From: Streptomyces fragilis
GTDB lineage: Bacteria > Actinomycetota > Actinomycetes > Streptomycetales > Streptomycetaceae
Length of the DNA: 64,000 nucleotides
Assembly: GCF_003112515.1 (NCBI RefSeq)
Contig: NZ_BEVZ01000002.1
Span: forward strand, 620,001 to 684,000
Reading direction: 5' to 3'
In this document: in pieces, positions 1 through 64,000 of the stretch
Layout of the letters: the number at the start of each line of letters is the position of its first letter
How positions within the stretch are numbered: the stretch's first letter is position 1
Translations under genes and position numbers: made by a program
The notes under the pieces: model-generated
Seen by the model: the letters and a program-made list of their open reading frames with translations, nothing else
What the model was told of the DNA's origin: nothing
Database searches by the model: none

Positions 1-1
1 G

Positions 2-643
2 GACGGCCGCTACTACGTCGGCTTCGCCCCGCGCGTCGGCCGCGTGGACGGCGCCACCCTCACCAAGATCGCCGACCTGGCCGCGGAACACGGCTCGGGC
101 CGGCTGCGCACCACGGTCGAGCAGAAGATGATCGTGCTGGACGTGGCCGAGGAGCAGGTCGCCTCGCTGACCGAGGGGCTGCGCGCGCTCGACCTGATCG
201 TCGAACCCTCCTCGTTCCGCCGCGGCACCATGGCCTGCACCGGCATCGAGTTCTGCAAGCTCGCCATCGTCGAGACCAAGGCGCGCGGCGCCGCGCTGAT
301 CGACGAACTCGAGCGCCGCCTGCCTGAGTTCGACGAGCCGCTGACCATCAACCTCAACGGCTGCCCCAACGCCTGCGCCCGCATCCAGGTCGCCGACATC
401 GGCCTCAAGGGCCAGCTGGTGCTCGACGAGGACGGACAGCAGGTGGAGGGCTACCAGGTCCACCTCGGCGGCGCCCTCGGCCTGGAGGCCGGGTTCGGCC
501 GCAAGGTCCGCGGCCTGAAGGTCACCTCCGCCGAACTCCCCGACTACATCGAGCGGGTGCTGCGCCGGTACCTGGAGCAGCGCGAGAGCGGCGAGCGGTT
601 CGCCGCCTGGACGGCCCGCGCCGCCGAGGGAGACCTGTCGTGA
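2..643 (+). CDS. Sulfite/nitrite reductase (ferredoxin-type), C-terminal part
   Basis: This is the 3' part of a siroheme- and [4Fe-4S]-dependent reductase that probably reduces sulfite to sulfide in assimilation. The frame is open from the window edge, so the N-terminus is missing. Both cluster-binding motifs are visible: ACTGIEFCKLAIVETK (Cys-x5-Cys) and NGCPNACARIQ (Cys-x3-Cys), the four ligands that bridge Fe-S cluster and siroheme. Nitrite reductases share this fold. The assignment to sulfite follows from the cysH-C-D-N genes directly downstream. The stop overlaps the next gene's GTG by 4 nt (GTGA), so the genes are translationally coupled. Confidence 0.9.
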   Translation, partial: DGRYYVGFAPRVGRVDGATLTKIADLAAEHGSGRLRTTVEQKMIVLDVAEEQVASLTEGLRALDLIVEPSSFRRGTMACTGIEFCKLAIVETKARGAALIDELERRLPEFDEPLTINLNGCPNACARIQVADIGLKGQLVLDEDGQQVEGYQVHLGGALGLEAGFGRKVRGLKVTSAELPDYIERVLRRYLEQRESGERFAAWTARAAEGDLS

Positions 644-834
644 GCGAGCGGGCGGCGCCCTTCCACTGCCCCTACTGCGGGGACGAGGACCTGCGGCCGG
701 GCGAGGAGGGATACGGCAGTTGGGAATGCGGGGCGTGCAACCGCGCATTCCACCTGAAGTTCCTCGGGCTGCTCGCCCGCGGTTTCCAGCAGGGCACGGC
801 CCACGACGGCGTCACGCAGCGGGAGGGTTCATGA
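640..834 (+). CDS. Small zinc-ribbon-like protein of the sulfur operon
   Basis: This 64-aa protein carries two CxxC knuckles (CPYCGDED near residue 10 and CGACNRAF near 31), so it probably binds zinc. It overlaps the sulfite reductase by 4 nt and the cysH start by 4 nt (ATGA), so it is certainly co-translated with them. Its function is not known to me. Its place between the reductase and cysH suggests an accessory role, for example redox or metal handling during sulfite reduction. Confidence 0.75.
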   Translation: MSERAAPFHCPYCGDEDLRPGEEGYGSWECGACNRAFHLKFLGLLARGFQQGTAHDGVTQREGS

Positions 835-1541
835 CCACGGCACAGGAGCAGCGCACCGCCGAGGAGCTCAAGGCGCTCGCCGAGCGGGCCGGCCGCGAGC
901 TGGAGGACGCCTCGGCCCTGGACGTCATGCGGTGGGCCGTCGAGACCTTCGGCGACCGCTTCTGCGTGACCTCCTCCATGGAGGACGCGGTGGTGGCCCA
1001 CCTCGCCTCCCGGGTGAAGCCCGGGGTGGACGTGGTCTTCCTGGACACCGGCTACCACTTCGAGGAGACCATCGGCACCCGGGACGCCGTCGAGGCCGTG
1101 ATGAACGTCAACGTCCTCACCCTCACCCCGCGGCAGACCGTCGCCGAGCAGGACGCCGAGTACGGGCCGAAGCTGCACGACCGCGACCCCGACCTGTGCT
1201 GCAAGCTGCGCAAGGTCCAGCCGCTGGAGGAAGGCCTCAAGGGCTACCAGGCCTGGGCGACCGGGCTGCGCCGCGACGAGTCCCCCACCCGGGCGAACAC
1301 GCCCGTCGTCGGCTGGGACGAGAAGCGCGGCAAGGTGAAGATCTCGCCCATCGCCCGCTGGACCCAGGACGACGTCGACGCCTACGTCGCCCAGCACGGC
1401 GTGCTCACCAACCCGCTGCTGATGGACGGTTACGCCTCCGTCGGCTGCGCGCCCTGCACCCGCAGGGTGCTGGAGGGCGAGGACGCCCGGGCCGGCCGCT
1501 GGGCCGGGCGCGGCAAGACCGAGTGCGGGCTGCACGGATGA
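831..1541 (+). CDS. cysH: Adenylylsulfate (APS) reductase
   Basis: This 236-aa enzyme reduces adenylylsulfate to sulfite and AMP. It has the PP-loop region near the N-terminus (TSSMEDAVV), two Cys pairs (DLCCKLRK and GCAPCTRR) that bind the [4Fe-4S] cluster of APS-type rather than PAPS-type enzymes, and the C-terminal ECGLH motif with the catalytic cysteine. The ATG at 831 overlaps the upstream stop. An in-frame extension upstream would lie inside the neighbouring gene and is not supported. Its stop overlaps the first possible cysC start. Confidence 0.93.
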   Translation: MTTAQEQRTAEELKALAERAGRELEDASALDVMRWAVETFGDRFCVTSSMEDAVVAHLASRVKPGVDVVFLDTGYHFEETIGTRDAVEAVMNVNVLTLTPRQTVAEQDAEYGPKLHDRDPDLCCKLRKVQPLEEGLKGYQAWATGLRRDESPTRANTPVVGWDEKRGKVKISPIARWTQDDVDAYVAQHGVLTNPLLMDGYASVGCAPCTRRVLEGEDARAGRWAGRGKTECGLHG

Positions 1542-1588
1542 CCGGCGGCACCCGACCGGGGGAAGCGACGACCAAGGAGAACGAGCAC

Positions 1589-2122
1589 GTGAGCGGAGCC
1601 ACCGTCTGGCTGACGGGTCTGCCGAGCGCCGGCAAGACCACGATCGCCCTGGAGCTGGCCCGGCGCCTGCGCGCGGAGGGACACCGCGTGGAGGTCCTCG
1701 ACGGCGACGAGATCCGCGAGTTCCTCTCGGCGGGCCTCGGCTTCAGCCGCGAGGACCGCCACACCAACGTCCAGCGCATCGGCTTCCTCGCCGAGCTGCT
1801 CTCCCGCAACGGCGTGACCACGCTGGTGCCGGTGATCGCGCCCTACGCCGACAGCCGGGACGCCGTCCGCAAGCGCCACGAGGCGGGCGGCACCCCCTAC
1901 CTGGAGGTGCACGTCGCCACCCCGCTCGACGTCTGCTCGGTACGCGACGTGAAGGGCCTGTACGCCAAGCAGGCCGCCGGCGAGATATCCGGGCTCACCG
2001 GCGTCGACGACCCCTACGAGGCGCCCGAGACACCGGACCTGCGCATCGAGTCGCAGGACCAGACCGTCGCCGAGTCCGCCGCCGCCGTCCACGCTCTGCT
2101 CACCGAAAGGGGCCTGGCATGA
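1589..2122 (+). CDS. cysC: Adenylylsulfate kinase
   Basis: This APS kinase (177 aa) phosphorylates adenylylsulfate to PAPS. The P-loop GLPSAGKTT lies within the first 20 residues, followed by the DGDEIREFLSAGLGFS and R(E)DRHTN substrate-binding segments. I chose GTG 1589 because an AAGGAG sequence lies about 9 nt upstream and the protein then begins at the usual family position. An ATG at 1538 that overlaps the cysH stop is an alternative and would add 17 unconserved residues. With APS reductase alongside, PAPS made here probably serves sulfation or flux control. Confidence 0.92.
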   Translation: MSGATVWLTGLPSAGKTTIALELARRLRAEGHRVEVLDGDEIREFLSAGLGFSREDRHTNVQRIGFLAELLSRNGVTTLVPVIAPYADSRDAVRKRHEAGGTPYLEVHVATPLDVCSVRDVKGLYAKQAAGEISGLTGVDDPYEAPETPDLRIESQDQTVAESAAAVHALLTERGLA

Positions 2123-3054
2123 CCACCGTCGCCGCACTCCGCGACACCGCCGCGGGCCAGGGCCCGCTCGGCCACCTCGACGTGCTCGAGTCCGAGGCCG
2201 TGCACATCTTCCGTGAGGTCGCGGGCGAGTTCGAGCGGCCGGTGATCCTCTTCTCCGGCGGCAAGGACTCCATCGTGATGCTGCACCTGGCGCTCAAGGC
2301 GTTCGCGCCCGCGCCGGTGCCCTTCGCGCTGCTCCACGTGGACACCGGGCACAACTTCCCCGAGGTCCTCGACTACCGCGACCGTGTGGTGGCCGAACAT
2401 GGGCTGCGCCTCCATGTGGCCTCCGTCCAGGACTACATCGACCGCGGTGTGCTCCGCGAACGCCCCGACGGCACCCGCAACCCGCTCCAGACGGTTCCGC
2501 TGACCGAGACCATCCAGAGCGAGAAGTTCGACGCGGTCTTCGGCGGCGGCCGCCGCGACGAGGAGAAGGCCCGCGCCAAGGAGCGCGTCTTCTCCCTGCG
2601 CGACGAGTTCTCCCAGTGGGACCCGCGCCGCCAGCGCCCCGAGCTGTGGAACCTGTACAACGGCCGGCACGCCCCCGGCGAGCACGTCCGGGTCTTCCCG
2701 CTCTCCAACTGGACCGAGCTGGACGTCTGGCAGTACATCAAGCGCGAGGCGATCGAGCTGCCGGCCATCTACTTCGCCCACGAGCGCGAGGTCTTCGCGC
2801 GCAACGGCATGTGGCTGACGGCCGGCGACTGGGGCGGCCCCAAGGACGGCGAGCCCCTCGAGACCCGCCAGGTCCGCTACCGGACCGTCGGCGACATGTC
2901 CTGCACCGGCGCCGTCGACTCCGACGCCGCCACGCTGGACCAGGTGATCGCCGAGATCGCGGCCTCCCGCCTCACCGAGCGCGGAGCCACCCGCGCCGAC
3001 GACAAGCTCTCCGAGGCAGCGATGGAAGACCGCAAGCGCGAGGGGTACTTCTAA
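2119..3054 (+). CDS. cysD: Sulfate adenylyltransferase subunit 2
   Basis: This is the small catalytic subunit (311 aa) of ATP sulfurylase, which forms APS from ATP and sulfate. The PP-loop FSGGKDSIVMLHLALKAF near residue 50, FLLHVDTGHNF-like strand and the C-terminal SDAATLDQVIAEIAASRLTER segment are family-typical. It overlaps cysC by 4 nt (ATGA) and is followed 2 nt later by cysN, its GTPase partner. Confidence 0.96.
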   Translation: MTTVAALRDTAAGQGPLGHLDVLESEAVHIFREVAGEFERPVILFSGGKDSIVMLHLALKAFAPAPVPFALLHVDTGHNFPEVLDYRDRVVAEHGLRLHVASVQDYIDRGVLRERPDGTRNPLQTVPLTETIQSEKFDAVFGGGRRDEEKARAKERVFSLRDEFSQWDPRRQRPELWNLYNGRHAPGEHVRVFPLSNWTELDVWQYIKREAIELPAIYFAHEREVFARNGMWLTAGDWGGPKDGEPLETRQVRYRTVGDMSCTGAVDSDAATLDQVIAEIAASRLTERGATRADDKLSEAAMEDRKREGYF

Positions 3055-3056
3055 CC

Positions 3057-4415
3057 ATGACGACCACCACCGAACAGGCCGCCGAACCCACCACGCTGCT
3101 GCGGTTCGCCACCGCCGGGTCCGTCGACGACGGCAAGTCCACCCTGGTGGGCCGGCTGCTGCACGACTCCAAGTCGGTGCTCGCCGACCAGCTCGAGGCC
3201 GTCGAGCGGGCCTCCGCGAGCCGCGGCCAGGACACCCCCGACCTGGCCCTGCTCACCGACGGCCTGCGCGCCGAGCGCGAGCAGGGCATCACGATCGACG
3301 TGGCGTACCGTTACTTCGCCACGCCCAGGCGGCGGTTCATCCTCGCCGACACCCCCGGCCACGTGCAGTACACCCGCAACATGGTCACCGGCGCCTCCAC
3401 CGCCGAGCTCACGGTGATCCTCGTCGACGCCCGCAACGGCGTCGTCGAGCAGACCCGCCGGCACGCCGCCATCGCCGCCCTGCTGCGCGTCCCGCACGTC
3501 GTGCTGGCCGTCAACAAGATGGACCTGGTCGACTACGCGGAGCCGGTGTTCGCGGCCATCGCCGAGGAGTTCACCGCCTACGCCACCGAGCTGGGCGTGC
3601 CCGAGGTGACCACCGTCCCCATCTCGGCGCTGGCCGGCGACAACGTCGTCGAGCCCTCCGCCCACATGGACTGGTACGGCGGCCCCACCGTGCTCGAGCA
3701 CCTGGAGACGGTGCCTGTCGTCGGCGGTGCCGAGGGCACCCTCGACACGCTCCCGGCCCGGCTGCCCGTGCAGTACGTGATCCGCCCGCAGACCGCCGAG
3801 CACCCCGACTACCGCGGCTACGCGGGGCAGATCGCCGCCGGCTCGTTCCGCGTCGGCCAGGAGGTCACCGTGCTGTCCTCCGGCCGCACCACCCGGATCT
3901 CGGGCATCGACCTGCTCGGCGTGCCCGTGGAGAGCGCCCGCGCGCCCCAGTCGGTCACCCTGCTGCTCGAGGACGACCTGGACATCTCCCGCGGCGACCT
4001 GATCGCCCCGAGCCAGGACGCCCCCGCCGCCACCCAGGACGTCGAGGCCACCGTCTGCCACGTCGCCGACCGGCCGCTCACCGAGGGCCACCGGGTGCTG
4101 CTCAAGCACGGCACCCGCACCGTGAAGGCCGTGGTCAAGGAGATCCCGTCCCGGCTCACCCTGGACGACCTCTCCCTGCACCCCAGGCCCGGGCAGCTCG
4201 CCGCCAACGACATCGGCCGCGTCGTCCTGCGCACCGCCGAGCCGCTGCCGCTGGACGCCTACGAGGTGTCCCGCACCACCGGGGCGTTCATCCTGATCGA
4301 CCCGGCCGACGGCTCCACGCTCACCGCGGGCATGGCCGGCGACTCCTTCGCCTCCGCCAAGCAGGTCGCCGAGGCTGCCACGGCACAGGCGGACGAGGAC
4401 GGCTGGGACTTCTGA
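3057..4415 (+). CDS. cysN: Sulfate adenylyltransferase subunit 1 (GTPase)
   Basis: This GTPase subunit (452 aa) drives APS formation by CysD. G1 is AGSVDDGKST near residue 25, the DTPGH G3 motif lies near 100 and NKMD (G4) near 155, followed by EF-Tu-like beta-barrel domains. There is no fused APS kinase; cysC is separate upstream. The start ATG 3057 is 2 nt after the cysD stop. The larger frame running in from upstream is only the open cysD shadow. Confidence 0.95.
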   Translation: MTTTTEQAAEPTTLLRFATAGSVDDGKSTLVGRLLHDSKSVLADQLEAVERASASRGQDTPDLALLTDGLRAEREQGITIDVAYRYFATPRRRFILADTPGHVQYTRNMVTGASTAELTVILVDARNGVVEQTRRHAAIAALLRVPHVVLAVNKMDLVDYAEPVFAAIAEEFTAYATELGVPEVTTVPISALAGDNVVEPSAHMDWYGGPTVLEHLETVPVVGGAEGTLDTLPARLPVQYVIRPQTAEHPDYRGYAGQIAAGSFRVGQEVTVLSSGRTTRISGIDLLGVPVESARAPQSVTLLLEDDLDISRGDLIAPSQDAPAATQDVEATVCHVADRPLTEGHRVLLKHGTRTVKAVVKEIPSRLTLDDLSLHPRPGQLAANDIGRVVLRTAEPLPLDAYEVSRTTGAFILIDPADGSTLTAGMAGDSFASAKQVAEAATAQADEDGWDF

Positions 4416-4638
4416 CCATGAACACCCCAGGATTCTTCGGCACGTTCGCCAAGGAGGGCGGCCGCGTCGGCAGCGGCACCCTCGGCAGCGGGCAGGGCGG
4501 AGTCGCCCGATGTGCGGGCGGTACCCGGCACGTCCGGCACCACCGACTCCGCACCGAACGAAGACCCCACCGCCTCCCGGCCACCGCCTGACACGACGAC
4601 AGGCGGTGACCGCCGGGCCATCGAGAGGAACCCCTCCC
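4416..4638 (+). other. cysN-ssuA intergenic region
   Basis: This is a 223-nt spacer between cysN and the transporter lipoprotein gene. A 57-codon frame from ATG 4418 to 4591 starts 2 nt after the cysN stop but shows no family features or convincing Shine-Dalgarno site. I see no clear terminator, so the transporter may be read through from cysN. Confidence 0.4.
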
Positions 4639-5742
4639 GTGCCTGCCAACCGCTCCCCGTTCCGCCAGGGCCTCGCCGTGGCCGCCGTGCTGCCGCTGCT
4701 GGCGCTCGCCGCCTGCGGCTACGGCTCGCAGGCGAAGGACGACGCGGAGACCGTCGTCCCGGCCGGGGAGAAGACCGACGGCCTGGACACCGTGCGGATC
4801 GGCTACTTCGGCAACCTCACGCACGCCACCCCGCTGGTCGCCCACCGCATGGGCTTCCTCCAGCGGGAACTGGGCGGCACCGAGGCCGCCTACCAGGTCT
4901 TCAACGCCGGCCCGTCCGAGATCGAGGCGCTCAACTCGGGTTCCGTGGACATCGGCTGGATCGGCCCCTCCCCGGCGATCAACGGCTACACCAGGTCCCT
5001 GGGCAAGAACCTGCGGATCATCGGCGGGTCCGCGTCCGGCGGCGTCAAGCTGGTGGTCGATCCCGAGAAGATCACCTCCCTCAAGGACGTCAAGGGCAAG
5101 CGGATCGCCACCCCGCAGCTCGGCAACACCCAGGACGTGGCGTTCCTCCACTGGATCTCCGAGCAGGGCTGGAAGGTCGACGCCGAGAGCGGCAAGGGCG
5201 ACGTCTCCGTCGTCCGCTCCGACAACAAGGTGACCCCGGGCGCCTTCGCCGCCGGCTCGGTCGACGGCGCCTGGGTGCCCGAGCCGACCGCCTCCAAGCT
5301 GGTCGCCGAGGGCGGCAAGGTGCTGCTCGACGAGAGCAGCCTGTGGCCGGACGAGAAGTTCGTGATCACCAACATCGTCGTCTCCCAGAAGTTCCTGGCC
5401 GAGCACCCGAAGGCCGTCGAGGCGGTGCTGAGGGCGTCCGTGAAGACCAACGCGTGGATCGGCGCCCACCCCGCCGAGGCGAAGGAAGCCGCCAACGCCC
5501 AGCTGGAGGAGGACTCCGGCAAGGCGCTGCCCGCCGAGATCCTCGACCCCGCCTGGGAGTCGATTACGGTCACCGACGACCCGCTGGCCGCCACCCTCGA
5601 GAGCCAGGCGGCCCACGCCGTGGACGCCGGTCTGCTCGAGAGCCCGGAGCTCGACGGCATCTACGACCTGCGCCCGCTCAACGCGGTCCTGAAGAAGGCC
5701 GGGAAGCCCGCCGTCGACGACGCGGGCCTCGGTGCCGGCTGA
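4639..5742 (+). CDS. Sulfonate/taurine-type ABC transporter substrate-binding lipoprotein
   Basis: This 367-aa protein is a NitT/TauT-type periplasmic-binding-fold lipoprotein. It has a signal peptide with lipobox LALAAC near residue 27, so it should be anchored on the outer face of the membrane. The N-terminal DTVRIGYFGNLTHATPLVAHRMGFL strand-helix and GSVDIGWIGPSPAINGY segment are typical of SsuA-like proteins. The GTG at 4639 is preceded by GAGAGGA at about 10 nt. The ATPase and permease follow. Sulfonate is inferred from the cys context; aliphatic sulfonates, sulfate esters or taurine cannot be told apart. Confidence 0.88.
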   Translation: MPANRSPFRQGLAVAAVLPLLALAACGYGSQAKDDAETVVPAGEKTDGLDTVRIGYFGNLTHATPLVAHRMGFLQRELGGTEAAYQVFNAGPSEIEALNSGSVDIGWIGPSPAINGYTRSLGKNLRIIGGSASGGVKLVVDPEKITSLKDVKGKRIATPQLGNTQDVAFLHWISEQGWKVDAESGKGDVSVVRSDNKVTPGAFAAGSVDGAWVPEPTASKLVAEGGKVLLDESSLWPDEKFVITNIVVSQKFLAEHPKAVEAVLRASVKTNAWIGAHPAEAKEAANAQLEEDSGKALPAEILDPAWESITVTDDPLAATLESQAAHAVDAGLLESPELDGIYDLRPLNAVLKKAGKPAVDDAGLGAG

Positions 5743-5803
5743 CCGCGGCGCCGGCCGCGCCGAACGACCACACCCACCCGTGAGCTCCCACCAGGAGGTG
5801 ACC

Positions 5804-6595
5804 ATGGCGACCATCACCCTCGCCACGGCCGAGGACAACCGGACCGACGTCCGCAGTGCCGCGCGCATCGAGCACGTCTCGAAGTCCTTCGCCGGGCCCG
5901 CCGGAACCCAGCTCGTACTGGACGACATCACCCTCGACGTCGCCCCCGGCGAGTTCGTCACCCTCCTGGGGGCGTCCGGCTGCGGCAAGTCGACCCTGCT
6001 CAACCTGGTGGCCGGCCTCGACCGGCCCACCGCGGGCGACATCACCACCGACGGACGCCCCGCCCTGATGTTCCAGGAACACGCCCTGTTCCCCTGGCTG
6101 ACCGCCGGGAAGAACATCGAACTCGCCCTCAAGCTCAGGGGCGTCGAGAAGAACCTGCGCCGCGAGCGGGCCGAGGAGCTCCTCGAGCTGGTCCGGCTGA
6201 AGGGCGCCTACGGCAAGCGCGTGCACGAGCTGTCCGGCGGCATGCGCCAGCGCGTCGCCCTGGCCCGTGCCATCGCCCAGGACAGCCGGCTGCTGCTGAT
6301 GGACGAGCCGTTCGCCGCGCTCGACGCCATCACCCGCGACGTGCTGCACGACGAACTCACCCGCATCTGGCGGGAGACCAACCTGTCGGTCCTCTTCGTG
6401 ACCCACAACGTGCGCGAGGCGGTGCGGCTCGCCCAGCGGGTCGTGCTGCTCTCCTCCCGGCCCGGCCGGATCGCCCGCGAATGGCAGGTCGACATCCCGC
6501 ACCCGCGCCGCATCGAGGACGCCGCGGTCGCGGAGCTGTCACTGGAGATCACCGAACAACTCCGTGGGGAGATCCGCCGACATGGCCAGCACTGA
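5804..6595 (+). CDS. Sulfonate-type ABC transporter ATPase
   Basis: This is a 263-aa ABC ATPase of the NitT/TauT family. It has Walker A GASGCGKST near residue 59, signature LSGGMRQRVALARA near 147, Walker B LLLMDEPFAALD near 168 and the H-loop VTHNVREA near 203. The start at ATG 5804 follows an ideal AGGAGGTG at 5793-5800. The 3' end overlaps the permease gene by 14 nt. Confidence 0.93.
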   Translation: MATITLATAEDNRTDVRSAARIEHVSKSFAGPAGTQLVLDDITLDVAPGEFVTLLGASGCGKSTLLNLVAGLDRPTAGDITTDGRPALMFQEHALFPWLTAGKNIELALKLRGVEKNLRRERAEELLELVRLKGAYGKRVHELSGGMRQRVALARAIAQDSRLLLMDEPFAALDAITRDVLHDELTRIWRETNLSVLFVTHNVREAVRLAQRVVLLSSRPGRIAREWQVDIPHPRRIEDAAVAELSLEITEQLRGEIRRHGQH

Positions 6596-7490
6596 CACCA
6601 CCGCCGCCGTCACCAAGGAAGACCGGCAGGCGGACGACACCGCCGGTCTCGAAGCCGGCCTCGACGCACTGGAGTCGGTGGAGACCGGACGCACCCCGCT
6701 GCGCCAGACGCTGCTGCAGAAGGTCCTTCCGCCGGTCGTCGCCGTCCTGCTGGTCGTCGTGGTCTGGCAGCTCCTGGTCTCGCTGAAGATCGTCGACGAC
6801 CCCACCAAGCTGCCCGCGCCCTCCGACGTGTGGGCCGAGATCGAGGAGTCCTGGCTCGAGGGCGAACTGCTCGGCTACATCTGGACCAGCGTCTCCCGCG
6901 GCCTGCTCGGCTTCCTGCTCGCACTGGTCATCGGCACGCCGCTCGGCCTGCTCGTCGCCCGGGTCAGGTTCGTCCGCGCGGCCATCGGACCGATCCTCTC
7001 CGGCCTGCAGTCGCTGCCCTCGGTCGCCTGGGTGCCGCCGGCCGTCATCTGGCTGGGCCTGAACAACTCCATGATGTACGCGGTGATCCTGCTCGGCGCG
7101 GTGCCGTCCATCGCCAACGGGCTGGTCTCCGGCGTCGACCAGGTGCCCCCGCTGTACCTGCGGGCCGGCCGGACCATGGGCGCCACCGGCCTCAGGGGCG
7201 CCTGGCACATCGTGATGCCGGCCGCGCTGCCCGGCTACGTGGCCGGCATGAAGCAGGGCTGGGCGTTCTCCTGGCGCTCCCTGATGGCCGCCGAGATCAT
7301 CGCCTCCTCGCCCGATCTCGGCGTCGGACTCGGCCAGTTGCTGGAGAACGGCCGCAACGCCTCCTCCATGTCCCTGGTCTTCCTCGCCATCATCCTGATC
7401 CTGGTCGTCGGCATCGCCATCGACCTGCTGATTTTCAGTCCCCTGGAGCGGCGGATCCTGCGCGGCCGCGGCCTCCTCGTCAAGAGCTGA
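6582..7490 (+). CDS. Sulfonate-type ABC transporter permease
   Basis: This inner-membrane permease (302 aa) is of the BPD_transp_1/SsuC type. About six hydrophobic segments are seen, with a charged N-terminal tail of some 45 residues. The EAA loop near residue 205 reads GRTMGATGLRGAWHIVMPAALPGY. I prefer ATG 6582, with GGGGAG upstream, over GTG 6564. It is the partner of the lipoprotein and ATPase just upstream. Confidence 0.92.
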   Translation: MASTDTTAAVTKEDRQADDTAGLEAGLDALESVETGRTPLRQTLLQKVLPPVVAVLLVVVVWQLLVSLKIVDDPTKLPAPSDVWAEIEESWLEGELLGYIWTSVSRGLLGFLLALVIGTPLGLLVARVRFVRAAIGPILSGLQSLPSVAWVPPAVIWLGLNNSMMYAVILLGAVPSIANGLVSGVDQVPPLYLRAGRTMGATGLRGAWHIVMPAALPGYVAGMKQGWAFSWRSLMAAEIIASSPDLGVGLGQLLENGRNASSMSLVFLAIILILVVGIAIDLLIFSPLERRILRGRGLLVKS

Positions 7491-7501
7491 GCGGTCCTCC
7501 C

Positions 7502-8269
7502 ATGCACCACGCCCCCGCCCGCCCCGTCCTGCTGGTCGTAGCCCACGGAAGCCGCGACCCGCGCCACGCCGCCAGCGTCCACGCGCTGGTGGAGCGGGTG
7601 CGGGAACAACGGCCCGGCCTGCGGGTGGAGACCGCCTTCCTCGACTTCAACCTCCCCACCGTCGACGGGGTGCTGGAGTCGCTGGCCGCCGAGGGGGTGA
7701 AGGACGTGGTCGCCCAGCCGCTGCTGCTCACCCGCGCCTTCCACGCCAAGGCCGACATCCCCGCCGTGCTGTGCCGGGCCCCGGCCCGGCTGCGGGTCAC
7801 CGCCGCCGAGGTGCTGGGCCCGGACCCGCTGCTGCTCGCGGCGCTGGAGCGGCGGCTGCACGAGGCGGGGCTCACCCCCGCCGACCGGTCCGCCACGGGG
7901 GTCGTCCTCGCGTCGGCGGGCTCCACGGACCCGGAGGCGATCGCGGTGATCGCTGAAATCGCGCGGGAGCTGCGGCACACCGGTTGGTGCGCCGTGCGAC
8001 CCGCGTTCGCCTCCGCGGCATCTCCCGGGGGCTTCCCCCGCACCGAGGACGCGGTACGGGAGCTGCGCGCCGCGGGCTGCGAACGGGTGGCCGTCGCGCC
8101 GTACGTCCTGGCGCCCGGCCGCCTCCCGGACCGCATCGCGGCCGGCGCCGCGTCCGCCGGGGCCGACGTCCTCGCCGGTGTCCTCGGCCCGTCACCCGAG
8201 GTCGCCCGGGTGCTCCTCGCCCGCTACGACGCGGCCCGGTTCCCCGCGGCGACGGCACTGGGGGCGTGA
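7502..8269 (+). CDS. CbiX/SirB-like sirohydrochlorin ferrochelatase
   Basis: This 255-aa chelatase-fold protein contains two CbiX-type halves. The N-terminal LLVVAHGSRDPRH motif carries the metal-binding His, and a second His region (LTRAFHAKADIP) lies near residue 80. The family inserts iron or cobalt into sirohydrochlorin. Next to a siroheme-dependent sulfite reductase, iron insertion to make siroheme is the likely job. It starts 11 nt after the permease stop, so it is in the same operon. Confidence 0.85.
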   Translation: MHHAPARPVLLVVAHGSRDPRHAASVHALVERVREQRPGLRVETAFLDFNLPTVDGVLESLAAEGVKDVVAQPLLLTRAFHAKADIPAVLCRAPARLRVTAAEVLGPDPLLLAALERRLHEAGLTPADRSATGVVLASAGSTDPEAIAVIAEIARELRHTGWCAVRPAFASAASPGGFPRTEDAVRELRAAGCERVAVAPYVLAPGRLPDRIAAGAASAGADVLAGVLGPSPEVARVLLARYDAARFPAATALGA

Positions 8270-8276
8270 GGCCTCC

Positions 8277-8825
8277 TCAGGGCGCCGACGTCAGCTCGTC
8301 GAGCTTGAGGACCGTGTTCCAGTTGCGGGTGGTGGCGATCAGGCCCTTCACCAGACGGGGCCCGGACAGCCGGTCGGCGAGCTTGGAGCGGCCCATGCCG
8401 TCCGGGAGGTACAGGTAGACGGCCCGGTCGCCGATGCGGAACTCCTCCGGCAGGAACGCCTCGCGGTCCACGTCCGCGTACCGGTCCTCGTCCACGGAGC
8501 GGTCGAGGAAGGTGACGTGCAGCTGCCTGCCCTCCAGCTCGGCGGCCGGGAACGGACAGCCGGCCACGACGCCGGCCAGGTAGGCGTGGTCGCGGACCAG
8601 CACCTCGCAGGTGTAGGCGAACCGCTTCCCGAGCGCGGCCCCCAGCTCCGCGGCCAGCGCCTCCTCGTCGCCGTCCTCGGCGGTGAACACCGCCTGGCCG
8701 CTCTGCAGGTACGTCCGCACGTCCCGGTGCCCGAGCTCCTCGAGCACGGCCCGCAGTTCGGCCATCGGCATCTTCCGGCCGCCACCCACGTTGACCCCGC
8801 GCAGCAGGGCCGCATACCTCGTCAT
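8277..8825 (-). CDS. DUF1697 family protein
   Basis: This 182-aa protein begins MTRYAALLRGVNVGG, the hallmark N-terminus of DUF1697, with YLQSGQAVF and the C-terminal NWNTVLKL segment also typical. The family has no established biochemical function. It converges on the chelatase gene with a 7-nt gap and closes the sulfur operon. It looks complete and ordinary for Streptomyces. Confidence 0.85.
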   Translation of the reverse strand: MTRYAALLRGVNVGGGRKMPMAELRAVLEELGHRDVRTYLQSGQAVFTAEDGDEEALAAELGAALGKRFAYTCEVLVRDHAYLAGVVAGCPFPAAELEGRQLHVTFLDRSVDEDRYADVDREAFLPEEFRIGDRAVYLYLPDGMGRSKLADRLSGPRLVKGLIATTRNWNTVLKLDELTSAP

Positions 8826-8954
8826 GCGGCCACCCTACGGCGAGGGCCGTTGTTCTTGCGGTGAGTTGCGGACCCGGTGTGGACGGCGCGGGGTGACCAC
8901 GACGAGGACGCTGCACGTGTGTAGGTCGACCCGGGTGTGGACTCGAGCCGGGGT

Positions 8955-9056
8955 TACGGCATCGGCCTTGAACTCCTCCGAGTGGTCCTTCATCGCCACC
9001 GGCGGTCTTCTCGTTCCCTCCGGATCAAGCAGATCCGGTATCAGCGTGTCCACCAC
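8955..9056 (-). pseudogene. Transposase OrfA-like N-terminal scrap (IS3-type)
   Basis: Reading leftward, the translation gives MKDHSEEFKADAV at 8993-8955, which matches the start of IS3-family OrfA helix-turn-helix proteins. It then runs into unrelated sequence and stops at 8835. Only some 13-30 residues are recognisable, so this is a remnant and not an active element. It lies immediately after the SARP stop codon at 9057. I did not identify terminal inverted repeats. Confidence 0.45.
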
Positions 9057-12000
9057 TCAGGGGGTCTCCGTTCGCGTGGCGATACGACGATGTTCCTGAT
9101 CGGCCAGTTCGGACAGGGACGTCGCCCCGCATCTGGTGAACAACGTTCTTGCCTGTTCGATCTGAGTACGGCCTTCGCCATGGCGGTCGACGACGGACAG
9201 TGCGATGCCTGCCGTCAGCCGGGCTGTGGCCTCGTAGAGCGGCATGCGAGCCGAGCGGAACGCGTCAGCCGCTTCGCACGCGGCCTCTGCCGCAGCCGGG
9301 TCCCCCTTGGCGAGGTGGATCTCAGCGCGGGCCAGCACAGCGAAACCGAACTCTCCCGGCGGCCGGTCGGGGCTCACCGCTGCCGCTGCGCGGTCGGCCC
9401 ACGACTCAGCAGCCGCCACATCGCCCCGGACCAGTTCCGCACCAGCCAGCAGCCGCATCCACAAAGGGCGCACGGGTGCTTCGAACGCCGGCATCCCGGG
9501 GCCGCCGCCTGCTTCGGTCACCCTGCGGACACAGCCCACCGGATCACCGTCGAGCAGCAAGACATTGCCGAGCATCCCGAGGATGGCCGATCGGTGCCGG
9601 GCAGGTTCAAGACCGGCCTGCGTAAGCGACTCCTCGCAGATCTTCCGTGCTCCGGCGAAGTCGCCCCGCCACATCGAGACCGCCGCGTGGACCGCCTCGG
9701 CCAGTGAGCGCGGCTCGTCGCTGCCGACGAGGCACGCCGCCTCCAGCGCGTCGTTGGCGTACCTCACTGCCTCGTCCAGATGCCCGCGCCACATCAAGAC
9801 GTACGCGGAGGCGGCCAGGAGATCCGCAAGCATGAGGCTCTGACCGGTACGTCGGGAAAGATCTATGCCCTGACGGAGGTGGCGCAGCGCCGGGTCGTAA
9901 TGGCCCAGGAACATCTCCGTCCAGCCGACCGTGACAAGAGTGTCGATCCGGTCGGCCGGGTGTTGGTCATCGGCTTCGTCGATTGCCTCCCGGACCAGGC
10001 CCAGGCATTCGGTCGCTCGAGCGGCGTCCCCGGCCAGGGTATGCGCCAGTGCCAGGAGTCCCCGGACCCTGGTAATCTGTGACGGATCACCGAAGGCCGT
10101 TGCCGAGTGCAGCGAGCGTTCGCCCCAAGCGACGGCCGTGGAGAAGTCCGCTGTGCGAAGCGCGACTGTCGCCACCCCCACCTGCAGGGCTGCGATCGTG
10201 GATCCCGGCAGGCCGGCAGTGCCATCCAGCTCCCGGGTCAGCAGCGACATCGCCGCCTCGTACCGGCCGAGCTTCCACTCCATCGTGGCTCGAGAGACGG
10301 TCAGCCGGGCCCGCTCGTCCCGTGCCTGCGCAGGCCAGAGAGAAGCAGCCGTGCGCAGCACGTCGCGGCTTTCCACCAGGCGTCCGGCCATGCCCAGCGC
10401 ATCAGCCTGCTGGACCCACAGTTCGGGCCGGAGCCGACTCTGCTCGCCGAGCAGGCGCAAGCCCTCCTGTGTCCAGTGCGCGGCAGCGGCCGGCGCGATC
10501 ATCATCACCTCTCGGGCAGCCCGCACGAGTACGTCGACGGCGTGTGCGTCTCCTACGCGCGCCGAACGCTGAACGTGCGACGCCTGCGCGGTCAGTGGTG
10601 CGTCGTGCAGTGCGAGGAAGTCCGCGGCACGGGCGTGCGCCTCGATCCGCCAGCCGGCGCCGGTTCCCTGGTACACCGCTGTCCGCACCAGCGGATGACG
10701 GAACCGGAATCGGCGTGTGGAGCCGACCTGGCGTACGAGGTCCCGTTCCGCAGCCTCGTCCAGGGCCGCGAGGGCCTGTGCCTCACCTGTGCCGGCCACA
10801 ACTGCCACCACCTCGGCCTCGAACGAGTCGCCGAGCACCGCGGCCGCCTTCGTACAGACCCGTGCGGTGGCCGACAGACCTCCCAGCTCCTCCAGCAGCG
10901 CGGCTTGCACCGGCTGCGGCAGGTCGCCGGAAACGGGCACGGAGTCGACGGGAACCGCCGGCGGGTTTCTGCTCCCCATGCTCCGGGTCAGCGCCTCCAG
11001 GTAGAACGGGTTGCCGCCACTGGCCTCGTACTGCCGTCGGAAACGCCAGTGATCCGGCCTGACCCCGCACAATTCCGCTCCCTCGGCCGGGGACAGCGGA
11101 CCCAGCTCCACCCTGACGATCCTTCCCTCCCTGCCTGCGCGGGCCAGTGCCGCGGCCAACCGCTGCGGGGTCTGTCTCGGGCGGTGGGCGAGGGCCAGGA
11201 GCAGGGGAGCCCTGGGCGGGTGCCGCACCAGATGGTCGATCAGCTCCGCCGTACCGTCATCCGCCCACTGCAGGTCGTCCAGGCAGAGGACGAGCCCGCC
11301 GTCGGAACTCAGCGTCTCCAGTAACGTCCGCACCGCCCGATGGAACCAGTACCGCTCGACCGCCACGGGCTCCGACCCGGTCGGGAGCCGGTCACAGAGT
11401 GCGGGGAAGACCGTACTCAGCAGGGCGAACCCGCCGAACGATGATCCCTCCTGCGGGGGCCGGAGTAACTCCACCTGGCCGAGGTGATCGTCCAACGCGT
11501 CCACGAACACGCTGTACGGAGCCCGGTCGAACTCCGCACTGCGGCCGATCAACGACACGAGACCGCGCTGCCTCGCGCGCCCGCACAGTTCGTTCAGCAA
11601 CCGTGTCTTTCCGATACCCGGATCACCAACCACCTCGAGCACACCTGGTGTACCGGCCAGGACGTCCTCGATCGCACCGTCGAGGACCGTCAACTCCACT
11701 GTTCGCCCGACCAGGTGGCCCTGTGGCTGGGAACGCCGCGGCGTCGGCGGGGGAGGAAGGCCGACGCCGTCCCGCGGGGAGCGCACCGGGCCGGGCCTGG
11801 AGGGCCGAAGCGGTACGAGGGCGGGTGCGGAGCCCGGGAAGCGCCCGCCGGGCGGGTGCACGGCAGGGTCGGCGGCTCGGACGTCCAGTGCCGGATCGCT
11901 GGTCAGGATCTGCTGATGCAGTTGCTGCAGTGGGAGGCTCGGGTCACAGCCGAATTCCTCGGCCAGCAGCAACCGCGTCCGCTCGTAGTGGCCGAGGGCA

Positions 12001-12626
12001 TCGGCTGGACGACCACCACGGTAGAGAGCGAGGATGAACTGGCCGGCTAGCCGTTCGTCCAACGGGCGTTCCTCCACCTGACCGGACAACTCGGCCAACA
12101 GGCCGCTGTGGTGCCCCCGGCGGAGCCGAGCATCGGTGTGGTCCAGCTCGGCCGCGACCCGTTCCCGATCCACGGCGGCACGAGTGACGTTGATCCACGG
12201 CGTGTCCAGTCCCGCGAAGGGATCTCCCCGCCAGAGGCCGAGTCCCTGCCCGAACAGGTCCGCCGCCAGCTCATCCTGCCCGCTCCGCGCGGCCGCCCGA
12301 GCACGCGTGACAAGGTCGTGGAAGCGGTGCAGATCCACTGCCGCCGCTTCGACGTCGAGGACGTACCCTCCGGATCGCCGGACGATGTGCGCCCCGTCTG
12401 CGACGGCCAAAGCCTGCCGGAGACGGGAGACATAACCGTAGAGCGTGTTCCGGACCCGCTGCGGAGAACGGTCCGCCCAGACGCGCTCGACGAGTTGGTC
12501 CACCGAAACCACCCGGTTCGCGTCCACCAACATGACCGCGAGCACACACCGCTGCCGGGCGTGACCGAGATCGATGATCCGTCCGCCCACACGCGCCTCG
12601 ACGCTGCCGAGTACAGCGAACTCCAT
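9057..12626 (-). CDS. Large SARP-type pathway regulator with ATPase and TPR-like regions
   Basis: This 1189-aa regulator has an N-terminal OmpR-like winged helix (MEFAVLGSVEARVGGR, residues 1-95), a bacterial transcriptional activation domain (about 95-250) and a Pro-rich linker. An AAA/LAL-type ATPase follows, with Walker A GDPGIGKTR near 345 and Walker B LVLCLDDLQWAD near 450, then a long TPR-like tail. There is no C-terminal LuxR helix-turn-helix, which is usual for PimR-type large SARPs. Two TTA codons (plus-strand TAA at 11322-11324 and 11466-11468) make translation bldA-dependent. I chose ATG 12626 because the fold starts there; GTG 12632 is close. It diverges from a small secreted-protein gene. 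Confidence 0.88.
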   Translation of the reverse strand: MEFAVLGSVEARVGGRIIDLGHARQRCVLAVMLVDANRVVSVDQLVERVWADRSPQRVRNTLYGYVSRLRQALAVADGAHIVRRSGGYVLDVEAAAVDLHRFHDLVTRARAAARSGQDELAADLFGQGLGLWRGDPFAGLDTPWINVTRAAVDRERVAAELDHTDARLRRGHHSGLLAELSGQVEERPLDERLAGQFILALYRGGRPADALGHYERTRLLLAEEFGCDPSLPLQQLHQQILTSDPALDVRAADPAVHPPGGRFPGSAPALVPLRPSRPGPVRSPRDGVGLPPPPTPRRSQPQGHLVGRTVELTVLDGAIEDVLAGTPGVLEVVGDPGIGKTRLLNELCGRARQRGLVSLIGRSAEFDRAPYSVFVDALDDHLGQVELLRPPQEGSSFGGFALLSTVFPALCDRLPTGSEPVAVERYWFHRAVRTLLETLSSDGGLVLCLDDLQWADDGTAELIDHLVRHPPRAPLLLALAHRPRQTPQRLAAALARAGREGRIVRVELGPLSPAEGAELCGVRPDHWRFRRQYEASGGNPFYLEALTRSMGSRNPPAVPVDSVPVSGDLPQPVQAALLEELGGLSATARVCTKAAAVLGDSFEAEVVAVVAGTGEAQALAALDEAAERDLVRQVGSTRRFRFRHPLVRTAVYQGTGAGWRIEAHARAADFLALHDAPLTAQASHVQRSARVGDAHAVDVLVRAAREVMMIAPAAAAHWTQEGLRLLGEQSRLRPELWVQQADALGMAGRLVESRDVLRTAASLWPAQARDERARLTVSRATMEWKLGRYEAAMSLLTRELDGTAGLPGSTIAALQVGVATVALRTADFSTAVAWGERSLHSATAFGDPSQITRVRGLLALAHTLAGDAARATECLGLVREAIDEADDQHPADRIDTLVTVGWTEMFLGHYDPALRHLRQGIDLSRRTGQSLMLADLLAASAYVLMWRGHLDEAVRYANDALEAACLVGSDEPRSLAEAVHAAVSMWRGDFAGARKICEESLTQAGLEPARHRSAILGMLGNVLLLDGDPVGCVRRVTEAGGGPGMPAFEAPVRPLWMRLLAGAELVRGDVAAAESWADRAAAAVSPDRPPGEFGFAVLARAEIHLAKGDPAAAEAACEAADAFRSARMPLYEATARLTAGIALSVVDRHGEGRTQIEQARTLFTRCGATSLSELADQEHRRIATRTETP

Positions 12627-12849
12627 CGTCACCGCACGCCCCCAAGTCTTTGGCTCCCCGTCCTGGCATAACACCTTCGACCAGCCGATTCAATGTTTGT
12701 CCAAGGTTCGCCGACAGTCGGCCGAGCAGCTTGGTCCAGGACAGAAACAGGACGACAAGGGCCCCGCGGTGGAATGCGGGCAGCTCCGTGCCACCGCCCA
12801 CTCAGACGGTCCGTTCCCGCTCGCACCATCGACATCCAGGAGGACTGCC
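12627..12849. promoter_or_regulatory. Divergent promoter region with short palindrome
   Basis: This 223-nt region separates the SARP gene (leftward) from a secreted-protein gene (rightward) and must hold both promoters. A perfect 6-1-6 dyad GCCGACaGTCGGC lies at 12710-12722 and could be an operator. No heptamer direct repeats of the usual SARP type were recognised. Confidence 0.4.
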
Positions 12850-13305
12850 ATGGCCAATGGCATCACGTTCAAGGGCATTCGGCGGAATCTGGTGGTTGTA
12901 GCCGTCGCCGCCGGACTCAGCTTTTCCTTCGCCGGCTCGGCCCACGCGGCCCAGGGGTACGACTTGACTCCCACCACGGGGGACGTCGCAGGAGCCTGGG
13001 CACACGGCACCTGGTGGCAGGCGGCGAACGGCCGCTACCACCTCAAGGGCGAGCTGAAGGACACCGGAAACAACGACGGCAAGGGTGCCGCATTCAGGAT
13101 CAAGGCGGTGTACAAGGACGGGGGGGTGCGCCACGAGGAGGTGTGGAACACTCTCGGCTACGGAAAGATCGTGCCGATAGGCGAGTACAACTTCGCCTCC
13201 AACCTGCAGTACTGGGAACTCCAGGAGTGCATCCTGGTCCAGGACGGCAACTACATCCGCGTCGGATACTGCGCGCCGGGCGTTTTCACGCAGTACGTCT
13301 ACTAG
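12850..13305 (+). CDS. Small secreted protein, unknown family
   Basis: This 151-aa protein has a Sec signal peptide: positive N-terminus, hydrophobic core near residues 14-28 and a likely cleavage after AHA (GSAHA-AQG). The mature part of about 115 residues is rich in Trp, Tyr and Gly and has two Cys near the C-terminus (QECILV and GYCAPG), which suggests one disulfide. The ATG is preceded by CCAGGAGG. I do not recognise the family. A strong hairpin follows the gene. It sits between the SARP gene and a second small secreted protein of similar design. Confidence 0.8.
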   Translation: MANGITFKGIRRNLVVVAVAAGLSFSFAGSAHAAQGYDLTPTTGDVAGAWAHGTWWQAANGRYHLKGELKDTGNNDGKGAAFRIKAVYKDGGVRHEEVWNTLGYGKIVPIGEYNFASNLQYWELQECILVQDGNYIRVGYCAPGVFTQYVY

Positions 13306-13315
13306 GACGGTCTAG

Positions 13316-13358
13316 GTCGTGCGGGCGGCCGACCTCGTGGTGAGGCCGCCCGCACGAC
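13316..13358 (+). terminator. Strong hairpin terminator
   Basis: A perfect 15-bp stem (13316-13330 pairing with 13344-13358) closes a 13-nt loop right after the secreted-protein stop at 13305. It is very GC-rich and lacks a U-tract, as is common for Streptomyces terminators. Confidence 0.75.
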
Positions 13359-13535
13359 GGCTCCCGCATCCCGGCCCCCTCGGGCGACGTCGACTCCAGC
13401 TGAGTGAAGACAACCCGCTCGGCCGCAACGGCCATGGGCCCGGGAGCACCACGGCAAATGGCTAACTCATGTGCGTGTTGCGAACTCATCGCGGAATTGG
13501 CGTGACTCTGCTCAATCAATCATCAGGGGATAAAA

Positions 13536-13934
13536 ATGGAGAACAGGTTAACGGTTCGAGCGGCTGTAGTGACTGCTGCCATGGCCCTGGCAGTCTCGGT
13601 GGGCAGCGCGGGCTCGGCCCAAGCCGCTGAGATCGAGTACTGGCCGGGCAAAGATGCCACGGTCGGATCCTGCAAGGGCTGGCTCAACAAGCGCGCATCT
13701 GACGGCTACGTGCAGGCCGTAGCCCAGTCCTGGGGAGATGATTGCGCTTACTGGCTCGAGCGAAAGCGTCTGGGAACCGGTGGTTACGACTGGACACGAG
13801 TGTCCGACTATGTCGTGATCCACGTGGCGCAGAGCAAGACTGGATTCCACTGGAATGGAACGGACGCGGGATCCCGGGTCTGCGTATCGCAGAACCACAC
13901 CGATACCACCGTCTGCGGCGCCGGCGCCTGGTGA
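13536..13934 (+). CDS. Small secreted protein with a TTA codon, unknown family
   Basis: This 132-aa protein has a signal peptide ending near SAQAAE (about residue 32) and a mature domain of about 100 residues with four Cys (GSCKGW, DDCAYW, RVCVSQ, TVCGAG), compatible with two disulfides. Codon 5 is TTA (13548-13550), so expression should depend on the bldA tRNA. An AGGGG Shine-Dalgarno site lies upstream. The base composition is less GC-rich than that of its neighbours. I do not recognise the family; a toxin, inhibitor or surface protein of aerial growth are all open. Confidence 0.78.
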   Translation: MENRLTVRAAVVTAAMALAVSVGSAGSAQAAEIEYWPGKDATVGSCKGWLNKRASDGYVQAVAQSWGDDCAYWLERKRLGTGGYDWTRVSDYVVIHVAQSKTGFHWNGTDAGSRVCVSQNHTDTTVCGAGAW

Positions 13935-14168
13935 AGGAGAGAGGGGGCGTGCCGCGATCAGGGCACCGCCGGTCAGGGTAGAGGCTGGGGCGTAGGCGGC
14001 CGTCATGGTGAGTGGCTCCTCGGGAGCCGGGGAAGCTGTCGGCATGCGGTCCGGTTGCTGTGTCCTGTTAGTCATGCCGCGCACCATGACCCGTCCGGTG
14101 CCCTACGTCGGAGACCGGGCAGCCGCCGTGCCGGAGCTGGAGTCGCCGGCCGAGCCGACCGGCCGTCA
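13935..14168. other. Debris region between secreted protein and gene fragments
   Basis: No intact gene is seen here. On the minus strand an ATG at 14006, with a good GAGGAG just upstream, opens MTAAYAPASTLTGGALIA. This resembles the start of a membrane transporter, but it runs out of similarity within about 20 codons, so it looks like a decapitated gene 5' end. Confidence 0.35.
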
Positions 14169-14237
14169 ACCCTCAAGGACGAGGTCGTACGACGGTGGGG
14201 TGCCCTGGACCTCCTGGGCGTGCTGAAGAACTCCGAC
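14169..14237 (+). pseudogene. Tn3-family transposase fragment
   Basis: Twenty-three codons read TLKDEVVRRWGALDLLGVLK plus NSD, which resembles the (R)RWGTLxLLDxLKEAD segment of Tn3-type TnpA proteins. No flanking transposase sequence is present in the same frame. It is a relic of an older insertion or rearrangement. Confidence 0.45.
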
Positions 14238-14238
14238 T

Positions 14239-14316
14239 GTGTCCTTCGACGGGGCGGCGTTCTCCGGCGGGACGGCGGACTTCGGTGGCGCGACATCGGA
14301 AGACGGCGTGGTGGCC
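14239..14316 (+). pseudogene. Pentapeptide-repeat protein fragment
   Basis: About 20 codons beginning MSFDGAAFSGGTADFGGAT show the five-residue F/L-xGAx periodicity of pentapeptide-repeat proteins, then similarity stops. It lies directly against the transposase fragment. I read it as a leftover piece of a gene. Confidence 0.45.
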
Positions 14317-14513
14317 TGCAACGCCCGCCGCGCGGCAGTGGGCCGGGGCCGGCTCACCGGCCAGCTGGGCGACAGCCGGGCACTGCTCGCGCTCACCGAG
14401 GGCCTGGGGCGCGGGTTGTCCGCCGTCGCGCCGCCGCACCGACGGCCCCGGCGGCCGGGGCGCGGCCGCCGGAGTGCCTCGCCCGCGGCCCCGCCCGGCG
14501 TCGACGACGGGCT

Positions 14514-15716
14514 TCAGGGCCGGGGCAGTTCGGCCTCGATCAGGTCGGCGGCGCGCCGGGTGCCGCCCTCCTGCGCCATCCGGTCGCGGATCGCGGACAG
14601 CCGGGCGCCCACCTCGGGGTCGTCGACCAGGGCGAGCGCCGCCGTGCGCAGGACGTCGGCGGTGGCCTCCTCGGCCGGGACGTGCCGGGCGACGCCCAGG
14701 GACGCCAGCGTCTCCGCGTTGCCGAACTGGTCCGCCGCCTGCGGCACCGCGATCATCGGGGTCGCGCTCGCCAGGCCCTCCTGGCTGCCGCCCGCGCCCG
14801 CGTGGGTGACGAACAGGTCGGCCTCGGCGAGGATCGCCCGCTGCGGCACCCAGTCGCGGACCTCGACGTGGGAGGGGACCGTGCCGAGCTCGGCGGGATC
14901 GACGTGCTTGCCGATCTGCAGCACCGTGTGCCACCCGGGCAGGTCGCCGAAGGCCTCCACGCACGCCCGGTAGAAGGCGGGCTGCCGGGTGAACGCCGAA
15001 CCGAGCGAGACCAGGACGACCTTGTCGGCGCCGGCCGGACGGGTCCAGCCGCCCCCGGCGGTCGGAGCACCCTGACACGCCCCGACGAAGGTGTACACGT
15101 CCTCGTTCACCCGGTCGGCGTTCGGCTGCAGGGCGCGGGGGATGAGGACCAGGGCGCGGTCGGGCCGCCCGCCGAAGGTGTCCGGGTCCAGCGGCACGCC
15201 GTTGTCGTCCAGCCACTTCTGGAACCGGGCGTAGTAGGCCTGCCCGCGCGGCGTGCTGCGCGGCTCCTCCCACATCGGCTCGCCGACCTCCTTCTCGTAC
15301 CCCTCCCAGGCGACCATGGCGGGGGAGAGGCAGATCGCGGGGACGCCCCAGCGGTGGGCGAGGACGCGGGCGGGGTAGGCCGCGATGTCGTACAGCACCA
15401 GGTCGGGGCGGTCGCCCTCGTAGGCGGCCTCCAGCTGCGGCAGGGCCTGGATCGCGTCGTCGAGGAAGGGCTCGACGTTGTCCAGCAGGGTCGAACCCCA
15501 GGCCTCCGGCGGGTCCTCCGGGGAGGGCAGGGTGGAGTTCCACGGCCTGACCTGCGCACCCGTGACGGCGACCTTCTCCGCGAAGACCGGAGGGACGGCG
15601 TAGGTGACGCGATGCCCACGCGCCACCAGCTCCCGGACCACCTCCAGGCTGGGGTTCACGTGGCCGTGGGCGGCGATGGAGAACATGGCGATGTGCGCGG
15701 GGCGGGAGGTGGTCAT
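14514..15716 (-). CDS. Macrolide-type glycosyltransferase (MGT family, GT1)
   Basis: This 400-aa GT-B enzyme resembles OleD/MGT proteins, which transfer glucose from UDP-glucose to macrolides and other phenolic or hydroxyl acceptors, often as self-resistance. The N-terminal [19 protein letters not shown] carries the acceptor-binding catalytic His, and the C-terminal donor site reads [17 protein letters not shown]...[10 protein letters not shown] (HxGxGS and DQ motifs). It is transcribed alone, away from the NRPS block. A detoxifying role is more likely than product glycosylation. Confidence 0.9.
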
Positions 15717-16032
15717 GTCCCGAACCTAACGGGAGTTCGCGCGCGGCTCTCCCCATTTTCGGCCCCGACGACCTCGGCCGGACGCGGCACGCGGTCGTGG
15801 CCGGGTGTCCTGGCGATTCGCGCCAGGCGGGGCGTCCCGGCCCGGGGCGCGGGCTGCTCGTGATGATAGGGGGCCGGCCCTCGGGCCCGGCCGGTGCGTG
15901 ACGTCCGTGGTCGACGCGTCCGCCGGTCGGTGCGGGCATCGTGCCTGACGTACGTCCTCCCGAACGGCCACCACAGGTGCGGGGCCACGGCGACGGCGGC
16001 TCGCCGGGGAGGGGCGGAGTACCGCTGCGGGC
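15717..16032. other. Gene-free stretch upstream of the glycosyltransferase
   Basis: These 316 nt hold the glycosyltransferase promoter and the 3' flank of the next minus-strand gene. Open frames here lack start signals or family features. I see no repeat or hairpin of note. Confidence 0.4.
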
Positions 16033-16248
16033 CTAGTCCCAGCCGGTGGTGTCCTTGCCGGAGGCGGTGCCGTCGGTCGTGCCCGCGCCGGTCGCCCCTT
16101 CGTCGGTCGTGCCGTCGCTCGCCCGGACGACGGTGGCGGTGGAGCCCGCGTCGTGCGCCACGGCGACGGCCGCGCCGGTGGCGGGGAGCGCGACGAGGGC
16201 GAGCGTCACACCGAGGCGGCGGACCGTGCGGACGAGGGACTGCGACAT
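16033..16248 (-). CDS. Short secreted or membrane-anchored peptide
   Basis: This 71-aa product has a signal-like N-terminus (MSQSLVRTVRRLGVTLALVA, with an AVAHA-type cleavage region) followed by a low-complexity Asp/Thr/Gly tail ending DTTGWD. ATG 16248 is supported by GGGAGA upstream on the minus strand; a longer frame to 16359 has no such signal. The function is unknown. Small Streptomyces exported peptides of this kind are common and poorly conserved. Confidence 0.5.
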   Translation of the reverse strand: MSQSLVRTVRRLGVTLALVALPATGAAVAVAHDAGSTATVVRASDGTTDEGATGAGTTDGTASGKDTTGWD

Positions 16249-16351
16249 GAAATCTCCCGATTGCTCGAGGCGGGGTGGCGGTGGCCCTTCGGCGTGCGGC
16301 CCGCGGTCACCTGCTGACACCGACAAGCTTCGCCGCGCCGGACGAGGTCCA

Positions 16352-16723
16352 CTAGGCATCCGGGGTGGCCGTATCCGTCCTTCGCCTATTCCGTCCAGAC
16401 TCCGGCGCCGGCCGCAGCATCCGGTCGAAGGCCTCGGGCACCAGGGCGGTGGAGCAGCTGACGATCGCGGCCCGGCGCAGGGTGGGTTCGGCGCTCAGCG
16501 CGCGGCGCGCGACGGTGTTCGCGGTGTCCTCGCCGGTGACGACGGAGGCGGCGCTCATCCAGAAGCCCACCGTGAGGTCGCCGTCCCCCTCGAGGTGGAT
16601 GCTGATGTGCTCGACGCCCTCCCCGAGGAGCGCGCGGGAGTGGAAGACCTGCTTCAGCCACTCGCGGTCGTCCACGGGCCCGTCGAGCCGGATCCGCACA
16701 TGTACCAGATTCACCTCGGTCAC
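16352..16723 (-). CDS. Conserved-looking hypothetical protein
   Basis: This protein of about 123 aa (from GTG 16723) has an alternating strand/helix pattern (VHVRIRLDGPVDD, HISIHLEGDGDLTVGFWM, VVTGEDTANTVARRAL). This suggests a small alpha-beta domain with a basic, disordered C-terminal tail. I do not recognise the family. It diverges from the TrmB/LuxR regulator, with palindromes between them, so the two may be co-regulated. The start is uncertain; ATG 16768 is the alternative. Confidence 0.5.
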   Translation of the reverse strand: MTEVNLVHVRIRLDGPVDDREWLKQVFHSRALLGEGVEHISIHLEGDGDLTVGFWMSAASVVTGEDTANTVARRALSAEPTLRRAAIVSCSTALVPEAFDRMLRPAPESGRNRRRTDTATPDA

Positions 16724-16820
16724 ACTTCCGCACTTCACAGGTGGACGACAGGGACATTCCTGGACCATTTATGCAGGGGCCGGAAGCGGCCACCTGGCGT
16801 CCTTGATCAAATTTCTGCCA

Positions 16821-16858
16821 AGGTGACCTGATCACCTGTGTCCGGAGTCCCGATCGGG
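16821..16858. promoter_or_regulatory. Candidate operators before the TrmB/LuxR gene
   Basis: Two dyads lie in the divergent spacer: AGGTGA-CCTGA-TCACCT at 16821-16837 and the 10-nt palindrome CCCGATCGGG at 16849-16858. They sit 50-85 nt before the TTG start at 16907 and could serve autoregulation. Confidence 0.4.
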
Positions 16859-16906
16859 TAAGACTGGAACGAAGACGCATGTCTTTTGTCGCGGGGGAGG
16901 CGACCG

Positions 16907-17908
16907 TTGCTCGAAGTCCTGGGTCTGGACGAGGTCTGCGAAACCGTGTACCGGACGATCCTGGCGCACCCGGAGAGCGAGTTCACCGACCTGCGGGAGA
17001 AGGTGGGGCTCCCCGAGGAGCGGCTGCGTCAGGCGCTGGACCAGCTCAGCGAACTGGCGCTCGTGCGCCCCGCCGCCGACCGGCCCGCCGGCTTCCGCGC
17101 GGTGAACCCCGAGCTCGGCATCCAGGCGGTCATCGCCCGCCGGCAGGAACGGGTGACCGCGGAGCAGCGCCGCATCGAACAACTGCGCGACGCGGCGGCC
17201 CAGTTGTCGGCCGAGTTCGCCACCTCCCGGCTCAGCAGGCAGACCGAGGGCGTCGAACGCCTGGAGGGCATCGAGGAGATACGGGAACGGATCGCGGTGC
17301 TGGTCCGCGACGTCGCGTCCGAAGTCATGACCTTCGCGCCCGGCGGTGGGCAGAGCGAGGCGAGCATGGCCACCGCCAAGCCCCAGGACCAGGCCCTGCT
17401 GGAGCGCGGGGTGGTCATGCGGACGCTGTACCTCGACAGCGTCCGCAACAGCCCTCCGACGGTGGCGTACGCCAAGTGGCTGGCGGAACTGGACAGTCAG
17501 GTCCGCACCACCCCCTCGCTGCCCGTCCGGCTGATGATCCTGGACCGCCGGACCGCCATCGTCCCGGTCGACGAGGGCGACAGCTCCGCCGGCGCCCTGG
17601 TGCTGAGCGGCAGCGGCACCGTCACCGCCCTGTGCGCCCTCTTCGAGAGCATCTGGGACAGCGCCGTCCCCCTCGGCGACACCACGAGCCGGGAGCGGGA
17701 CGAGCGCGGACTCAGCGCCCAGGAGGCCGAGACGCTGCGCCTGCTCGGCCAGGGACTGACGGACGAGGCGGTCGCCAAACGGCTCGGCGTCTCTCCCCGC
17801 ACCGCCCGCCGCATCGCGGCCGACCTGCTGGAGAAGCTCGACGCCCGCAGCCGCTTCCAGGCGGGGGCGAAGGCCGTGGCCAAGGGCTGGCTGACCGCCG
17901 GGGAGTGA
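16907..17908 (+). CDS. TrmB-like/LuxR-type transcriptional regulator
   Basis: This 333-aa regulator has an N-terminal winged-helix region of the TrmB kind (residues 1-75, GLDEVCETVYRTIL...LREKVGLPEERL), a central sensor-like domain and a C-terminal LuxR helix-turn-helix (residues 265-325, LSAQEAETLRLLGQGLTDEA, then VAKRLGVSPRTARRIAADLL). TTG 16907 is preceded by GGGGGAGG at about 7 nt and is preferred over TTG 16886. This architecture recurs beside Streptomyces biosynthetic clusters. With the LAL protein downstream it is a candidate controller of the NRPS regulon. Confidence 0.85.
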   Translation: MLEVLGLDEVCETVYRTILAHPESEFTDLREKVGLPEERLRQALDQLSELALVRPAADRPAGFRAVNPELGIQAVIARRQERVTAEQRRIEQLRDAAAQLSAEFATSRLSRQTEGVERLEGIEEIRERIAVLVRDVASEVMTFAPGGGQSEASMATAKPQDQALLERGVVMRTLYLDSVRNSPPTVAYAKWLAELDSQVRTTPSLPVRLMILDRRTAIVPVDEGDSSAGALVLSGSGTVTALCALFESIWDSAVPLGDTTSRERDERGLSAQEAETLRLLGQGLTDEAVAKRLGVSPRTARRIAADLLEKLDARSRFQAGAKAVAKGWLTAGE

Positions 17909-18023
17909 ACCCGGCCCGTCGTGCGCGGCCGTTGGACGGCTTATGACATTGCAGGATTAGGACGTCCGGAGAGGGCTGACAACGGCCCGGGCCCAGGGAA
18001 AAGTGCTGATCACCGCTGTGGCA

Positions 18024-18046
18024 GGGAGAGCGCCGACTGCTCTCCC
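18024..18046 (+). terminator. Hairpin in the 315-nt spacer before the LAL gene
   Basis: GGGAGAGC (18024-18031) pairs with GCTCTCCC (18039-18046) around a 7-nt loop, 116 nt after the regulator stop. It may terminate the upstream transcript. The rest of 17909-18223 holds no convincing gene. Confidence 0.5.
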
Positions 18047-18180
18047 TCCCGCTCCGCACCGCCTGCCCTTGAGGAGTCGTCCGTGCTCCACGCACGATCC
18101 GCCACCGCAGCCGACGTGTCCGATCGTCCGTCCAGCGCGCTCCGGGCCACTGCCCAGCGGTAGTTCTGCGTCGCCGCACA

Positions 18181-18199
18181 CCTCGGGTGATCCCCGAGG
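18181..18199. promoter_or_regulatory. Inverted repeat just upstream of the LAL regulator
   Basis: CCTCGGG and CCCGAGG form a perfect 7-bp dyad with a 5-nt centre, ending 24 nt before the GTG start at 18224. It could be an operator or a 5' leader hairpin. It does not match the cluster dyad described below. Confidence 0.4.
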
Positions 18200-18223
18200 C
18201 GATCCGCCGAGGAGCTGACAGAA

Positions 18224-20656
18224 GTGACCATCGACAACCAATCCCCCGCCGATCCGCCCCCCACCGGACTGCCCCGCGCCTTCGGGCGCAGCTTCGCCCG
18301 CGGACACCACCAGGACGGCCCGCTCGGCCGGCTGCTCGACCTGCCCGCGGCGGCGTCGGTGATCGAGATCCGCGGTGAGCGCTGGTCGGGCAAGAGCACC
18401 CTCCTGGCCGACCTCTGCCGGCAGGCGGCCGACGGAGGCTGGACCGTCGCCGCCGGCAGCGGAGCGGCCCCGTCCCTCCACGGAGTGCCCTTCGGGCTCT
18501 TCGTCGACGCCCTCGACGACGTGCTCACCGCGTCGGACGACTCCGACGAGGCCGGCGGATGGCCCGAGGAGCGCAGCACGCTGCTCTCCGGCGTGTTCCC
18601 CACGCCGGAGCAGCCGCTGCCCCAGGGCCTGTCCGGTGATCCGGTCGGCCGGTACCGCACGTTCCGGGCCACCCGGCAGCTGCTCGGGTCGCTGGGATCG
18701 TCCGGCGGCCTGCTGCTCGTCCTCGACGACGTGCACCGGGCGGACGAGGCGTCGGTGGAGCTGCTGTCGTACCTGCTGGTGAACCCGCCCGCCGGATCCG
18801 TCGTCATCGCGCTCGCGCACCGTCCGCGCCAGGCCGACCACACCCTGCAGAGCCTGCTGAACCAGGCGGTCGCCGACGGCCGGGCGCACCGGCTCGGCCC
18901 GCCGCGCCTCACGGAGGAGGCGGCGCTCGCCCTGCTGCCGGAGGACATCAGCCGCGTCCAGTGCGAGCTGATGCTCGCCGAGTCCGGGCACAACCCGGGC
19001 CTGCTCAAGGCGTTCGCCGCCACCCGGACGGTGCACGGCGGGGACCGGGCCCCCGTCCCGCTGCCGCTCGACGTGCTCACCGACTGCCTGCGGGACTTCC
19101 GGACGCTGTCGCCCCTCGGGCGGCTGGTCGTCCAGGCGGCCTCGGTGCTCGGGGACACCGTCGACCCGGACGTGCTCAAGGACGTCGCGCAGATCGACGA
19201 CGAGCAACTGCGCACGGCGATCGACGAACTGATACGCGAGGACCTGCTGCACACCGGCCGTCTCTCCCGCCGGCTGCGGTTCAGCAGCCCCTTGCTGCGC
19301 GCGGCCGCCTACCAGTCGGCGGGACCCGGATGGCGGCTGGGAGCCCACGACCGGGCGGGCCGGCGGCTCGCGCGGCGCGACAGCGGGCCCGTCGAACAGG
19401 CCCGGCACCTGGGGCACAGCGCCGTCATGGGTGACGACGACGGAGTGGACGTGCTGCGGGCCGCGGCGGCCGAGATCCTGTGGGCCGACCCCGGTCAGGC
19501 CGCGACCTGGGCCCGCACCGCTCTGGACCTGTGCGGGCGCACCCGCGACACGGGGCGCGAACGCCTCCTGCTCGCCGCGGCGCTCATCGCGTGCGGGCGG
19601 CTGCGCGACGGGCTCGCGATGCTGGAGTCGCTGCCGCAGGCCCTCACCGCGACCTGCGCGGCACGGACCGAGACGGCGGTGCTGGAGCACACGGCGCTGA
19701 GGTTCCTCGGCGGCCACGAGGAGGCGGGCGACCGGCTCGAGGCGGCGCTGGAGGCGGCCGGCGACGGGTGCGCGGAGCACCGTGCCCTGCTGCTGGGCAC
19801 CGCGCTGGCCGGGGCCCTGTGGACGGGACGGACGTGGCCGGACAGCAGGACCGCCGCCCTGCTCGACGCGGCCGGCGCGCTGCCGGACACCGCCCGGGGA
19901 CGGGTGTGCGCCCTGGCGGCGGCCGCCGCCGTGAGGGCGGGAGCCGTCGAGCGGGCCCGCACGCTCGCGGCCGAGGCCGCCGCCCTGCTCGACGAGGCCA
20001 CCGACGACGAGGCCGCCCGGCACCTGGACGGCCTCCTGCACCTGGCCCGGACGGAAAGCCGGCTCGGCTCCCCGGAGGCCGCCCGGGCACACCGGGAGCG
20101 GGGGCTGCGCCTCGCGGAGAGCCGCCGGCTCGCCCTGTTCGTGGCCCAGTTCGCGATGGACGTCGCCGTGGCGCAGGAACGGCGGGGGGAGCGGCGCGAC
20201 GCCGCCCGGCACGCCGCGGCCGCCGCCTGGGCCGCCGCCACGACCGACAGCGCGCCGCTCCTGGAGGACGCCCGCGCCCTGTGCGAACGCCTCGGTCCGG
20301 CCGGTGACCGCGGCCCGCTGCGCGCCCTGCCCACGGGCCCCGCCGGTGGCACGCAGGAGCGGAAGGCGGAGGCTGCGGCGCCCGTGGCGGCCGGCCCGCC
20401 GCGCAGCGAACTCGGCTCGCTCAGCAAGCGCGAGCTGGAGATCGCCGTACTGGTCAGCAGCGGCCGCACCAACCAGCAGATCGCCCGGGCCCTCGCCGTC
20501 AGCCACAAGACGGTCGAGACGCACCTCGGCCGCATCTTCAAGAAGCTGATCGTCTCCTCGCGGGCGGAGGTGGCCGCCATGGTCGGCCGCTCCAGCGGAG
20601 CCCGTCAGCGCTTCTCCGCCGACCGGCTCCACGGCCCCGCGCTCCAGGCGGGCTGA
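18224..20656 (+). CDS. LAL-type LuxR family transcriptional activator
   Basis: This 810-aa regulator is shorter than most LALs (about 900). It has an N-terminal ATPase module with Walker A GERWSGKST near residue 50 and Walker B LLLVLDDVHRAD near 165, a middle helical/TPR-like region rich in Ala and Arg, and a C-terminal LuxR helix-turn-helix at about 725-785 (LSKRELEIAVLVSSGRTNQQ, then IARALAVSHKTVETHLGRIF). It is the regulator nearest the NRPS block and reads towards it. It is the most plausible direct activator, possibly through the GTCRGG-N6-CCCGAC dyad, though I cannot show that. Confidence 0.9.
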   Translation: MTIDNQSPADPPPTGLPRAFGRSFARGHHQDGPLGRLLDLPAAASVIEIRGERWSGKSTLLADLCRQAADGGWTVAAGSGAAPSLHGVPFGLFVDALDDVLTASDDSDEAGGWPEERSTLLSGVFPTPEQPLPQGLSGDPVGRYRTFRATRQLLGSLGSSGGLLLVLDDVHRADEASVELLSYLLVNPPAGSVVIALAHRPRQADHTLQSLLNQAVADGRAHRLGPPRLTEEAALALLPEDISRVQCELMLAESGHNPGLLKAFAATRTVHGGDRAPVPLPLDVLTDCLRDFRTLSPLGRLVVQAASVLGDTVDPDVLKDVAQIDDEQLRTAIDELIREDLLHTGRLSRRLRFSSPLLRAAAYQSAGPGWRLGAHDRAGRRLARRDSGPVEQARHLGHSAVMGDDDGVDVLRAAAAEILWADPGQAATWARTALDLCGRTRDTGRERLLLAAALIACGRLRDGLAMLESLPQALTATCAARTETAVLEHTALRFLGGHEEAGDRLEAALEAAGDGCAEHRALLLGTALAGALWTGRTWPDSRTAALLDAAGALPDTARGRVCALAAAAAVRAGAVERARTLAAEAAALLDEATDDEAARHLDGLLHLARTESRLGSPEAARAHRERGLRLAESRRLALFVAQFAMDVAVAQERRGERRDAARHAAAAAWAAATTDSAPLLEDARALCERLGPAGDRGPLRALPTGPAGGTQERKAEAAAPVAAGPPRSELGSLSKRELEIAVLVSSGRTNQQIARALAVSHKTVETHLGRIFKKLIVSSRAEVAAMVGRSSGARQRFSADRLHGPALQAG

Positions 20657-20702
20657 GAGCCACGCCCCCGCACCCCGGACGGCAGGACCGCCGCGGCCCC
20701 GC

Positions 20703-21431
20703 TCACAGGGCCGCGGCGGCGGCCGTCCGGGCGGCGGCCGGGCGGGTCGCGCAGGCGGTGACGAACCGGGCGAACAGGGAGTCGTCGCCGGACACCTCGG
20801 GATGCCACTGGACGCCCACGACGAACCGCCGCGAGGGGTCCTCGACGGCCTCGGCCAGACCGTCCTCGCTGCGACCGGTGACCCGCAGGGCGCCGGGGTC
20901 GTCGATCCCCTGGTGGTGGTGCGAGTTGACGCGCGCGCGAGGACCGTACACCTCGGCCACCACGCTGCCGGCGGCGAAGGACACCGGATGCTCGCCGAAC
21001 ACCCCCTCGGCGGGGCAGTGCCCGGTGTGCCCGAGCACGTCGGGCAGGTGCTGGTGCAGGCTGCCGCCGTACTCCAGGGCCAGCAGCTGCAGCCCGCGGC
21101 AGACGCCGAGGACGGGCAGGCCCCGTTCCAGGGCGCCGCGCAGCAGGAGCATCTCGGCGGCGTCCCGCAGGGGCTGGGCGCGGTCCGTCTCCGGGTGGCG
21201 GGCCTGGCCGAGGAGCACCGGGTCGATGTCCACGCCGCCGGGCAGCAGCAGCCCGTCGACCCGGTCCAGCACGTCGGCGTCCAGGTCGTCCGGCGGCAGG
21301 ACGACCGCGCGGCCCCCGTTCGCGGTGACGCCCCGCACGTAACTCTCGTGGATGACCGCGGCCCGCGCGTCCCAGATGTTCCAGCGCGCCTGCTCCAGGT
21401 AGGAGGCGATCGCGACGACGGGGCGGCTCAC
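20703..21431 (-). CDS. Class I glutamine amidotransferase-like (gamma-glutamyl hydrolase/PuuD type)
   Basis: This 242-aa peptidase-C26 type enzyme has a complete triad: Cys in VLGVCRGLQLL near residue 113 and His/Glu in VGVQWHPEVS near 210. Relatives remove gamma-glutamyl groups (PuuD) or supply ammonia. GTG 21431 overlaps the stop of the PLP enzyme gene upstream (GTGA), so the two are coupled. In this operon it could remove a gamma-glutamyl mask from a pathway amino acid or release ammonia from glutamine. It is the last gene of the leftward operon. Confidence 0.85.
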   Translation of the reverse strand: MSRPVVAIASYLEQARWNIWDARAAVIHESYVRGVTANGGRAVVLPPDDLDADVLDRVDGLLLPGGVDIDPVLLGQARHPETDRAQPLRDAAEMLLLRGALERGLPVLGVCRGLQLLALEYGGSLHQHLPDVLGHTGHCPAEGVFGEHPVSFAAGSVVAEVYGPRARVNSHHHQGIDDPGALRVTGRSEDGLAEAVEDPSRRFVVGVQWHPEVSGDDSLFARFVTACATRPAAARTAAAAAL

Positions 21432-22768
21432 GAGGCCACGGCCTGGGCGTGACGCGAGGTGGCGGGCGTCGTGCGCAGGGCGTCCGCGCACAGGGCGAGC
21501 GCCGTCTCCAGCAGGGGAGAGGTGCTGTCGACGGTCGCGCCGAAGCGGCTGCGCAGGCGCAGCGCGGCGACCCGGTCGGCGAGCTCCCGCGACGGCTCGG
21601 TGTCGTGGACGGCCGCGGCGAAGACGTCGGCGAGCTCGACCAGGTCGTCGCCGGCCAGCCCCTGATAGGTGGGCTCGTTCAGGCCGATGCGCACACCCTG
21701 CCCCGCGAAGCCGGGGAGACCCGCCATGAAGTTGACCCGCAGGCCCGCGGCGAAGAGGCGGTCGCTGGCAATCTTCGGGGCGACGCCGTCCGCCTCGGTG
21801 TCCAGCCACAGCTGGTGCCCGGCCGAGTAGCCGCGGTCCTTCGCCGCCACCGTGATCCCGCGTTCGTCCAGGAGCCGCCCGAAACGCCGGGTGTGGGCGA
21901 CGATCGCCCGCGCGTACGCGGGCCCGCCGCAGTCGCGGAACTCCAGCAGCGCGATGCCCAGGCCGATCGTCGAGGCGAAGTGGTGGCTGCTGATCAGGTA
22001 GTCCTGCGTCTCCCGCACCCGCTGGTCGATCGCGGCGTCACGGGTCAGCACCACGGCCTTCTGCGGGCCGGGGAAGGTCTTGTGGGTCGAGCCGCTGAGA
22101 CTGTCCGCGCCCTCGTCCAGCGGGTTGCGGAAGGCGCCGCCGAGCACGAGCCCGAACCAGTGACTGGCGTCGACGTGCACCAGGGTGCCGGGGGACGACG
22201 CGCGGACGGTGGCCACCAGGGACGCCACGTCCACCGGGAAGAGACAGTGCGACTGGTCGACGTAGACCAGCGTCGGACGGACCCGCGCCAGCAGGTCCGC
22301 CGCGTGCTCCAGGTCGAGTTCGTGGGGACCCGCCCCGCGCAGGAACTCCACCCGCAGGCCCAGCCGGCGCGCGAGGCTCGCGGTGGCGAAGTGGCCGCCG
22401 TTCTCCGGGGCGATGGTCACGACGGTCGAGCCGGGGCCGCCGCCCAGCGCGGCGAGCACCAGCGCCATCGCGTTGAGCCCGCTCAGCGGCCGGACCGAGA
22501 CGTGCTCGGCGCGCCCCAGCTCCCGCAGCAGCGGCACGGTGAGGTTCATCTCCAGGTCGCGCAGGCGCTGCCCGCCGCGGAAGTGCCAGCGGTCCGGGTG
22601 GTCCGACTCGTTGAAGAAGTACCGGTGGTACGGGTCGAGCAGCAGCGGGAGCTTGGAGATCCCCGACATGGCGTTCTCGGACGGCACCATGCTCAGGCCG
22701 CGGCGGGCCTCGCTCTCGTTCTCCGCGAGGAGCCGTACGACATCGTCCAGCGTCACGGGGGTGTTCAT
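21428..22768 (-). CDS. SHMT-fold PLP enzyme, threonine transaldolase/aldolase-like
   Basis: This fold-type I PLP enzyme (446 aa) is related to serine hydroxymethyltransferase but clearly diverged from housekeeping GlyA. The PLP-lysine motif near residue 230 reads GSTHKTFPGPQ instead of TTTTHKTLRGPR, the Asp-x-Ser-His segment is VHVDASHWFG, and the folate-side EGYPG motif is absent. This pattern recalls the L-threonine transaldolase branch (fluorothreonine, obafluorin and GlyU pathways), which makes beta-hydroxy amino acids from threonine or glycine and an aldehyde. The aldehyde partner is unknown. It follows hypF by 26 nt, with AGGAG upstream of ATG 22768. Confidence 0.78.
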   Translation of the reverse strand: MNTPVTLDDVVRLLAENESEARRGLSMVPSENAMSGISKLPLLLDPYHRYFFNESDHPDRWHFRGGQRLRDLEMNLTVPLLRELGRAEHVSVRPLSGLNAMALVLAALGGGPGSTVVTIAPENGGHFATASLARRLGLRVEFLRGAGPHELDLEHAADLLARVRPTLVYVDQSHCLFPVDVASLVATVRASSPGTLVHVDASHWFGLVLGGAFRNPLDEGADSLSGSTHKTFPGPQKAVVLTRDAAIDQRVRETQDYLISSHHFASTIGLGIALLEFRDCGGPAYARAIVAHTRRFGRLLDERGITVAAKDRGYSAGHQLWLDTEADGVAPKIASDRLFAAGLRVNFMAGLPGFAGQGVRIGLNEPTYQGLAGDDLVELADVFAAAVHDTEPSRELADRVAALRLRSRFGATVDSTSPLLETALALCADALRTTPATSRHAQAVAS

Positions 22769-22794
22769 GAGGGGTGACTCCTGTCTGAGGGGGT

Positions 22795-25209
22795 TCACGC
22801 GGATCCACGGGCCGTGGCGCGCATCCGGGCGCCGGCCACCATCACCTGGCCGAGGGCGATGCCGCCGTCGTTGGTGGGCACCAGCCGGTGCGACCGGGCG
22901 TCGAAGCCCGCACGACGGAGTTCCACGAGGCAGTTGACGAGCAGGAACTCGTTGAGGAAGACGCCCCCGGAGAGGGCGACCTGGGTCACGCCGTGCCGGG
23001 CGCGCAGGTCCTCGCAGCGCTCGACGACCATGGCCACCACCGCGGAGTGGAAGCGGCGGCTGACCGTCGCCGTGTCGACGCCCAGGGCCAGGTCGGCGGC
23101 GATCTCCCGGATCACGGGATCCGGGTCGACGACCGTGGGCAGGCCCTCGCCGGCGGGCTCCTCGGCGCCGAAGCGGTACGGGCGGTCGGCGGGCGTCATG
23201 TCCCGCCCCAGCAGGCCCTCCAGCTCGATCGGCCCCTGGGCCTCGTACTCGGCGTGGGAACAGACGCCCAGCAGCGCCGCGACGCCGTCGAAGAGGCGGC
23301 CCATGCTGGAGACCGGCGGGGCGTTGAGGCCGCGCCGCACCATGGTGGTGTACACGTGGCGCTCCTGGTCGCCGAGGGCGCGCAGCGCGGGGAAGGACTC
23401 CTGGGCGGCCTCGGGGGAGCCGAGCGCGGTCAGGGCGAGCGCGAAGCCGGTGCGGACGGGCTGGTGCACCGCCATGTCGCCGCCGATCAGCGGGATCGGG
23501 CGCAGGTGCGCGACCCGCTCGGTCTCCTCGAAGCCGCCGAGCAGGAACTCGCCGCCCCAGATGGTGCCGTCCAGGCCGTAGCCCGCGCCGTCGAAGACCA
23601 CGCCGAGCGTGGTCCCGGTCATCCGGTTCTCCGCCATGCACGACGCCATGTGCGCGTGGTGGTGCTGGACCTCGACGACGGCCCCCGGGCGCTCGTCCCC
23701 CGCCAGGACGTGGGAGCGGAACGAGGGGTGCATGTCGACGGCGACGTGCCGGGGATCGAGTTCGTACAGCTCCGACAGGTGCGCGGCGGTCTGCTTGTGG
23801 GAGGCGAAGGTCTCGTCGTTCTTCAGGTCGCCGATGTGCTGGCTGACGTAGACCTTCGAGCCGGTGCCGAGGGCCACCGTGGTCTTGAGCTCGGCCCCGT
23901 AGGCGAGGACCGGCTCGGGCACCTCGTCGACCTCGACGGGGTACGGGGCGTAGCCACGCGAGCGGCGCACGAAGGTGACCAGCGGCTCCGCCAGCCGCGG
24001 ATGCTCCGAGCAGCGCACCACGGAGTCGTCGACGCGGACGTGGATGTCCCGGTCGTGGTGCAGGACGAGGTCCGCGACCTCGAACAGCTGGCCGAGTGCG
24101 TCCTCGTTGCGGTGGGCGATGGGATAGCCGGACACGTTGCCGCTGGTCATCACCAGGACGTCGAGGCCGGGACGGTCCAGCAGCAGGTGGTGCAGCGGAG
24201 CCGAGGGGAGCATGATGCCGAGGCTCGGATTGCGCGGGGCGATCTCCTCGGGAAGCGGGCAGTCCCGCCTCCTGCGCAGCAGCACGATCGGGCGTGCCGG
24301 GGACTCCAGCAGCTCCGCCTCGGCCGCGCCGCACTCGGCGACCGCGGCCGCGCCGGCCAGGTCGGCCACCATCAGCGCGAAGGGCTTGGAGTCACGCTTC
24401 TTGCGGGCACGCAGCCGGGCGACGGCCGCCGCGTTCCTGGCGTCGACCACCAGGTGGAAGCCGCCGACGCTCTTGACCGCGACGATCCGCCCGGCCGCCA
24501 GCGCCTCCGTCGTCCCGCCCAGCGCGTCCTCGCCGCCGGCGAGGGCCCCCGAGGGGCCGGACAGGGTCAGTCGCGGGCCGCACACCGGACAGGCGTTGGG
24601 CTGCGCGTGGTACCTGCGGTCGCCCGGGTCCTCGTACTCGCCGCGGCAGTCGCCGCACATGGTGAAGGACGCCATGGTCGTCTGCTCGCGGTCGTAGGGC
24701 AGGTCCTTGACGATGGAGTAACGAGGCCCGCAGTGCGTGCAGTTGGTGAAGGGATAGCGGTAGCGGCGGTCCGCGGGGTCGCGCACCTCCCGCAGGCAGT
24801 CGTCGCAGACGTGCGAGTCGGGCGCCACGATGGTGTCGGAGCGGCCGGTCCTGGCGCTCTGCCGGATCTCGAAACCCTCCGGCAGGCGGGCCGGGGCGGA
24901 GGCGCGGGCCTCCACCCGCACCTCCACGACCCGTGAGAGCAGCGGCGCGTCGTCGTGCAGCGCCGTGGTGAAGGCCGACAGCTGGGGGAGCGGGCCGTTG
25001 ACCTCGGTGAGCACCCCCTGGGTGTCGTTCAGCACCCAGCCGGTCAGCCCCAGGGACTTCGCCAGGGTGTAGACGAAGGGACGGTAACCCACCCCCTGCA
25101 CCACACCGCACACCCGGACGAGCCACTGTTCGGCGGGCGGGGCTTCGGCGGGCGGGGCGGGAGCCGGCCCGTCCGCGGGGCCGTCACTCGTGATGGTGAT
25201 CCGCTGCAC
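22795..25209 (-). CDS. hypF: HypF-type carbamoyltransferase
   Basis: This is a full-length (804 aa) HypF, which activates carbamoyl phosphate and transfers the carbamoyl group to the C-terminal Cys of HypE. Domains in order are acylphosphatase (about 28-115, VCGVVQGVGYRPF), two zinc fingers (CDDC/CTHCG and CGDC/CPVCG, about 130-215), a YrdC domain (about 230-410, LRARKKRDSKPFALMV) and a Kae1-like metal/ATP domain (about 430-790, VQHHHAHMASCM). Simple O-carbamoyltransferases such as TobZ lack the first two parts. No hypA, B, C, D or hydrogenase gene is in the window. It sits between hypE and a PLP enzyme in the NRPS operon. Confidence 0.93.
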   Translation of the reverse strand: MQRITITSDGPADGPAPAPPAEAPPAEQWLVRVCGVVQGVGYRPFVYTLAKSLGLTGWVLNDTQGVLTEVNGPLPQLSAFTTALHDDAPLLSRVVEVRVEARASAPARLPEGFEIRQSARTGRSDTIVAPDSHVCDDCLREVRDPADRRYRYPFTNCTHCGPRYSIVKDLPYDREQTTMASFTMCGDCRGEYEDPGDRRYHAQPNACPVCGPRLTLSGPSGALAGGEDALGGTTEALAAGRIVAVKSVGGFHLVVDARNAAAVARLRARKKRDSKPFALMVADLAGAAAVAECGAAEAELLESPARPIVLLRRRRDCPLPEEIAPRNPSLGIMLPSAPLHHLLLDRPGLDVLVMTSGNVSGYPIAHRNEDALGQLFEVADLVLHHDRDIHVRVDDSVVRCSEHPRLAEPLVTFVRRSRGYAPYPVEVDEVPEPVLAYGAELKTTVALGTGSKVYVSQHIGDLKNDETFASHKQTAAHLSELYELDPRHVAVDMHPSFRSHVLAGDERPGAVVEVQHHHAHMASCMAENRMTGTTLGVVFDGAGYGLDGTIWGGEFLLGGFEETERVAHLRPIPLIGGDMAVHQPVRTGFALALTALGSPEAAQESFPALRALGDQERHVYTTMVRRGLNAPPVSSMGRLFDGVAALLGVCSHAEYEAQGPIELEGLLGRDMTPADRPYRFGAEEPAGEGLPTVVDPDPVIREIAADLALGVDTATVSRRFHSAVVAMVVERCEDLRARHGVTQVALSGGVFLNEFLLVNCLVELRRAGFDARSHRLVPTNDGGIALGQVMVAGARMRATARGSA

Positions 25210-25221
25210 GATGCGCTCCGA

Positions 25222-26253
25222 TCAGCAGAGACGCGGAAGTTCCGCGCCCTGCAGCTCTTCGATCTCGCTGACCTTGCCGTCCTTGCCGACCATCTCGACC
25301 GCCTTCGCGGGCCGGTCGGTGACCTCGCCGATCACCACGGCCTTTCGGCCGTACGGATGGGCGTGCAGGGTCTTCAGGACGGCGTCCACCGCGCCCGGCT
25401 CGACGAAGAGGGCGAGACAGCCCTCGTTCGCCGCGTTGATCGGGTTGATGCCGAGCATGTCCGAGGCCATGCGCGTCTCGAAGTCGATGGGCAGGGCCTC
25501 CTCCTCCACGCGCACCGCACGGCCGAGGGCGGCGGAGTACTCGTGCAGGACCGCGGAGAGCCCGCCGCGCGTGACGTCGCGCATGGAGTGCACGGCGTCG
25601 TCGGGCACCGCCTTGTCGACGGACTCGATCAGGCCGTTGAGCGGCGCGCAGTCGCTGAGCACGTTCTTCTCGAAGCCCAGGCCCTCGCGCACGGACAGGA
25701 GATGGACGGTGTGGTTGCCGATCGGCCCGCTCAGGACGATCTTGTCACCGGGGCGGACGTCGGTCATCCGCTTCGGCGGGCGGTGGAAGACGCCGATGCC
25801 GGTGGTGTTGAGGAAGATGCCGTCCGCCTCACCGGGGCCGACGACCTTCGTGTCGCCGGCCACGATCTTCACCCCTGCCTCGAGCGCGGTCTCCCGCAGC
25901 GAGACGAGCGCCCGGTGGAGCAGGCGGATCGGGAAGCCGGTCTCCAGGATCATCGCGAGCGTGAGGTACCGCGGTTCGGCGCCGACCACGGCGAGGTCGT
26001 TGACCGTGCCGCAGACGGCGATCTTGCCGATGTCGCCGTTGCCGAAGAAGGGCGGGTCGACGACGAAGGAGTCGGTGGTCATCGCGATGTTGCCGGCCGG
26101 AACCGGCAGCATCGCGCTGTCCTCCATCTCGCCGACATAGACGTCGCCCAGCACGCCCACCATGAACTCGACGAGTTCCCGGCTCAGCCGGGCGCCGGTG
26201 CCGTGGTCAAGGACGATCTGCTGGTCCAGAAAAGATTCCGTGGCCGTCTGCAA
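25222..26253 (-). CDS. hypE: HypE-type thiocarbamate dehydratase
   Basis: HypE (343 aa) accepts a carbamoyl group on its terminal Cys and dehydrates it with ATP to an enzyme-thiocyanate, the source of cyanide for NiFe centres. The AIRS-like nucleotide fold is intact (GNGDIGKIAVCGTVNDLAVV, KIVAGDTKVVG, DVTRGGLSAVLHE), and the protein ends ELPRLC, matching the essential PRxC terminus. The start appears to be TTG 26253 with GGGAGC upstream. It is followed 12 nt later by hypF. Canonical residues suggest it can still make the thiocyanate; the acceptor here is unknown because HypC/HypD are missing. Confidence 0.93.
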   Translation of the reverse strand: MQTATESFLDQQIVLDHGTGARLSRELVEFMVGVLGDVYVGEMEDSAMLPVPAGNIAMTTDSFVVDPPFFGNGDIGKIAVCGTVNDLAVVGAEPRYLTLAMILETGFPIRLLHRALVSLRETALEAGVKIVAGDTKVVGPGEADGIFLNTTGIGVFHRPPKRMTDVRPGDKIVLSGPIGNHTVHLLSVREGLGFEKNVLSDCAPLNGLIESVDKAVPDDAVHSMRDVTRGGLSAVLHEYSAALGRAVRVEEEALPIDFETRMASDMLGINPINAANEGCLALFVEPGAVDAVLKTLHAHPYGRKAVVIGEVTDRPAKAVEMVGKDGKVSEIEELQGAELPRLC

Positions 26254-26333
26254 CGGTGCTCCCTGTCGGGTCGGGGTGGGATGGGACGGGCGAGGAGGAG
26301 CGGGCCGGGCCGGCCCGCTGCCGGGCGGAGCGG

Positions 26334-26921
26334 TCAGGGGGTGCGGAACACCTTGCGGGGCAGCTCGCCCGTCTCGTCGATCAGCCGGATGATCTCCGAG
26401 GACGGCTGGACCGTGGCGCAGTAGCCGTCCAGCCAGTCGAGGGCGCGGATCTTGTCGTGGTCGCGGGCGGAGACGACGCAGTCGCTCGGGACCCAGACGT
26501 TGTAGCCGCGGAAGAACGCGTCGGCGGCGGTGGTCTGGACGCAGATCTGGCCCTGCATGCCGGTCACGATGACCGTCTCGACGCCGAGGTCCTGCAGGCG
26601 CTCGTGCAGGTCGGTCTCGTAGAAGCCGCTGTCCTTGTTCTTCTCCACGAGGATGTCGGAGTCCTCCAGGAAGACCGGGAGGATCTCGGCGCCCTTCGTG
26701 CCCTTCTGCGCCGGGAGCCGGCCGCCCTCGTAGCGCTCGGCCACCGGGTCGTCCTCACGGTTGATCAGCTGCAGGTGGAAGACGTGGTGGCCGCGCTCGC
26801 GGATGTCCTTGAGGAAGCCGGAAAAGCTCGGGGTGGCCTCCGCCACCGCGTCGATCCGCTCCTGGTTCTTGTTGACGAGGTCGTACTGCAGGTCGTTGGT
26901 CAGTACCGCGATCTTGCTCAT
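26334..26921 (-). CDS. Isochorismatase-fold cysteine hydrolase
   Basis: This 195-aa member of the isochorismatase superfamily has the full Asp-Lys-Cys triad: Asp in LTNDLQYDLV near residue 10, Lys in LVEKNKDSGF near 90 and Cys in TGMQGQICVQTTAADAF near 128. Family members hydrolyse amides, carbamoyl groups or vinyl ethers (nicotinamidase, N-carbamoylsarcosine amidase, isochorismatase). It opens the isochorismatase-hypE-hypF-PLP-GATase unit, behind a copy of the cluster dyad. A carbamoyl- or amide-cleaving role tied to HypEF chemistry is attractive but unproven. Confidence 0.85.
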   Translation of the reverse strand: MSKIAVLTNDLQYDLVNKNQERIDAVAEATPSFSGFLKDIRERGHHVFHLQLINREDDPVAERYEGGRLPAQKGTKGAEILPVFLEDSDILVEKNKDSGFYETDLHERLQDLGVETVIVTGMQGQICVQTTAADAFFRGYNVWVPSDCVVSARDHDKIRALDWLDGYCATVQPSSEIIRLIDETGELPRKVFRTP

Positions 26922-27012
26922 GCCTGGCTGCTCCTCGGCATCGGGGAAGTCGTGGCGAGCTGTCCGCCACTCGTCGTGATTAGAAGATCTCCGTGGGGCG
27001 GCGGAGCCGGTA

Positions 27013-27030
27013 GTCGGGGGATCCCCTGAC
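27013..27030 (-). promoter_or_regulatory. Cluster dyad upstream of the isochorismatase-hypE-hypF unit
   Basis: On the coding (minus) strand it reads GTCAGG-GGATCC-CCCGAC followed by TACC, a perfect match to GTCRGG-N6-CCCGACTRC. The inner edge is 91 nt from the start at 26921. Confidence 0.65.
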
Positions 27031-27061
27031 CGGCTCCTCCCGGTCGCGGCCGGCGGCGTCC

Positions 27062-28528
27062 TCAGCCGAGGACGCGGTGCCCGCCGTGCCGCGTCATCTC
27101 GTCCAGCACCGCGTGGTAGTCCTCGACGAACCGCAGGACGCGCCCGGGGGAGAACACGTCGGTGCTGTAGATCGCGAGGCTGCGCGCACCGTCCCCGTCG
27201 TGCCGCAGCCGCAGGCTCAGCGGCCGCGCGACGTACGGCATCGGGGGCATCACCCGCTCGACGGCCAGCTCGCCCAGCCGGTCCGCCACGGCGATGTCGT
27301 TCTCCGCGGTGAACTGCACGTGGAAGAGCCGGTCCAGCAGGCCGGGCTCGTCGAGGTGGGGCTCCAGCAGGTGCGCCGGCACGTCGTGGTGCATGAGGTC
27401 GCGGTTGCTCTCCTCGGCGACCGTGGCGACCAGCTCGGTGAACGTGGGGTTGCCGGACAGGTCGGTCCTGACGACCACGTCGTTGGAGAAGTCCGCGACG
27501 AGGTCCTGGACCTCGGTGCTGTCACGGTAGGAGACGGGCGCGCGCACGCAGATGTCCCGCTGTCCCGAGGCACGGGCCAGCGTCACCTGGAAGGCGGCGA
27601 GACCGAGGGTGTAGACGGTGGTGCGGGCCCGCCGCGCCATCGCCGTGAGCCCCCGGAACACCTCCTGCGGGACCGGCACGTCCAGCAGCGCGCCGTAGGG
27701 CGTCGGCTCGGCCGGCGCCGGCAGGTCCGTGGGCAGTTCGGCCGGCCGGGCGCCGCGCAGCCGCCGCGACCAGTAGGCCGTGACCTCGGCGGCGCGCGGA
27801 CCCTCGACCAGGGCGCGATGCGCCGCGGCGAAGTCCCCGTGGCGCAGGGGAGGCGGGGGCAGTTCCGGCCGCACGCCCGCCGCGCGTGCGAGGTAACAGG
27901 CGCCGAGGTCGCGGACCAGGACCTCCAGCGCGCGCCCGTCGGCGATGATGTGGTGCAGCATCAGGAATGCGATGTGCTCGTCCGGCGCGGTCCGCAGCAG
28001 CCGCAGGCGGGCCGGCGGCCCGGCCGACAGGTCGAAGGAGAGATCGACCTCCTCGCGGGTGAACTGCTCCAGTCCGCCCGGCGGAAGGTCGAGGACGGGC
28101 ACGGACACCCGCAGCGACGAGGCGACGACCTGCGTGAGCTGCCCGTCCTCCAGGCGCAGGGAGCTGCGCAAATTGTCGTGGCGGGCCACCACGTCGTTCC
28201 ACGCCTCCTCGAGCGCCGCGGTGTCCAGCCGGCCGGACAGCCGCAGGCCGCCGGCGATCAGGGGCGGGGTGGACCCGGGACCCCCGCGCAGGGACTGCCA
28301 CATGCCTTCCTGCGCCACCGAGGCACGGAAACGCGTCTCCGTGCTGGTGGCGCTGGTGTTGGTGCTGTCGCTGCCGGTGCGGTCGCCGCTGTCGGCGGCG
28401 CCGGGCGCGGGCCCGGCCGCCGGGGGGCGGCCGCCCCCCGGCGCGACGGCACGGCGCGTCCGCAGCAGCGCCTCCTCCACCCGCCGCCTGGTCTCGAAGT
28501 CCGTCTGGGACAGTCGTGTTCCGGTCAT
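27062..28528 (-). CDS. Stand-alone NRPS condensation domain protein
   Basis: This 488-aa protein has a charged, Pro/Gly-rich N-terminal tail of about 80 residues and a single condensation-type domain. Its catalytic motif HHIIADG near residue 194 is intact. There is no adenylation or carrier domain. Free-standing C domains can join an amine to a carrier-bound peptide, or release it. ATG 28528 is preceded by AGGAGG. Because no TE domain is fused to any NRPS in the window, this protein is a candidate for trans condensation or chain release. Confidence 0.9.
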   Translation of the reverse strand: MTGTRLSQTDFETRRRVEEALLRTRRAVAPGGGRPPAAGPAPGAADSGDRTGSDSTNTSATSTETRFRASVAQEGMWQSLRGGPGSTPPLIAGGLRLSGRLDTAALEEAWNDVVARHDNLRSSLRLEDGQLTQVVASSLRVSVPVLDLPPGGLEQFTREEVDLSFDLSAGPPARLRLLRTAPDEHIAFLMLHHIIADGRALEVLVRDLGACYLARAAGVRPELPPPPLRHGDFAAAHRALVEGPRAAEVTAYWSRRLRGARPAELPTDLPAPAEPTPYGALLDVPVPQEVFRGLTAMARRARTTVYTLGLAAFQVTLARASGQRDICVRAPVSYRDSTEVQDLVADFSNDVVVRTDLSGNPTFTELVATVAEESNRDLMHHDVPAHLLEPHLDEPGLLDRLFHVQFTAENDIAVADRLGELAVERVMPPMPYVARPLSLRLRHDGDGARSLAIYSTDVFSPGRVLRFVEDYHAVLDEMTRHGGHRVLG

Positions 28529-28581
28529 CGGTCGCCTCCTGGGGTCAGGACCAGACGACCAGCTCCCCGGCGGGGGCGGCA

Positions 28582-28599
28582 GTCGGGGCTTTCCCCGGC
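28582..28599 (-). promoter_or_regulatory. Cluster dyad copy upstream of the stand-alone C domain
   Basis: On the minus strand it reads GCCGGG-GAAAGC-CCCGAC followed by TGCC, one mismatch from the consensus. It ends 53 nt before the start at 28528, in the 108-nt gap after the 63-aa gene. Confidence 0.5.
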
Positions 28600-28636
28600 G
28601 GGCGACGCGCGTCACTGGGCCGTGCGGGCGTCCGGC

Positions 28637-28828
28637 TCAGCCGTGCGGGCCGTCCGGGGCACCGCCGGACCGGCACGCGGGCGCCTCGGGGTGGAGCCGC
28701 CCCGCGATCAGCCACTCGACCACCATGTGCCGGGTGGTGGGGTTGCGGACGCGTCGCCGCGCGACCGCCCCGCACCGCACGCACACGTCCTGGTGACGGC
28801 CGTCGGCCACCATCTCGTGCGCGCTCAT
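28637..28828 (-). CDS. Small CxxC protein coupled to the hydroxylase
   Basis: This 63-aa protein (MSAHEMVADGRHQDVCVRCG at the start) has one CxxC pair and a basic centre. Its ATG overlaps the hydroxylase stop by 4 nt (ATGA), so it is translated with it. The function is unknown. A metal-binding helper of the hydroxylase or a small zinc-dimer protein are possibilities. Confidence 0.55.
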   Translation of the reverse strand: MSAHEMVADGRHQDVCVRCGAVARRRVRNPTTRHMVVEWLIAGRLHPEAPACRSGGAPDGPHG

Positions 28829-29718
28829 ACCCGCACCCTCGACGCCGTCAGCCGGCCGACCCACTCGTCGGTCACGTTCTGGCAGAAGTCCGTGACGAAG
28901 TCCTCGAAGTGCGTGAGGGACCGCGCGTGGAAGAGCGTGGGCTGGTACCGGTCGTAGGTGTAGTCGACGGTCACCATCTCCCGGGCGTCCATCGGCCGTA
29001 TCTCCACGCCCCTGAACTCGGCGAGCTCCCCGTACGAGGAGAGCAGGCTGGCCCCGAAGGCCATCATCTCGCCGTTCTCCTCGACGACTCCGTACTCCAT
29101 CGAGAACCAGAAGAACCGCGAGACCGCGTTGACCGCCTCCTTGGTCCCCAGACGGCGCACGGTCCGCCCCACGAGCCGGTACAGCTCGGCGAACCGGGCG
29201 TCGGCCAGCGCCGTTCCGTGCCCGACGATCTCGTGGACCATGTCCGGCTCGGGGGAGAACAACGGCATGGAGGAGTGGCGGATGAACTGCGTCGCCTGGA
29301 ACGTGCCGTCCGCCAGCGTCCCGTAGAAGTCCTCCACGGGCACGATCCCCGCCGCCGGGGCGAAGCCGAAGCCGGTCAGCTCGCCGAGCCGCCGGGAGAC
29401 GTCCCGCAGCTGCGGCGCGTGGTCGTAGGGGAGTCCCAGCGCCTCGCCCGCCTCGTTCACCGCGGCGCACGCATAGGTCCGGTGACGGATGCCGAGTTCC
29501 TTGCGGATGACGCGCCAGCACGCGTGGTCGTCCGCGGCGTACTCGACCTCGGGAGCCGGATCCCCCGGGGTGTGCGCCAGCGCCGCCGCCAGGATGGCGT
29601 TCCTCCTGCGCCCGTAGTCGTGGTCGTCCGAGCCGGGATGGTCGCGGCCGAGGCACACCCTCGGCGTGCCGTCGTCGCCCGGCGCCGACGGTACGTCCCG
29701 TTGGCCTTCCTGGAACAT
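28825..29718 (-). CDS. Pterin-dependent aromatic amino acid hydroxylase
   Basis: This 297-aa enzyme of the Phe/Tyr/Trp hydroxylase family uses Fe(II), O2 and a tetrahydropterin. The iron triad is present: PDMVHEIVGH near residue 145 (two His) and FWFSMEYGVV near 190 (Glu). The length matches bacterial catalytic-domain-only enzymes. In NRPS clusters, relatives make pathway-specific residues such as meta-tyrosine (PacX) or hydroxytryptophan. Regiochemistry cannot be read from sequence. It lies directly downstream of the A-T didomain, whose pocket is polar, so the hydroxylated residue may be what that A domain takes. Confidence 0.9.
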   Translation of the reverse strand: MFQEGQRDVPSAPGDDGTPRVCLGRDHPGSDDHDYGRRRNAILAAALAHTPGDPAPEVEYAADDHACWRVIRKELGIRHRTYACAAVNEAGEALGLPYDHAPQLRDVSRRLGELTGFGFAPAAGIVPVEDFYGTLADGTFQATQFIRHSSMPLFSPEPDMVHEIVGHGTALADARFAELYRLVGRTVRRLGTKEAVNAVSRFFWFSMEYGVVEENGEMMAFGASLLSSYGELAEFRGVEIRPMDAREMVTVDYTYDRYQPTLFHARSLTHFEDFVTDFCQNVTDEWVGRLTASRVRV

Positions 29719-29783
29719 GGAAACGCGCTCCTTCGCATGTGCGTGTCGTCGTGACGGGGCGCCCCCGGCGCCCCGGCGGCCCG

Positions 29784-31700
<1,917 letters not shown>

Positions 31701-31772
31701 GTGGGGTGCTCCGGGGGCGCGGGGCCCTGGCCGGCGTGGTGGCGGACGGGCCTGCCGGGCCCGCGGACGGTC

Positions 31773-32501
31773 TCAGCGGGCCGCACGGGCGGGGTGCGTC
31801 TCCTCGGCGATCAGCTGGAGGAGGGCGTCCGTCCGGTCGGTCAGGTACATGTGGCCGCCGTCGATCTCGGCGAGCCGGAAGCGGCCCGTCGTGACGGAGC
31901 GCCAGGTTCCGGCGTCCTTCGCGGACACCCTGTCGTCCTCGCTGCCCCGCACGGCGAGCACCGGCAGGGACAGGGGCCGGGAGGTGGGGAAGGCATGGCT
32001 CTCGTGCATCGCCACGTCGGTCCGCAGCGGCGGCAGCACCAGCGGGTGCAACGCGGGGTCGGCGAGGGCGGGGTGGCTGTAGCCGGAGATCTCCTGGACC
32101 CGGGCCGCGAACTCGTCGTCGGGCAGCCCGGTGACCCGGCGCTCCCGGGCGGCGGCCTGATCGGCCGATCCGGGCCCGCCGGAGCCGCTGACGACCAGGG
32201 TGAGATCGAGGCCGGGCCTTCTGCGGGCCATCGCCCGCACTGCGCGGTGGGCGACGACCGCCCCGAAGCAGTGGCCGAGCACCACGACCCGCTCCGAGGT
32301 GGCGGAGGCCTCCAGCATCTCGGGAACGAGCACCTCCAGCAGGCCGTCCAGGTCGGTGCGCTCGGGCTCGGTGAAGCGCTTCCCCCGGCCCGGGAACTCC
32401 ACCGGGACGACGAGCAGGCCGGGGTGACGGCCGACCCAGGGCCGGAAGAACGCGGCCCCGGCCCCGGCGGGCGGAAGACAGAACAGGGTGGTGCTCGGCA
32501 T
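31773..32501 (-). CDS. TE-like alpha/beta hydrolase with Cys nucleophile (possible trans aminoacyltransferase)
   Basis: This 242-aa protein has the type II thioesterase fold, but the nucleophile elbow reads VVVLGHCFGAVVA, so Cys78 replaces the usual Ser. The Asp (RGSEDDRV) and His (DGGHMYL) are kept. Cys-type relatives include SyrC and CmaE, which shuttle aminoacyl groups between carrier domains, and TE domains that form strained rings. It lies between an orphan A-T and a dead-A module, the SyrB1-SyrC-SyrE order. Editing hydrolysis remains possible. ATG 32501 has GAGGAG upstream. Confidence 0.85.
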   Translation of the reverse strand: MPSTTLFCLPPAGAGAAFFRPWVGRHPGLLVVPVEFPGRGKRFTEPERTDLDGLLEVLVPEMLEASATSERVVVLGHCFGAVVAHRAVRAMARRRPGLDLTLVVSGSGGPGSADQAAARERRVTGLPDDEFAARVQEISGYSHPALADPALHPLVLPPLRTDVAMHESHAFPTSRPLSLPVLAVRGSEDDRVSAKDAGTWRSVTTGRFRLAEIDGGHMYLTDRTDALLQLIAEETHPARAAR

Positions 32502-32521
32502 GGGTCTCCTCTTTCCTCGGG

Positions 32522-35500
32522 TCAGCGGGTCCCGGCCGGTTCCGTGCCGGCCACGGCACCCATCTGCACGTCCGCGCCGGCGGGTTCCTCGACCAGGCGC
32601 TGCAGCACCTTCCAGGCCACCTCGGCCACGGTGAAGTCCGCGTACAGGTCACGCATCGCCAGGTCGACGCCGAGGTCGTCGCGGATCCGGGAGGCGAGGC
32701 GCACGGCCGTCAGCGAATGACCGCCGAGATCGAAGAAGTTGTCACTCGCGCCGACGTCCTCCACCTCGAGGATCTCCTCCCACATCCGGGCGATCTCCGT
32801 CTCCAGCGGGGTGCGAGGGGCGATGTGCCCGGCGGCCCCGCCGGCCGGAGCCGCCTCCGGCAGCGGAAGGGCGGCCACGTCGAGGTCGCCCGCCGCGGTG
32901 CGGGGAAGGGCGTCCAGCGCGACGATCCCGGCCGGCACGCACGCCGCGGGCAGCTCCTCGGCCAGGGCGTCGAGCAGGGCCGGCGGGTCCAGCTGCTCAC
33001 CGGGCGCGGCGACCACGTAGGCCACCGGCCGGAAGCCGCCCGAGGCCACGGGCCGTGGGAGCACGGCGCAGGCGGCGACGCCCGGCAGCGCGCCCAGGAC
33101 GGTCTCCGCCTCCCGCGGATCGAGGCGCAGACCGTCGGCGAGCCACAGCCCGTCGGTGCGCCCCAGCAGCTCCAGCGTGCCGTCGGGCCGCCGGCGCGCC
33201 CGCTCACCCGTGCGCAGCAGCAGGGCGCCGGGCCGGGACGCGTGGGGGTCCGGGACGCGGCACGGGCCGGCCGGCCGGGAGCGGTCGGCGGGGGCGGGGC
33301 GGTCGCCGGAGCCGGAGCCGGGGCGGTCGTCGGAGCCGGGGCCGGGGCCGATCGGGGGACCGGCCACGCACAGCTCACCCGTCACGCCGAGGGGCACGGG
33401 CTCCAGATGCTCGTCCAGCACGTGGAGGTCGTGCCCCGGCAGCCGCCGCCACGACGTCGGGCCCGCGGCGGACCCGGCATCGCCCCACGCGACGGGGCCG
33501 GCCGTCTCGGGCAGGTCCAGCAGGCGCACCACCCGGGCCGGTCCGTCGCCGACGAGTTCGACGGCGCGCCGGACGGTCTCCGGGGCGTCGCCCACCACCA
33601 CCCGGGTGGCCGTGGCGGGCGGGACCGGAAGGTCCGCGGGCGCCGTCCCGGCCAGGGACAGCACGGACGCCGTGGCAAACTCCTCGCCGGGAGCGCCGGG
33701 GAGCAGCAGCGTCGCGCCGCGGAGCAGGACCGGGAACATCTGCCGCAGCACGTGCTCGGAGCGCCGGGACCCGCACCACCACCGGTCCGAGGGGACCAGG
33801 GACAGGTGGGCGGCGACGTCCCGGGCGGCGGTCAGCACGGCGCCGTGGCCCAGGTCCGCGAGCGTGACCGCGCCGTCCCGGGACGGCGCCCAGGACCACA
33901 GCGCGACCTCCCCGGCCCCGTGTCCGGCTTCCCCGGCGCCGTGCGCACCGTGCCCGGCCTCCTCGGCGCCGTGCGCACCGTGCCCGGCTTCCCCGGCGCC
34001 GTGCGCACCGTACCCGGCCGCGTCACCGGAGGCGTCCGCGGGCCGCGGGCCGTCCTCGGTCAGCACCACGGGCGCCCCGGAGCGGGCCACCACCCGCCGG
34101 ACCGTCTCGCCGGGCAGCGAGGGGTCCACGGCGAGCGGGGCGCCCCCGGCCTTCAGGACGGCCAGGGCCCCCACGACCAGGGCGCAGGAGGGCGCCATGA
34201 CCAAGGCCACCGGGGTCCCGGCCCGCACCCCGGACCGCTCCAGCACGCGCGCCAGCTCACCGGCCCGCCGGTCCAGTCCGGCGTGGTCCAGCACGCCGTC
34301 GCCCGCCACCACGGCCGGCGCGTCCGGCGTCCGGAGCGCCCACTCGGCGACCGCCTCGGACACCCGCCCCTCCACCGGGTCGGCCCCGGGTGCGTTCCAC
34401 GCGGTCAGCAGGGTGTCGCGCTCCTCCGCCGACAGCAGGGCCAGCTCCGAGACGGCGCGCTCGGGGCGGTCGGCGACGGCCTCGAGCACCGACACGAAGT
34501 GGGCGCCGATGCGCTCCGCGGTGCTCGCGTCGAACAGGTCGGCGCTGTACTGCAGGACCACGTGGTGGCCGGCGTCGCCCGGCCGCACGTCGAGGGCGAG
34601 ATCGGCCTTGGCCGTGCCGGTGTCGATGTGCGTCATCTCGAACTCCAGGCCGGCCGACTCCCACCGCAGGGGCGCCTTGGCCTGCAGGACCAGCATCACC
34701 TGCGCGCCCGGCGGCCGTGCCGAGGCGCCCTGCCGGCGGATCAGGTCCGTCGCCTGCTCGAAGGGCAGCTCCTGGTGCCGGTAGGCGCCGAGGCAGACGT
34801 CCCGCACCCGGTCGAGCAGTTCGGAGAACGCCGGATCGCCGGACATGTCGGTGCGCAGCATCAGCGGATTGACGAAGTAGCCGATGAGGCCCTCGAGTTC
34901 GGGGCGGGTGCGGCCGGACATGGGGGAGGTCACGGTGATGTCGTGCTGCCCGCTGTAGCGCGCGAGCAGCACGTCGAACGCCGCCAGCAGCACCATGAAC
35001 GGCGTCGCGTTCCGGCGGCGCGCCAACGCCTCCAGCCGGCGCACCAGCGGATCGGGGACCGTGAAGTGATGCGTGCCCCCACGGTCGGACAGGACGGCCG
35101 GGCGCGGCCGGTCGGTCGGCAGCTCGCAGGCCACCGCGCCCGCCAGCGCCCCGGACCAGTAGCCGGTGAGCTCCCGCAGCCTGTCCCCGCTCAGGTGCTC
35201 GCGTTGCCACACCGCGAAGTCCGCGTACTGGATGGGCAGTTCCGCGAACCGGGGTTCGGCTCCCGCCAGATGCGCCTGGTAGGCGGCCGTCAGCTCCTGG
35301 AAGAAGATGCCCGAGGAGGCGCCGTCGGTGACGATGTGGTGCATCACCAGCAGCGCCAGGTGGTCGCGCTCGCCCAGCCGCAGCAGCCGCAGCCGGACCA
35401 GCGGCCCCTCCCGCAGGTCGAACGGGGCCGCCAGCTCCTCCCGCGCGGTCTCCTCGAGGTCCTCGGGCGAGCAGTCGGTCACCGTCACCCGCAGCGGGGC

Positions 35501-35737
35501 CGTCGGCCCGATCACCTGGACGGGTTCGCCCTCGTCGAGGTCGAAGACGGTGCGGAGCACCTCGTGCCGCGCCACCACCGTGTTGAGGGCGCGCTCGAGC
35601 GCCCCGACGTCCAGCGGGCCCCGCAGCCGCACCGCGGCCGTCACGTTGTACGCCGCCTGACCCGGATCGATCCTGTTCTGCAACCAGAGGCTCTGCTGCG
35701 AGAACGAGGTGTCGACCACCAGGGTTTCCTCGGTCAT
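32522..35737 (-). CDS. NRPS C-A*-T with inactive adenylation domain
   Basis: This is a 1071-aa module. The C domain (about 10-430) is intact (VMHHIVTDGASS), and the carrier motif DLGGHSL lies near residue 1004. The A region (about 460-960) has lost its ATP-binding motifs. No TSGSTG-PKG loop or YGPTE is found, RTGD has become RTGE, and the A10 Lys region reads RTAAGDLD. An in-frame 10-residue repeat (AHGAGEAGHG type) sits where the nucleotide loop should be. The frame is open throughout, so this is selected inactivity or drift, not a frameshift. Its carrier must be loaded in trans. ATG 35737 follows GAGGAGG. Confidence 0.92.
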   Translation of the reverse strand: MTEETLVVDTSFSQQSLWLQNRIDPGQAAYNVTAAVRLRGPLDVGALERALNTVVARHEVLRTVFDLDEGEPVQVIGPTAPLRVTVTDCSPEDLEETAREELAAPFDLREGPLVRLRLLRLGERDHLALLVMHHIVTDGASSGIFFQELTAAYQAHLAGAEPRFAELPIQYADFAVWQREHLSGDRLRELTGYWSGALAGAVACELPTDRPRPAVLSDRGGTHHFTVPDPLVRRLEALARRRNATPFMVLLAAFDVLLARYSGQHDITVTSPMSGRTRPELEGLIGYFVNPLMLRTDMSGDPAFSELLDRVRDVCLGAYRHQELPFEQATDLIRRQGASARPPGAQVMLVLQAKAPLRWESAGLEFEMTHIDTGTAKADLALDVRPGDAGHHVVLQYSADLFDASTAERIGAHFVSVLEAVADRPERAVSELALLSAEERDTLLTAWNAPGADPVEGRVSEAVAEWALRTPDAPAVVAGDGVLDHAGLDRRAGELARVLERSGVRAGTPVALVMAPSCALVVGALAVLKAGGAPLAVDPSLPGETVRRVVARSGAPVVLTEDGPRPADASGDAAGYGAHGAGEAGHGAHGAEEAGHGAHGAGEAGHGAGEVALWSWAPSRDGAVTLADLGHGAVLTAARDVAAHLSLVPSDRWWCGSRRSEHVLRQMFPVLLRGATLLLPGAPGEEFATASVLSLAGTAPADLPVPPATATRVVVGDAPETVRRAVELVGDGPARVVRLLDLPETAGPVAWGDAGSAAGPTSWRRLPGHDLHVLDEHLEPVPLGVTGELCVAGPPIGPGPGSDDRPGSGSGDRPAPADRSRPAGPCRVPDPHASRPGALLLRTGERARRRPDGTLELLGRTDGLWLADGLRLDPREAETVLGALPGVAACAVLPRPVASGGFRPVAYVVAAPGEQLDPPALLDALAEELPAACVPAGIVALDALPRTAAGDLDVAALPLPEAAPAGGAAGHIAPRTPLETEIARMWEEILEVEDVGASDNFFDLGGHSLTAVRLASRIRDDLGVDLAMRDLYADFTVAEVAWKVLQRLVEEPAGADVQMGAVAGTEPAGTR
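33921..34010 (-). repeat. Three tandem 30-nt units inside the dead A domain
   Basis: Units at 33921-33950, 33951-33980 and 33981-34010 differ at only a few bases. Each encodes ten residues of the type AHGAGEAGHG. A fourth partial unit follows. Being in frame, they expand a low-complexity His/Gly/Ala/Glu loop in the C-A*-T protein. Confidence 0.9.
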
Positions 35738-35848
35738 CGTTGTGGATCCTCCTCGCTCGCGCCGGCCGCACCGGGCCGGTGCCCGTCCCGGCGTCCCAAT
35801 GGCTCGTGCCTGTGACGGATGCTCCGCCAGGACGCCCCGCGCCCAGTA

Positions 35849-35866
35849 GTCGGGCAACTCCCCGAC
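35849..35866 (-). promoter_or_regulatory. Cluster dyad upstream of the leftward NRPS operon
   Basis: On the minus strand it reads GTCGGG-GAGTTG-CCCGAC followed by TACTGG, a perfect 6-6-6 dyad. It lies 111 nt before the C-A*-T start at 35737. Confidence 0.65.
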
Positions 35867-35897
35867 GCGGCTCCCGACGGCGCCGTCGCCGGGCGGC

Positions 35898-35915
35898 GTG
35901 GGGCATTCCCCCGAC
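35898..35915 (+). promoter_or_regulatory. Cluster dyad upstream of the 2OG oxygenase operon
   Basis: It reads GTGGGG-CATTCC-CCCGAC followed by TGA, one mismatch from consensus, 69 nt before the GTG at 35985. With the site at 35849 it fills the divergent promoter region 35738-35984. Confidence 0.55.
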
Positions 35916-35984
35916 TGATGCGCGGCGCGGCCCGTTGCCACGCTGGAGGCCCTTGCCCGTGCCACGCAGAAAGGGGGCACCGAC

Positions 35985-36734
35985 GTGTCCGAGCCGAACA
36001 CCGCAACGCCCACCGGCACCATCCACCCGGCGACGTCCGCCGCGGTGCGGGAGCTGTCCGCCTGGGGCGGGTACCTGCAGCCGGCGGCCGAGCAGAGCGA
36101 CCTCATCGGGGCGACACCGCAGGACTGGGCGCGCTTCGCCCGGCACTGGGACGACCTGACCGTCGACACCTACATGCGCGACGGCGGCGTCTACCGCTAC
36201 CGCCGCTACGGCCACTTCAGGCTCGACGCGGCCACCGGGGAGCTCACCGCCCTGCCGCACGGACCGTACCGGCAGGAGAGCAGCGTCAACCCGCTCAACG
36301 GCGGCATCGAGCGCCACTTCGACCCGCTGACGGACGCCTTCCTCGCGGACCCGCTGACCCGGTCCGTCGTGCTGTCCCTCGGGGAGATCTTCTCCGGTGT
36401 GGAGGGGACCACCGACTGGGACGTCAAGCTGCACCCGTTCCGCATCGTCACCAGCTCCGCCGAGACCGGCCGGCCCGCCCCGCAGGGCCGCCACCGCGAC
36501 GGATCGACGTTCGTCACCTCGCTGCTCGTCGGCCGGACCAACGTGACGGGCGGTGAGAGCTCCCTGTACACGCCCGAGGGCGAACAGCTGCTCGCCGCCA
36601 CCCTGACCGCGCCGGGCGACCAGCTGCTGGTCGACGACCGCGTCGTGCTGCACGACGTCACCCCGGTCACCCCGGTCGACCCCTCGGCCCCCGCCCACCG
36701 TGACGTCCTGATCGTCGACTTCGACCGGCTGTGA
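35985..36734 (+). CDS. 2OG-Fe(II) dioxygenase (amino acid hydroxylase type)
   Basis: This 249-aa protein resembles the 2OG-Fe dioxygenase family that includes the L-isoleucine 4-hydroxylase IDO. The iron-binding HxD is GRHRDGSTF near residue 168, with the distal His in VLHDVTPV near 224. Members usually hydroxylate free aliphatic amino acids or their sulfur analogues. It is therefore a candidate for supplying a hydroxylated building block to the NRPS. The GTG start has an AAAGGGGG site upstream; the stop overlaps the MFS gene. Confidence 0.8.
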   Translation: MSEPNTATPTGTIHPATSAAVRELSAWGGYLQPAAEQSDLIGATPQDWARFARHWDDLTVDTYMRDGGVYRYRRYGHFRLDAATGELTALPHGPYRQESSVNPLNGGIERHFDPLTDAFLADPLTRSVVLSLGEIFSGVEGTTDWDVKLHPFRIVTSSAETGRPAPQGRHRDGSTFVTSLLVGRTNVTGGESSLYTPEGEQLLAATLTAPGDQLLVDDRVVLHDVTPVTPVDPSAPAHRDVLIVDFDRL

Positions 36735-38026
36735 AACCCTCGACGGCCGACAACCGCCGCTTCGGCCCGGGCTTCTGGCGGCTCTGGACGGCGACCACCG
36801 TCTCCGGGCTGGGCGACGGCATCCGCATCTTCGCCCTGTCGGTGTACGCGGCCACCCTGACCAGCGACCCGGTCCACGTCTCGCTGGTGGCCGTGGCGGG
36901 CCAGCTCCCGTGGGTCCTCGTCGGACCCTTCAGCGGGACGCTCGTCGACATGGTCGACCGCTGGCGGATGCTGTGGATCTGCGACGCGGCCCGCTCCGCC
37001 GTGCTCGGCTGCTTCGTCCTGGCGATCCTCACCGGCCGGGCCGACATCGCCGTGGTCGTCGTCACCGCCTTCCTGCTGAGCGCCGTCGAGACGATGGCCG
37101 ACAACCTGTCCCAGGCCGTCGTGCCGGACGTCGCCGGCTCGCGCAGCCTCGACTCCGCCAACAGCAAGCTGCTGACCGGGCGGCTGGTCACCATGGAGTT
37201 CCTCGGCGCGCCCGTCGGGACCGCGCTGTTCGTGGTCGCGCACCTGCTTCCCTTCGGCCTGGCGACCTTCTGCTTCGCCGCGTCCACGGTCCTGATCCTC
37301 GGCGCCCGGCCCGGCGGCGCGACGGTCCCGCGGGCCCGCGTCACCCTGCGCGGCGTCGGCTCGCGGACCGCGGAAGGCGTCGCCTGGCTGTGGCGCCACC
37401 GCGTGCTGCGCTCGGTGTGCGCCATGGTCGCCCTGCTCAACGCCGCGGTGCTGGCCGTCCTCGCCGTCGCGGTGCTCTACGCCCTGCACGTCCTGCACGT
37501 CAGCGAGACCGTCTACGGACTGCTGCTCCTGGTCATCGCCGTGGGCGGCCTGCTCGGACTGCTGGTCTCCGAGCGCCTCGTCGTGAAGCTCGGCCGGGGC
37601 CGGACCCTCCAGCTGGCCCTCGCCCTGTGCCCGCCGGCCTTCGTCGTCGGCGGGCTCGCCTCCCACCCCCTGGCCGCCGCGGTCGCCCTGGCCCTCGTCG
37701 GCACCGGTGTCGCGCTGGTCAACGTCGTCACGACCACGCTGCGGCAGGTGCTCGTGCCGCCGGAGCGGTTCGGACAGGTGAGCGGCGCCTACCGGCTCGT
37801 CGTCAACGGCCTCTCCCCGCTGGGCGGCCTCGGCGGCGGACTGCTCGCCGACCGGCTGGGTCTGCGCGCCCCCTTCTTCGCGGCCGCCGTGCTGCTCGCC
37901 GTGTGTGCCGTCGCCTCGCTGACCCTCCTGTCCGACCGGGCCCTCGACGCGTCGCCGCAGGAGGCCGACGAACCCGGACCCCACGGCCCCTCGGGCCTCC
38001 CCGCAGCAGAAACGGCCTCCCCGTGA
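36731..38026 (+). CDS. MFS transporter (product efflux/self-resistance)
   Basis: This 431-aa integral membrane protein has about 12 hydrophobic segments, typical of the drug-exporting MFS_3 type (start KPSTADNRRFGPGFWRLWTATT). It overlaps the oxygenase stop by 4 nt (GTGA) and the peptidase start by 4 nt, so it is tightly coupled in the operon. Export of the lipopeptide is the likely role. Confidence 0.85.
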   Translation: MKPSTADNRRFGPGFWRLWTATTVSGLGDGIRIFALSVYAATLTSDPVHVSLVAVAGQLPWVLVGPFSGTLVDMVDRWRMLWICDAARSAVLGCFVLAILTGRADIAVVVVTAFLLSAVETMADNLSQAVVPDVAGSRSLDSANSKLLTGRLVTMEFLGAPVGTALFVVAHLLPFGLATFCFAASTVLILGARPGGATVPRARVTLRGVGSRTAEGVAWLWRHRVLRSVCAMVALLNAAVLAVLAVAVLYALHVLHVSETVYGLLLLVIAVGGLLGLLVSERLVVKLGRGRTLQLALALCPPAFVVGGLASHPLAAAVALALVGTGVALVNVVTTTLRQVLVPPERFGQVSGAYRLVVNGLSPLGGLGGGLLADRLGLRAPFFAAAVLLAVCAVASLTLLSDRALDASPQEADEPGPHGPSGLPAAETASP

Positions 38027-40395
38027 ACCTTCGAACGATCCCGCCCGCACCGGTCGCGCCGACCGGCCCGGACGCCCGCGGGCCCGGGCCCGCGGGCCCG
38101 CGGCCACGCCGGCTGCCCGCCGTGGCACTGCTCCTCGCCGTCGTCCTGGCCGCCCTCCTCCCGGTGTTCCACCTGGAGCGCACCCCCGCCCCGGCGCCCG
38201 CGGACGCGTCGGCCACCGCGTTCTCCGCGACCCGCGCCCAGGAGCACGTGGAGCGCATCGCCTCCGCCCCCCGGCCGGTCGGCTCGGCCGCCCACGCCCG
38301 TGTGCGCGACAACCTCCTGCGGGAGCTGAGGGAACTGGGACTGAAGCCGGTGGTCCACCGGGGGGTCGGGTTCGACACCACCTCAGGCGCGGCCATGGCG
38401 GCGCCGGTCGAGAACATCGAGGCCACGCTGCCCGGCGCGGACCCGACCGGCCGGGTGCTGCTCGTGGCGCACTACGACTCCGTCGAGACCGGCCCCGGAG
38501 CCACCGACGACGGACACGGGGTCGCGTCCCTGCTGGAGATCGCCCGGGCGCTGCGCGCCGGGCCCGCCCCGCGCAACGACGTCACCCTCCTCCTCACCGA
38601 CGGTGAGGAGCTGGGCATGATCGGCGCCCACGCCTACACGGACGCCGGCCGGCTCGGCGACGCGGACCGCACCGTCGTCCTCAACCTCGAGGGGCGGGGC
38701 TCCGCGGGACGCGTGGTGATGTTCGAGACCGGGGCGCACAGCGCCGGCCTCGTCCCGGCGCTCACCGACCGCGTGCCCGTCACCACGTCGCTCGCCTACG
38801 AGGTGTACCGGCTGCTCCCCAACAACACCGACTTCAGCGTCTTCCGCGAGGCGGGCGCGACCGGCATGAACTTCGCGACCGTCGACGGCTCGGCGAACTA
38901 CGACAACCCCACCGACGACCTCGCCCACGCGAGCGAGGCCTCGCTGCAGGACATGGGCGACACGGCCCTCGCCGCGACCCGCCGGCTCGGCGCCGCCGAC
39001 ATCCCGGCGATCCGCAAGGCCGACGCCGCCACCTACTTCACCCTGGGCGGGACGCTGGTGCGCTACCCCGCCGGCCTGGTCCTGCCGCTGGCGGCCGGCG
39101 CCCTGGCCGCCTGCGCCGCGGCCACGCTGTTCGCCGCGCGGCGCCGCCGGGTGCGCGTCCGCGCGGTGCTGACCGGCGCCGCCACCGTCCCGGTGCCGCT
39201 GCTCGCCGCCGCCGCGGTCGGCTGGGCCGGCTGGCACCTGCTCGGGCTGCTCCGCCCGGACCTCACCGGCTTCAGCTTCGGCGACAGCTACCGGTCCGAG
39301 CTCACCGCCACCGGACTCGCGGCGCTCACCGCCGCGGCGGTGTGGACGTGGGCCGCGGTCGTGCGCCGCCGGCGCGGCGCCCTGGAACTCGGCGCGGCGG
39401 TCACCCTCTGGCTGACCCTGCTGACGCTGCTCACCGCCGTGTTCCTGCCCGGCGCCTCCTACCTCTTCCTGTGGCCCGCGCTGACCGGGGCGGCCGGCCT
39501 CGCCCTGGGCGCCCGTCTCCCCGAGGAGTCCCCGTGGCGCGGCCCCTGCTCCGCGCTGGCCGCCGTCCCCGCCGCCGCGCTGCTGGCCCCCGTCGCCCTC
39601 CTGCTGTTCCGGACGGTGGGGCTGGCGCTCGTCCTGGTCCCGCTGGTGCTGCTCGCACTGCTCGCGCTCACCGCGGTGGCGCCGTTCACCGGCCGGGCCC
39701 GCGGCCGTTCCCTGGCCCTGCGGGCAGGCCTCGCCTCGCTGGTCGCCGTGGCCGTCACCGCCGCCGGAGCGGTCCGCGACGGCGTCGACGCCAGGCACCC
39801 CGCGCAGGTCAGCCTGCTGTACACGGTGGACGACGGCGGCCGGGCCCGCTGGGTGAGCAGCGGGCGCGGCGCCCACGAGTGGGCCGACGCCCACGTCCCG
39901 GACGGACCGAGGGTGCTGGAGGACGAGTTCCCCGAGCTGCGCGACCCCGTGGAGTGGCGGACCGGCACCGCGCCCGCCGCCACGGTGGCCACGCCCACCC
40001 TGAAGGTCCTGGGCACCCGCCGGATTGGTGACGACCGCGAGGTCACGATGGTCCTGGGCGCCACCGGCGGCACCGCCACCCAGCTCATGCTGTACGCGGA
40101 CACCCGCAGCGCCACGGTGGAGGGCGCCACGGTCGGCGGCCGGACCCTGCCGGGCGGCGACAACCGGATCTCCGCCGACGGCCGGTGGACCTGGGGCTTC
40201 CTCCACGCGGCGCCCCCCGCGGAAGGGGTCCGGCTCACCCTGAGGATCTCCGGGGACGGCCCGCTGGCGCTGCGGCTGCTGGCCAGGTCTCCCGGTTTCC
40301 CCGCCGGCACCCTCGCCGGGGACAAGCCGCGCACCGTCACCTGGGCGGCCCGTTCCTCCGGCTACACGCTCGCCGCCAAGGCCTTCACGATCTGA
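38023..40395 (+). CDS. Membrane-bound M28 family zinc peptidase
   Basis: This 790-aa protein has an N-terminal membrane anchor (about residues 30-50) and an extracytoplasmic M28 aminopeptidase domain (about 60-340). The domain shows metal and catalytic motifs LVAHYDSVETGPGATDDGHG, LLTDGEELGMIGAHA and VLNLEGRGS. Some eight transmembrane segments (about 345-570) and a C-terminal exposed beta-rich domain follow. The layout is like ER metallopeptidase 1. Coupled to the exporter, it could trim an exported pro-peptide, or degrade or activate the compound outside the membrane. No substrate evidence is visible. Confidence 0.88.
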   Translation: MNLRTIPPAPVAPTGPDARGPGPAGPRPRRLPAVALLLAVVLAALLPVFHLERTPAPAPADASATAFSATRAQEHVERIASAPRPVGSAAHARVRDNLLRELRELGLKPVVHRGVGFDTTSGAAMAAPVENIEATLPGADPTGRVLLVAHYDSVETGPGATDDGHGVASLLEIARALRAGPAPRNDVTLLLTDGEELGMIGAHAYTDAGRLGDADRTVVLNLEGRGSAGRVVMFETGAHSAGLVPALTDRVPVTTSLAYEVYRLLPNNTDFSVFREAGATGMNFATVDGSANYDNPTDDLAHASEASLQDMGDTALAATRRLGAADIPAIRKADAATYFTLGGTLVRYPAGLVLPLAAGALAACAAATLFAARRRRVRVRAVLTGAATVPVPLLAAAAVGWAGWHLLGLLRPDLTGFSFGDSYRSELTATGLAALTAAAVWTWAAVVRRRRGALELGAAVTLWLTLLTLLTAVFLPGASYLFLWPALTGAAGLALGARLPEESPWRGPCSALAAVPAAALLAPVALLLFRTVGLALVLVPLVLLALLALTAVAPFTGRARGRSLALRAGLASLVAVAVTAAGAVRDGVDARHPAQVSLLYTVDDGGRARWVSSGRGAHEWADAHVPDGPRVLEDEFPELRDPVEWRTGTAPAATVATPTLKVLGTRRIGDDREVTMVLGATGGTATQLMLYADTRSATVEGATVGGRTLPGGDNRISADGRWTWGFLHAAPPAEGVRLTLRISGDGPLALRLLARSPGFPAGTLAGDKPRTVTWAARSSGYTLAAKAFTI

Positions 40396-40476
40396 CCCCG
40401 CGCCCGGGCAGCACCGCCCCGGCGCCCCCAACCCGTGCCGCACGGCACCGTCACCCCGTCAGAGGAGAGGTTCACC

Positions 40477-40656
40477 ATGCAGGAGAAGCAGGACTACCAG
40501 GTCGTCGTCAACGTCGAGGAGCAGTACTCGATCTGGCGGGACGGCAGGGAACTGCCGGCCGGCTGGCGCGGCGCGGGCTTCGCCGGGACCAAGGAGGAGT
40601 GCCTCGCCCACATCGACGAGGTGTGGACGGACATGCGGCCCCTCAGCGCCCGCTGA
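40477..40656 (+). CDS. MbtH-like NRPS accessory protein
   Basis: This 59-aa protein carries the MbtH signature: [28 protein letters not shown] and TDMRPLS. These proteins bind and activate A domains, and at least one A domain here probably needs it. It starts 81 nt after the peptidase stop with AGAGGAGAGG upstream and is the last + gene before a terminator. Its length is slightly below the usual 65-70 aa. Confidence 0.96.
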
Positions 40657-40682
40657 CCCGGCCGACGACGGGACCGTACGGA

Positions 40683-40736
40683 GGAGGGAGCGGCCGCGGC
40701 ACCGGAATCGCATCCGGTGCCGCGGCCGCTCCCTCC
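40683..40736. terminator. Bidirectional terminator, 24-bp stem
   Basis: A perfect inverted repeat, 40683-40706 against 40713-40736, has a 6-nt loop (ATCGCA). It lies between the converging mbtH (+) and hotdog thioesterase (-) genes, 26 and 22 nt from their stops. Confidence 0.9.
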
Positions 40737-40758
40737 CGGCGTGCGGCGGCCCCGCCCG

Positions 40759-41493
40759 TCAGCGCACCGTGGCGAGGTCGACGGCGATCCACAGGGCGGA
40801 CGCCTTGGCGAGCAGGGTGCCGGTGCGGCCGTCGTACAGGGCGGTGGTGTTGAGCGCCGTCCGCTCCTCCGTCCGCTCCAGCTCGGCCACGACCACACAG
40901 GTTTGCCCGGCCGGCGGGAGGGCGCGGATCTCGGCGGTCATCCGGCCGAGCAGCCGTGGCCGCCGCACCGGATCCGTCGTCCAGCCGCCCGGGCAGTCCA
41001 GGGCGCTCCACACGATCTCCGGAGGCACCAGGCCGTCGGACCCGGCCGACCACGGCGCGGGCGTCCAGGTGCAGGCCACGGTGTACGGCCGCCCCTCCAC
41101 CGGGCCCGGCCGCAGGCCCAGCCCCGTCCCCGGGCGCTGCGTACCGCAGGCGAAACAGGTGGGGAACGGGTGGCCGGATCCGTCGAACGCGGCCTGCGCC
41201 CGCCCGGCCTGTTCGACCGTCACCGGCGCCGGGTCGGGGATCTCCCCGTGGGCTGACGCCACCGAGGCGACCACGTCCTCGCCGTGCCACGCGTGGCCGC
41301 GCCGCCCCGCGACCCGGTACTCCAGCGGGGTGTCCAGCGGCACGGGCAGGTGCAGCGTCACCGCGGCGGGACCGGTGAGGTGCCCGGCAGCCTCCGCGAG
41401 GCCGGCCAGGGTGCCGCACGCGTAACCCCCGTTGGCGCTGGCCGGCGGACCGTGGAACACCGGGTCGATGCTGAACGTGGACATCACGGACAC
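40759..41493 (-). CDS. Hotdog-fold thioesterase-like protein
   Basis: This 244-aa protein appears to hold two hotdog halves (N-terminal HGPPASANGGYACGTLAGLA and C-terminal ALNTTALYDGRTGTLLAKAS), as in acyl-CoA thioesterase-like proteins. A Cys pair motif FPTCFACGTQRPGTGLGLRP in the middle marks this subfamily. It might release or trim the fatty acid used by the FAAL. It diverges from the FAAL-NRPS gene and shares its promoter region. GTG 41493 has GAGGAG upstream; ATG 41484 is the alternative. Confidence 0.75.
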   Translation of the reverse strand: MSVMSTFSIDPVFHGPPASANGGYACGTLAGLAEAAGHLTGPAAVTLHLPVPLDTPLEYRVAGRRGHAWHGEDVVASVASAHGEIPDPAPVTVEQAGRAQAAFDGSGHPFPTCFACGTQRPGTGLGLRPGPVEGRPYTVACTWTPAPWSAGSDGLVPPEIVWSALDCPGGWTTDPVRRPRLLGRMTAEIRALPPAGQTCVVVAELERTEERTALNTTALYDGRTGTLLAKASALWIAVDLATVR

Positions 41494-41581
41494 AGGACAT
41501 CTCCTCGACGACGCTCGGATGCTGCCCCGACCCTAGGGTCGCCTCCGCCCGCGGCCACCCCCCGACATGGGTCCACCGACT

Positions 41582-41599
41582 GTCAGGAGTGCTCCCGAC
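41582..41599 (+). promoter_or_regulatory. Cluster dyad upstream of the FAAL-NRPS gene
   Basis: It reads GTCAGG-AGTGCT-CCCGAC followed by TACTGG, 98 nt before ATG 41698. A second short dyad CTGGC-GTGTT-GCCAG follows at 41611-41625. The 204-nt spacer also serves the hotdog gene. Confidence 0.65.
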
Positions 41600-41697
41600 T
41601 ACTGGCTGACCTGGCGTGTTGCCAGGCTGTCGGATTGTTCACGGGCGTGCCTGCGCTGAGCGCCCGGCAGCCGGAGGTTCGGACGACAGAGGTGCTG

Positions 41698-44600
41698 ATG
41701 ACCGAGATTCGCCCCACGCCGGGCAGCTGGATCGACCTGCTCGCCGACACCGCGGCGCGCGCCCCCGACCGGGTGGCGTTCCGTTACCTGGCCGACGGCG
41801 AGACGCCGGCCGGTGAGCTGACGTACGCCGGGCTGGACGCCGGAGCGCGAGCCGTCGCGGCGCGCCTGCAGGCCCTCGGCCTGGCGGGCCGTGAGGTGGT
41901 GCTCCTCTACCCGTCCGGCCTCGACTACGTCACCGCCTTCTTCGGCTGCCTCTACGCCGGCGCCGTCGCGGTCCCCGCCTATCCGCCCACCCGGCAGCCG
42001 CGCTCCCTGGCGCGGATCGTCGGAATCGTGCGGGACTGCGGGGCCGGCACCGTGCTGACGACGACCGCCTTCGCGGCGAAGCTCGGCTCCCGGATGCCCG
42101 CGGCGGCGGAGCTGCGCGTCGTCACCACGGACGACGTGCCGTCGGACGAGGCGGAGCTGTGGAGCCGGCCCGGAGCCGGCGCCGACACCCTGGCGTTCAT
42201 CCAGTACACCTCCGGCTCCACCAGCAGCCCGCGCGGCGTCCTGCTCACGCACGGCAACCTGCTGTCCAACGCCGCCGTCACCCAGCGCCTGTTCCGCACC
42301 GGCGAGGACACCCGGATCGTGTCCTGGCTGCCCATGTACCACGACATGGGACTGATCGGTTCGGTCCTCGGCACGGTCCACAGCGGCGGCAGCTGCGTCC
42401 TGATGTCGCCCTCGGCGTTCGCCCAGCGGCCCGGGCGCTGGCTGGAGGCGATCAGCCGGTTCGGCGCGACCGCGAGCGGCGCGCCCAACTTCGCCTACGA
42501 CCTGTGCGTCGACCGGACGGGCCCCGAGGAGCGGGCCCTGCTCGACCTCGGCTCCTGGGAGGTCGCCTTCAACGGCGCGGAGCCGCTGCGGCCGTCCACG
42601 CTGCGGCGGTTCGCCGACGCGTTCGCCGGCAGCGGCTTCCGGGCCGAGGCGTTCACCCCGTGCTACGGCCTGGCCGAGGCGACGCTGCTGGTGACGGGCA
42701 AGCGGTGGGGCACCGCCGCGGCCGTGGACGGTGCGCCGCCCTCGGGCGGCGCACCGGTGGTGTCCAGCGGGATCCCCGCCGACGACGTCCGCGTCGAGAT
42801 CGTCGACGCGGCCACCCGCCGCCCCGCGGACCCCGGCGCCGTCGGGGAGATCTGGGTCGGCTCACCGGGCGCGGCCCGGGGCTACCTGGGGCACCCCGAG
42901 CTGAGCGAGGCCACGTTCGGCGCCACCCTCGACGGGACTTCCGGGCCGCGGTTCCTGCGCACCGGCGACCTCGGATACCTCGCCGACGGCGAACTCCACG
43001 TGGTGGGCCGCCTGAAGGACCTGGTCATCGTCCGCGGACGCAACCACTACCCGCAGGACGTCGAGCAGACGGTCGAGCTGAGCCACGAGGCGTTCCGTCC
43101 CGGCGGCGGAGCGGTCTTCTCCGTCACCGTCGGCGCGACGGAACACCTCGCCCTGGTGCACGAGATCGACCGCGGCTTCGAGGGCGATCTGGCCGAGGTG
43201 GTGACGGCGGCACGCGCCGCCGTCGCGGCCGAGCACCGGGTGCGGCCGCACACGGTGGTGCTGATCCGCGCGGGCTCGCTGCCCCGCACGTCCAGCGGCA
43301 AGGTCCAGCGCGGGGCGTGCCGGGCGGAACTCCTGGCCGGCTCGCTCAAGGTCCTGCTGGCCGACCACGACGACGACCGCGCTCCGGACACCGGCCACGC
43401 CGAGGCACCGGGCCGGCCGGACACCGGGCCCGCGGACCCCGGAGCGCCGGTCGCGGTGCCGCCGGACGTCACGGCGCCGACGGGGTCCGGTGCGGCGGCG
43501 GACGCCGGGGAGGAGGCGCGGATCCTGGGCTTCCTGCGCGAGCAGGTCGCCCTGATCCTCCGGCGGGAGGACGTCGTACCCGACCGGCCCCTCCTCGAAC
43601 TGGGGCTGGACTCCCTCGGCACGGTCGACCTCCAGCACCGCATCGCGGGAGAACTGGGCCTCGCCGTCGACCTGGAGGAGGAACTGACCTCCACCCTGAC
43701 CGAACTCGCCGCCTCGCTCGCCGCCCGCCCGCGGGTGACGGCGGGGCAGTCCCGCCCGTCGCGCGCCGACGGCCCCGCGGCCACCGGCGACCGGTCCCCG
43801 ACCCCCGCCCAGCAGGCCCAGTGGCTCGGCCACCGTCTCGCCCCCGACAGCACGGCCCAGGTGATCGCGGCCGCCGTCGCGGTCCGGGGAGCCCTCGACG
43901 CCGACGCGCTGCACCGGGCACTGGACGCCGCGGCGGCCCGCCACCCCGGCCTGCGCACCACCTTCCACGCCACCGCCGAGGGCCCCGTCGCCCGCGTCCA
44001 CGAGCAGCTGCGCCCGGAATTCGCCCGGCACGACGCGACGACCACGGACCCGGCGTCCCTGGACCGGGAACTCGCCCGGGCCGCCTACCGCCCCTTCGAC
44101 CTCGAACACGGCCCCCTGCTGCGCGCGGCCGTGTTCACCCTCGCCGAGGACGACCACCGGCTGGTCCTCGCGGTGCACCACGCCGCCGCCGACCTGTGGT
44201 CCCTCGAGGTGCTCCTCGCCGACCTCGACCGGCTCTACCCGGCCGCCCTCGCGGGGCGGGCACTCGACGCCGGCGTCGTCGACGAGGCCCCCCGCACGCC
44301 GGAGGGGGCCGAATGCGAACGCCTGCTGGAGTACTGGAAGGGGCAGCTCGCCGGCGCGCCCACCCTGCTGCCGCTGCCGGCGGACCTGCCCCGGACGGAC
44401 CGGCGGCGCCTGCGCGGCGCGGCCGAACCGTTCCGCCTCGGCCCGCGGACGACCGCCCGGATCACCGCCCTCGCCGCCGCCCGGGGCACGACGCGCTACA
44501 CCGTGCTGCTCGCCGCGTACCAGGTGCTCCTGGCCCGGCTCACCGGCCGGCGCGACCTGCTGGTCGCCACGCCCGTCCACGGCCGCGCCGGCCCGCGCCA

Positions 44601-47013
44601 GGCGGCCTCCGTCGCCCTGTACGCCGACATGATCCCGCTGCGCGGGCGGATCCGCGACGACGAGGACTTCGCCGCCCTGCTGCGGCGCACCCACGAGACC
44701 GTCCGCTCCGGGATCGCCCACGCGGGGCTCGGGATCTCCTCGATCGCCGGGCAGCTCGCGCCGGAACGCGCCCCGGGCCGCCCCGCCCTCGCGCAGGCGG
44801 TGTTCACCCTGCACCGGCCGGTCGGCCGGCACGGCGCCCTCCTCGCCGCCTGCGCGCTCGGACTGCCCGGCCCCGGCGGCGCGCTCGGAGAGCTGGCCCT
44901 GGAGCCGGTGCCCTTCACCCCGCCGGCCGGCCAGTTCGAGACCGGCGTGACCCTGGCCGAGATCGACGGCGAGCTGCACGGCGCACTGCACTACGACACC
45001 GACCTGTTCCTGCCCGGGACCGCCCGGGACTGGGCCGACCGGTTCGTGGCCCTGCTGGAGCAGGTGACCGCCGACCCCGCCACCCCGCAGGCCGACCTGC
45101 TCGGCGACCGGCCCGCGCCGGCGCCGGCCCCGGCCGCCGAGGAGCCCCGGCGACTGCGCCCGGTGCACGAGATGTTCGCCGAGCGGGCGGCCGTCGCGCC
45201 GCACCGCACCGCGGTGGTCTGGGAGGGCGGGGAGCTCACCTACCGCGAACTCGACGTCCGCGCCAACCGGCTGGCCCACCGGCTGATCGCCGAGGGCGTC
45301 GGACCGGAGAGCATGGTCGGCATCTGCCTGCCGAGGTCCCCGGAACTGGTGGTCGCCGTGCTCGCGGTCGCCAAGGCGGGCGGCGCCTACGTGCCCCTCG
45401 ACCCCGCCCACCCGGCCGAACGGATCCGTCACGTCCTCGACGACACCGCACCGCGGGTCCTGGTGAGCACCGCGACCGCCGCCACCCGGCTCCCCGCGTT
45501 CGACGCCGCCCTGGTCGACCTCGACGCGGAGGCCGACGCCCTGGCGGGGATGCCGGAGGACGACCCGGGCGTTCCGGGCGACCTCGACCGGCTGGCGTAC
45601 GTCATCCACACCTCCGGCTCCAGCGGCCGCCCCAAGGGCGTCCTCGTCCCGTGCCGCGGGGTGGCCAACCTCTTCGCCGGCGGTGACTTCCGGTTCGACC
45701 ACACCGACGTGTGGACGCTCTTCCACTCGTACACCTTCGACTTCTCGGTGTGGGAGCTCTGGGGCCCGCTGGTGCACGGCGGCCGCCTGGTCGTCGTGCC
45801 GACGGAGGCGACCCTGTCGCCACCCGCCTTCTGGGACCTGGTCAAGGAGCGGCGGGTCACCGTCCTGAACCAGACCCCCGCCGTGTTCGCCGAACTGACC
45901 GCGGCGGCACCGGAGCGGCTCGCCGGCCTCGACCTGCGGCACGTCGTCTTCGGCGGGGAGAAGCTCGAGGCCGGACAGCTCGCCGTGTGGCGGGCCCACG
46001 GCGACCCCGCGACCCGCCTGGTGAACATGTACGGCATCACCGAGATCACCGTGCACGCCACCTACGGCCCGCTCACCGGGCACGACCCCGACGCGCAGCC
46101 GCCGCTCGGCGGCCCGCTGCCCGGATGCGACCTGCACCTCCTCGACGAGGAGGGCCGGCCCGTCGGGACGGGGGAGCCGGGCGAGATCTGCGTGGGCGGC
46201 CACGGGGTCGCCCGCGGCTACCTCGGACGGCCGGCCCTCACCGCCGAACGCTTCGTCCCGCACCCGCACCGCCCGGGGCAGCGCCTGTACCGCTCCGGCG
46301 ACCTGGGAAGGCTCGGCCCGGACGGAACCCTGGAGTACCTCGGCCGGGCCGACGACCAGGTGAAGATCCGCGGCCACCGGATCGAGCCCGGCGAGATCAC
46401 CGCCGTCCTGCGGACGCACCCCGGCCTGCGCGACGCCTGCGTGCTCGCGGACCGTGACGCCCGCGGGCAGGTCCGGCTGACCGGGTACGTCGTGCCGGAC
46501 GGCCCCCGGGTGCCGGTGGCGGACCTGCGCTCCCACCTGCGCGACCGGCTCCCCGAGTACCTCGTGCCGGGCGCGTTCCGCTCGCTGGAGGCCCTGCCGC
46601 TGACCGGGAACGGCAAGATCGACCGCCGGGCGCTGCTCGCCCTCGACGTGGGGCCGGCCCGCGGCGACGCACCGGCCACCCCGACGGAGCTGGAGGTCGG
46701 CCGGATGGTCGACGAGCTGATCGGCGCCACCGGGACCGGGCGCGACGACGACCTCTTCGCGCTCGGCTGGCACTCGCTGCTGATGGCCCGGCTCTCGCTG
46801 CGCGTCGAGGAGCGTTTCGGGGTCAGGATCCCGCTCCAGGAACTGTTCACCGCGCCCACCGTCGCGCGGATCGCCGCGGCGGCCGACGAGGCCCTCGCCC
46901 GCCGGGCCGCGCCCGCCGCGCCGGCCGGCGGCATCGCCCGGGCGGACCGGTCACGCTACGCGGCCCCCGCTTCGCCGTCCGGCCGCCTGCGACTGCCCGA
47001 CTCCTTCCGCTGA
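41698..47013 (+). CDS. Loading NRPS: FAAL-T-Cs-A(Thr)-T
   Basis: This 1771-aa enzyme starts the lipopeptide. A fatty acyl-AMP ligase (1-590; YTSGST, WLPMYHDMGLIG) activates a fatty acid onto the first carrier (LGLDSL near 636). A starter-type C domain (about 700-1110, HHAAADLWS with Leu for the usual Gly) acylates the first amino acid. The A domain (about 1150-1645) is complete, including NGKIDR. My hand-read code is D-F-W-N-V-G-M-V-H-K, essentially the classic threonine code. The last carrier has LGWHSL near 1689. There is no epimerase. The predicted output is N-acyl-threonyl-S-carrier, passed to the next gene. ATG 41698 follows AGAGG. Confidence 0.95.
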   Translation: MTEIRPTPGSWIDLLADTAARAPDRVAFRYLADGETPAGELTYAGLDAGARAVAARLQALGLAGREVVLLYPSGLDYVTAFFGCLYAGAVAVPAYPPTRQPRSLARIVGIVRDCGAGTVLTTTAFAAKLGSRMPAAAELRVVTTDDVPSDEAELWSRPGAGADTLAFIQYTSGSTSSPRGVLLTHGNLLSNAAVTQRLFRTGEDTRIVSWLPMYHDMGLIGSVLGTVHSGGSCVLMSPSAFAQRPGRWLEAISRFGATASGAPNFAYDLCVDRTGPEERALLDLGSWEVAFNGAEPLRPSTLRRFADAFAGSGFRAEAFTPCYGLAEATLLVTGKRWGTAAAVDGAPPSGGAPVVSSGIPADDVRVEIVDAATRRPADPGAVGEIWVGSPGAARGYLGHPELSEATFGATLDGTSGPRFLRTGDLGYLADGELHVVGRLKDLVIVRGRNHYPQDVEQTVELSHEAFRPGGGAVFSVTVGATEHLALVHEIDRGFEGDLAEVVTAARAAVAAEHRVRPHTVVLIRAGSLPRTSSGKVQRGACRAELLAGSLKVLLADHDDDRAPDTGHAEAPGRPDTGPADPGAPVAVPPDVTAPTGSGAAADAGEEARILGFLREQVALILRREDVVPDRPLLELGLDSLGTVDLQHRIAGELGLAVDLEEELTSTLTELAASLAARPRVTAGQSRPSRADGPAATGDRSPTPAQQAQWLGHRLAPDSTAQVIAAAVAVRGALDADALHRALDAAAARHPGLRTTFHATAEGPVARVHEQLRPEFARHDATTTDPASLDRELARAAYRPFDLEHGPLLRAAVFTLAEDDHRLVLAVHHAAADLWSLEVLLADLDRLYPAALAGRALDAGVVDEAPRTPEGAECERLLEYWKGQLAGAPTLLPLPADLPRTDRRRLRGAAEPFRLGPRTTARITALAAARGTTRYTVLLAAYQVLLARLTGRRDLLVATPVHGRAGPRQAASVALYADMIPLRGRIRDDEDFAALLRRTHETVRSGIAHAGLGISSIAGQLAPERAPGRPALAQAVFTLHRPVGRHGALLAACALGLPGPGGALGELALEPVPFTPPAGQFETGVTLAEIDGELHGALHYDTDLFLPGTARDWADRFVALLEQVTADPATPQADLLGDRPAPAPAPAAEEPRRLRPVHEMFAERAAVAPHRTAVVWEGGELTYRELDVRANRLAHRLIAEGVGPESMVGICLPRSPELVVAVLAVAKAGGAYVPLDPAHPAERIRHVLDDTAPRVLVSTATAATRLPAFDAALVDLDAEADALAGMPEDDPGVPGDLDRLAYVIHTSGSSGRPKGVLVPCRGVANLFAGGDFRFDHTDVWTLFHSYTFDFSVWELWGPLVHGGRLVVVPTEATLSPPAFWDLVKERRVTVLNQTPAVFAELTAAAPERLAGLDLRHVVFGGEKLEAGQLAVWRAHGDPATRLVNMYGITEITVHATYGPLTGHDPDAQPPLGGPLPGCDLHLLDEEGRPVGTGEPGEICVGGHGVARGYLGRPALTAERFVPHPHRPGQRLYRSGDLGRLGPDGTLEYLGRADDQVKIRGHRIEPGEITAVLRTHPGLRDACVLADRDARGQVRLTGYVVPDGPRVPVADLRSHLRDRLPEYLVPGAFRSLEALPLTGNGKIDRRALLALDVGPARGDAPATPTELEVGRMVDELIGATGTGRDDDLFALGWHSLLMARLSLRVEERFGVRIPLQELFTAPTVARIAAAADEALARRAAPAAPAGGIARADRSRYAAPASPSGRLRLPDSFR

Positions 47014-47014
47014 A

Positions 47015-47054
47015 CGCCCGAGCGCCCGAGTGCCCGAGTGCCCGAGCGCCCGAG
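47015..47054 (+). repeat. Five tandem 8-bp repeats between NRPS genes
   Basis: Five head-to-tail copies of YGCCCGAG (47015-47054) plus a degenerate sixth lie directly after the loading NRPS stop. They do not fall within a gene. Such short arrays expand and contract by slippage. Confidence 0.9.
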
Positions 47055-47134
47055 TGCTGAGCGCCCCGCGCCCACCCCCGTCGGACGACGGGCTTCCGAG
47101 ACACCGACCGCAACACCAACGTGTGGAGACGGCC

Positions 47135-50100
47135 ATGCAGACCTCACAACCCACCATCTTCCCCATGGCCTCCGCCCAGGAGCGCCTGTGGATCGTCGAG
47201 CGGCTCACCCCGGGTACGGCCGCCTACCACATCCCCCTCGCGATCCGGCTGACCGGGACGCTCGACCGGGCCGCGCTGCACGCGGCCGTCCAGGCGGTCG
47301 TCGACCGGCACGAGGCCCTGCGCACGTCCTTCACCCAGCTCGACGGAGTGCCCGTCCAGGTGGTGGCCGACGACGTGCGGATCGACCTGCCGGTCGTCGA
47401 CGTGAGCGAGGCCGGGCTCGAGGCGGCGCTCGCCGAGGAGGCCGCCCGCCCCTTCGACCTGTCGGCCCGGCCGCTGCTGCGGACCTCGCTGCTGCGCCTC
47501 GCCGACGACGACCACGTGTGGACCGTCACCCTGCACCACCTGGTGTCCGACATGTGGTCCTGCGGCATCCTCCTCGACGAGGTCGCCGCCGGGTACGCCG
47601 CCCGCCTCGCCGGACAGGAGCCCGCCCTGCCCGAGTTGGCCCTGCACTACCCCGACTTCACCATCTGGCAGCGCGAGCGCCTGACCGGCCCGTACCGTGA
47701 CCGGCTGCTGGACCACTGGCGGGACAGGCTGGAGGGCGCCCCGCGGATCACCGAACTGCCGCTCGACCGTCCGCGCCCCGCCGCCCAGTCCTTCCGGGGA
47801 CGGCAGGTGCCGGTGACCCTCGCACCCGAACTCTCCGCCGCGGTCCGCGACCTGTCGCGCCGCTCGGGGGTCACTCCGTTCATGACGCTGCTGGCGGCCT
47901 TCCAGCTGCTGCTGAGCCGCTGCAGCGGCCAGGAGGACATCGTGGTCGCCACCGGGGCGGCCACCCGCACCCCGGAGACCGAGCGGGTCGTCGGGTGCTT
48001 CATCAACACCGTGCTGCTGCGGACCTCCCTGGCGGGCGACCCGTCCTTCGCCGAACTGCTGGAGCGGGTACGGGTCACCACGCTCGACGCGCTCGACCAC
48101 CAGGACCTCCCGTTCGAGCAACTGGTCGGCGAACTCCAGCCGCAGCGCGACCTGAGCGTCAACCCGCTCGCCCAGGTGATGTTCATCCTGCAGAACGCGC
48201 CGGTCCCCACCGTCGCCCTGCCCGGCCTCCAGGCGTCCGTCGTGGCCGCCGAGCGCGGCGGTGCCCAGCTCGACCTGGATGTGCAACTGCGCGAGGTCGA
48301 CGGGGTGTTCACCGGCTTCGTGGAGTACGCGCAGGACCTCTTCGACGAGTCGACCGTGCGGCGCCTGTGGCAGCACTACGAGGTGCTGCTGGGCGCCGCC
48401 CTCGCCGACCCCGGGCAGGCGGCGGGCGACCTGCCGCTGCTCACGCCCGAGGAGCTCGAGCGCACCGTCGTCGAGTGGAACGACACGGCGGCGCCCATGC
48501 CCGACCGGTGCCTCCACCAGCTCTTCGAGGAGCGGGCGGCGGCGCACCCCGACGCGCCGGCGCTGGCCTGGACCGGCGGCGGCCTCACCTACGGCGAACT
48601 CGACGCCCGGGCCGACCGGGCGGCCGGGCGGCTGCGCGCCGCCGGCGTCGGCCCGGACGTGCGGGTCGCCGTCTGCCTGGACCGCTCGGCCGCCATGGCC
48701 GTCACCCTGCTCGGCGTGCTCAAGGCCGGCGGCGCCTACGTGCCCCTGGACGCCGCCTATCCCGCCGACCGGCTCGCCTTCATGCTCCAGGACGCCCGCC
48801 CGGCCGCCCTCGTCACCGACGCCACGCTCCTGGACCGCCTGCCGGTCGACCCGGAGACCGGACGGGTGACCGGCGCGGACGACGGATTCGCGGTCCCGGT
48901 GCTGCTCACCGGCTCCCTCGAGGACGCCGACGGGCCGGCCGGCGCCCCGCAGGAGTCCGGAGCCGGACAGCAACCCGGAGCCGGGCAGGCGCCCGTGCGG
49001 CCCGGTCATCTCGCCTACGTCATCTACACCTCCGGGTCCACCGGCCGGCCCAAGGGCGTCGCCGTCACCCACCGCGGCGTGGTCAACAACATCGCCGACC
49101 TCAACCGGGGGCCGTCCATCGGCCCCGGCGACTCGGTGCTCGCCCTGTCGTCGCCGAGCTTCGACATGTCCGTGTACGAACTGTTCGGCATGCTCGCCGC
49201 GGGCGGCACGACGGTGCTCCCGGACGCCGACGCGGCGAAGGACCCGCGCCACTGGGCCGAACTGGTCGAGCGGCACTCCGTCACCGTGTGGAACTCCGCG
49301 CCCACCCTGCTGGAGGCCCTGGTCGCCGCCTACGGCGACGGCCGCCCCGCCCGCCCGACGCTGCGGGTCGCGTTCCTCGGCGGCGACTGGGTGCCCGTGC
49401 CGCTGCCCGACCGGGCCAGGGCCCTGTTCCCCGCCCTCGACGTCGTCGTGATGGGCGGCGCCACCGAGGCGTCCATCCACTCGATCGTGCAGCCGGTGGG
49501 GGAGACCGGCGCCGACTGGACGCACATCCCCTACGGCCGCCCCATGGCCAACCAGCAGGCCCTCGTCGTCGACGCGCACCTGCGGGCCGTCCCGGTCGGC
49601 GTCCCCGGTGAACTCTGCCTGGCCGGTGTCGGACTGGCGCGCGGCTACCTCGACCGGCCCGCGCTGACCGCCGAACGCTTCGTGCCGCACCCGTACGCGG
49701 GGACCGGCCCGGACCTGGCGCCCGGAGCCCGGCTGTACCGCACGGGCGACCTCGCCCGCCAGGCGGCCGACGGCACCATCCACCTGATCGGCCGGCTCGA
49801 CCACCAGGTCAAGGTCCGCGGCCACCGCATCGAACTGGGCGAGGTCGACGCGGCCCTGGCACGCCACCCGATGGTCGGGGAGGCGGTCACCGTCGTCCGC
49901 CTCGACGAACAGGGCCACGGCGTCGGACTCACCGCTCACGTGGTGCCGTCCGGGGACGCCGAGCCCACCGCGGGTCTGCTGCGCGACCACCTGCGGGCCA
50001 CTCTGCCCGACCACATGGTCCCGGACGCCTACGTCGCGCTGGACGCGCTGCCGCTGTCGGCCAACGGAAAGGTCGACCGCCGCGCCCTCCCCGACGCCTC

Positions 50101-50479
50101 CACCGCCAGGCCCCTCGCGCCGTCGACGGCGTTCGTGGCGCCGGCCACCGCGCTGGAGCGGGCGGTCGCCGACATCTGGTCCACCGTCCTCGACGTCGAA
50201 CGGATCGGCGTGCACGACGACTTCTTCGAACTGCGCGGCAACTCCCTCAAGGTCACCCAGGTCGCGGCCGCGCTCAGCAGCGACCTGCGCGTGGACGTGC
50301 CGCTGCGCGCCCTGTTCGAGACGCCCACGGTGGCCGGCCAGGCCGCCCTCACCGAAGCCGCCGGGCTCCGGACCGGTGTGGACGCGGCGGCCGTCGCCGA
50401 CATCTACCTGCGGGTCCGGGCCATGGACGGCGCACAGACCCAGGACCTTCTGCACTCTCTCGAGGAGACGAACCGATGA
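47135..50479 (+). CDS. NRPS module C-A-T, predicted alpha-methylserine or Thr-like
   Basis: This is a 1114-aa module. The C domain (about 10-440) carries HHLVSDMWS. The A domain (about 465-985) has YTSGSTGRPKG, YRTGDLA and NGKVDRR; its A5 region is the GGATEASIHS variant instead of YGPTE, a form usual in Cys/Ser-type modules. The hand-read code D-M-Y-N-F-G-M-I-H-K shares Asn278 and the G-M-x-H ending with Thr. The carrier has LRGNSL near residue 1031. The next gene, overlapping by 4 nt, is a modified SHMT, so alpha-methylserine is my favoured substrate. An extended C-terminus follows the carrier. Confidence 0.9.
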   Translation: MQTSQPTIFPMASAQERLWIVERLTPGTAAYHIPLAIRLTGTLDRAALHAAVQAVVDRHEALRTSFTQLDGVPVQVVADDVRIDLPVVDVSEAGLEAALAEEAARPFDLSARPLLRTSLLRLADDDHVWTVTLHHLVSDMWSCGILLDEVAAGYAARLAGQEPALPELALHYPDFTIWQRERLTGPYRDRLLDHWRDRLEGAPRITELPLDRPRPAAQSFRGRQVPVTLAPELSAAVRDLSRRSGVTPFMTLLAAFQLLLSRCSGQEDIVVATGAATRTPETERVVGCFINTVLLRTSLAGDPSFAELLERVRVTTLDALDHQDLPFEQLVGELQPQRDLSVNPLAQVMFILQNAPVPTVALPGLQASVVAAERGGAQLDLDVQLREVDGVFTGFVEYAQDLFDESTVRRLWQHYEVLLGAALADPGQAAGDLPLLTPEELERTVVEWNDTAAPMPDRCLHQLFEERAAAHPDAPALAWTGGGLTYGELDARADRAAGRLRAAGVGPDVRVAVCLDRSAAMAVTLLGVLKAGGAYVPLDAAYPADRLAFMLQDARPAALVTDATLLDRLPVDPETGRVTGADDGFAVPVLLTGSLEDADGPAGAPQESGAGQQPGAGQAPVRPGHLAYVIYTSGSTGRPKGVAVTHRGVVNNIADLNRGPSIGPGDSVLALSSPSFDMSVYELFGMLAAGGTTVLPDADAAKDPRHWAELVERHSVTVWNSAPTLLEALVAAYGDGRPARPTLRVAFLGGDWVPVPLPDRARALFPALDVVVMGGATEASIHSIVQPVGETGADWTHIPYGRPMANQQALVVDAHLRAVPVGVPGELCLAGVGLARGYLDRPALTAERFVPHPYAGTGPDLAPGARLYRTGDLARQAADGTIHLIGRLDHQVKVRGHRIELGEVDAALARHPMVGEAVTVVRLDEQGHGVGLTAHVVPSGDAEPTAGLLRDHLRATLPDHMVPDAYVALDALPLSANGKVDRRALPDASTARPLAPSTAFVAPATALERAVADIWSTVLDVERIGVHDDFFELRGNSLKVTQVAAALSSDLRVDVPLRALFETPTVAGQAALTEAAGLRTGVDAAAVADIYLRVRAMDGAQTQDLLHSLEETNR

Positions 50480-51852
50480 CGGCCGGAATCTTCAGCCGCA
50501 CCCTGACCGACGGCGCGGCCCGGCTCGCCGCCGAGGACCCGACGCTCCACGGCCTCCTGGAACGCGAGCAGCTGCGCCAGCACGAGACCCTGGCCATGGT
50601 CGCGGCCGCCTCCACGGCCGACCCGTCCGTCCTGGTCTGCGAGGCGAGCTCGGCCGGCAACGTCACCACGGAGGGCTACCCCGGGGCCCGCTACCACGCG
50701 GGGTGCGAGGTCGTCGACGAGGTCGAGCGCCTCGCCGTGGAGCGCGCGAAGGAGGCCTTCGGCGCGCGCTACGCCAACGTCCAGCCGCACTCGGGATCCA
50801 CCGCGAACCAGGTGGTGCTCTGCAGCCTGCTCTCCCCCGGGGACGTGGTCCTCGGCATGGACCTCAAGGCCGGGGGACACCTCACCCACGGCGCCCCCGC
50901 GTCGATGAGCGGGCGCTTCTTCACCGCGGTCGCCTACGGACTGGGCGAGGACGGCCTGATCGACTACGACGCCGTGGCCGCGCTCGCCCGCCGGCACCGG
51001 CCCCGGCTGATCTTCTGCGGCGCCAGCGCGTACCCGCGCACGGTCGACTTCCGGCGCTTCAGGGCCGTGGCCGACGAGGTGGGCGCCTACCTCGTCGCCG
51101 ACATCTCCCACATCGCGGGCCTGGTCGCCGCCGGGCTGCACCCCAGCCCCGTCGACGTCGCGCACGTGACGACCACCAGCACCTACAAGCAGCTGTACGG
51201 GCCGCGGGGCGGGCTGATCCTGCTGGGACGGGACGCGGACCTGCGCACCGCGTCGGGGAAGACCCTCGCGGCCACCCTGCAGGACGCCGTCTTCCCCTAC
51301 CTCCAGGGCACGCCGCGGCTGAACACCGTGGCGGCCAAGGCCCGTGCCCTGGCCCAGGTGGCGACCCCGGAGTTCCGCCGGCTGGCCCGGCGGGTCGTCG
51401 ACGCGTCCGCGGCGCTCGCCAAGGAACTCGACAGCCGGGGCCACCACGTGCTGACCGGCGGCACCGACACCCACATGGTGCTGCTCGACGTCGGCCGCCG
51501 CGGCCTGACCGGCCGGATCGCCGAACGGGCGCTGGAGAGCTGCGGCATCGTCGTCAACAAGAACAGCATCCCGGGTGATCCGCACGGACCCCGCGTCACC
51601 AGCGGCGTGCGCCTCGGCACGAACGTGCTGGCACTGCGCGGCATGGGACCGGCGGAGATGGCCGAGTGCGCGGAACTCCTCGACACCGTCCTCGCCGCCG
51701 TCGTCCCGGCCGGCGACCGGGACTACGTGCTCGACGAGGCCGTCAGGACCGAGGTCGCCACCCGCGCCGCGGCGCTGTGCCGCCGCTTCCCGCTGCCCGA
51801 CCACCCGCTGCCCGCCCGTGCGCTCCCCGGCCCCACCGCGGCAGCTGCCTGA
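50476..51852 (+). CDS. SHMT variant, predicted alpha-methylserine hydroxymethyltransferase
   Basis: This 458-aa PLP enzyme keeps most SHMT motifs: EGYPGARYHAGC, NVQPHSGSTANQ, GGHLTHG, VADISHIAGLVAAGLHPSP and the PLP Lys near residue 238. Two changes stand out. The conserved Tyr before EGYPG (NKYAEGYPG in GlyA) is Thr64 here (NVTTEGYPG), and THK at the PLP Lys is TYK. In the SHMT family, replacing that Tyr by Thr makes room for an alpha-methyl group, as in alpha-methylserine-forming enzymes. It probably converts alanine plus methylene-tetrahydrofolate to alpha-methylserine for the adjoining A domain. ATG 50476 overlaps the NRPS stop. Confidence 0.85.
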   Translation: MTAGIFSRTLTDGAARLAAEDPTLHGLLEREQLRQHETLAMVAAASTADPSVLVCEASSAGNVTTEGYPGARYHAGCEVVDEVERLAVERAKEAFGARYANVQPHSGSTANQVVLCSLLSPGDVVLGMDLKAGGHLTHGAPASMSGRFFTAVAYGLGEDGLIDYDAVAALARRHRPRLIFCGASAYPRTVDFRRFRAVADEVGAYLVADISHIAGLVAAGLHPSPVDVAHVTTTSTYKQLYGPRGGLILLGRDADLRTASGKTLAATLQDAVFPYLQGTPRLNTVAAKARALAQVATPEFRRLARRVVDASAALAKELDSRGHHVLTGGTDTHMVLLDVGRRGLTGRIAERALESCGIVVNKNSIPGDPHGPRVTSGVRLGTNVLALRGMGPAEMAECAELLDTVLAAVVPAGDRDYVLDEAVRTEVATRAAALCRRFPLPDHPLPARALPGPTAAAA

Positions 51853-51901
51853 CAGGAGCCCGCGGCGCGCCCCGGCGCGCCGCGGGCCGTGAGGAGTACC
51901 C

Positions 51902-52690
51902 ATGACAACGACGTGGCCGACGAGCGCCCCGGCCCAGGGGCCGCCCGTCCCGCCCGACCTGCCCCCGGGCGTGGTCCACCTCTGGTACCTGGGACTGGAC
52001 GACCTGGAACTCCCCGACGGCGGGGACTGCCTGGACGCCGGCGAACGGCAGCGGGCCCGCCGCATGCAGCGCGCCGTCGACCGCCGGCGCTACCGCGCCG
52101 CGCACTGTGCGCTGCGGCACCTGCTCGCCGCCTACACCGGCGAGGAACCCGCCGCGCTGACCTTCCACCGCTTCTGCCCGCGGTGCGGACCGGCCGTGCA
52201 CGGCAAACCCGTGTGGGCCGCGTACTCCGGCCGGGTCGCGCTCGACGTCAGCCTGAGCCACAGCGAGGAGACCGCGATCGTCGCCCTGTGCCGCCCGCCG
52301 CTCGTCGTGGGAGTGGACGTGGAGCGCGTCCGGGAGGGGGTGAACTGGTCCGCGGTGCTCTCCGGGGCCGTCGACGGGACCGTCCGCACGGACCTCGAGG
52401 GCACCCAGGCGTGGACCCGCCTGGAGGCCGTCGGGAAGGCCGCCGGGACCGGCGTCGTCGATCCGCCCCGCCTGGGCGCCGAGGGGACCGGCGGGTGGGC
52501 GGAGGCCACGGTGCCCGGGGTGCAGGGCCTGTGGCTGGTCCGCGCCCTCCAGGCGCCCGAGGGGTTCGCCGCCTCGCTCGCCGTCAACGACCGGCCCGCC
52601 GGCGACGTCGCGGCACTGGCGTGGAGCTGCGAGCCGGGGTGCCCGGGGACGCCTGTCAGGAACTCCCCCGACTGCAACGAGCCGTCCTGA
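51902..52690 (+). CDS. Sfp-type phosphopantetheinyl transferase
   Basis: This 262-aa enzyme installs the phosphopantetheine arm on the carrier domains. The Mg-binding VGVDVERV near residue 138 and WTRLEAVGKAAG near 177 are the canonical W/KEA motifs, and SLSHSE marks the CoA-binding region. GAGGAG precedes ATG 51902. Having its own PPTase suggests the cluster is a self-contained transferable unit. Confidence 0.92.
   Translation: MTTTWPTSAPAQGPPVPPDLPPGVVHLWYLGLDDLELPDGGDCLDAGERQRARRMQRAVDRRRYRAAHCALRHLLAAYTGEEPAALTFHRFCPRCGPAVHGKPVWAAYSGRVALDVSLSHSEETAIVALCRPPLVVGVDVERVREGVNWSAVLSGAVDGTVRTDLEGTQAWTRLEAVGKAAGTGVVDPPRLGAEGTGGWAEATVPGVQGLWLVRALQAPEGFAASLAVNDRPAGDVAALAWSCEPGCPGTPVRNSPDCNEPS
52655..52672 (+). 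promoter_or_regulatory. Cluster dyad upstream of the TE-NRPS operon
   Basis: It reads GTCAGG-AACTCC-CCCGAC followed by TGC, lying inside the 3' end of the PPTase gene and 82 nt before ATG 52755. It implies an internal promoter for the second NRPS group. Confidence 0.6.
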
Positions 52691-52754
52691 TCACGAAGCT
52701 GGAGACAGGCGCCCGGCGAAGGTCCGGGCACCCGGCGACCGGGAGGGGAACTTG

Positions 52755-53522
52755 ATGACGTGGCTGCGCGACTGGTCGCACGGCGAGGACGCGGTGGTGC
52801 GCGTGCTCTGCCTCCCGCCCGCCGGGGCGGCGGCTCACGTCTACCGCTCCTGGGCGGGGCTGCTGCCCCGGGAGATCGGCGTCGTCGCCGCCGAGCTGCC
52901 CGGGCACGGCTCCCGGCTCGGAGAGCCCCTGCTGACCACGATGGACGCGGTCCTCGGCCCGCTGTGCGAGGAGGCGGCCGCACTGATGGACCGGCCCCTG
53001 GTGGTCTTCGGACACAGCATGGGGGCGACCCTGGGGGCCGAACTGTGCCGGGCCCTGCGCCGGGAGACGGGCCGCACGCCGCAGATGCTGATCGCAGCGG
53101 CCTGCGAGGCCCCGCGCGCCGCCCCCCGCAAGGACTACACGCCGTGGCTCACCGAGCAGGGCGCGCTCGACTTCCTGACCCGCATGGGCGGCACCCCCCG
53201 GGAACTGCTCGCCAACGACGAGTACCTGGGCATGATCCTGCCCGTCCTGCGGGCCGACCTGACCCTGCTGGCCGGGCCCCGCCCGGAGGACGACCGGCCG
53301 CTCGACTGCCCGGTGCGGGTCTACCTGGGCGAGCACGACACCGGTGTGCAGCCGCACCGGGCCGTCGGCTGGAAGGCGGAGAGCAACGGGGACCACGCGG
53401 TCCACACGTTCCCCGCCGGCCACTTCTTCGTGCAGGAACGCACGCACGACGTGCTGGCCCGGCTGCGCGCCGACCTGACGCCCCTGCTGCACGGCCCGCC
53501 GGTCGCCGTCCCGCGGACGTGA
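52755..53522 (+). CDS. Type II thioesterase (Ser nucleophile)
   Basis: This 255-aa alpha/beta hydrolase has the standard VVFGHSMGATLGAEL elbow (Ser88), and downstream Asp and His (GEHDTGV, FPAGHFFVQE). It fits an editing thioesterase that clears blocked carriers, and could release product since no NRPS carries a TE domain. It differs from the two Cys-type relatives in the cluster. ATG 52755 has GGAGGGG upstream; TTG 52752 is adjacent. Confidence 0.9.
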   Translation: MTWLRDWSHGEDAVVRVLCLPPAGAAAHVYRSWAGLLPREIGVVAAELPGHGSRLGEPLLTTMDAVLGPLCEEAAALMDRPLVVFGHSMGATLGAELCRALRRETGRTPQMLIAAACEAPRAAPRKDYTPWLTEQGALDFLTRMGGTPRELLANDEYLGMILPVLRADLTLLAGPRPEDDRPLDCPVRVYLGEHDTGVQPHRAVGWKAESNGDHAVHTFPAGHFFVQERTHDVLARLRADLTPLLHGPPVAVPRT

Positions 53523-53586
53523 ACCACCGGCACCCGCTCCACCCACACCGCGACACCCGACCAGCCACCGAAGGGCGAGGCAACGC

Positions 53587-56500
53587 ATGCGACCGGCAAC
53601 GCTGACCGCAGAACAACGGGAACTGCTCGACCGCCTGATCAGCCGACAGGTGCCGGACGCCGGGGCCCACCGCATCACCGCCCACCGGGGCGACCGCACC
53701 GCGATGCCGCTGTCCCCGGCGCAGCAGCGCATCTGGTTCTTCAGCACGCTGCAGCCGCTGGCGACCGTCTACAACGTGGCCGGAGCCGCCCGGTTCCGGG
53801 GCCGGCTCGACGCGGAGCTGCTGCGGCGCTGCCTGGCCGAGACGGTCGAGCGGCACGAGATCCTGCGCACCACCTACCACCAGGCCGGCGGGCAGCCGGT
53901 GCAGCGGGTCGACCCGTTCACCGGCCTGGACCTGCCGCTCGTCGACCTGACCGGCCTGCCGGCCGGCGAACGCGAGGCGGAGGCCCGGCGGCGCTGCCAG
54001 GAGCAGACCGACCTGCCCTTCGACCTCGAACGCGACCTGATGCTGCGCCCCGTGCTGCTGCGCCTCGCCGACGACGAGCACCTGCTGCTGATCGTCCAGC
54101 ACCACATCGCCACCGACGGCTGGTCGCTCAACATCCTCCTGCGCGAACTGGGCGACCGCTACGGCGCCCGCCTGCGGGGCGAGGAGCCGCGGCTGCCCGA
54201 CCTGCCCGTCCAGTACGGGGACTTCGCCGTCTGGCAGCGCGACCACCTGGAGGAGACGGTCGTCCCGCGCCAGCTCGACTACTGGCGCGAGCGGCTCGCC
54301 GACACCCGCCTGGTGGACATCGCCACCGGCCTGCCCCGCCCCGCCGAACTCAGCTGGAACGGCGGGACCCTGCGGTACCGGATCGACCCGCAGACGGTAC
54401 GGCGGATCACCGCACTGGCGGAGGCGGAGCAGGCCACCCCGTACATGGCGCTGATCGCCGCCCAGTCCGTCGTCCTGTCCCGCTGGAGCGGCCAGGACGA
54501 CATCGTGATCGGCGGCGCGGTGGCCGGCCGCCGTCACGCCGAACTCGAGGACCTCGCGGGCTGCTTCGTCAACGAGCTGGTCATGCGCATGGACACCTCC
54601 GGTTCGCCGACCTACCGCGCACTGCTGCGGCAGGCCAAGGAGGTCTGCCTCGGCGCGTACGACCACCAGGACGTCCCCTTCGAGCGGATCGTCGAGGTGG
54701 TCGCACCGGAGCGGGACGCGCTCGCCCGCGTCCCGCTCGTCCGCCACCAGCTCGGCTTCCACAACGAGCCGCGGCGACACGTGACCCTGCCCGGGCTCAC
54801 CTACACCATCGAGCCCCTCAGCACCGGCACCGCGCGCTTCGACCTGGAGGTCGACCTGTCGCCGGACGACGACGGCGGCATCAGCGGCGTCGTCTACTTC
54901 TCCACGGACGTCCTCACCGAGGAGATCGTGCTGGGGATGCTCGACTCGCTGCGGACCGTCCTGGACCGCGCCGGCCGGAACCCCGACGCCCCGGTGACCG
55001 AACTGCCCGTCGTCGGCACGCGCGCCCTCGCGACGCTGCGGGACGCGGACCCCGCCCCGGACCCCGGCGCGGAGCCCGCCGACGACGGCGCCGCGACGGT
55101 CACCGCCCTGTTCGAGGAGCGGGCCCGCAGCCAACCGGACTCCGTGGCCGTCCGGCACGGGGACACCGAGCTGACGTACCGCGAACTCGACCGGGCCGCC
55201 AACCGGCTCTCCTGGCGGCTGCGCGACCTCGCGGTGACCGCCGGGGCGCCCGTCGCCGTCTGCCTGCCGCCCTCCGGGGCACTGCTCACCGCCCTCCTCG
55301 GCGTCCTGAAGGCCGGCGGCGCGGCCGTGCCGCTGCACCCGGACCACCCGGTCGCGGAGATCAACGACGTCCTCCTGGACTGCAACGCCGACCTGGTGCT
55401 GACCCTCGGCGACGGGCCCGACGGACTCGACCCGATGGTGCGGTCCGTCGACGTGGGCGCCGACCTGACGCAGTGGCCCGCCGACCGGCCCGCGGCCGCC
55501 CCCGAGCCCGGACGTCCGGCGTTCGTCAACTACCCGTCCGCGGCCGACGGGCAGCCCCGCGGCATGGTCAACAGCCACCGGGCCGTGGCCCACCGGCTGG
55601 GCCTGGAGGCGCGGGCCCTCCTCGCGGCGCACGGCCAGGACGGCGCGGACGCCTCCGTGCTGGTGGTCCCCACCGCCTTCGACCTCTCCCCGTGGCACCT
55701 GCTGGGGCCCCTCGTCGCCGGCCTGCGCCTGGTGACCGCGCCCGGCGGCAGCACCCCGGCGGACCTCGCCGGCACCCTGACCGCCACCGCCGCCACCACC
55801 CTGTGCTGCACCCCCTCCGTCCTCTCCGGCATCCTCGCCGCCACCGCCGCCCTGCCGTCCCTGCGCCAGGTCCGCTGCGCCGGCGAGCACACCTGGCCCC
55901 ACCTCGCCGCGCGGCTGCGGGCCGCCGCACCCGGGAGCCGGCTGCTGGCCGTGCACGGCCCGGCCCACGCGGCGCTCGACGTCGTCGTCCAGCCGGTGTC
56001 CGACCACTACCGGCCGGGCAGCTTCTCCTGCGCCGGACCGGACGACACAGCCGCCGTGGTGCGCGTCCTGGACGACCACGGGCTGCCGGTCCCGGGCGCG
56101 GTCCCCGGCGAACTGTGCCTGGGCGGGGCGCCCCTGCCCGAGGGCCACCTGGGCAGGCCGCACGAGAGGCGCGACCTGTTCACCGAGGACCCGCTGCGGC
56201 CCGGCGAGCGCCTGCTGCGCACCGGCCTGCGGGCCCGCCTGCTGCCCGACGGCGTCCTCGACCTCCTCGACGGCGAACTGCGCGTGCGCACGCACCGGGT
56301 GGAGACCACCGAGATCCGGTCGGTGCTGCAGGGCTGCTCCGACGTGGAGCGCGCGCTGGTGACCGCACGGCCCGCGGAGACCGACGGCGGCGACGGGGAC
56401 CCCGGTCTCGTCGCCCACGTCCTGCCGCGCGGCACCGCCGACGGCGAGGACCAGGAGGACGAGCGGCGCCGGCAGTTCGCGGAGACCTACTCCTCGCGCA

Positions 56501-58212
56501 CCGCGGAGGACGACCCCACGCTGAACGCGGGCGGCTGGAACAGCTCGCAGACGGGGGAGTACCTCACGGCCTCCGAGATGCGCGAATGGGCCGACCTCAC
56601 CTTCCGCCGCGTCACGGCGCTGCGCCCCGCCCACGTCCTGGAGATCGGCTGCAAGACCGGCGCCCTCCTGTTCCGCCTCGCGCTGCGCTGCGAGACGTAC
56701 ACCGGCACCGACCTCTCCGCGCACGCCCTGCGGCACATCGAGGACCACCGGGACTGGCTCGCCAGCAAGGACGACGCGGTCACCCTCCTCGAGCGGGCCG
56801 CCGACGACTTCACCGGGCTGCCCGAGGGCGGCTTCGACACCGTCGTCCTCAACGCGCTCGTCCAGCACTTCCCCGACGAGCGGTACCTGGAGCGTGTCCT
56901 GGCGGGGGCGGTCCGCGCGGTCGGCCCCGGCGGTCACGTCTACGTCGGCTCGGTGCGCAGCCTGCCGCTGCTGCGGGCGCTGCACCTGATGCCGCAGCTG
57001 GACCTCCTCGACCCCGGCGACCCCGCCGCCCTGGTCCGCGACGGCGTCGCCGCACGCGTCGCCCGGGAGGAGGAACTCGCCCTCGACCCGGCCTGGTTCA
57101 CCGCGCTGGCCGACCGGCTGCCCGGTGTGGGCGAGGTGTTCGTGCTTCCCCGGGTGGGCCGTCACCGCAACGAGCTCAGCGCCTACCGCTACGACGTCGT
57201 CCTGCGCGTCGGCGAGAGCGTCCCGCAGGACGCCGCAGCGACGGTCCTCGACTGGTCCGCCGACCGGCTCACCCCCGACGCCCTCGCCGGACACCTGCGC
57301 ACCCACGCCCCGCAGCGCGTGCTGCTGCGCTCGGTGCCCGACGCGCGGATCCACGGCCGGCTGCGCGCGCTCGACGCGCTGGACGCGGGCGGGCCGGCTG
57401 ACGTCGCCGAGGTCACCGCGGCGCTCGCCCCGCGCCCCGCCGAGGCCGGCGGCCCCGCCGACCCCGGCGCGCTGACCGCCGCCGCGGAGAAGGAGGGCTA
57501 CACCGCCCTGGTGCGGTACGGGTCCGGCGGAACCGGGGGAGACATCGACATCCTCCTCAGCCGTGCCTCCGAGGACGCGCCCGCCGACGGGGGGACGGCC
57601 CGGGGAGGCGAGTTCCTGCCCGCGGGCTTCGGCCGCGGCCCCGGCGCGCCGGACGACGCGGACGGACGCGCCCTGGCCAACGACCCGCTGTCCGTCACCA
57701 GGGGCCGCCGCACCGTGGCCCGGCTGCGGAACCTGCTCCAGCAGCGGCTGCCCGCGCACGCCGTGCCCGCCCACCTGGTGCTGGTGCCCGGCTTCCCCGT
57801 CGGCCGGGACGGAACGGCCGACCCGGGCGCGCTGCCCGGCCCGGACCTCACCGCGGCCGCCGTCGAGGAGCAGCGGGCGCCCACCACCCCGACCGAGTCG
57901 AAGCTCGCCGACATCTGGTCCGTCGCCCTCGGGGTGGACGGCGTGGGCGTGCACGACGACTTCTTCGCACTCGGCGGGCACTCCCTGCTCGGCTCCGAGG
58001 TGATGGACCGGGTGCGCCAGGAGTACCAGGTCGACGTCCCGCTCGGACTGCTCTTCGAATCGCCGACCGTCGCCGCGGTCGCCGGCTACGTGGACGAACA
58101 ACTGGCCAGGCCCCAGGAGACCGCCACGCCGATCACGCGGATCGACCGGTCCGCCCTGCGCCGGCGCCGCGCCGGGGAGACCGTCGCCGCCACCACCAAG
58201 GAGAACTCGTGA
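53587..58212 (+). CDS. NRPS C-A*-MT-T with inactive A and N-methyltransferase
   Basis: This is a 1541-aa module. The C domain (about 45-470) is intact (QHHIATDGWS). The A region has lost its signatures: YPSAADGQPRG instead of YTSGSTGxPKG, HGPAHAAL instead of YGPTE, RTGLRAR instead of RTGD, and VGRDGTADP with no A10 Lys. An embedded N-methyltransferase (about 975-1250; GWNSSQTGEYL and VLEIGCKTG, canonical except for Lys in the glycine loop) remains. The carrier LGGHSLL lies near 1461. It must receive its residue in trans, probably from the A-T protein that overlaps it by 4 nt, and then N-methylate it. Confidence 0.92.
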   Translation: MRPATLTAEQRELLDRLISRQVPDAGAHRITAHRGDRTAMPLSPAQQRIWFFSTLQPLATVYNVAGAARFRGRLDAELLRRCLAETVERHEILRTTYHQAGGQPVQRVDPFTGLDLPLVDLTGLPAGEREAEARRRCQEQTDLPFDLERDLMLRPVLLRLADDEHLLLIVQHHIATDGWSLNILLRELGDRYGARLRGEEPRLPDLPVQYGDFAVWQRDHLEETVVPRQLDYWRERLADTRLVDIATGLPRPAELSWNGGTLRYRIDPQTVRRITALAEAEQATPYMALIAAQSVVLSRWSGQDDIVIGGAVAGRRHAELEDLAGCFVNELVMRMDTSGSPTYRALLRQAKEVCLGAYDHQDVPFERIVEVVAPERDALARVPLVRHQLGFHNEPRRHVTLPGLTYTIEPLSTGTARFDLEVDLSPDDDGGISGVVYFSTDVLTEEIVLGMLDSLRTVLDRAGRNPDAPVTELPVVGTRALATLRDADPAPDPGAEPADDGAATVTALFEERARSQPDSVAVRHGDTELTYRELDRAANRLSWRLRDLAVTAGAPVAVCLPPSGALLTALLGVLKAGGAAVPLHPDHPVAEINDVLLDCNADLVLTLGDGPDGLDPMVRSVDVGADLTQWPADRPAAAPEPGRPAFVNYPSAADGQPRGMVNSHRAVAHRLGLEARALLAAHGQDGADASVLVVPTAFDLSPWHLLGPLVAGLRLVTAPGGSTPADLAGTLTATAATTLCCTPSVLSGILAATAALPSLRQVRCAGEHTWPHLAARLRAAAPGSRLLAVHGPAHAALDVVVQPVSDHYRPGSFSCAGPDDTAAVVRVLDDHGLPVPGAVPGELCLGGAPLPEGHLGRPHERRDLFTEDPLRPGERLLRTGLRARLLPDGVLDLLDGELRVRTHRVETTEIRSVLQGCSDVERALVTARPAETDGGDGDPGLVAHVLPRGTADGEDQEDERRRQFAETYSSRTAEDDPTLNAGGWNSSQTGEYLTASEMREWADLTFRRVTALRPAHVLEIGCKTGALLFRLALRCETYTGTDLSAHALRHIEDHRDWLASKDDAVTLLERAADDFTGLPEGGFDTVVLNALVQHFPDERYLERVLAGAVRAVGPGGHVYVGSVRSLPLLRALHLMPQLDLLDPGDPAALVRDGVAARVAREEELALDPAWFTALADRLPGVGEVFVLPRVGRHRNELSAYRYDVVLRVGESVPQDAAATVLDWSADRLTPDALAGHLRTHAPQRVLLRSVPDARIHGRLRALDALDAGGPADVAEVTAALAPRPAEAGGPADPGALTAAAEKEGYTALVRYGSGGTGGDIDILLSRASEDAPADGGTARGGEFLPAGFGRGPGAPDDADGRALANDPLSVTRGRRTVARLRNLLQQRLPAHAVPAHLVLVPGFPVGRDGTADPGALPGPDLTAAAVEEQRAPTTPTESKLADIWSVALGVDGVGVHDDFFALGGHSLLGSEVMDRVRQEYQVDVPLGLLFESPTVAAVAGYVDEQLARPQETATPITRIDRSALRRRRAGETVAATTKENS

Positions 58213-60485
58213 CCTCACCGACCCACACCCCCGCCGTGGCCGGCGGCACCGGCGCCCCGGGGCCCGTACCCGCCCTCGCCGCCCTCGCCGCGGTCCTCCA
58301 CCGCAGCTCCCTCCAAGCGACCGTGCGCCTCGCCTACCGGGACGCGGACAGCGAGGCACTGCTGACCCTCACGGTCTCCGAGGACACCACGATGGCCGAG
58401 CTGGCCGCCGACGTGGCCGGGCAGCTGGCCCTCGGAGCCGGGTACGACGGCGCCGTGCCGCAGGCGGACGCGTGGTTCGGCTGGAACACCGACCCGGCGG
58501 GCCCGCCCGGCGCCCTCGCCGTCGAGGCGGCACCGGAGGGCCTTCGGGTGCACGCGTCCGGCGGGCGGTCCGCCGAGCGCCTCACCGCGCTGCTGCGCAC
58601 GGCGGCGGCCGGCGCCGCCACGGCCCCCGGGACACCCGTGCGCGTGCTGCCGCTGACCGACGCCGCGGCCCGCGCCGAGGTGTCCGCGCTGGCGGGCGAC
58701 GGACGCGCCCCCCAGGCCGCCCGCCCGGTGCACGTCCTGGTCCAGGAACAGGCCGAACGCACCCCCGACGCGCCCGCCGCCGGCTGCGCCGGACGGTCCC
58801 TGACGTACCGGCAGCTCACCGCCGCCGCCGACCGCGTCGCGGTCCGGCTCCGGGCGCAGGGGGTGCGGCCCGGCCAGGTCGTCGGCGTGCTCGCCGAGCG
58901 GTCCCTCGACCTGGTCGCAGGCCTCCTCGGAGTGCTCAAGACCGGCGCGGCCTACGCCGCCTTCGAGCCGGACACCCCGCGTCAGCGGCTGCACCAGCTG
59001 CTGGCCGACACCGGCGCCCGCGTCGTGCTGGCGCAGGAGGGATTCGCGGAACGTCTGCCCGAGGCGACGCGCGTGCTGCCGCTCGCCTCCGGCGCACCGG
59101 CGGACACCGCGGCGGAGCGGGTGCTCGCCGACGTGCCGCCCACCGCCGCCGCCTACGTCAGCTTCACCTCCGGCTCGACCGGCGAGCCGAAGGGGGTCCG
59201 CGTCCCGCACGCGGCCGTCTCGCGGCTGGTGGTCAGGCCCGACTGGGCCGAGTTCCGCCCCTCGGACGCCTTCCTGCAGCTCGCGCCGGTGGCCTTCGAC
59301 GCCTCCACCCTGGAGCTGTGGGCCCCCCTGGTCAACGGCGGCCGGCTGGTCGTGCACCCGGCGGGGCCGCTCTCCACCGAGCAGCTCGCCGCCACGCTGG
59401 TGGAGGAGAAGGTCACGGTCGCGTGGATGACCGCGGGCCTCTTCCACCAGATGGTCACCCAGCACCCGGAGGCCTTCGCCGGACTGCGCCACGTGCTGGC
59501 CGGCGGCGACGTCGTCTCCGCCACGCACGTGCGCAGCCTGCTCGAGGCCCACCCCGGGCTGCTCTTCACCAACGGCTACGGGCCCACCGAGAACACCACG
59601 TTCACCGCCTGCTGGACCTCCGGCGAGGCGCCGCGGGGCAACGCCGTTCCCCTCGGGCGGCCCATCGGCGGCACCCGCGCCGTGGTGCTGGACGCGGACG
59701 GTCAGCCGGTGCCCGTCGGCGTCCCCGGCGAGCTGTACGCCGGAGGCGAGGGACTGGCGCACGGGTACCTGAACCGCCCGTCCGCCACCGCGGACAGCTT
59801 CGTGCCGGACCCGGACGCGCCGGTCCCCGGCGCCCGCCTCTACCGCACCGGCGACCTGGTGCGCCGGCTCGAGGACGGCACCCTGGAGTTCCTCGGCCGC
59901 GCCGACCGGCAGGTGAAGATCCAGGGCTACCGGGTGGAGCCCGGCGAGATCGAGGAGACGCTGGGCGGACACGAGGACGTGCGGCAGGCCGTCGTGGTCG
60001 TCCAGGGAGACGGGGCGGGCGGCAAGCGCCTGCTGGCCTACGTCACCGCGGAACGGCCGGAGGACGACAACCCGGCCGCCCTCGGTCGGCGGCTGCGGGA
60101 ATGGGTCCGCGGTGAGCTGCCCGCCTACATGGTGCCCTGGGCCATCCTCGCCCTGCCCGAACTGCCGCTGAACCGCAACGGGAAGGTGGACCGCTCCGAG
60201 CTCCCGGCCGCCCGCCGGGCGCCGCGCGCCCTCACCACCGAGTACGTCGCCCCCCGCACGGCCACCGAGGACGCCATGGCCGAGGAGTGGGCGGACCTGC
60301 TCGGCGTCGAACCCGTCGGCACCGACGACGACTTCTTCGAACTGGGCGGGCACTCGCTGATCGCGGCCGACCTGCTCTCCCGCCTCCAGGACCGCTTCTC
60401 GGTGGAGCTGTCCGCCCGCTCCCTGTACCTGCGGCCCACGGTCGCGGAACTGTCCGAGGAGCTCGACGGCCGCCAGGCCGCCTGA
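58209..60485 (+). CDS. NRPS A(Val)-T didomain with N-terminal remnant
   Basis: This is a 758-aa protein. About 170 N-terminal residues look like a worn condensation or docking region without HHxxxDG. The A domain (about 175-680) is complete (FTSGSTGEPKG, NGYGPTENT, YRTGDLV, RNGKVDR). The hand-read code D-A-L-W-L-G-G-T-F-K is the valine code of actinomycete NRPSs. The carrier has LGGHSL near 711. GTG 58209 overlaps the upstream stop. With no C domain, valine (perhaps hydroxylated by the next P450 while carrier-bound) should be moved to the C-A*-MT-T carrier. Confidence 0.92.
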   Translation: MTSPTHTPAVAGGTGAPGPVPALAALAAVLHRSSLQATVRLAYRDADSEALLTLTVSEDTTMAELAADVAGQLALGAGYDGAVPQADAWFGWNTDPAGPPGALAVEAAPEGLRVHASGGRSAERLTALLRTAAAGAATAPGTPVRVLPLTDAAARAEVSALAGDGRAPQAARPVHVLVQEQAERTPDAPAAGCAGRSLTYRQLTAAADRVAVRLRAQGVRPGQVVGVLAERSLDLVAGLLGVLKTGAAYAAFEPDTPRQRLHQLLADTGARVVLAQEGFAERLPEATRVLPLASGAPADTAAERVLADVPPTAAAYVSFTSGSTGEPKGVRVPHAAVSRLVVRPDWAEFRPSDAFLQLAPVAFDASTLELWAPLVNGGRLVVHPAGPLSTEQLAATLVEEKVTVAWMTAGLFHQMVTQHPEAFAGLRHVLAGGDVVSATHVRSLLEAHPGLLFTNGYGPTENTTFTACWTSGEAPRGNAVPLGRPIGGTRAVVLDADGQPVPVGVPGELYAGGEGLAHGYLNRPSATADSFVPDPDAPVPGARLYRTGDLVRRLEDGTLEFLGRADRQVKIQGYRVEPGEIEETLGGHEDVRQAVVVVQGDGAGGKRLLAYVTAERPEDDNPAALGRRLREWVRGELPAYMVPWAILALPELPLNRNGKVDRSELPAARRAPRALTTEYVAPRTATEDAMAEEWADLLGVEPVGTDDDFFELGGHSLIAADLLSRLQDRFSVELSARSLYLRPTVAELSEELDGRQAA

Positions 60486-60544
60486 GACCGGACCACGCCC
60501 ACAGGCCGGACCGCCCGCCGCCACGACGAGGAGAACCACCCGAC

Positions 60545-61816
60545 ATGAGGCTCACCCAGCCCGCGCCGCCCGAGAGCGTCGACCTCGACGCCGTCGACCT
60601 GACCGACCCCCTGCTGTACGCCCACGGGGATCCGCACTCGATCTGGAACGCCATGCGCCACCGCGACCCCGTGCGCTGGCAACAGGTCGACGAGACCCGC
60701 GGGTTCTGGTCCGTCACCAAGTTCGAGGACGCCGACCTGGTCCTGCGCGACCACACCCTCTTCACCTCCCAGCGCGGCACCATGCTCTTCCTCCTCGGCA
60801 AGGAGGACCCGGCGCGCGGCCGCCAGATGGCCGCCACCGACCCGCCGCGCCACACCCGGATGCGCGAACCCATGCAGCGCGCCCTCACCAACAAGCAGGT
60901 GGAGAAGTACCGGGAGGCGGTCACCACCGAGGTGCACCGGCTGCTCACGCCCGCCCTCGGCGGTGAGCCCTTCGACTTCGCCGAGGCCATGATGTCCCTG
61001 CCGATGGCGACGGCCGGCACCATGATGGGCCTGCCGCGCGAGGACTGGACCCGGCTCACCCGGCTGACCACGATGTCGATCGCCCCCGACGACCCGGAGT
61101 TCGCGGAGGCGGGCGGGGCGAACGCCACCCTGCAGCTGGCCCACCGCGAGCTGTTCGCCTACTTCCACGACATCCTGCGCGAGAGGCGCGACAACCTCGG
61201 CGACGACCTCATCAGCCTGCTCATGGGCATGGAGATCGACGGGCGCAGGCTCGAGACCGGCGCGATCCTGTCCAACTGCTACAGCCTGATCCTGGGCGCC
61301 AACGTCACCACCCCCTTCGTGCCGACCGGAGCCATGGCCGAGGTCGTGGGAACCCCCGTCCTCGACGCCTGGCGCAGCGACCCCAAGCTGCTCAACACCG
61401 GTGTCGACGAGGCCCTGCGCTGGTCCTCCCCGGCCAACCATTTCATGCGCTACGCGCTCCAGGACGTCGAACTGCGCGGCAGGAGGATCCGGGCCGGGGA
61501 CGCCGTGGTCGTCTGGCTCGGCTCGGCCAACCGCGACGAGGAGGCCTTCGCCTCGCCGTTCACCTTCGACATCACGCGCAAGCCCAACCGGCACGTCGCC
61601 TTCGGCAGCGGAGCCCACTACTGCGTGGGTCACACCGTCGCGCGGATGAGCCTCAAGATCCTTTTCACCGAACTCTTCCAGAGCTTCGACGACTTCCAGC
61701 TCGCCGGCGAGATCGAGCACCTCCACTCCAACTTCGTCGCCGGCGTCAAGCACATGCCGATGGTCATGAAGATCCGTGACGCGGCGGTCGAGCGCTACGC
61801 GGAGCTGGCCCGATGA
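60545..61816 (+). CDS. Cytochrome P450
   Basis: This 423-aa bacterial class I P450 has the ExxR helix (DEALRWS) and heme loop AFGSGAHYCVGHTV. The I-helix reads LILGANVTTPF, so the usual acid before the Thr pair is Val, which may alter proton delivery. Position after an A-T didomain and before a Cys-type TE suggests it hydroxylates carrier-bound valine, as beta-hydroxylating NRPS P450s do. ATG 60545 follows GAGGAG. The stop overlaps the TE-like gene. Confidence 0.92.
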   Translation: MRLTQPAPPESVDLDAVDLTDPLLYAHGDPHSIWNAMRHRDPVRWQQVDETRGFWSVTKFEDADLVLRDHTLFTSQRGTMLFLLGKEDPARGRQMAATDPPRHTRMREPMQRALTNKQVEKYREAVTTEVHRLLTPALGGEPFDFAEAMMSLPMATAGTMMGLPREDWTRLTRLTTMSIAPDDPEFAEAGGANATLQLAHRELFAYFHDILRERRDNLGDDLISLLMGMEIDGRRLETGAILSNCYSLILGANVTTPFVPTGAMAEVVGTPVLDAWRSDPKLLNTGVDEALRWSSPANHFMRYALQDVELRGRRIRAGDAVVVWLGSANRDEEAFASPFTFDITRKPNRHVAFGSGAHYCVGHTVARMSLKILFTELFQSFDDFQLAGEIEHLHSNFVAGVKHMPMVMKIRDAAVERYAELAR

Positions 61817-62535
61817 GCAACAACCGCTGGTTCCTGCGCGAGCCCTCCGCCGAGAGCGCCGTCCGCCTGTTCTGCCTGCCGTACTCCGGCTGCGGGGCGA
61901 GCATGTACCGCAAGTGGCCCCGCTTCCTCGGGGACGTGGAGATCGTCCCCGTCCAGCTGCCCGGCCGGGAGAACCGCTTCCGGGAGGAGTCCTACACCAC
62001 CTACGAGGCCCTGGCCGACGACCTGGTGGAGGTGCTGCGCCCCTACCTGGACCGGCCCTTCGGGATCTTCGGCCACTGCGGCTCGGCGCTGCCGGGCTAC
62101 GAGACGGCGGTCCGGCTCCTGGAACGCGGCTACCCCACCCCGGCGCGGCTGTTCGTCTCCTCGCAGATCGCCCCGCACGATGGTCCGCACGGCCGTTTCC
62201 TGCAGATGTCGGACGCCGAACTGGCCGAGGAGGTGCACACGCTGATCGTCGAACTCGGGGGGACACCGCGACCCGACCTGGTGGAGCTCAGCCTGGAGAT
62301 CCTCCGCGCGGACGTGGAGACCAACAAGCGCTACCACCCGCAGAAGCCCGTCCGGCTGCCGTGCCCGATCACCGCGCTCGGCTGGGACGAGGACGTCGAG
62401 GTGGACCACCGCCTGATGGGCTCCTGGGCCGACTGCGGCGAGACCACCTTCCGGGTGCTGCACGGGCCGCACTACCGCTTCATGGAGGCGCCGGACGACC
62501 TGATGGACGCCTTCACCGCGGACCTGACCAGCTGA
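61813..62535 (+). CDS. TE-like alpha/beta hydrolase with Cys nucleophile (second copy)
   Basis: This 240-aa protein has the type II TE fold (RLFCLPYSGCGASMYRKW). The elbow is IFGHCGSALPGYE, with Cys89 in place of Ser. The Asp region (ALGWDEDVEVD) and His (HGPHYRFME) are retained. It overlaps the P450 by 4 nt and ends the coupled run C-A*-MT-T, A-T, P450, TE. As in the leftward block, a role as aminoacyltransferase between the A-T carrier and the dead-A module's carrier is favoured. Ring closure or editing are alternatives. Confidence 0.87.
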   Translation: MSNNRWFLREPSAESAVRLFCLPYSGCGASMYRKWPRFLGDVEIVPVQLPGRENRFREESYTTYEALADDLVEVLRPYLDRPFGIFGHCGSALPGYETAVRLLERGYPTPARLFVSSQIAPHDGPHGRFLQMSDAELAEEVHTLIVELGGTPRPDLVELSLEILRADVETNKRYHPQKPVRLPCPITALGWDEDVEVDHRLMGSWADCGETTFRVLHGPHYRFMEAPDDLMDAFTADLTS

Positions 62536-62574
62536 CCGTCCCGGACACCGGGACCATCGCAACGAGGGAGAACA

Positions 62575-63339
62575 ATGAAGCGTCTTGAGGGCCGTACCGC
62601 CGTGGTCACCGGGGCGGGCAGCGGCATCGGCCTGGCGGCCGTGCGCCGTCTGGCCGCGGAGGGCGCGCACGTGGTGTGCGGGGACGTCGACGCGAGTTCC
62701 GGCAAGGCCGCCGCGGACGAGGTGGGGGGCCTGTTCGTGCAGGTGGACGTCACCGATCCGGAGCAGGTGGAGGCGCTGTTCCGCACGGCGTTCGAGACGT
62801 ACGGGTCGGTGGACGTGGCGTTCAACAACGCGGGCATCTCGCCGCCGGACGACGACTCCATCCTGGACACCGGCCTGGAGGCGTGGAAGCGGGTCCAGGA
62901 GGTCAACCTGACCTCGGTGTTCCTGTGCTGCAAGGCCGCCATCCCCTACATGCGGCGCCAGGGGAAGGGGTCGATCATCAACACGGCGTCCTTCGTCGCC
63001 CGGATGGGCGCGGCCACCTCGCAGATCTCCTACACCGCCTCCAAGGGCGGCGTGCTGGCGATGTCCCGGGAACTGGGCGTGCAGTTCGCCCGCGAGGGCA
63101 TCCGCGTCAACGCCCTGTGCCCGGGGCCGGTCAACACCCCGCTCCTGCGGGAGCTGTTCGCCAAGGACCCCGAGCGGGCCGCGCGCCGGCTCGTGCACAT
63201 CCCCGTCGGCCGGTTCGCGGAGCCCGAGGAGATCGCCGCCGCCGTGGCCTTCCTCGCCAGCGACGACTCCTCCTTCGTCAACGCCACCGACTTCCTCGTC
63301 GACGGCGGCCTCACCGGCGCGTACGTCACCCCCCTGTAG
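62575..63339 (+). CDS. Short-chain dehydrogenase/reductase
   Basis: This 254-aa classical SDR has cofactor motif TGAGSGIG near residue 12, FNNAGIS near 83 and the active-site Ser plus YTASK near 155-159. An Asp after beta-strand 2 (CGDVDAS) suggests NAD(H). It closely resembles an SDR that Streptomyces carry in amine or gamma-glutamyl catabolism, so it may be outside the NRPS pathway. It follows the TE by 39 nt, without a cluster dyad in front. Confidence 0.85.
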   Translation: MKRLEGRTAVVTGAGSGIGLAAVRRLAAEGAHVVCGDVDASSGKAAADEVGGLFVQVDVTDPEQVEALFRTAFETYGSVDVAFNNAGISPPDDDSILDTGLEAWKRVQEVNLTSVFLCCKAAIPYMRRQGKGSIINTASFVARMGAATSQISYTASKGGVLAMSRELGVQFAREGIRVNALCPGPVNTPLLRELFAKDPERAARRLVHIPVGRFAEPEEIAAAVAFLASDDSSFVNATDFLVDGGLTGAYVTPL

Positions 63340-63379
63340 CCCGCCGCCCGCCCCCCCGTTCCTCCCCGGAGAACCGCAC

Positions 63380-63883
63380 ATGTCCCGTACCGACACCCCG
63401 CCCACCTTCGACGAGCGCGCCACCCTGGTGACGTTCCTCGACTACACCCGCGCCACCGTCCACGCCAAGTGCGAAGGCCTCGCGGACGAGGACGCCCGCA
63501 AGGCCCCGCTGCCCGGTTCCCCGCTGATGTCGGTGGCCGGCGTGGTCAGTCACGTGCGCTGGGTCGAGTACTACTGGCTCGACGTCATGTTCCTGGGAGG
63601 GGAGGACATCCTCCCGGGAACCGAGGAGGACCCCGACAAGGACTTCCGGGTCGACGAGGACATGCCGCTCACCCGGCTCCTCGCCCTCTACGAGGACCAG
63701 TGCGCCCGGCACCGGGAGCTGGTCGCCGGCCTCGACCTGGAGGCCACCGCCGCGCGGCCCATCAGCGACGGACGGCACGTCACCCTCCGCTGGGTCCTGC
63801 TGCACCTGATCGAGGAGATCGCCCGGCACAACGGGCACATCGACATCCTGCGTGAACTGGCGGACGGGGTCACCGGCGCCTGA
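63380..63883 (+). CDS. DinB/DUF664 family protein
   Basis: This 167-aa four-helix-bundle protein has His residues placed for a metal site (VVSHVRWVEYYW near residue 57; EEIARHNGHIDILRE near 150). Actinobacterial members can be mycothiol-dependent transferases. It starts 40 nt after the SDR and probably shares its transcript. A detoxifying or general role is as likely as a biosynthetic one. Confidence 0.8.
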   Translation: MSRTDTPPTFDERATLVTFLDYTRATVHAKCEGLADEDARKAPLPGSPLMSVAGVVSHVRWVEYYWLDVMFLGGEDILPGTEEDPDKDFRVDEDMPLTRLLALYEDQCARHRELVAGLDLEATAARPISDGRHVTLRWVLLHLIEEIARHNGHIDILRELADGVTGA

Positions 63884-63945
63884 CAGGGACCGAACCGTTG
63901 CCGACCACCCCGGAACCCCCGCGAGGCCTCACCCAGGAGACGCCC

Positions 63946-64000
63946 ATGACGACGGTCCAGCACCTGAGAGCGCCGGGCGCGGGCCCCGGGGCGCTGCCGG
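63946..64000 (+). CDS. Start of a further gene, cut by the window end
   Basis: ATG 63946 has AGGAGA at 63935-63940 and opens MTTVQHLRAPGAGPGALP, running off the end. Eighteen codons are too few to assign a family. It follows the DinB gene by 62 nt on the same strand. Confidence 0.6.
   Translation, partial: MTTVQHLRAPGAGPGALP

What the first reader, a model, noticed from the sequence alone, without database searches (positions are those of the whole stretch)
22795..26253. Complete HypE and HypF inside an NRPS operon, without hydrogenase genes
HypF keeps all four domains and HypE keeps its terminal PRLC cysteine, so the pair should still build a thiocarbamate and dehydrate it to an enzyme-bound thiocyanate. 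HypC/HypD, which pass cyanide to iron, are absent from the window. The genes sit between an isochorismatase-fold hydrolase and a PLP enzyme in an NRPS operon, behind the cluster dyad. I infer recruitment of hydrogenase maturation chemistry to make a nitrile, cyanamide, thiocyanate or carbamoyl group on a peptide or amino acid. I know of no described natural-product pathway using this pair.
Basis: partly seen in the sequence, partly recalled or inferred. Interest (0 to 1): 0.93.

Follow-up and report, generated by a model that had tools for sequence, protein, structure and literature searches.

The report
Hydrogenase cyanide module in peptide cluster
A bacterium in which no nickel-iron hydrogenase was found keeps an intact pair of the enzymes known for making cyanide ligands for such hydrogenases, inside a nonribosomal-peptide gene cluster and next to a small hydrolase; the same three genes recur side by side in varied gene neighbourhoods of at least five bacterial phyla, so the trio likely puts a cyano- or carbamoyl-derived group on a small molecule instead of on iron.

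Summary
Confirmed and widened. HypF (22795-25209) and HypE (25222-26253) are intact, catalytically complete and the only copies over cut-off in a 100%-complete assembly where no HypC, HypD or [NiFe] subunit was found. They form a three-gene unit with the adjacent isochorismatase-fold cysteine hydrolase ("ISOCH", 26334-26921). A scan with ISOCH alone returned 72 loci; 66 carry HypE and HypF too, in five phyla and varied settings (NRPS, ATP-grasp, diaminobutyrate-type transaminase, ureohydrolase, HAD phosphatase); HypD lies in none of the stretches read. Triad HypEs end PRLC, hydrogenase-type ones PRIC, and the latter form one side of a branch (100/100). In eight Streptomyces genomes with both, a second hypE stands with hypD and hypF; a Paraburkholderia plasmid carries both sets back to back. 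The window's five-gene version (with threonine transaldolase and C26) recurs in 10 of 78 loci, all with an NRPS. Recruitment is well supported. The product is not shown: my best reading is cyanation of an amine (cyanamide or cyclic guanidine); C-cyanation and plain carbamoylation are rivals. A 2020 paper already remarked on hypE/hypF in one candidate RiPP cluster, without function; I saw the ISOCH triad and its spread nowhere in the library searched.

The parts
26334..26921 (-). ISOCH: isochorismatase-fold cysteine hydrolase, third member of the conserved triad; Asp10-Lys94-Cys127 kept
   Evidence: PF00857 106 bits; D10, K94, C127 invariant in 46 sequences (their catalytic role is from family knowledge); AlphaFold2 model pLDDT 93.8; fold ties with triuret/biuret hydrolases, maleamate amidase, N-carbamoylsarcosine amidase, RutB and nicotinamidases
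25222..26253 (-). HypE (TTG start as listed; true start may lie a little downstream), terminal PRLC with Cys343
   Evidence: TIGR02124 410 bits; matches 48 of 48 columns conserved in both triad and hydrogenase-type HypEs; among triad rows in the tree
22795..25209 (-). HypF carbamoyltransferase, all domains
   Evidence: TIGR00143 730 bits and five Pfam families; matches 110 of 111 columns conserved in triad and hydrogenase HypF
21428..22768 (-). SHMT-fold PLP enzyme of the L-threonine transaldolase type (TTA)
   Evidence: best NCBIfam hit fluorothreonine transaldolase 208 bits, below its cut-off 650; PDB relatives include 7k34 'Threonine aldolase'; in 11 of 78 loci
20703..21446 (-). Peptidase C26 / gamma-glutamyl hydrolase-like class I GATase
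   Evidence: PF07722 199 bits; with TTA in 10 of 78 loci
27062..28615 (-). stand-alone NRPS condensation domain protein
   Evidence: PF00668; 64% in the sibling cluster L034
28825..29721 (-). biopterin-dependent aromatic amino acid hydroxylase (PAH-like); found only in the window among the loci tested
   Evidence: PF00351 208 bits; NF008877 253.5 over cut-off 247; no tblastn match in 98 other loci
29784..31700 (-). NRPS A-PCP
31773..32501 (-). type II thioesterase-like protein
   Evidence: PF00975
32522..36169 (-). NRPS C-A-PCP (real start probably below 36000, since the ORF overlaps the divergent 2OG gene)
   Evidence: my caller places the start at 35737
35985..36734 (+). 2OG-Fe dioxygenase, divergent gene of the same cluster
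   Evidence: PF10014 223 bits; 67-85% in sibling clusters
36731..38026 (+). MFS exporter
   Evidence: 67% in the sibling cluster L145
41284..60485 (+). second NRPS arm with SHMT (50476-51852), thioesterase, methyltransferase-bearing module and A-PCP
   Evidence: NRPS3 72% and SHMT 85% also follow the triad operon in genus-mate G087 (L145)

Best explanation
An intact HypE-HypF pair, in a conserved three-gene unit with an isochorismatase-fold cysteine hydrolase, is predicted to convert carbamoyl phosphate into a HypE-bound thiocyanate and likely hands that cyano group to an amine of an amino-acid building block of the peptide, not to hydrogenase iron. Steps: (1) HypF cleaves and adenylates carbamoyl phosphate and carbamoylates Cys343 of HypE (inferred from residue conservation; chemistry established for hydrogenase HypF). 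(2) HypE uses ATP to dehydrate it to the thiocyanate (inferred likewise). (3) With HypC/HypD absent, the ISOCH protein, whose Cys127 could accept or activate the cyano carbon, takes their place as the acceptor side and directs the group to an N-nucleophile, giving a cyanamide that may close to a cyclic guanidine or isourea on a neighbouring amine or hydroxyl (hypothesis). (4) In the window the threonine transaldolase and the C26 hydrolase likely make or deprotect the amino acid concerned, which the NRPS then activates (hypothesis). Shown by calls: the genes, their completeness, their uniqueness in the assembly, the triad and its spread. Not shown: any product. The confidence given is for a cyano group ending on a small molecule by this route; N- rather than C-cyanation is the weaker half.
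For: Triad: 66 of 72 loci found with ISOCH alone hold all three genes, median gaps 82.5 and 42 bp; 19 of 20 fetched genus regions hold all three as whole ORFs. HypD in 0 of 78 loci, 0 of 20 genus regions and not in the window, while the same queries find it in 16 of 16 hydrogenase-type loci; no HypD in 10 of 23 triad genomes (one of these 55% complete). Of the 13 with HypD I read 9 loci: 8 have HypD, HypE and HypF together, one HypE beside a partial HypD. Chemistry kept: window HypE matches 48 of 48 shared columns, incl. D134, K136, D226, R229, C343; 16 of these are kept in at most 2 of 6 degenerate paralogues. Carbamoyl-phosphate supply: carA-carB directly behind HypF in L115 (CarB 1320 bits). 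N-C-N chemistry nearby: arginase-family protein in 7 of 78 loci, diaminobutyrate-type transaminase in 21 of 78 (three scanned, all over an NCBIfam cut-off). Co-inheritance: distance correlations 0.85-0.96 in 47 rows.
Against: No product, no activity and no model of a complex. ISOCH could simply be a hydrolase acting later or clearing N-carbamoyl by-products; an isochorismatase-fold protein acting as a cyano acceptor has no precedent known to me, and its fold ties with nicotinamidases as well as urea-type hydrolases, so fold does not name the substrate. The diaminobutyrate and ureohydrolase partners were not seen in the window, so the N-acceptor argument is borrowed from other loci. Two of the seven arginase-family loci lack HypE or both Hyp genes (L118, L123). 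The transaminase count rests on a tblastn bit threshold that other class III aminotransferases could pass. ISOCH persists without HypE/HypF in two loci (L122, L123). Two triad loci (L075, L159, both Paraburkholderia) do lie beside hydrogenase genes. Distance correlation partly reflects common descent of the hosts. The tree does not show the triad HypEs to be one clade: its root is unknown and 12 of 64 triad rows fall nearer the hydrogenase-type rows.
Confidence: 0.5

Rival explanations
1. C-cyanation: the HypE thiocyanate is attacked by a carbanion (enamine, phenol or PLP quinonoid) and yields a true nitrile on an amino acid, with ISOCH acting on a related amide.
For: Same conserved HypE/HypF residues; the window has a transaldolase-type PLP enzyme, a class that forms a glycyl carbanion (recalled), and an aromatic hydroxylase.
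Against: Neither enzyme is general: transaldolase is in 11 of 78 loci and the aromatic hydroxylase in none of 78 loci or 20 genus regions. I saw no nitrile-specific enzyme recur among the families scanned.
Confidence: 0.2
2. Carbamoylation only: HypE serves as a carbamoyl carrier and the product carries a urea or carbamate; ISOCH trims or exchanges N-carbamoyl groups.
For: ISOCH's fold ties with biuret, triuret, ureidoacrylate (RutB), maleamate and N-carbamoylsarcosine hydrolases and nicotinamidases, which act on carbamoyl or amide groups.
Against: Dedicated carbamoyltransferases already do this in antibiotic pathways (PMC6022934, passages); there would be little reason to keep HypE's shared columns, yet the window keeps 48 of 48 and they erode in the degenerate group.
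Confidence: 0.17
3. The pair makes an Fe-CN cofactor for some other metalloenzyme.
For: Known end use of this chemistry; some loci have proteins with weak, below-cut-off matches to haem-oxygenase-like iron enzyme families (relatives of these in 14 of 78 loci).
Against: HypD, the iron scaffold, is in 0 of 78 loci and not in the window's genome, nor is HypC; I saw no iron enzyme common to all contexts.
Confidence: 0.05
4. Ordinary hydrogenase maturation genes that drifted into a BGC, or act in trans for a hydrogenase.
For: hypE/hypF names given by annotation; two Paraburkholderia triads lie beside hydrogenase genes.
Against: No hydrogenase found in this genome; PRLC/PRIC split and tree; the P. 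phymatum plasmid's hup-hyp operon has its own hypE, hypD, hypC and hypF beside the triad.
Confidence: 0.02

Closest known systems
HypE-HypF of [NiFe]-hydrogenase maturation (TIGR02124, TIGR00143)
   Same: Both proteins over the family cut-offs; window keeps 48 of 48 HypE and 110 of 111 HypF shared columns; C-terminal Cys carrier.
   Different: No HypC/HypD or hydrogenase found; PRLC instead of PRIC; apart from hydrogenase-type rows in the tree; paired with ISOCH.
hypE/hypF in a candidate RiPP cluster with an ATP-grasp ligase (decRiPPter paper, PMC7794033; passages read)
   Same: Same recognition that the pair left the hyp operon and probably has a new function; perhaps one of the ATP-grasp triad loci seen here (not checked).
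   Different: The passages name one cluster, no ISOCH link and no mechanism.
Natural-product O-carbamoyltransferases (TobZ, GdmN type)
   Same: YrdC-like plus Kae1-like catalytic core using carbamoyl phosphate (PMC9633730, PMC6022934, passages).
   Different: Those act on hydroxyls; here the acceptor is a second enzyme's cysteine followed, by inference, by dehydration.
Isochorismatase-fold cysteine hydrolases (triuret/biuret hydrolase, maleamate amidase, N-carbamoylsarcosine amidase, RutB, nicotinamidase)
   Different: About 18-28% identity; own subfamily genetically tied to HypE-HypF.
L-threonine transaldolases (fluorothreonine transaldolase, ObiH)
   Same: Best NCBIfam hit and a PDB relative, 7k34 (that 7k34 is ObiH is recalled).
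   Different: Below the fluorothreonine model's cut-off; substrate unknown.

Membership tests
HypF (TIGR00143) | score over curated cut-off with acylphosphatase, two zinc fingers, YrdC and Kae1-like domains | tested here: met
   730 bits vs 466; domains; 110 of 111 shared columns
HypE (TIGR02124) | score over cut-off and C-terminal PR(I/V/L)C cysteine | tested here: met
   410 bits vs 252, ends PRLC
[NiFe]-hydrogenase maturation system | HypC and HypD, which move CN to iron, in the genome | tested here: not met
   HypD 0 and HypC 0 in the 100%-complete assembly, E. coli control positive
[NiFe]-hydrogenase maturation system | a [NiFe]-hydrogenase to mature | tested here: not met
   no large subunit over cut-off, no small-subunit C-terminal domain
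[NiFe]-hydrogenase maturation system | HypE placed with hydrogenase-type HypEs | tested here: not met
   31 hydrogenase-type rows form one side of a branch at 100/100; window lies in an 8-row group of transaldolase-linked triad rows (99/95)
ISOCH-HypE-HypF triad (described here) | ISOCH, HypE, HypF adjacent, no HypD beside them | tested here: met
   window gaps 80 and 12 bp; 66 of 72 loci; no HypD in the window
Isochorismatase-fold cysteine hydrolases (PF00857) | fold and catalytic Asp-Lys-Cys | tested here: met
L-threonine transaldolase | transaldolase activity, or score over a curated model | tested here: inconclusive
   208 bits against a cut-off of 650 for fluorothreonine transaldolase
small-molecule cyanation pathway | CN group transferred from HypE to a metabolite | not testable with these tools
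   needs protein or product chemistry

The most novel reading that the evidence does not exclude
ISOCH-HypE-HypF is a self-contained, mobile cyanation module: carbamoyl phosphate is turned into an electrophilic cyano group on HypE, relayed through the isochorismatase-fold cysteine enzyme, which replaces HypC/HypD, and placed on amines of diamino or hydroxy-amino acids to make cyanamides and cyclic guanidines. It would be the first known enzymatic electrophilic cyanation of small molecules, used in nonribosomal peptides, ATP-grasp peptides and minimal operons across several phyla.
Probability: 0.3. Interest if true: 0.95.

Novelty: new variant of a known kind. Interest (0 to 1): 0.8.

Why it matters
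Cyanide-ligand synthesis by HypE/HypF is established (to my knowledge) only as a step in hydrogenase assembly. A conserved unit of the two cyano-forming enzymes with a hydrolase, found in varied loci of five phyla and lacking the iron-side partner HypD, implies a second use of this chemistry that can be tested directly with purified proteins. If right it gives biocatalysis a carbamoyl-phosphate-driven cyano donor and gives genome miners a specific handle (ISOCH next to a PRLC-type HypE) for unknown products. It also means that hypE/hypF annotation alone, given to these genes in the records read, does not indicate a hydrogenase.

Tried and rejected
Hydrogenase maturation in trans: rejected by own-genome searches. 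The single weak [NiFe] large-subunit hit was opened and reads as NuoD-type. Pseudogene or passenger: rejected by intact frames and dN/dS 0.15-0.32 for five genes. NRPS substrate prediction: adenylation codes were only partly extractable by motif (the A-PCP code matched none I could name, the A-PCP2 code looks valine-like from recall), so not used. Escherichia sp. triad DNA (L111) has no megablast match in 20,395 E. coli records. Mesorhizobium hypE paper (PMC10454058, passages): nothing there points to the triad. HypC absence in related loci is weak: my HypC query missed an annotated HypC in L159; only HypD is relied on there, with a positive control (16 of 16). L159's stretch does not reach that plasmid's HypD, so its '0' says only that HypD is not inside the stretch. 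Gene calling was my own and fails on some loci (L072, L073, L075, L078, L094, L103, L120), so presence was counted by tblastn. Pfam was run on L040, L046, L051 and L052 as representatives of the non-NRPS genus contexts; the others were grouped by gene order, length and, where named copies exist, blastp families. Rows dropped: 101 of 106 collected HypE rows in the tree, five left out as short or frame-broken (L114, L173, L174, L193, L196). Of the 31 hydrogenase-type rows, 17 have Hyp or hydrogenase neighbours read; 14 come from a phylum search (18 of 30 loci translated cleanly, 14 used) and are assigned only because no ISOCH lay within 1.5 kb. L053/L067 (55% complete genome) has broken frames. 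The six of 72 loci without the full triad: L071, L118, L124 show HypF but not HypE, L119 a HypE fragment only, L122 and L123 neither. The name S. fructofermentans for G087 rests on equal contig length (466919) with L065. Listings were capped. Literature: ten searches of the held library; preprints and most subscription papers were not searchable.
Full report
Observation. HypF (22795-25209, minus) and HypE (25222-26253, minus) are complete. HypF scores 730 bits against TIGR00143 (cut-off 466) with acylphosphatase, two HypF zinc fingers, YrdC-like and both Kae1-like domains; HypE scores 410 bits against TIGR02124 (cut-off 252) and ends PRLC. They sit in one minus-strand run: C-A-PCP (32522-36169), thioesterase, A-PCP, biopterin-dependent aromatic hydroxylase, stand-alone C domain, isochorismatase-fold hydrolase (26334-26921, here ISOCH), HypE, HypF, an SHMT-fold enzyme of the threonine-transaldolase type, and a C26 gamma-glutamyl-hydrolase-like protein. 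dN/dS against G087 is 0.15 (HypE), 0.28 (HypF) and 0.19 (ISOCH).

Genome test. The window's assembly is 6.85 Mb in 18 contigs, completeness 100. It holds no other HypF zinc finger gene, no other HypE over cut-off, no HypD, no HypC, no [NiFe] large subunit over cut-off (the one 22-bit hit reads as a NuoD-type protein) and no small-subunit C-terminal domain. The E. coli control rang each time.

The pair is part of a triad. Searching 392 genomes of the genus with HypE, 23 genomes carry a copy at 54% identity or more (one of them, 55% complete, only partly matched); the other copies in the capped list are at 41-52%. I fetched 20-kb regions for 20 of the other 22. In 19 of 20, ISOCH, HypE and HypF are whole ORFs close together (in four, ISOCH is divergent and one gene away); the twentieth has broken frames. 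The contexts differ: NRPS clusters with transaldolase and C26 (L034-L039), ATP-grasp clusters (L040, L042, L043), clusters with GNAT, diaminobutyrate-type transaminase, M20 peptidase, ATP-grasp and a protein with a weak haem-oxygenase-like match (L041, L044-L048), and clusters with a weak DUF3865 match and an arginase-family protein (L049-L052) (Pfam on representatives L040, L046, L051, L052).

To test the link without bias I scanned the named genome collection with the ISOCH alignment only. It returned 72 loci in Actinomycetota, Pseudomonadota, Myxococcota, Bacillota, Chloroflexota, Bacteroidota and unplaced MAGs. All three genes are present in 66 of 72, in the first five of these phyla, with median gaps of 82.5 bp (ISOCH-HypE) and 42 bp (HypE-HypF); of the other six, three show HypF only, one a HypE fragment only, two neither. 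HypD is in 0 of 78 loci (the 72 plus six plasmid regions), 0 of the 20 genus regions and not in the window; the same queries find it in 16 of 16 hydrogenase-type loci. [NiFe] large-subunit genes lie in 2 of the 78, both Paraburkholderia (L075, L159). An NRPS is in 16 of 78 and in all 11 transaldolase loci; the five-gene set ISOCH-HypE-HypF-transaldolase-C26 is in 10 of 78. Pairwise distances of the three proteins correlate at 0.85, 0.88 and 0.96 over 47 rows, maximum 0.31 in 500 permutations, which partly reflects shared descent.

Separation from hydrogenase HypE. In a tree of 101 HypEs, 31 hydrogenase-type sequences form one side of a branch with 100/100 support and length 0.9. The root is unknown and 12 of 64 triad rows lie nearer that branch, so I do not claim that the triad rows are one clade. 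Of 65 triad rows collected, 64 end PRLC and the remaining one is frame-broken; 31 of 31 hydrogenase-type rows end PRIC. Within the genus, 13 of 23 triad genomes also have HypD. I read nine of those loci: in eight HypD stands with its own HypE and HypF at 41-46% identity to the window's, in one HypE is beside a partial HypD; four were not opened. On the Paraburkholderia phymatum plasmid pBPHY02 a hup-hyp operon with its own hypE, hypD, hypC and hypF lies next to ectB, GNAT and the triad.

Chemistry kept. Forty-eight HypE columns are conserved in both triad and hydrogenase-type proteins, including D134, K136, D226, R229 and the terminal cysteine; the window matches all 48. Six degenerate HypE-like proteins, nested among triad rows, keep 16 of these columns in at most two of six, the cysteine in none. 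For HypF 111 columns are shared between 60 triad and 10 hydrogenase sequences; the window matches 110. So the triad is under selection for carbamoylation and, by inference, for the dehydration to thiocyanate described for hydrogenase HypE (PMC4506123, passages read). A complete carbamoyl-phosphate synthase (carA, carB) directly follows HypF in locus L115.

What the acceptor may be. Class III aminotransferases of the diaminobutyrate-transaminase type are in 21 of 78 loci, in three phyla; the three I scanned pass an NCBIfam cut-off (518 vs 401.6, 606 vs 552, 410 vs 401.6). One ATP-grasp branch has a decarboxylase whose best model is diaminobutyrate decarboxylase, far below cut-off. Arginase-family proteins, whose known members act on guanidines, are in 7 of 78, two of them loci without a full triad. 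A 1,3-diamine plus an electrophilic cyano group would give a cyclic guanidine. In the window the transaldolase plus a gamma-glutamyl hydrolase could supply a hydroxylated diamino acid. This is a chain of inference; nitrile formation or plain carbamoylation are not excluded.

Prior print. In the held library ten searches showed no pathway in their listings. One paper (PMC7794033, passages read) notes hypE and hypF beside an ATP-grasp ligase in one candidate RiPP cluster, with no other hyp genes, and suggests a novel function. The ISOCH triad, its cross-phylum spread, the PRLC signature and the NRPS branch were not seen described.

Verdict. Observation confirmed; recruitment strongly supported; product unknown. 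I rate it a new variant of a known chemistry with high interest because the key step can be tested with two or three proteins.

Noticed in passing
L126, L127, L129-L132 (genus-mates): Degenerate HypE-like proteins without the terminal cysteine and with many catalytic columns lost, nested among triad HypEs in the tree and lying in other gene neighbourhoods; a possible pseudoenzyme or new PurM-fold activity.
   Followed up: partly
L159 (Paraburkholderia phymatum pBPHY02): Plasmid with a hup-hyp operon and, back to back, ectB-GNAT-unknown-ISOCH-HypE-HypF; L075 (P. diazotrophica) likewise has a [NiFe] large subunit near its triad.
   Followed up: partly
L111, L113, L114, L120, L121, L161, L164: Small version, mostly in Enterobacterales, two on plasmids: LysR-type gene, ISOCH, HypE, HypF and HAD phosphatase, with an MFS gene in L111, L114, L121, L161 and L164 and no NRPS found.
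   Followed up: partly
L122 (Gilliamella), L119 (Raoultella): LysR and ISOCH retained with HypE/HypF absent or only a HypE fragment left, HAD retained in Gilliamella; looks like decay of the module.
   Followed up: no
L162 (Streptomyces clavuligerus plasmid pF1D35B): This species carries a triad locus with DUF3865, arginase-family and ATP-grasp genes and no product named in the annotation read.
   Followed up: no
L105, L123: B12-binding radical SAM-type protein (Pfam run on L105; L123 by blastp family) beside ISOCH and an arginase-family gene; L105 also has an NRPS and HypE-HypF.
   Followed up: no
window 51902-52690 and 40759-41484: Two ORFs in the cluster region with no Pfam match at E 1e-3.
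   Followed up: no
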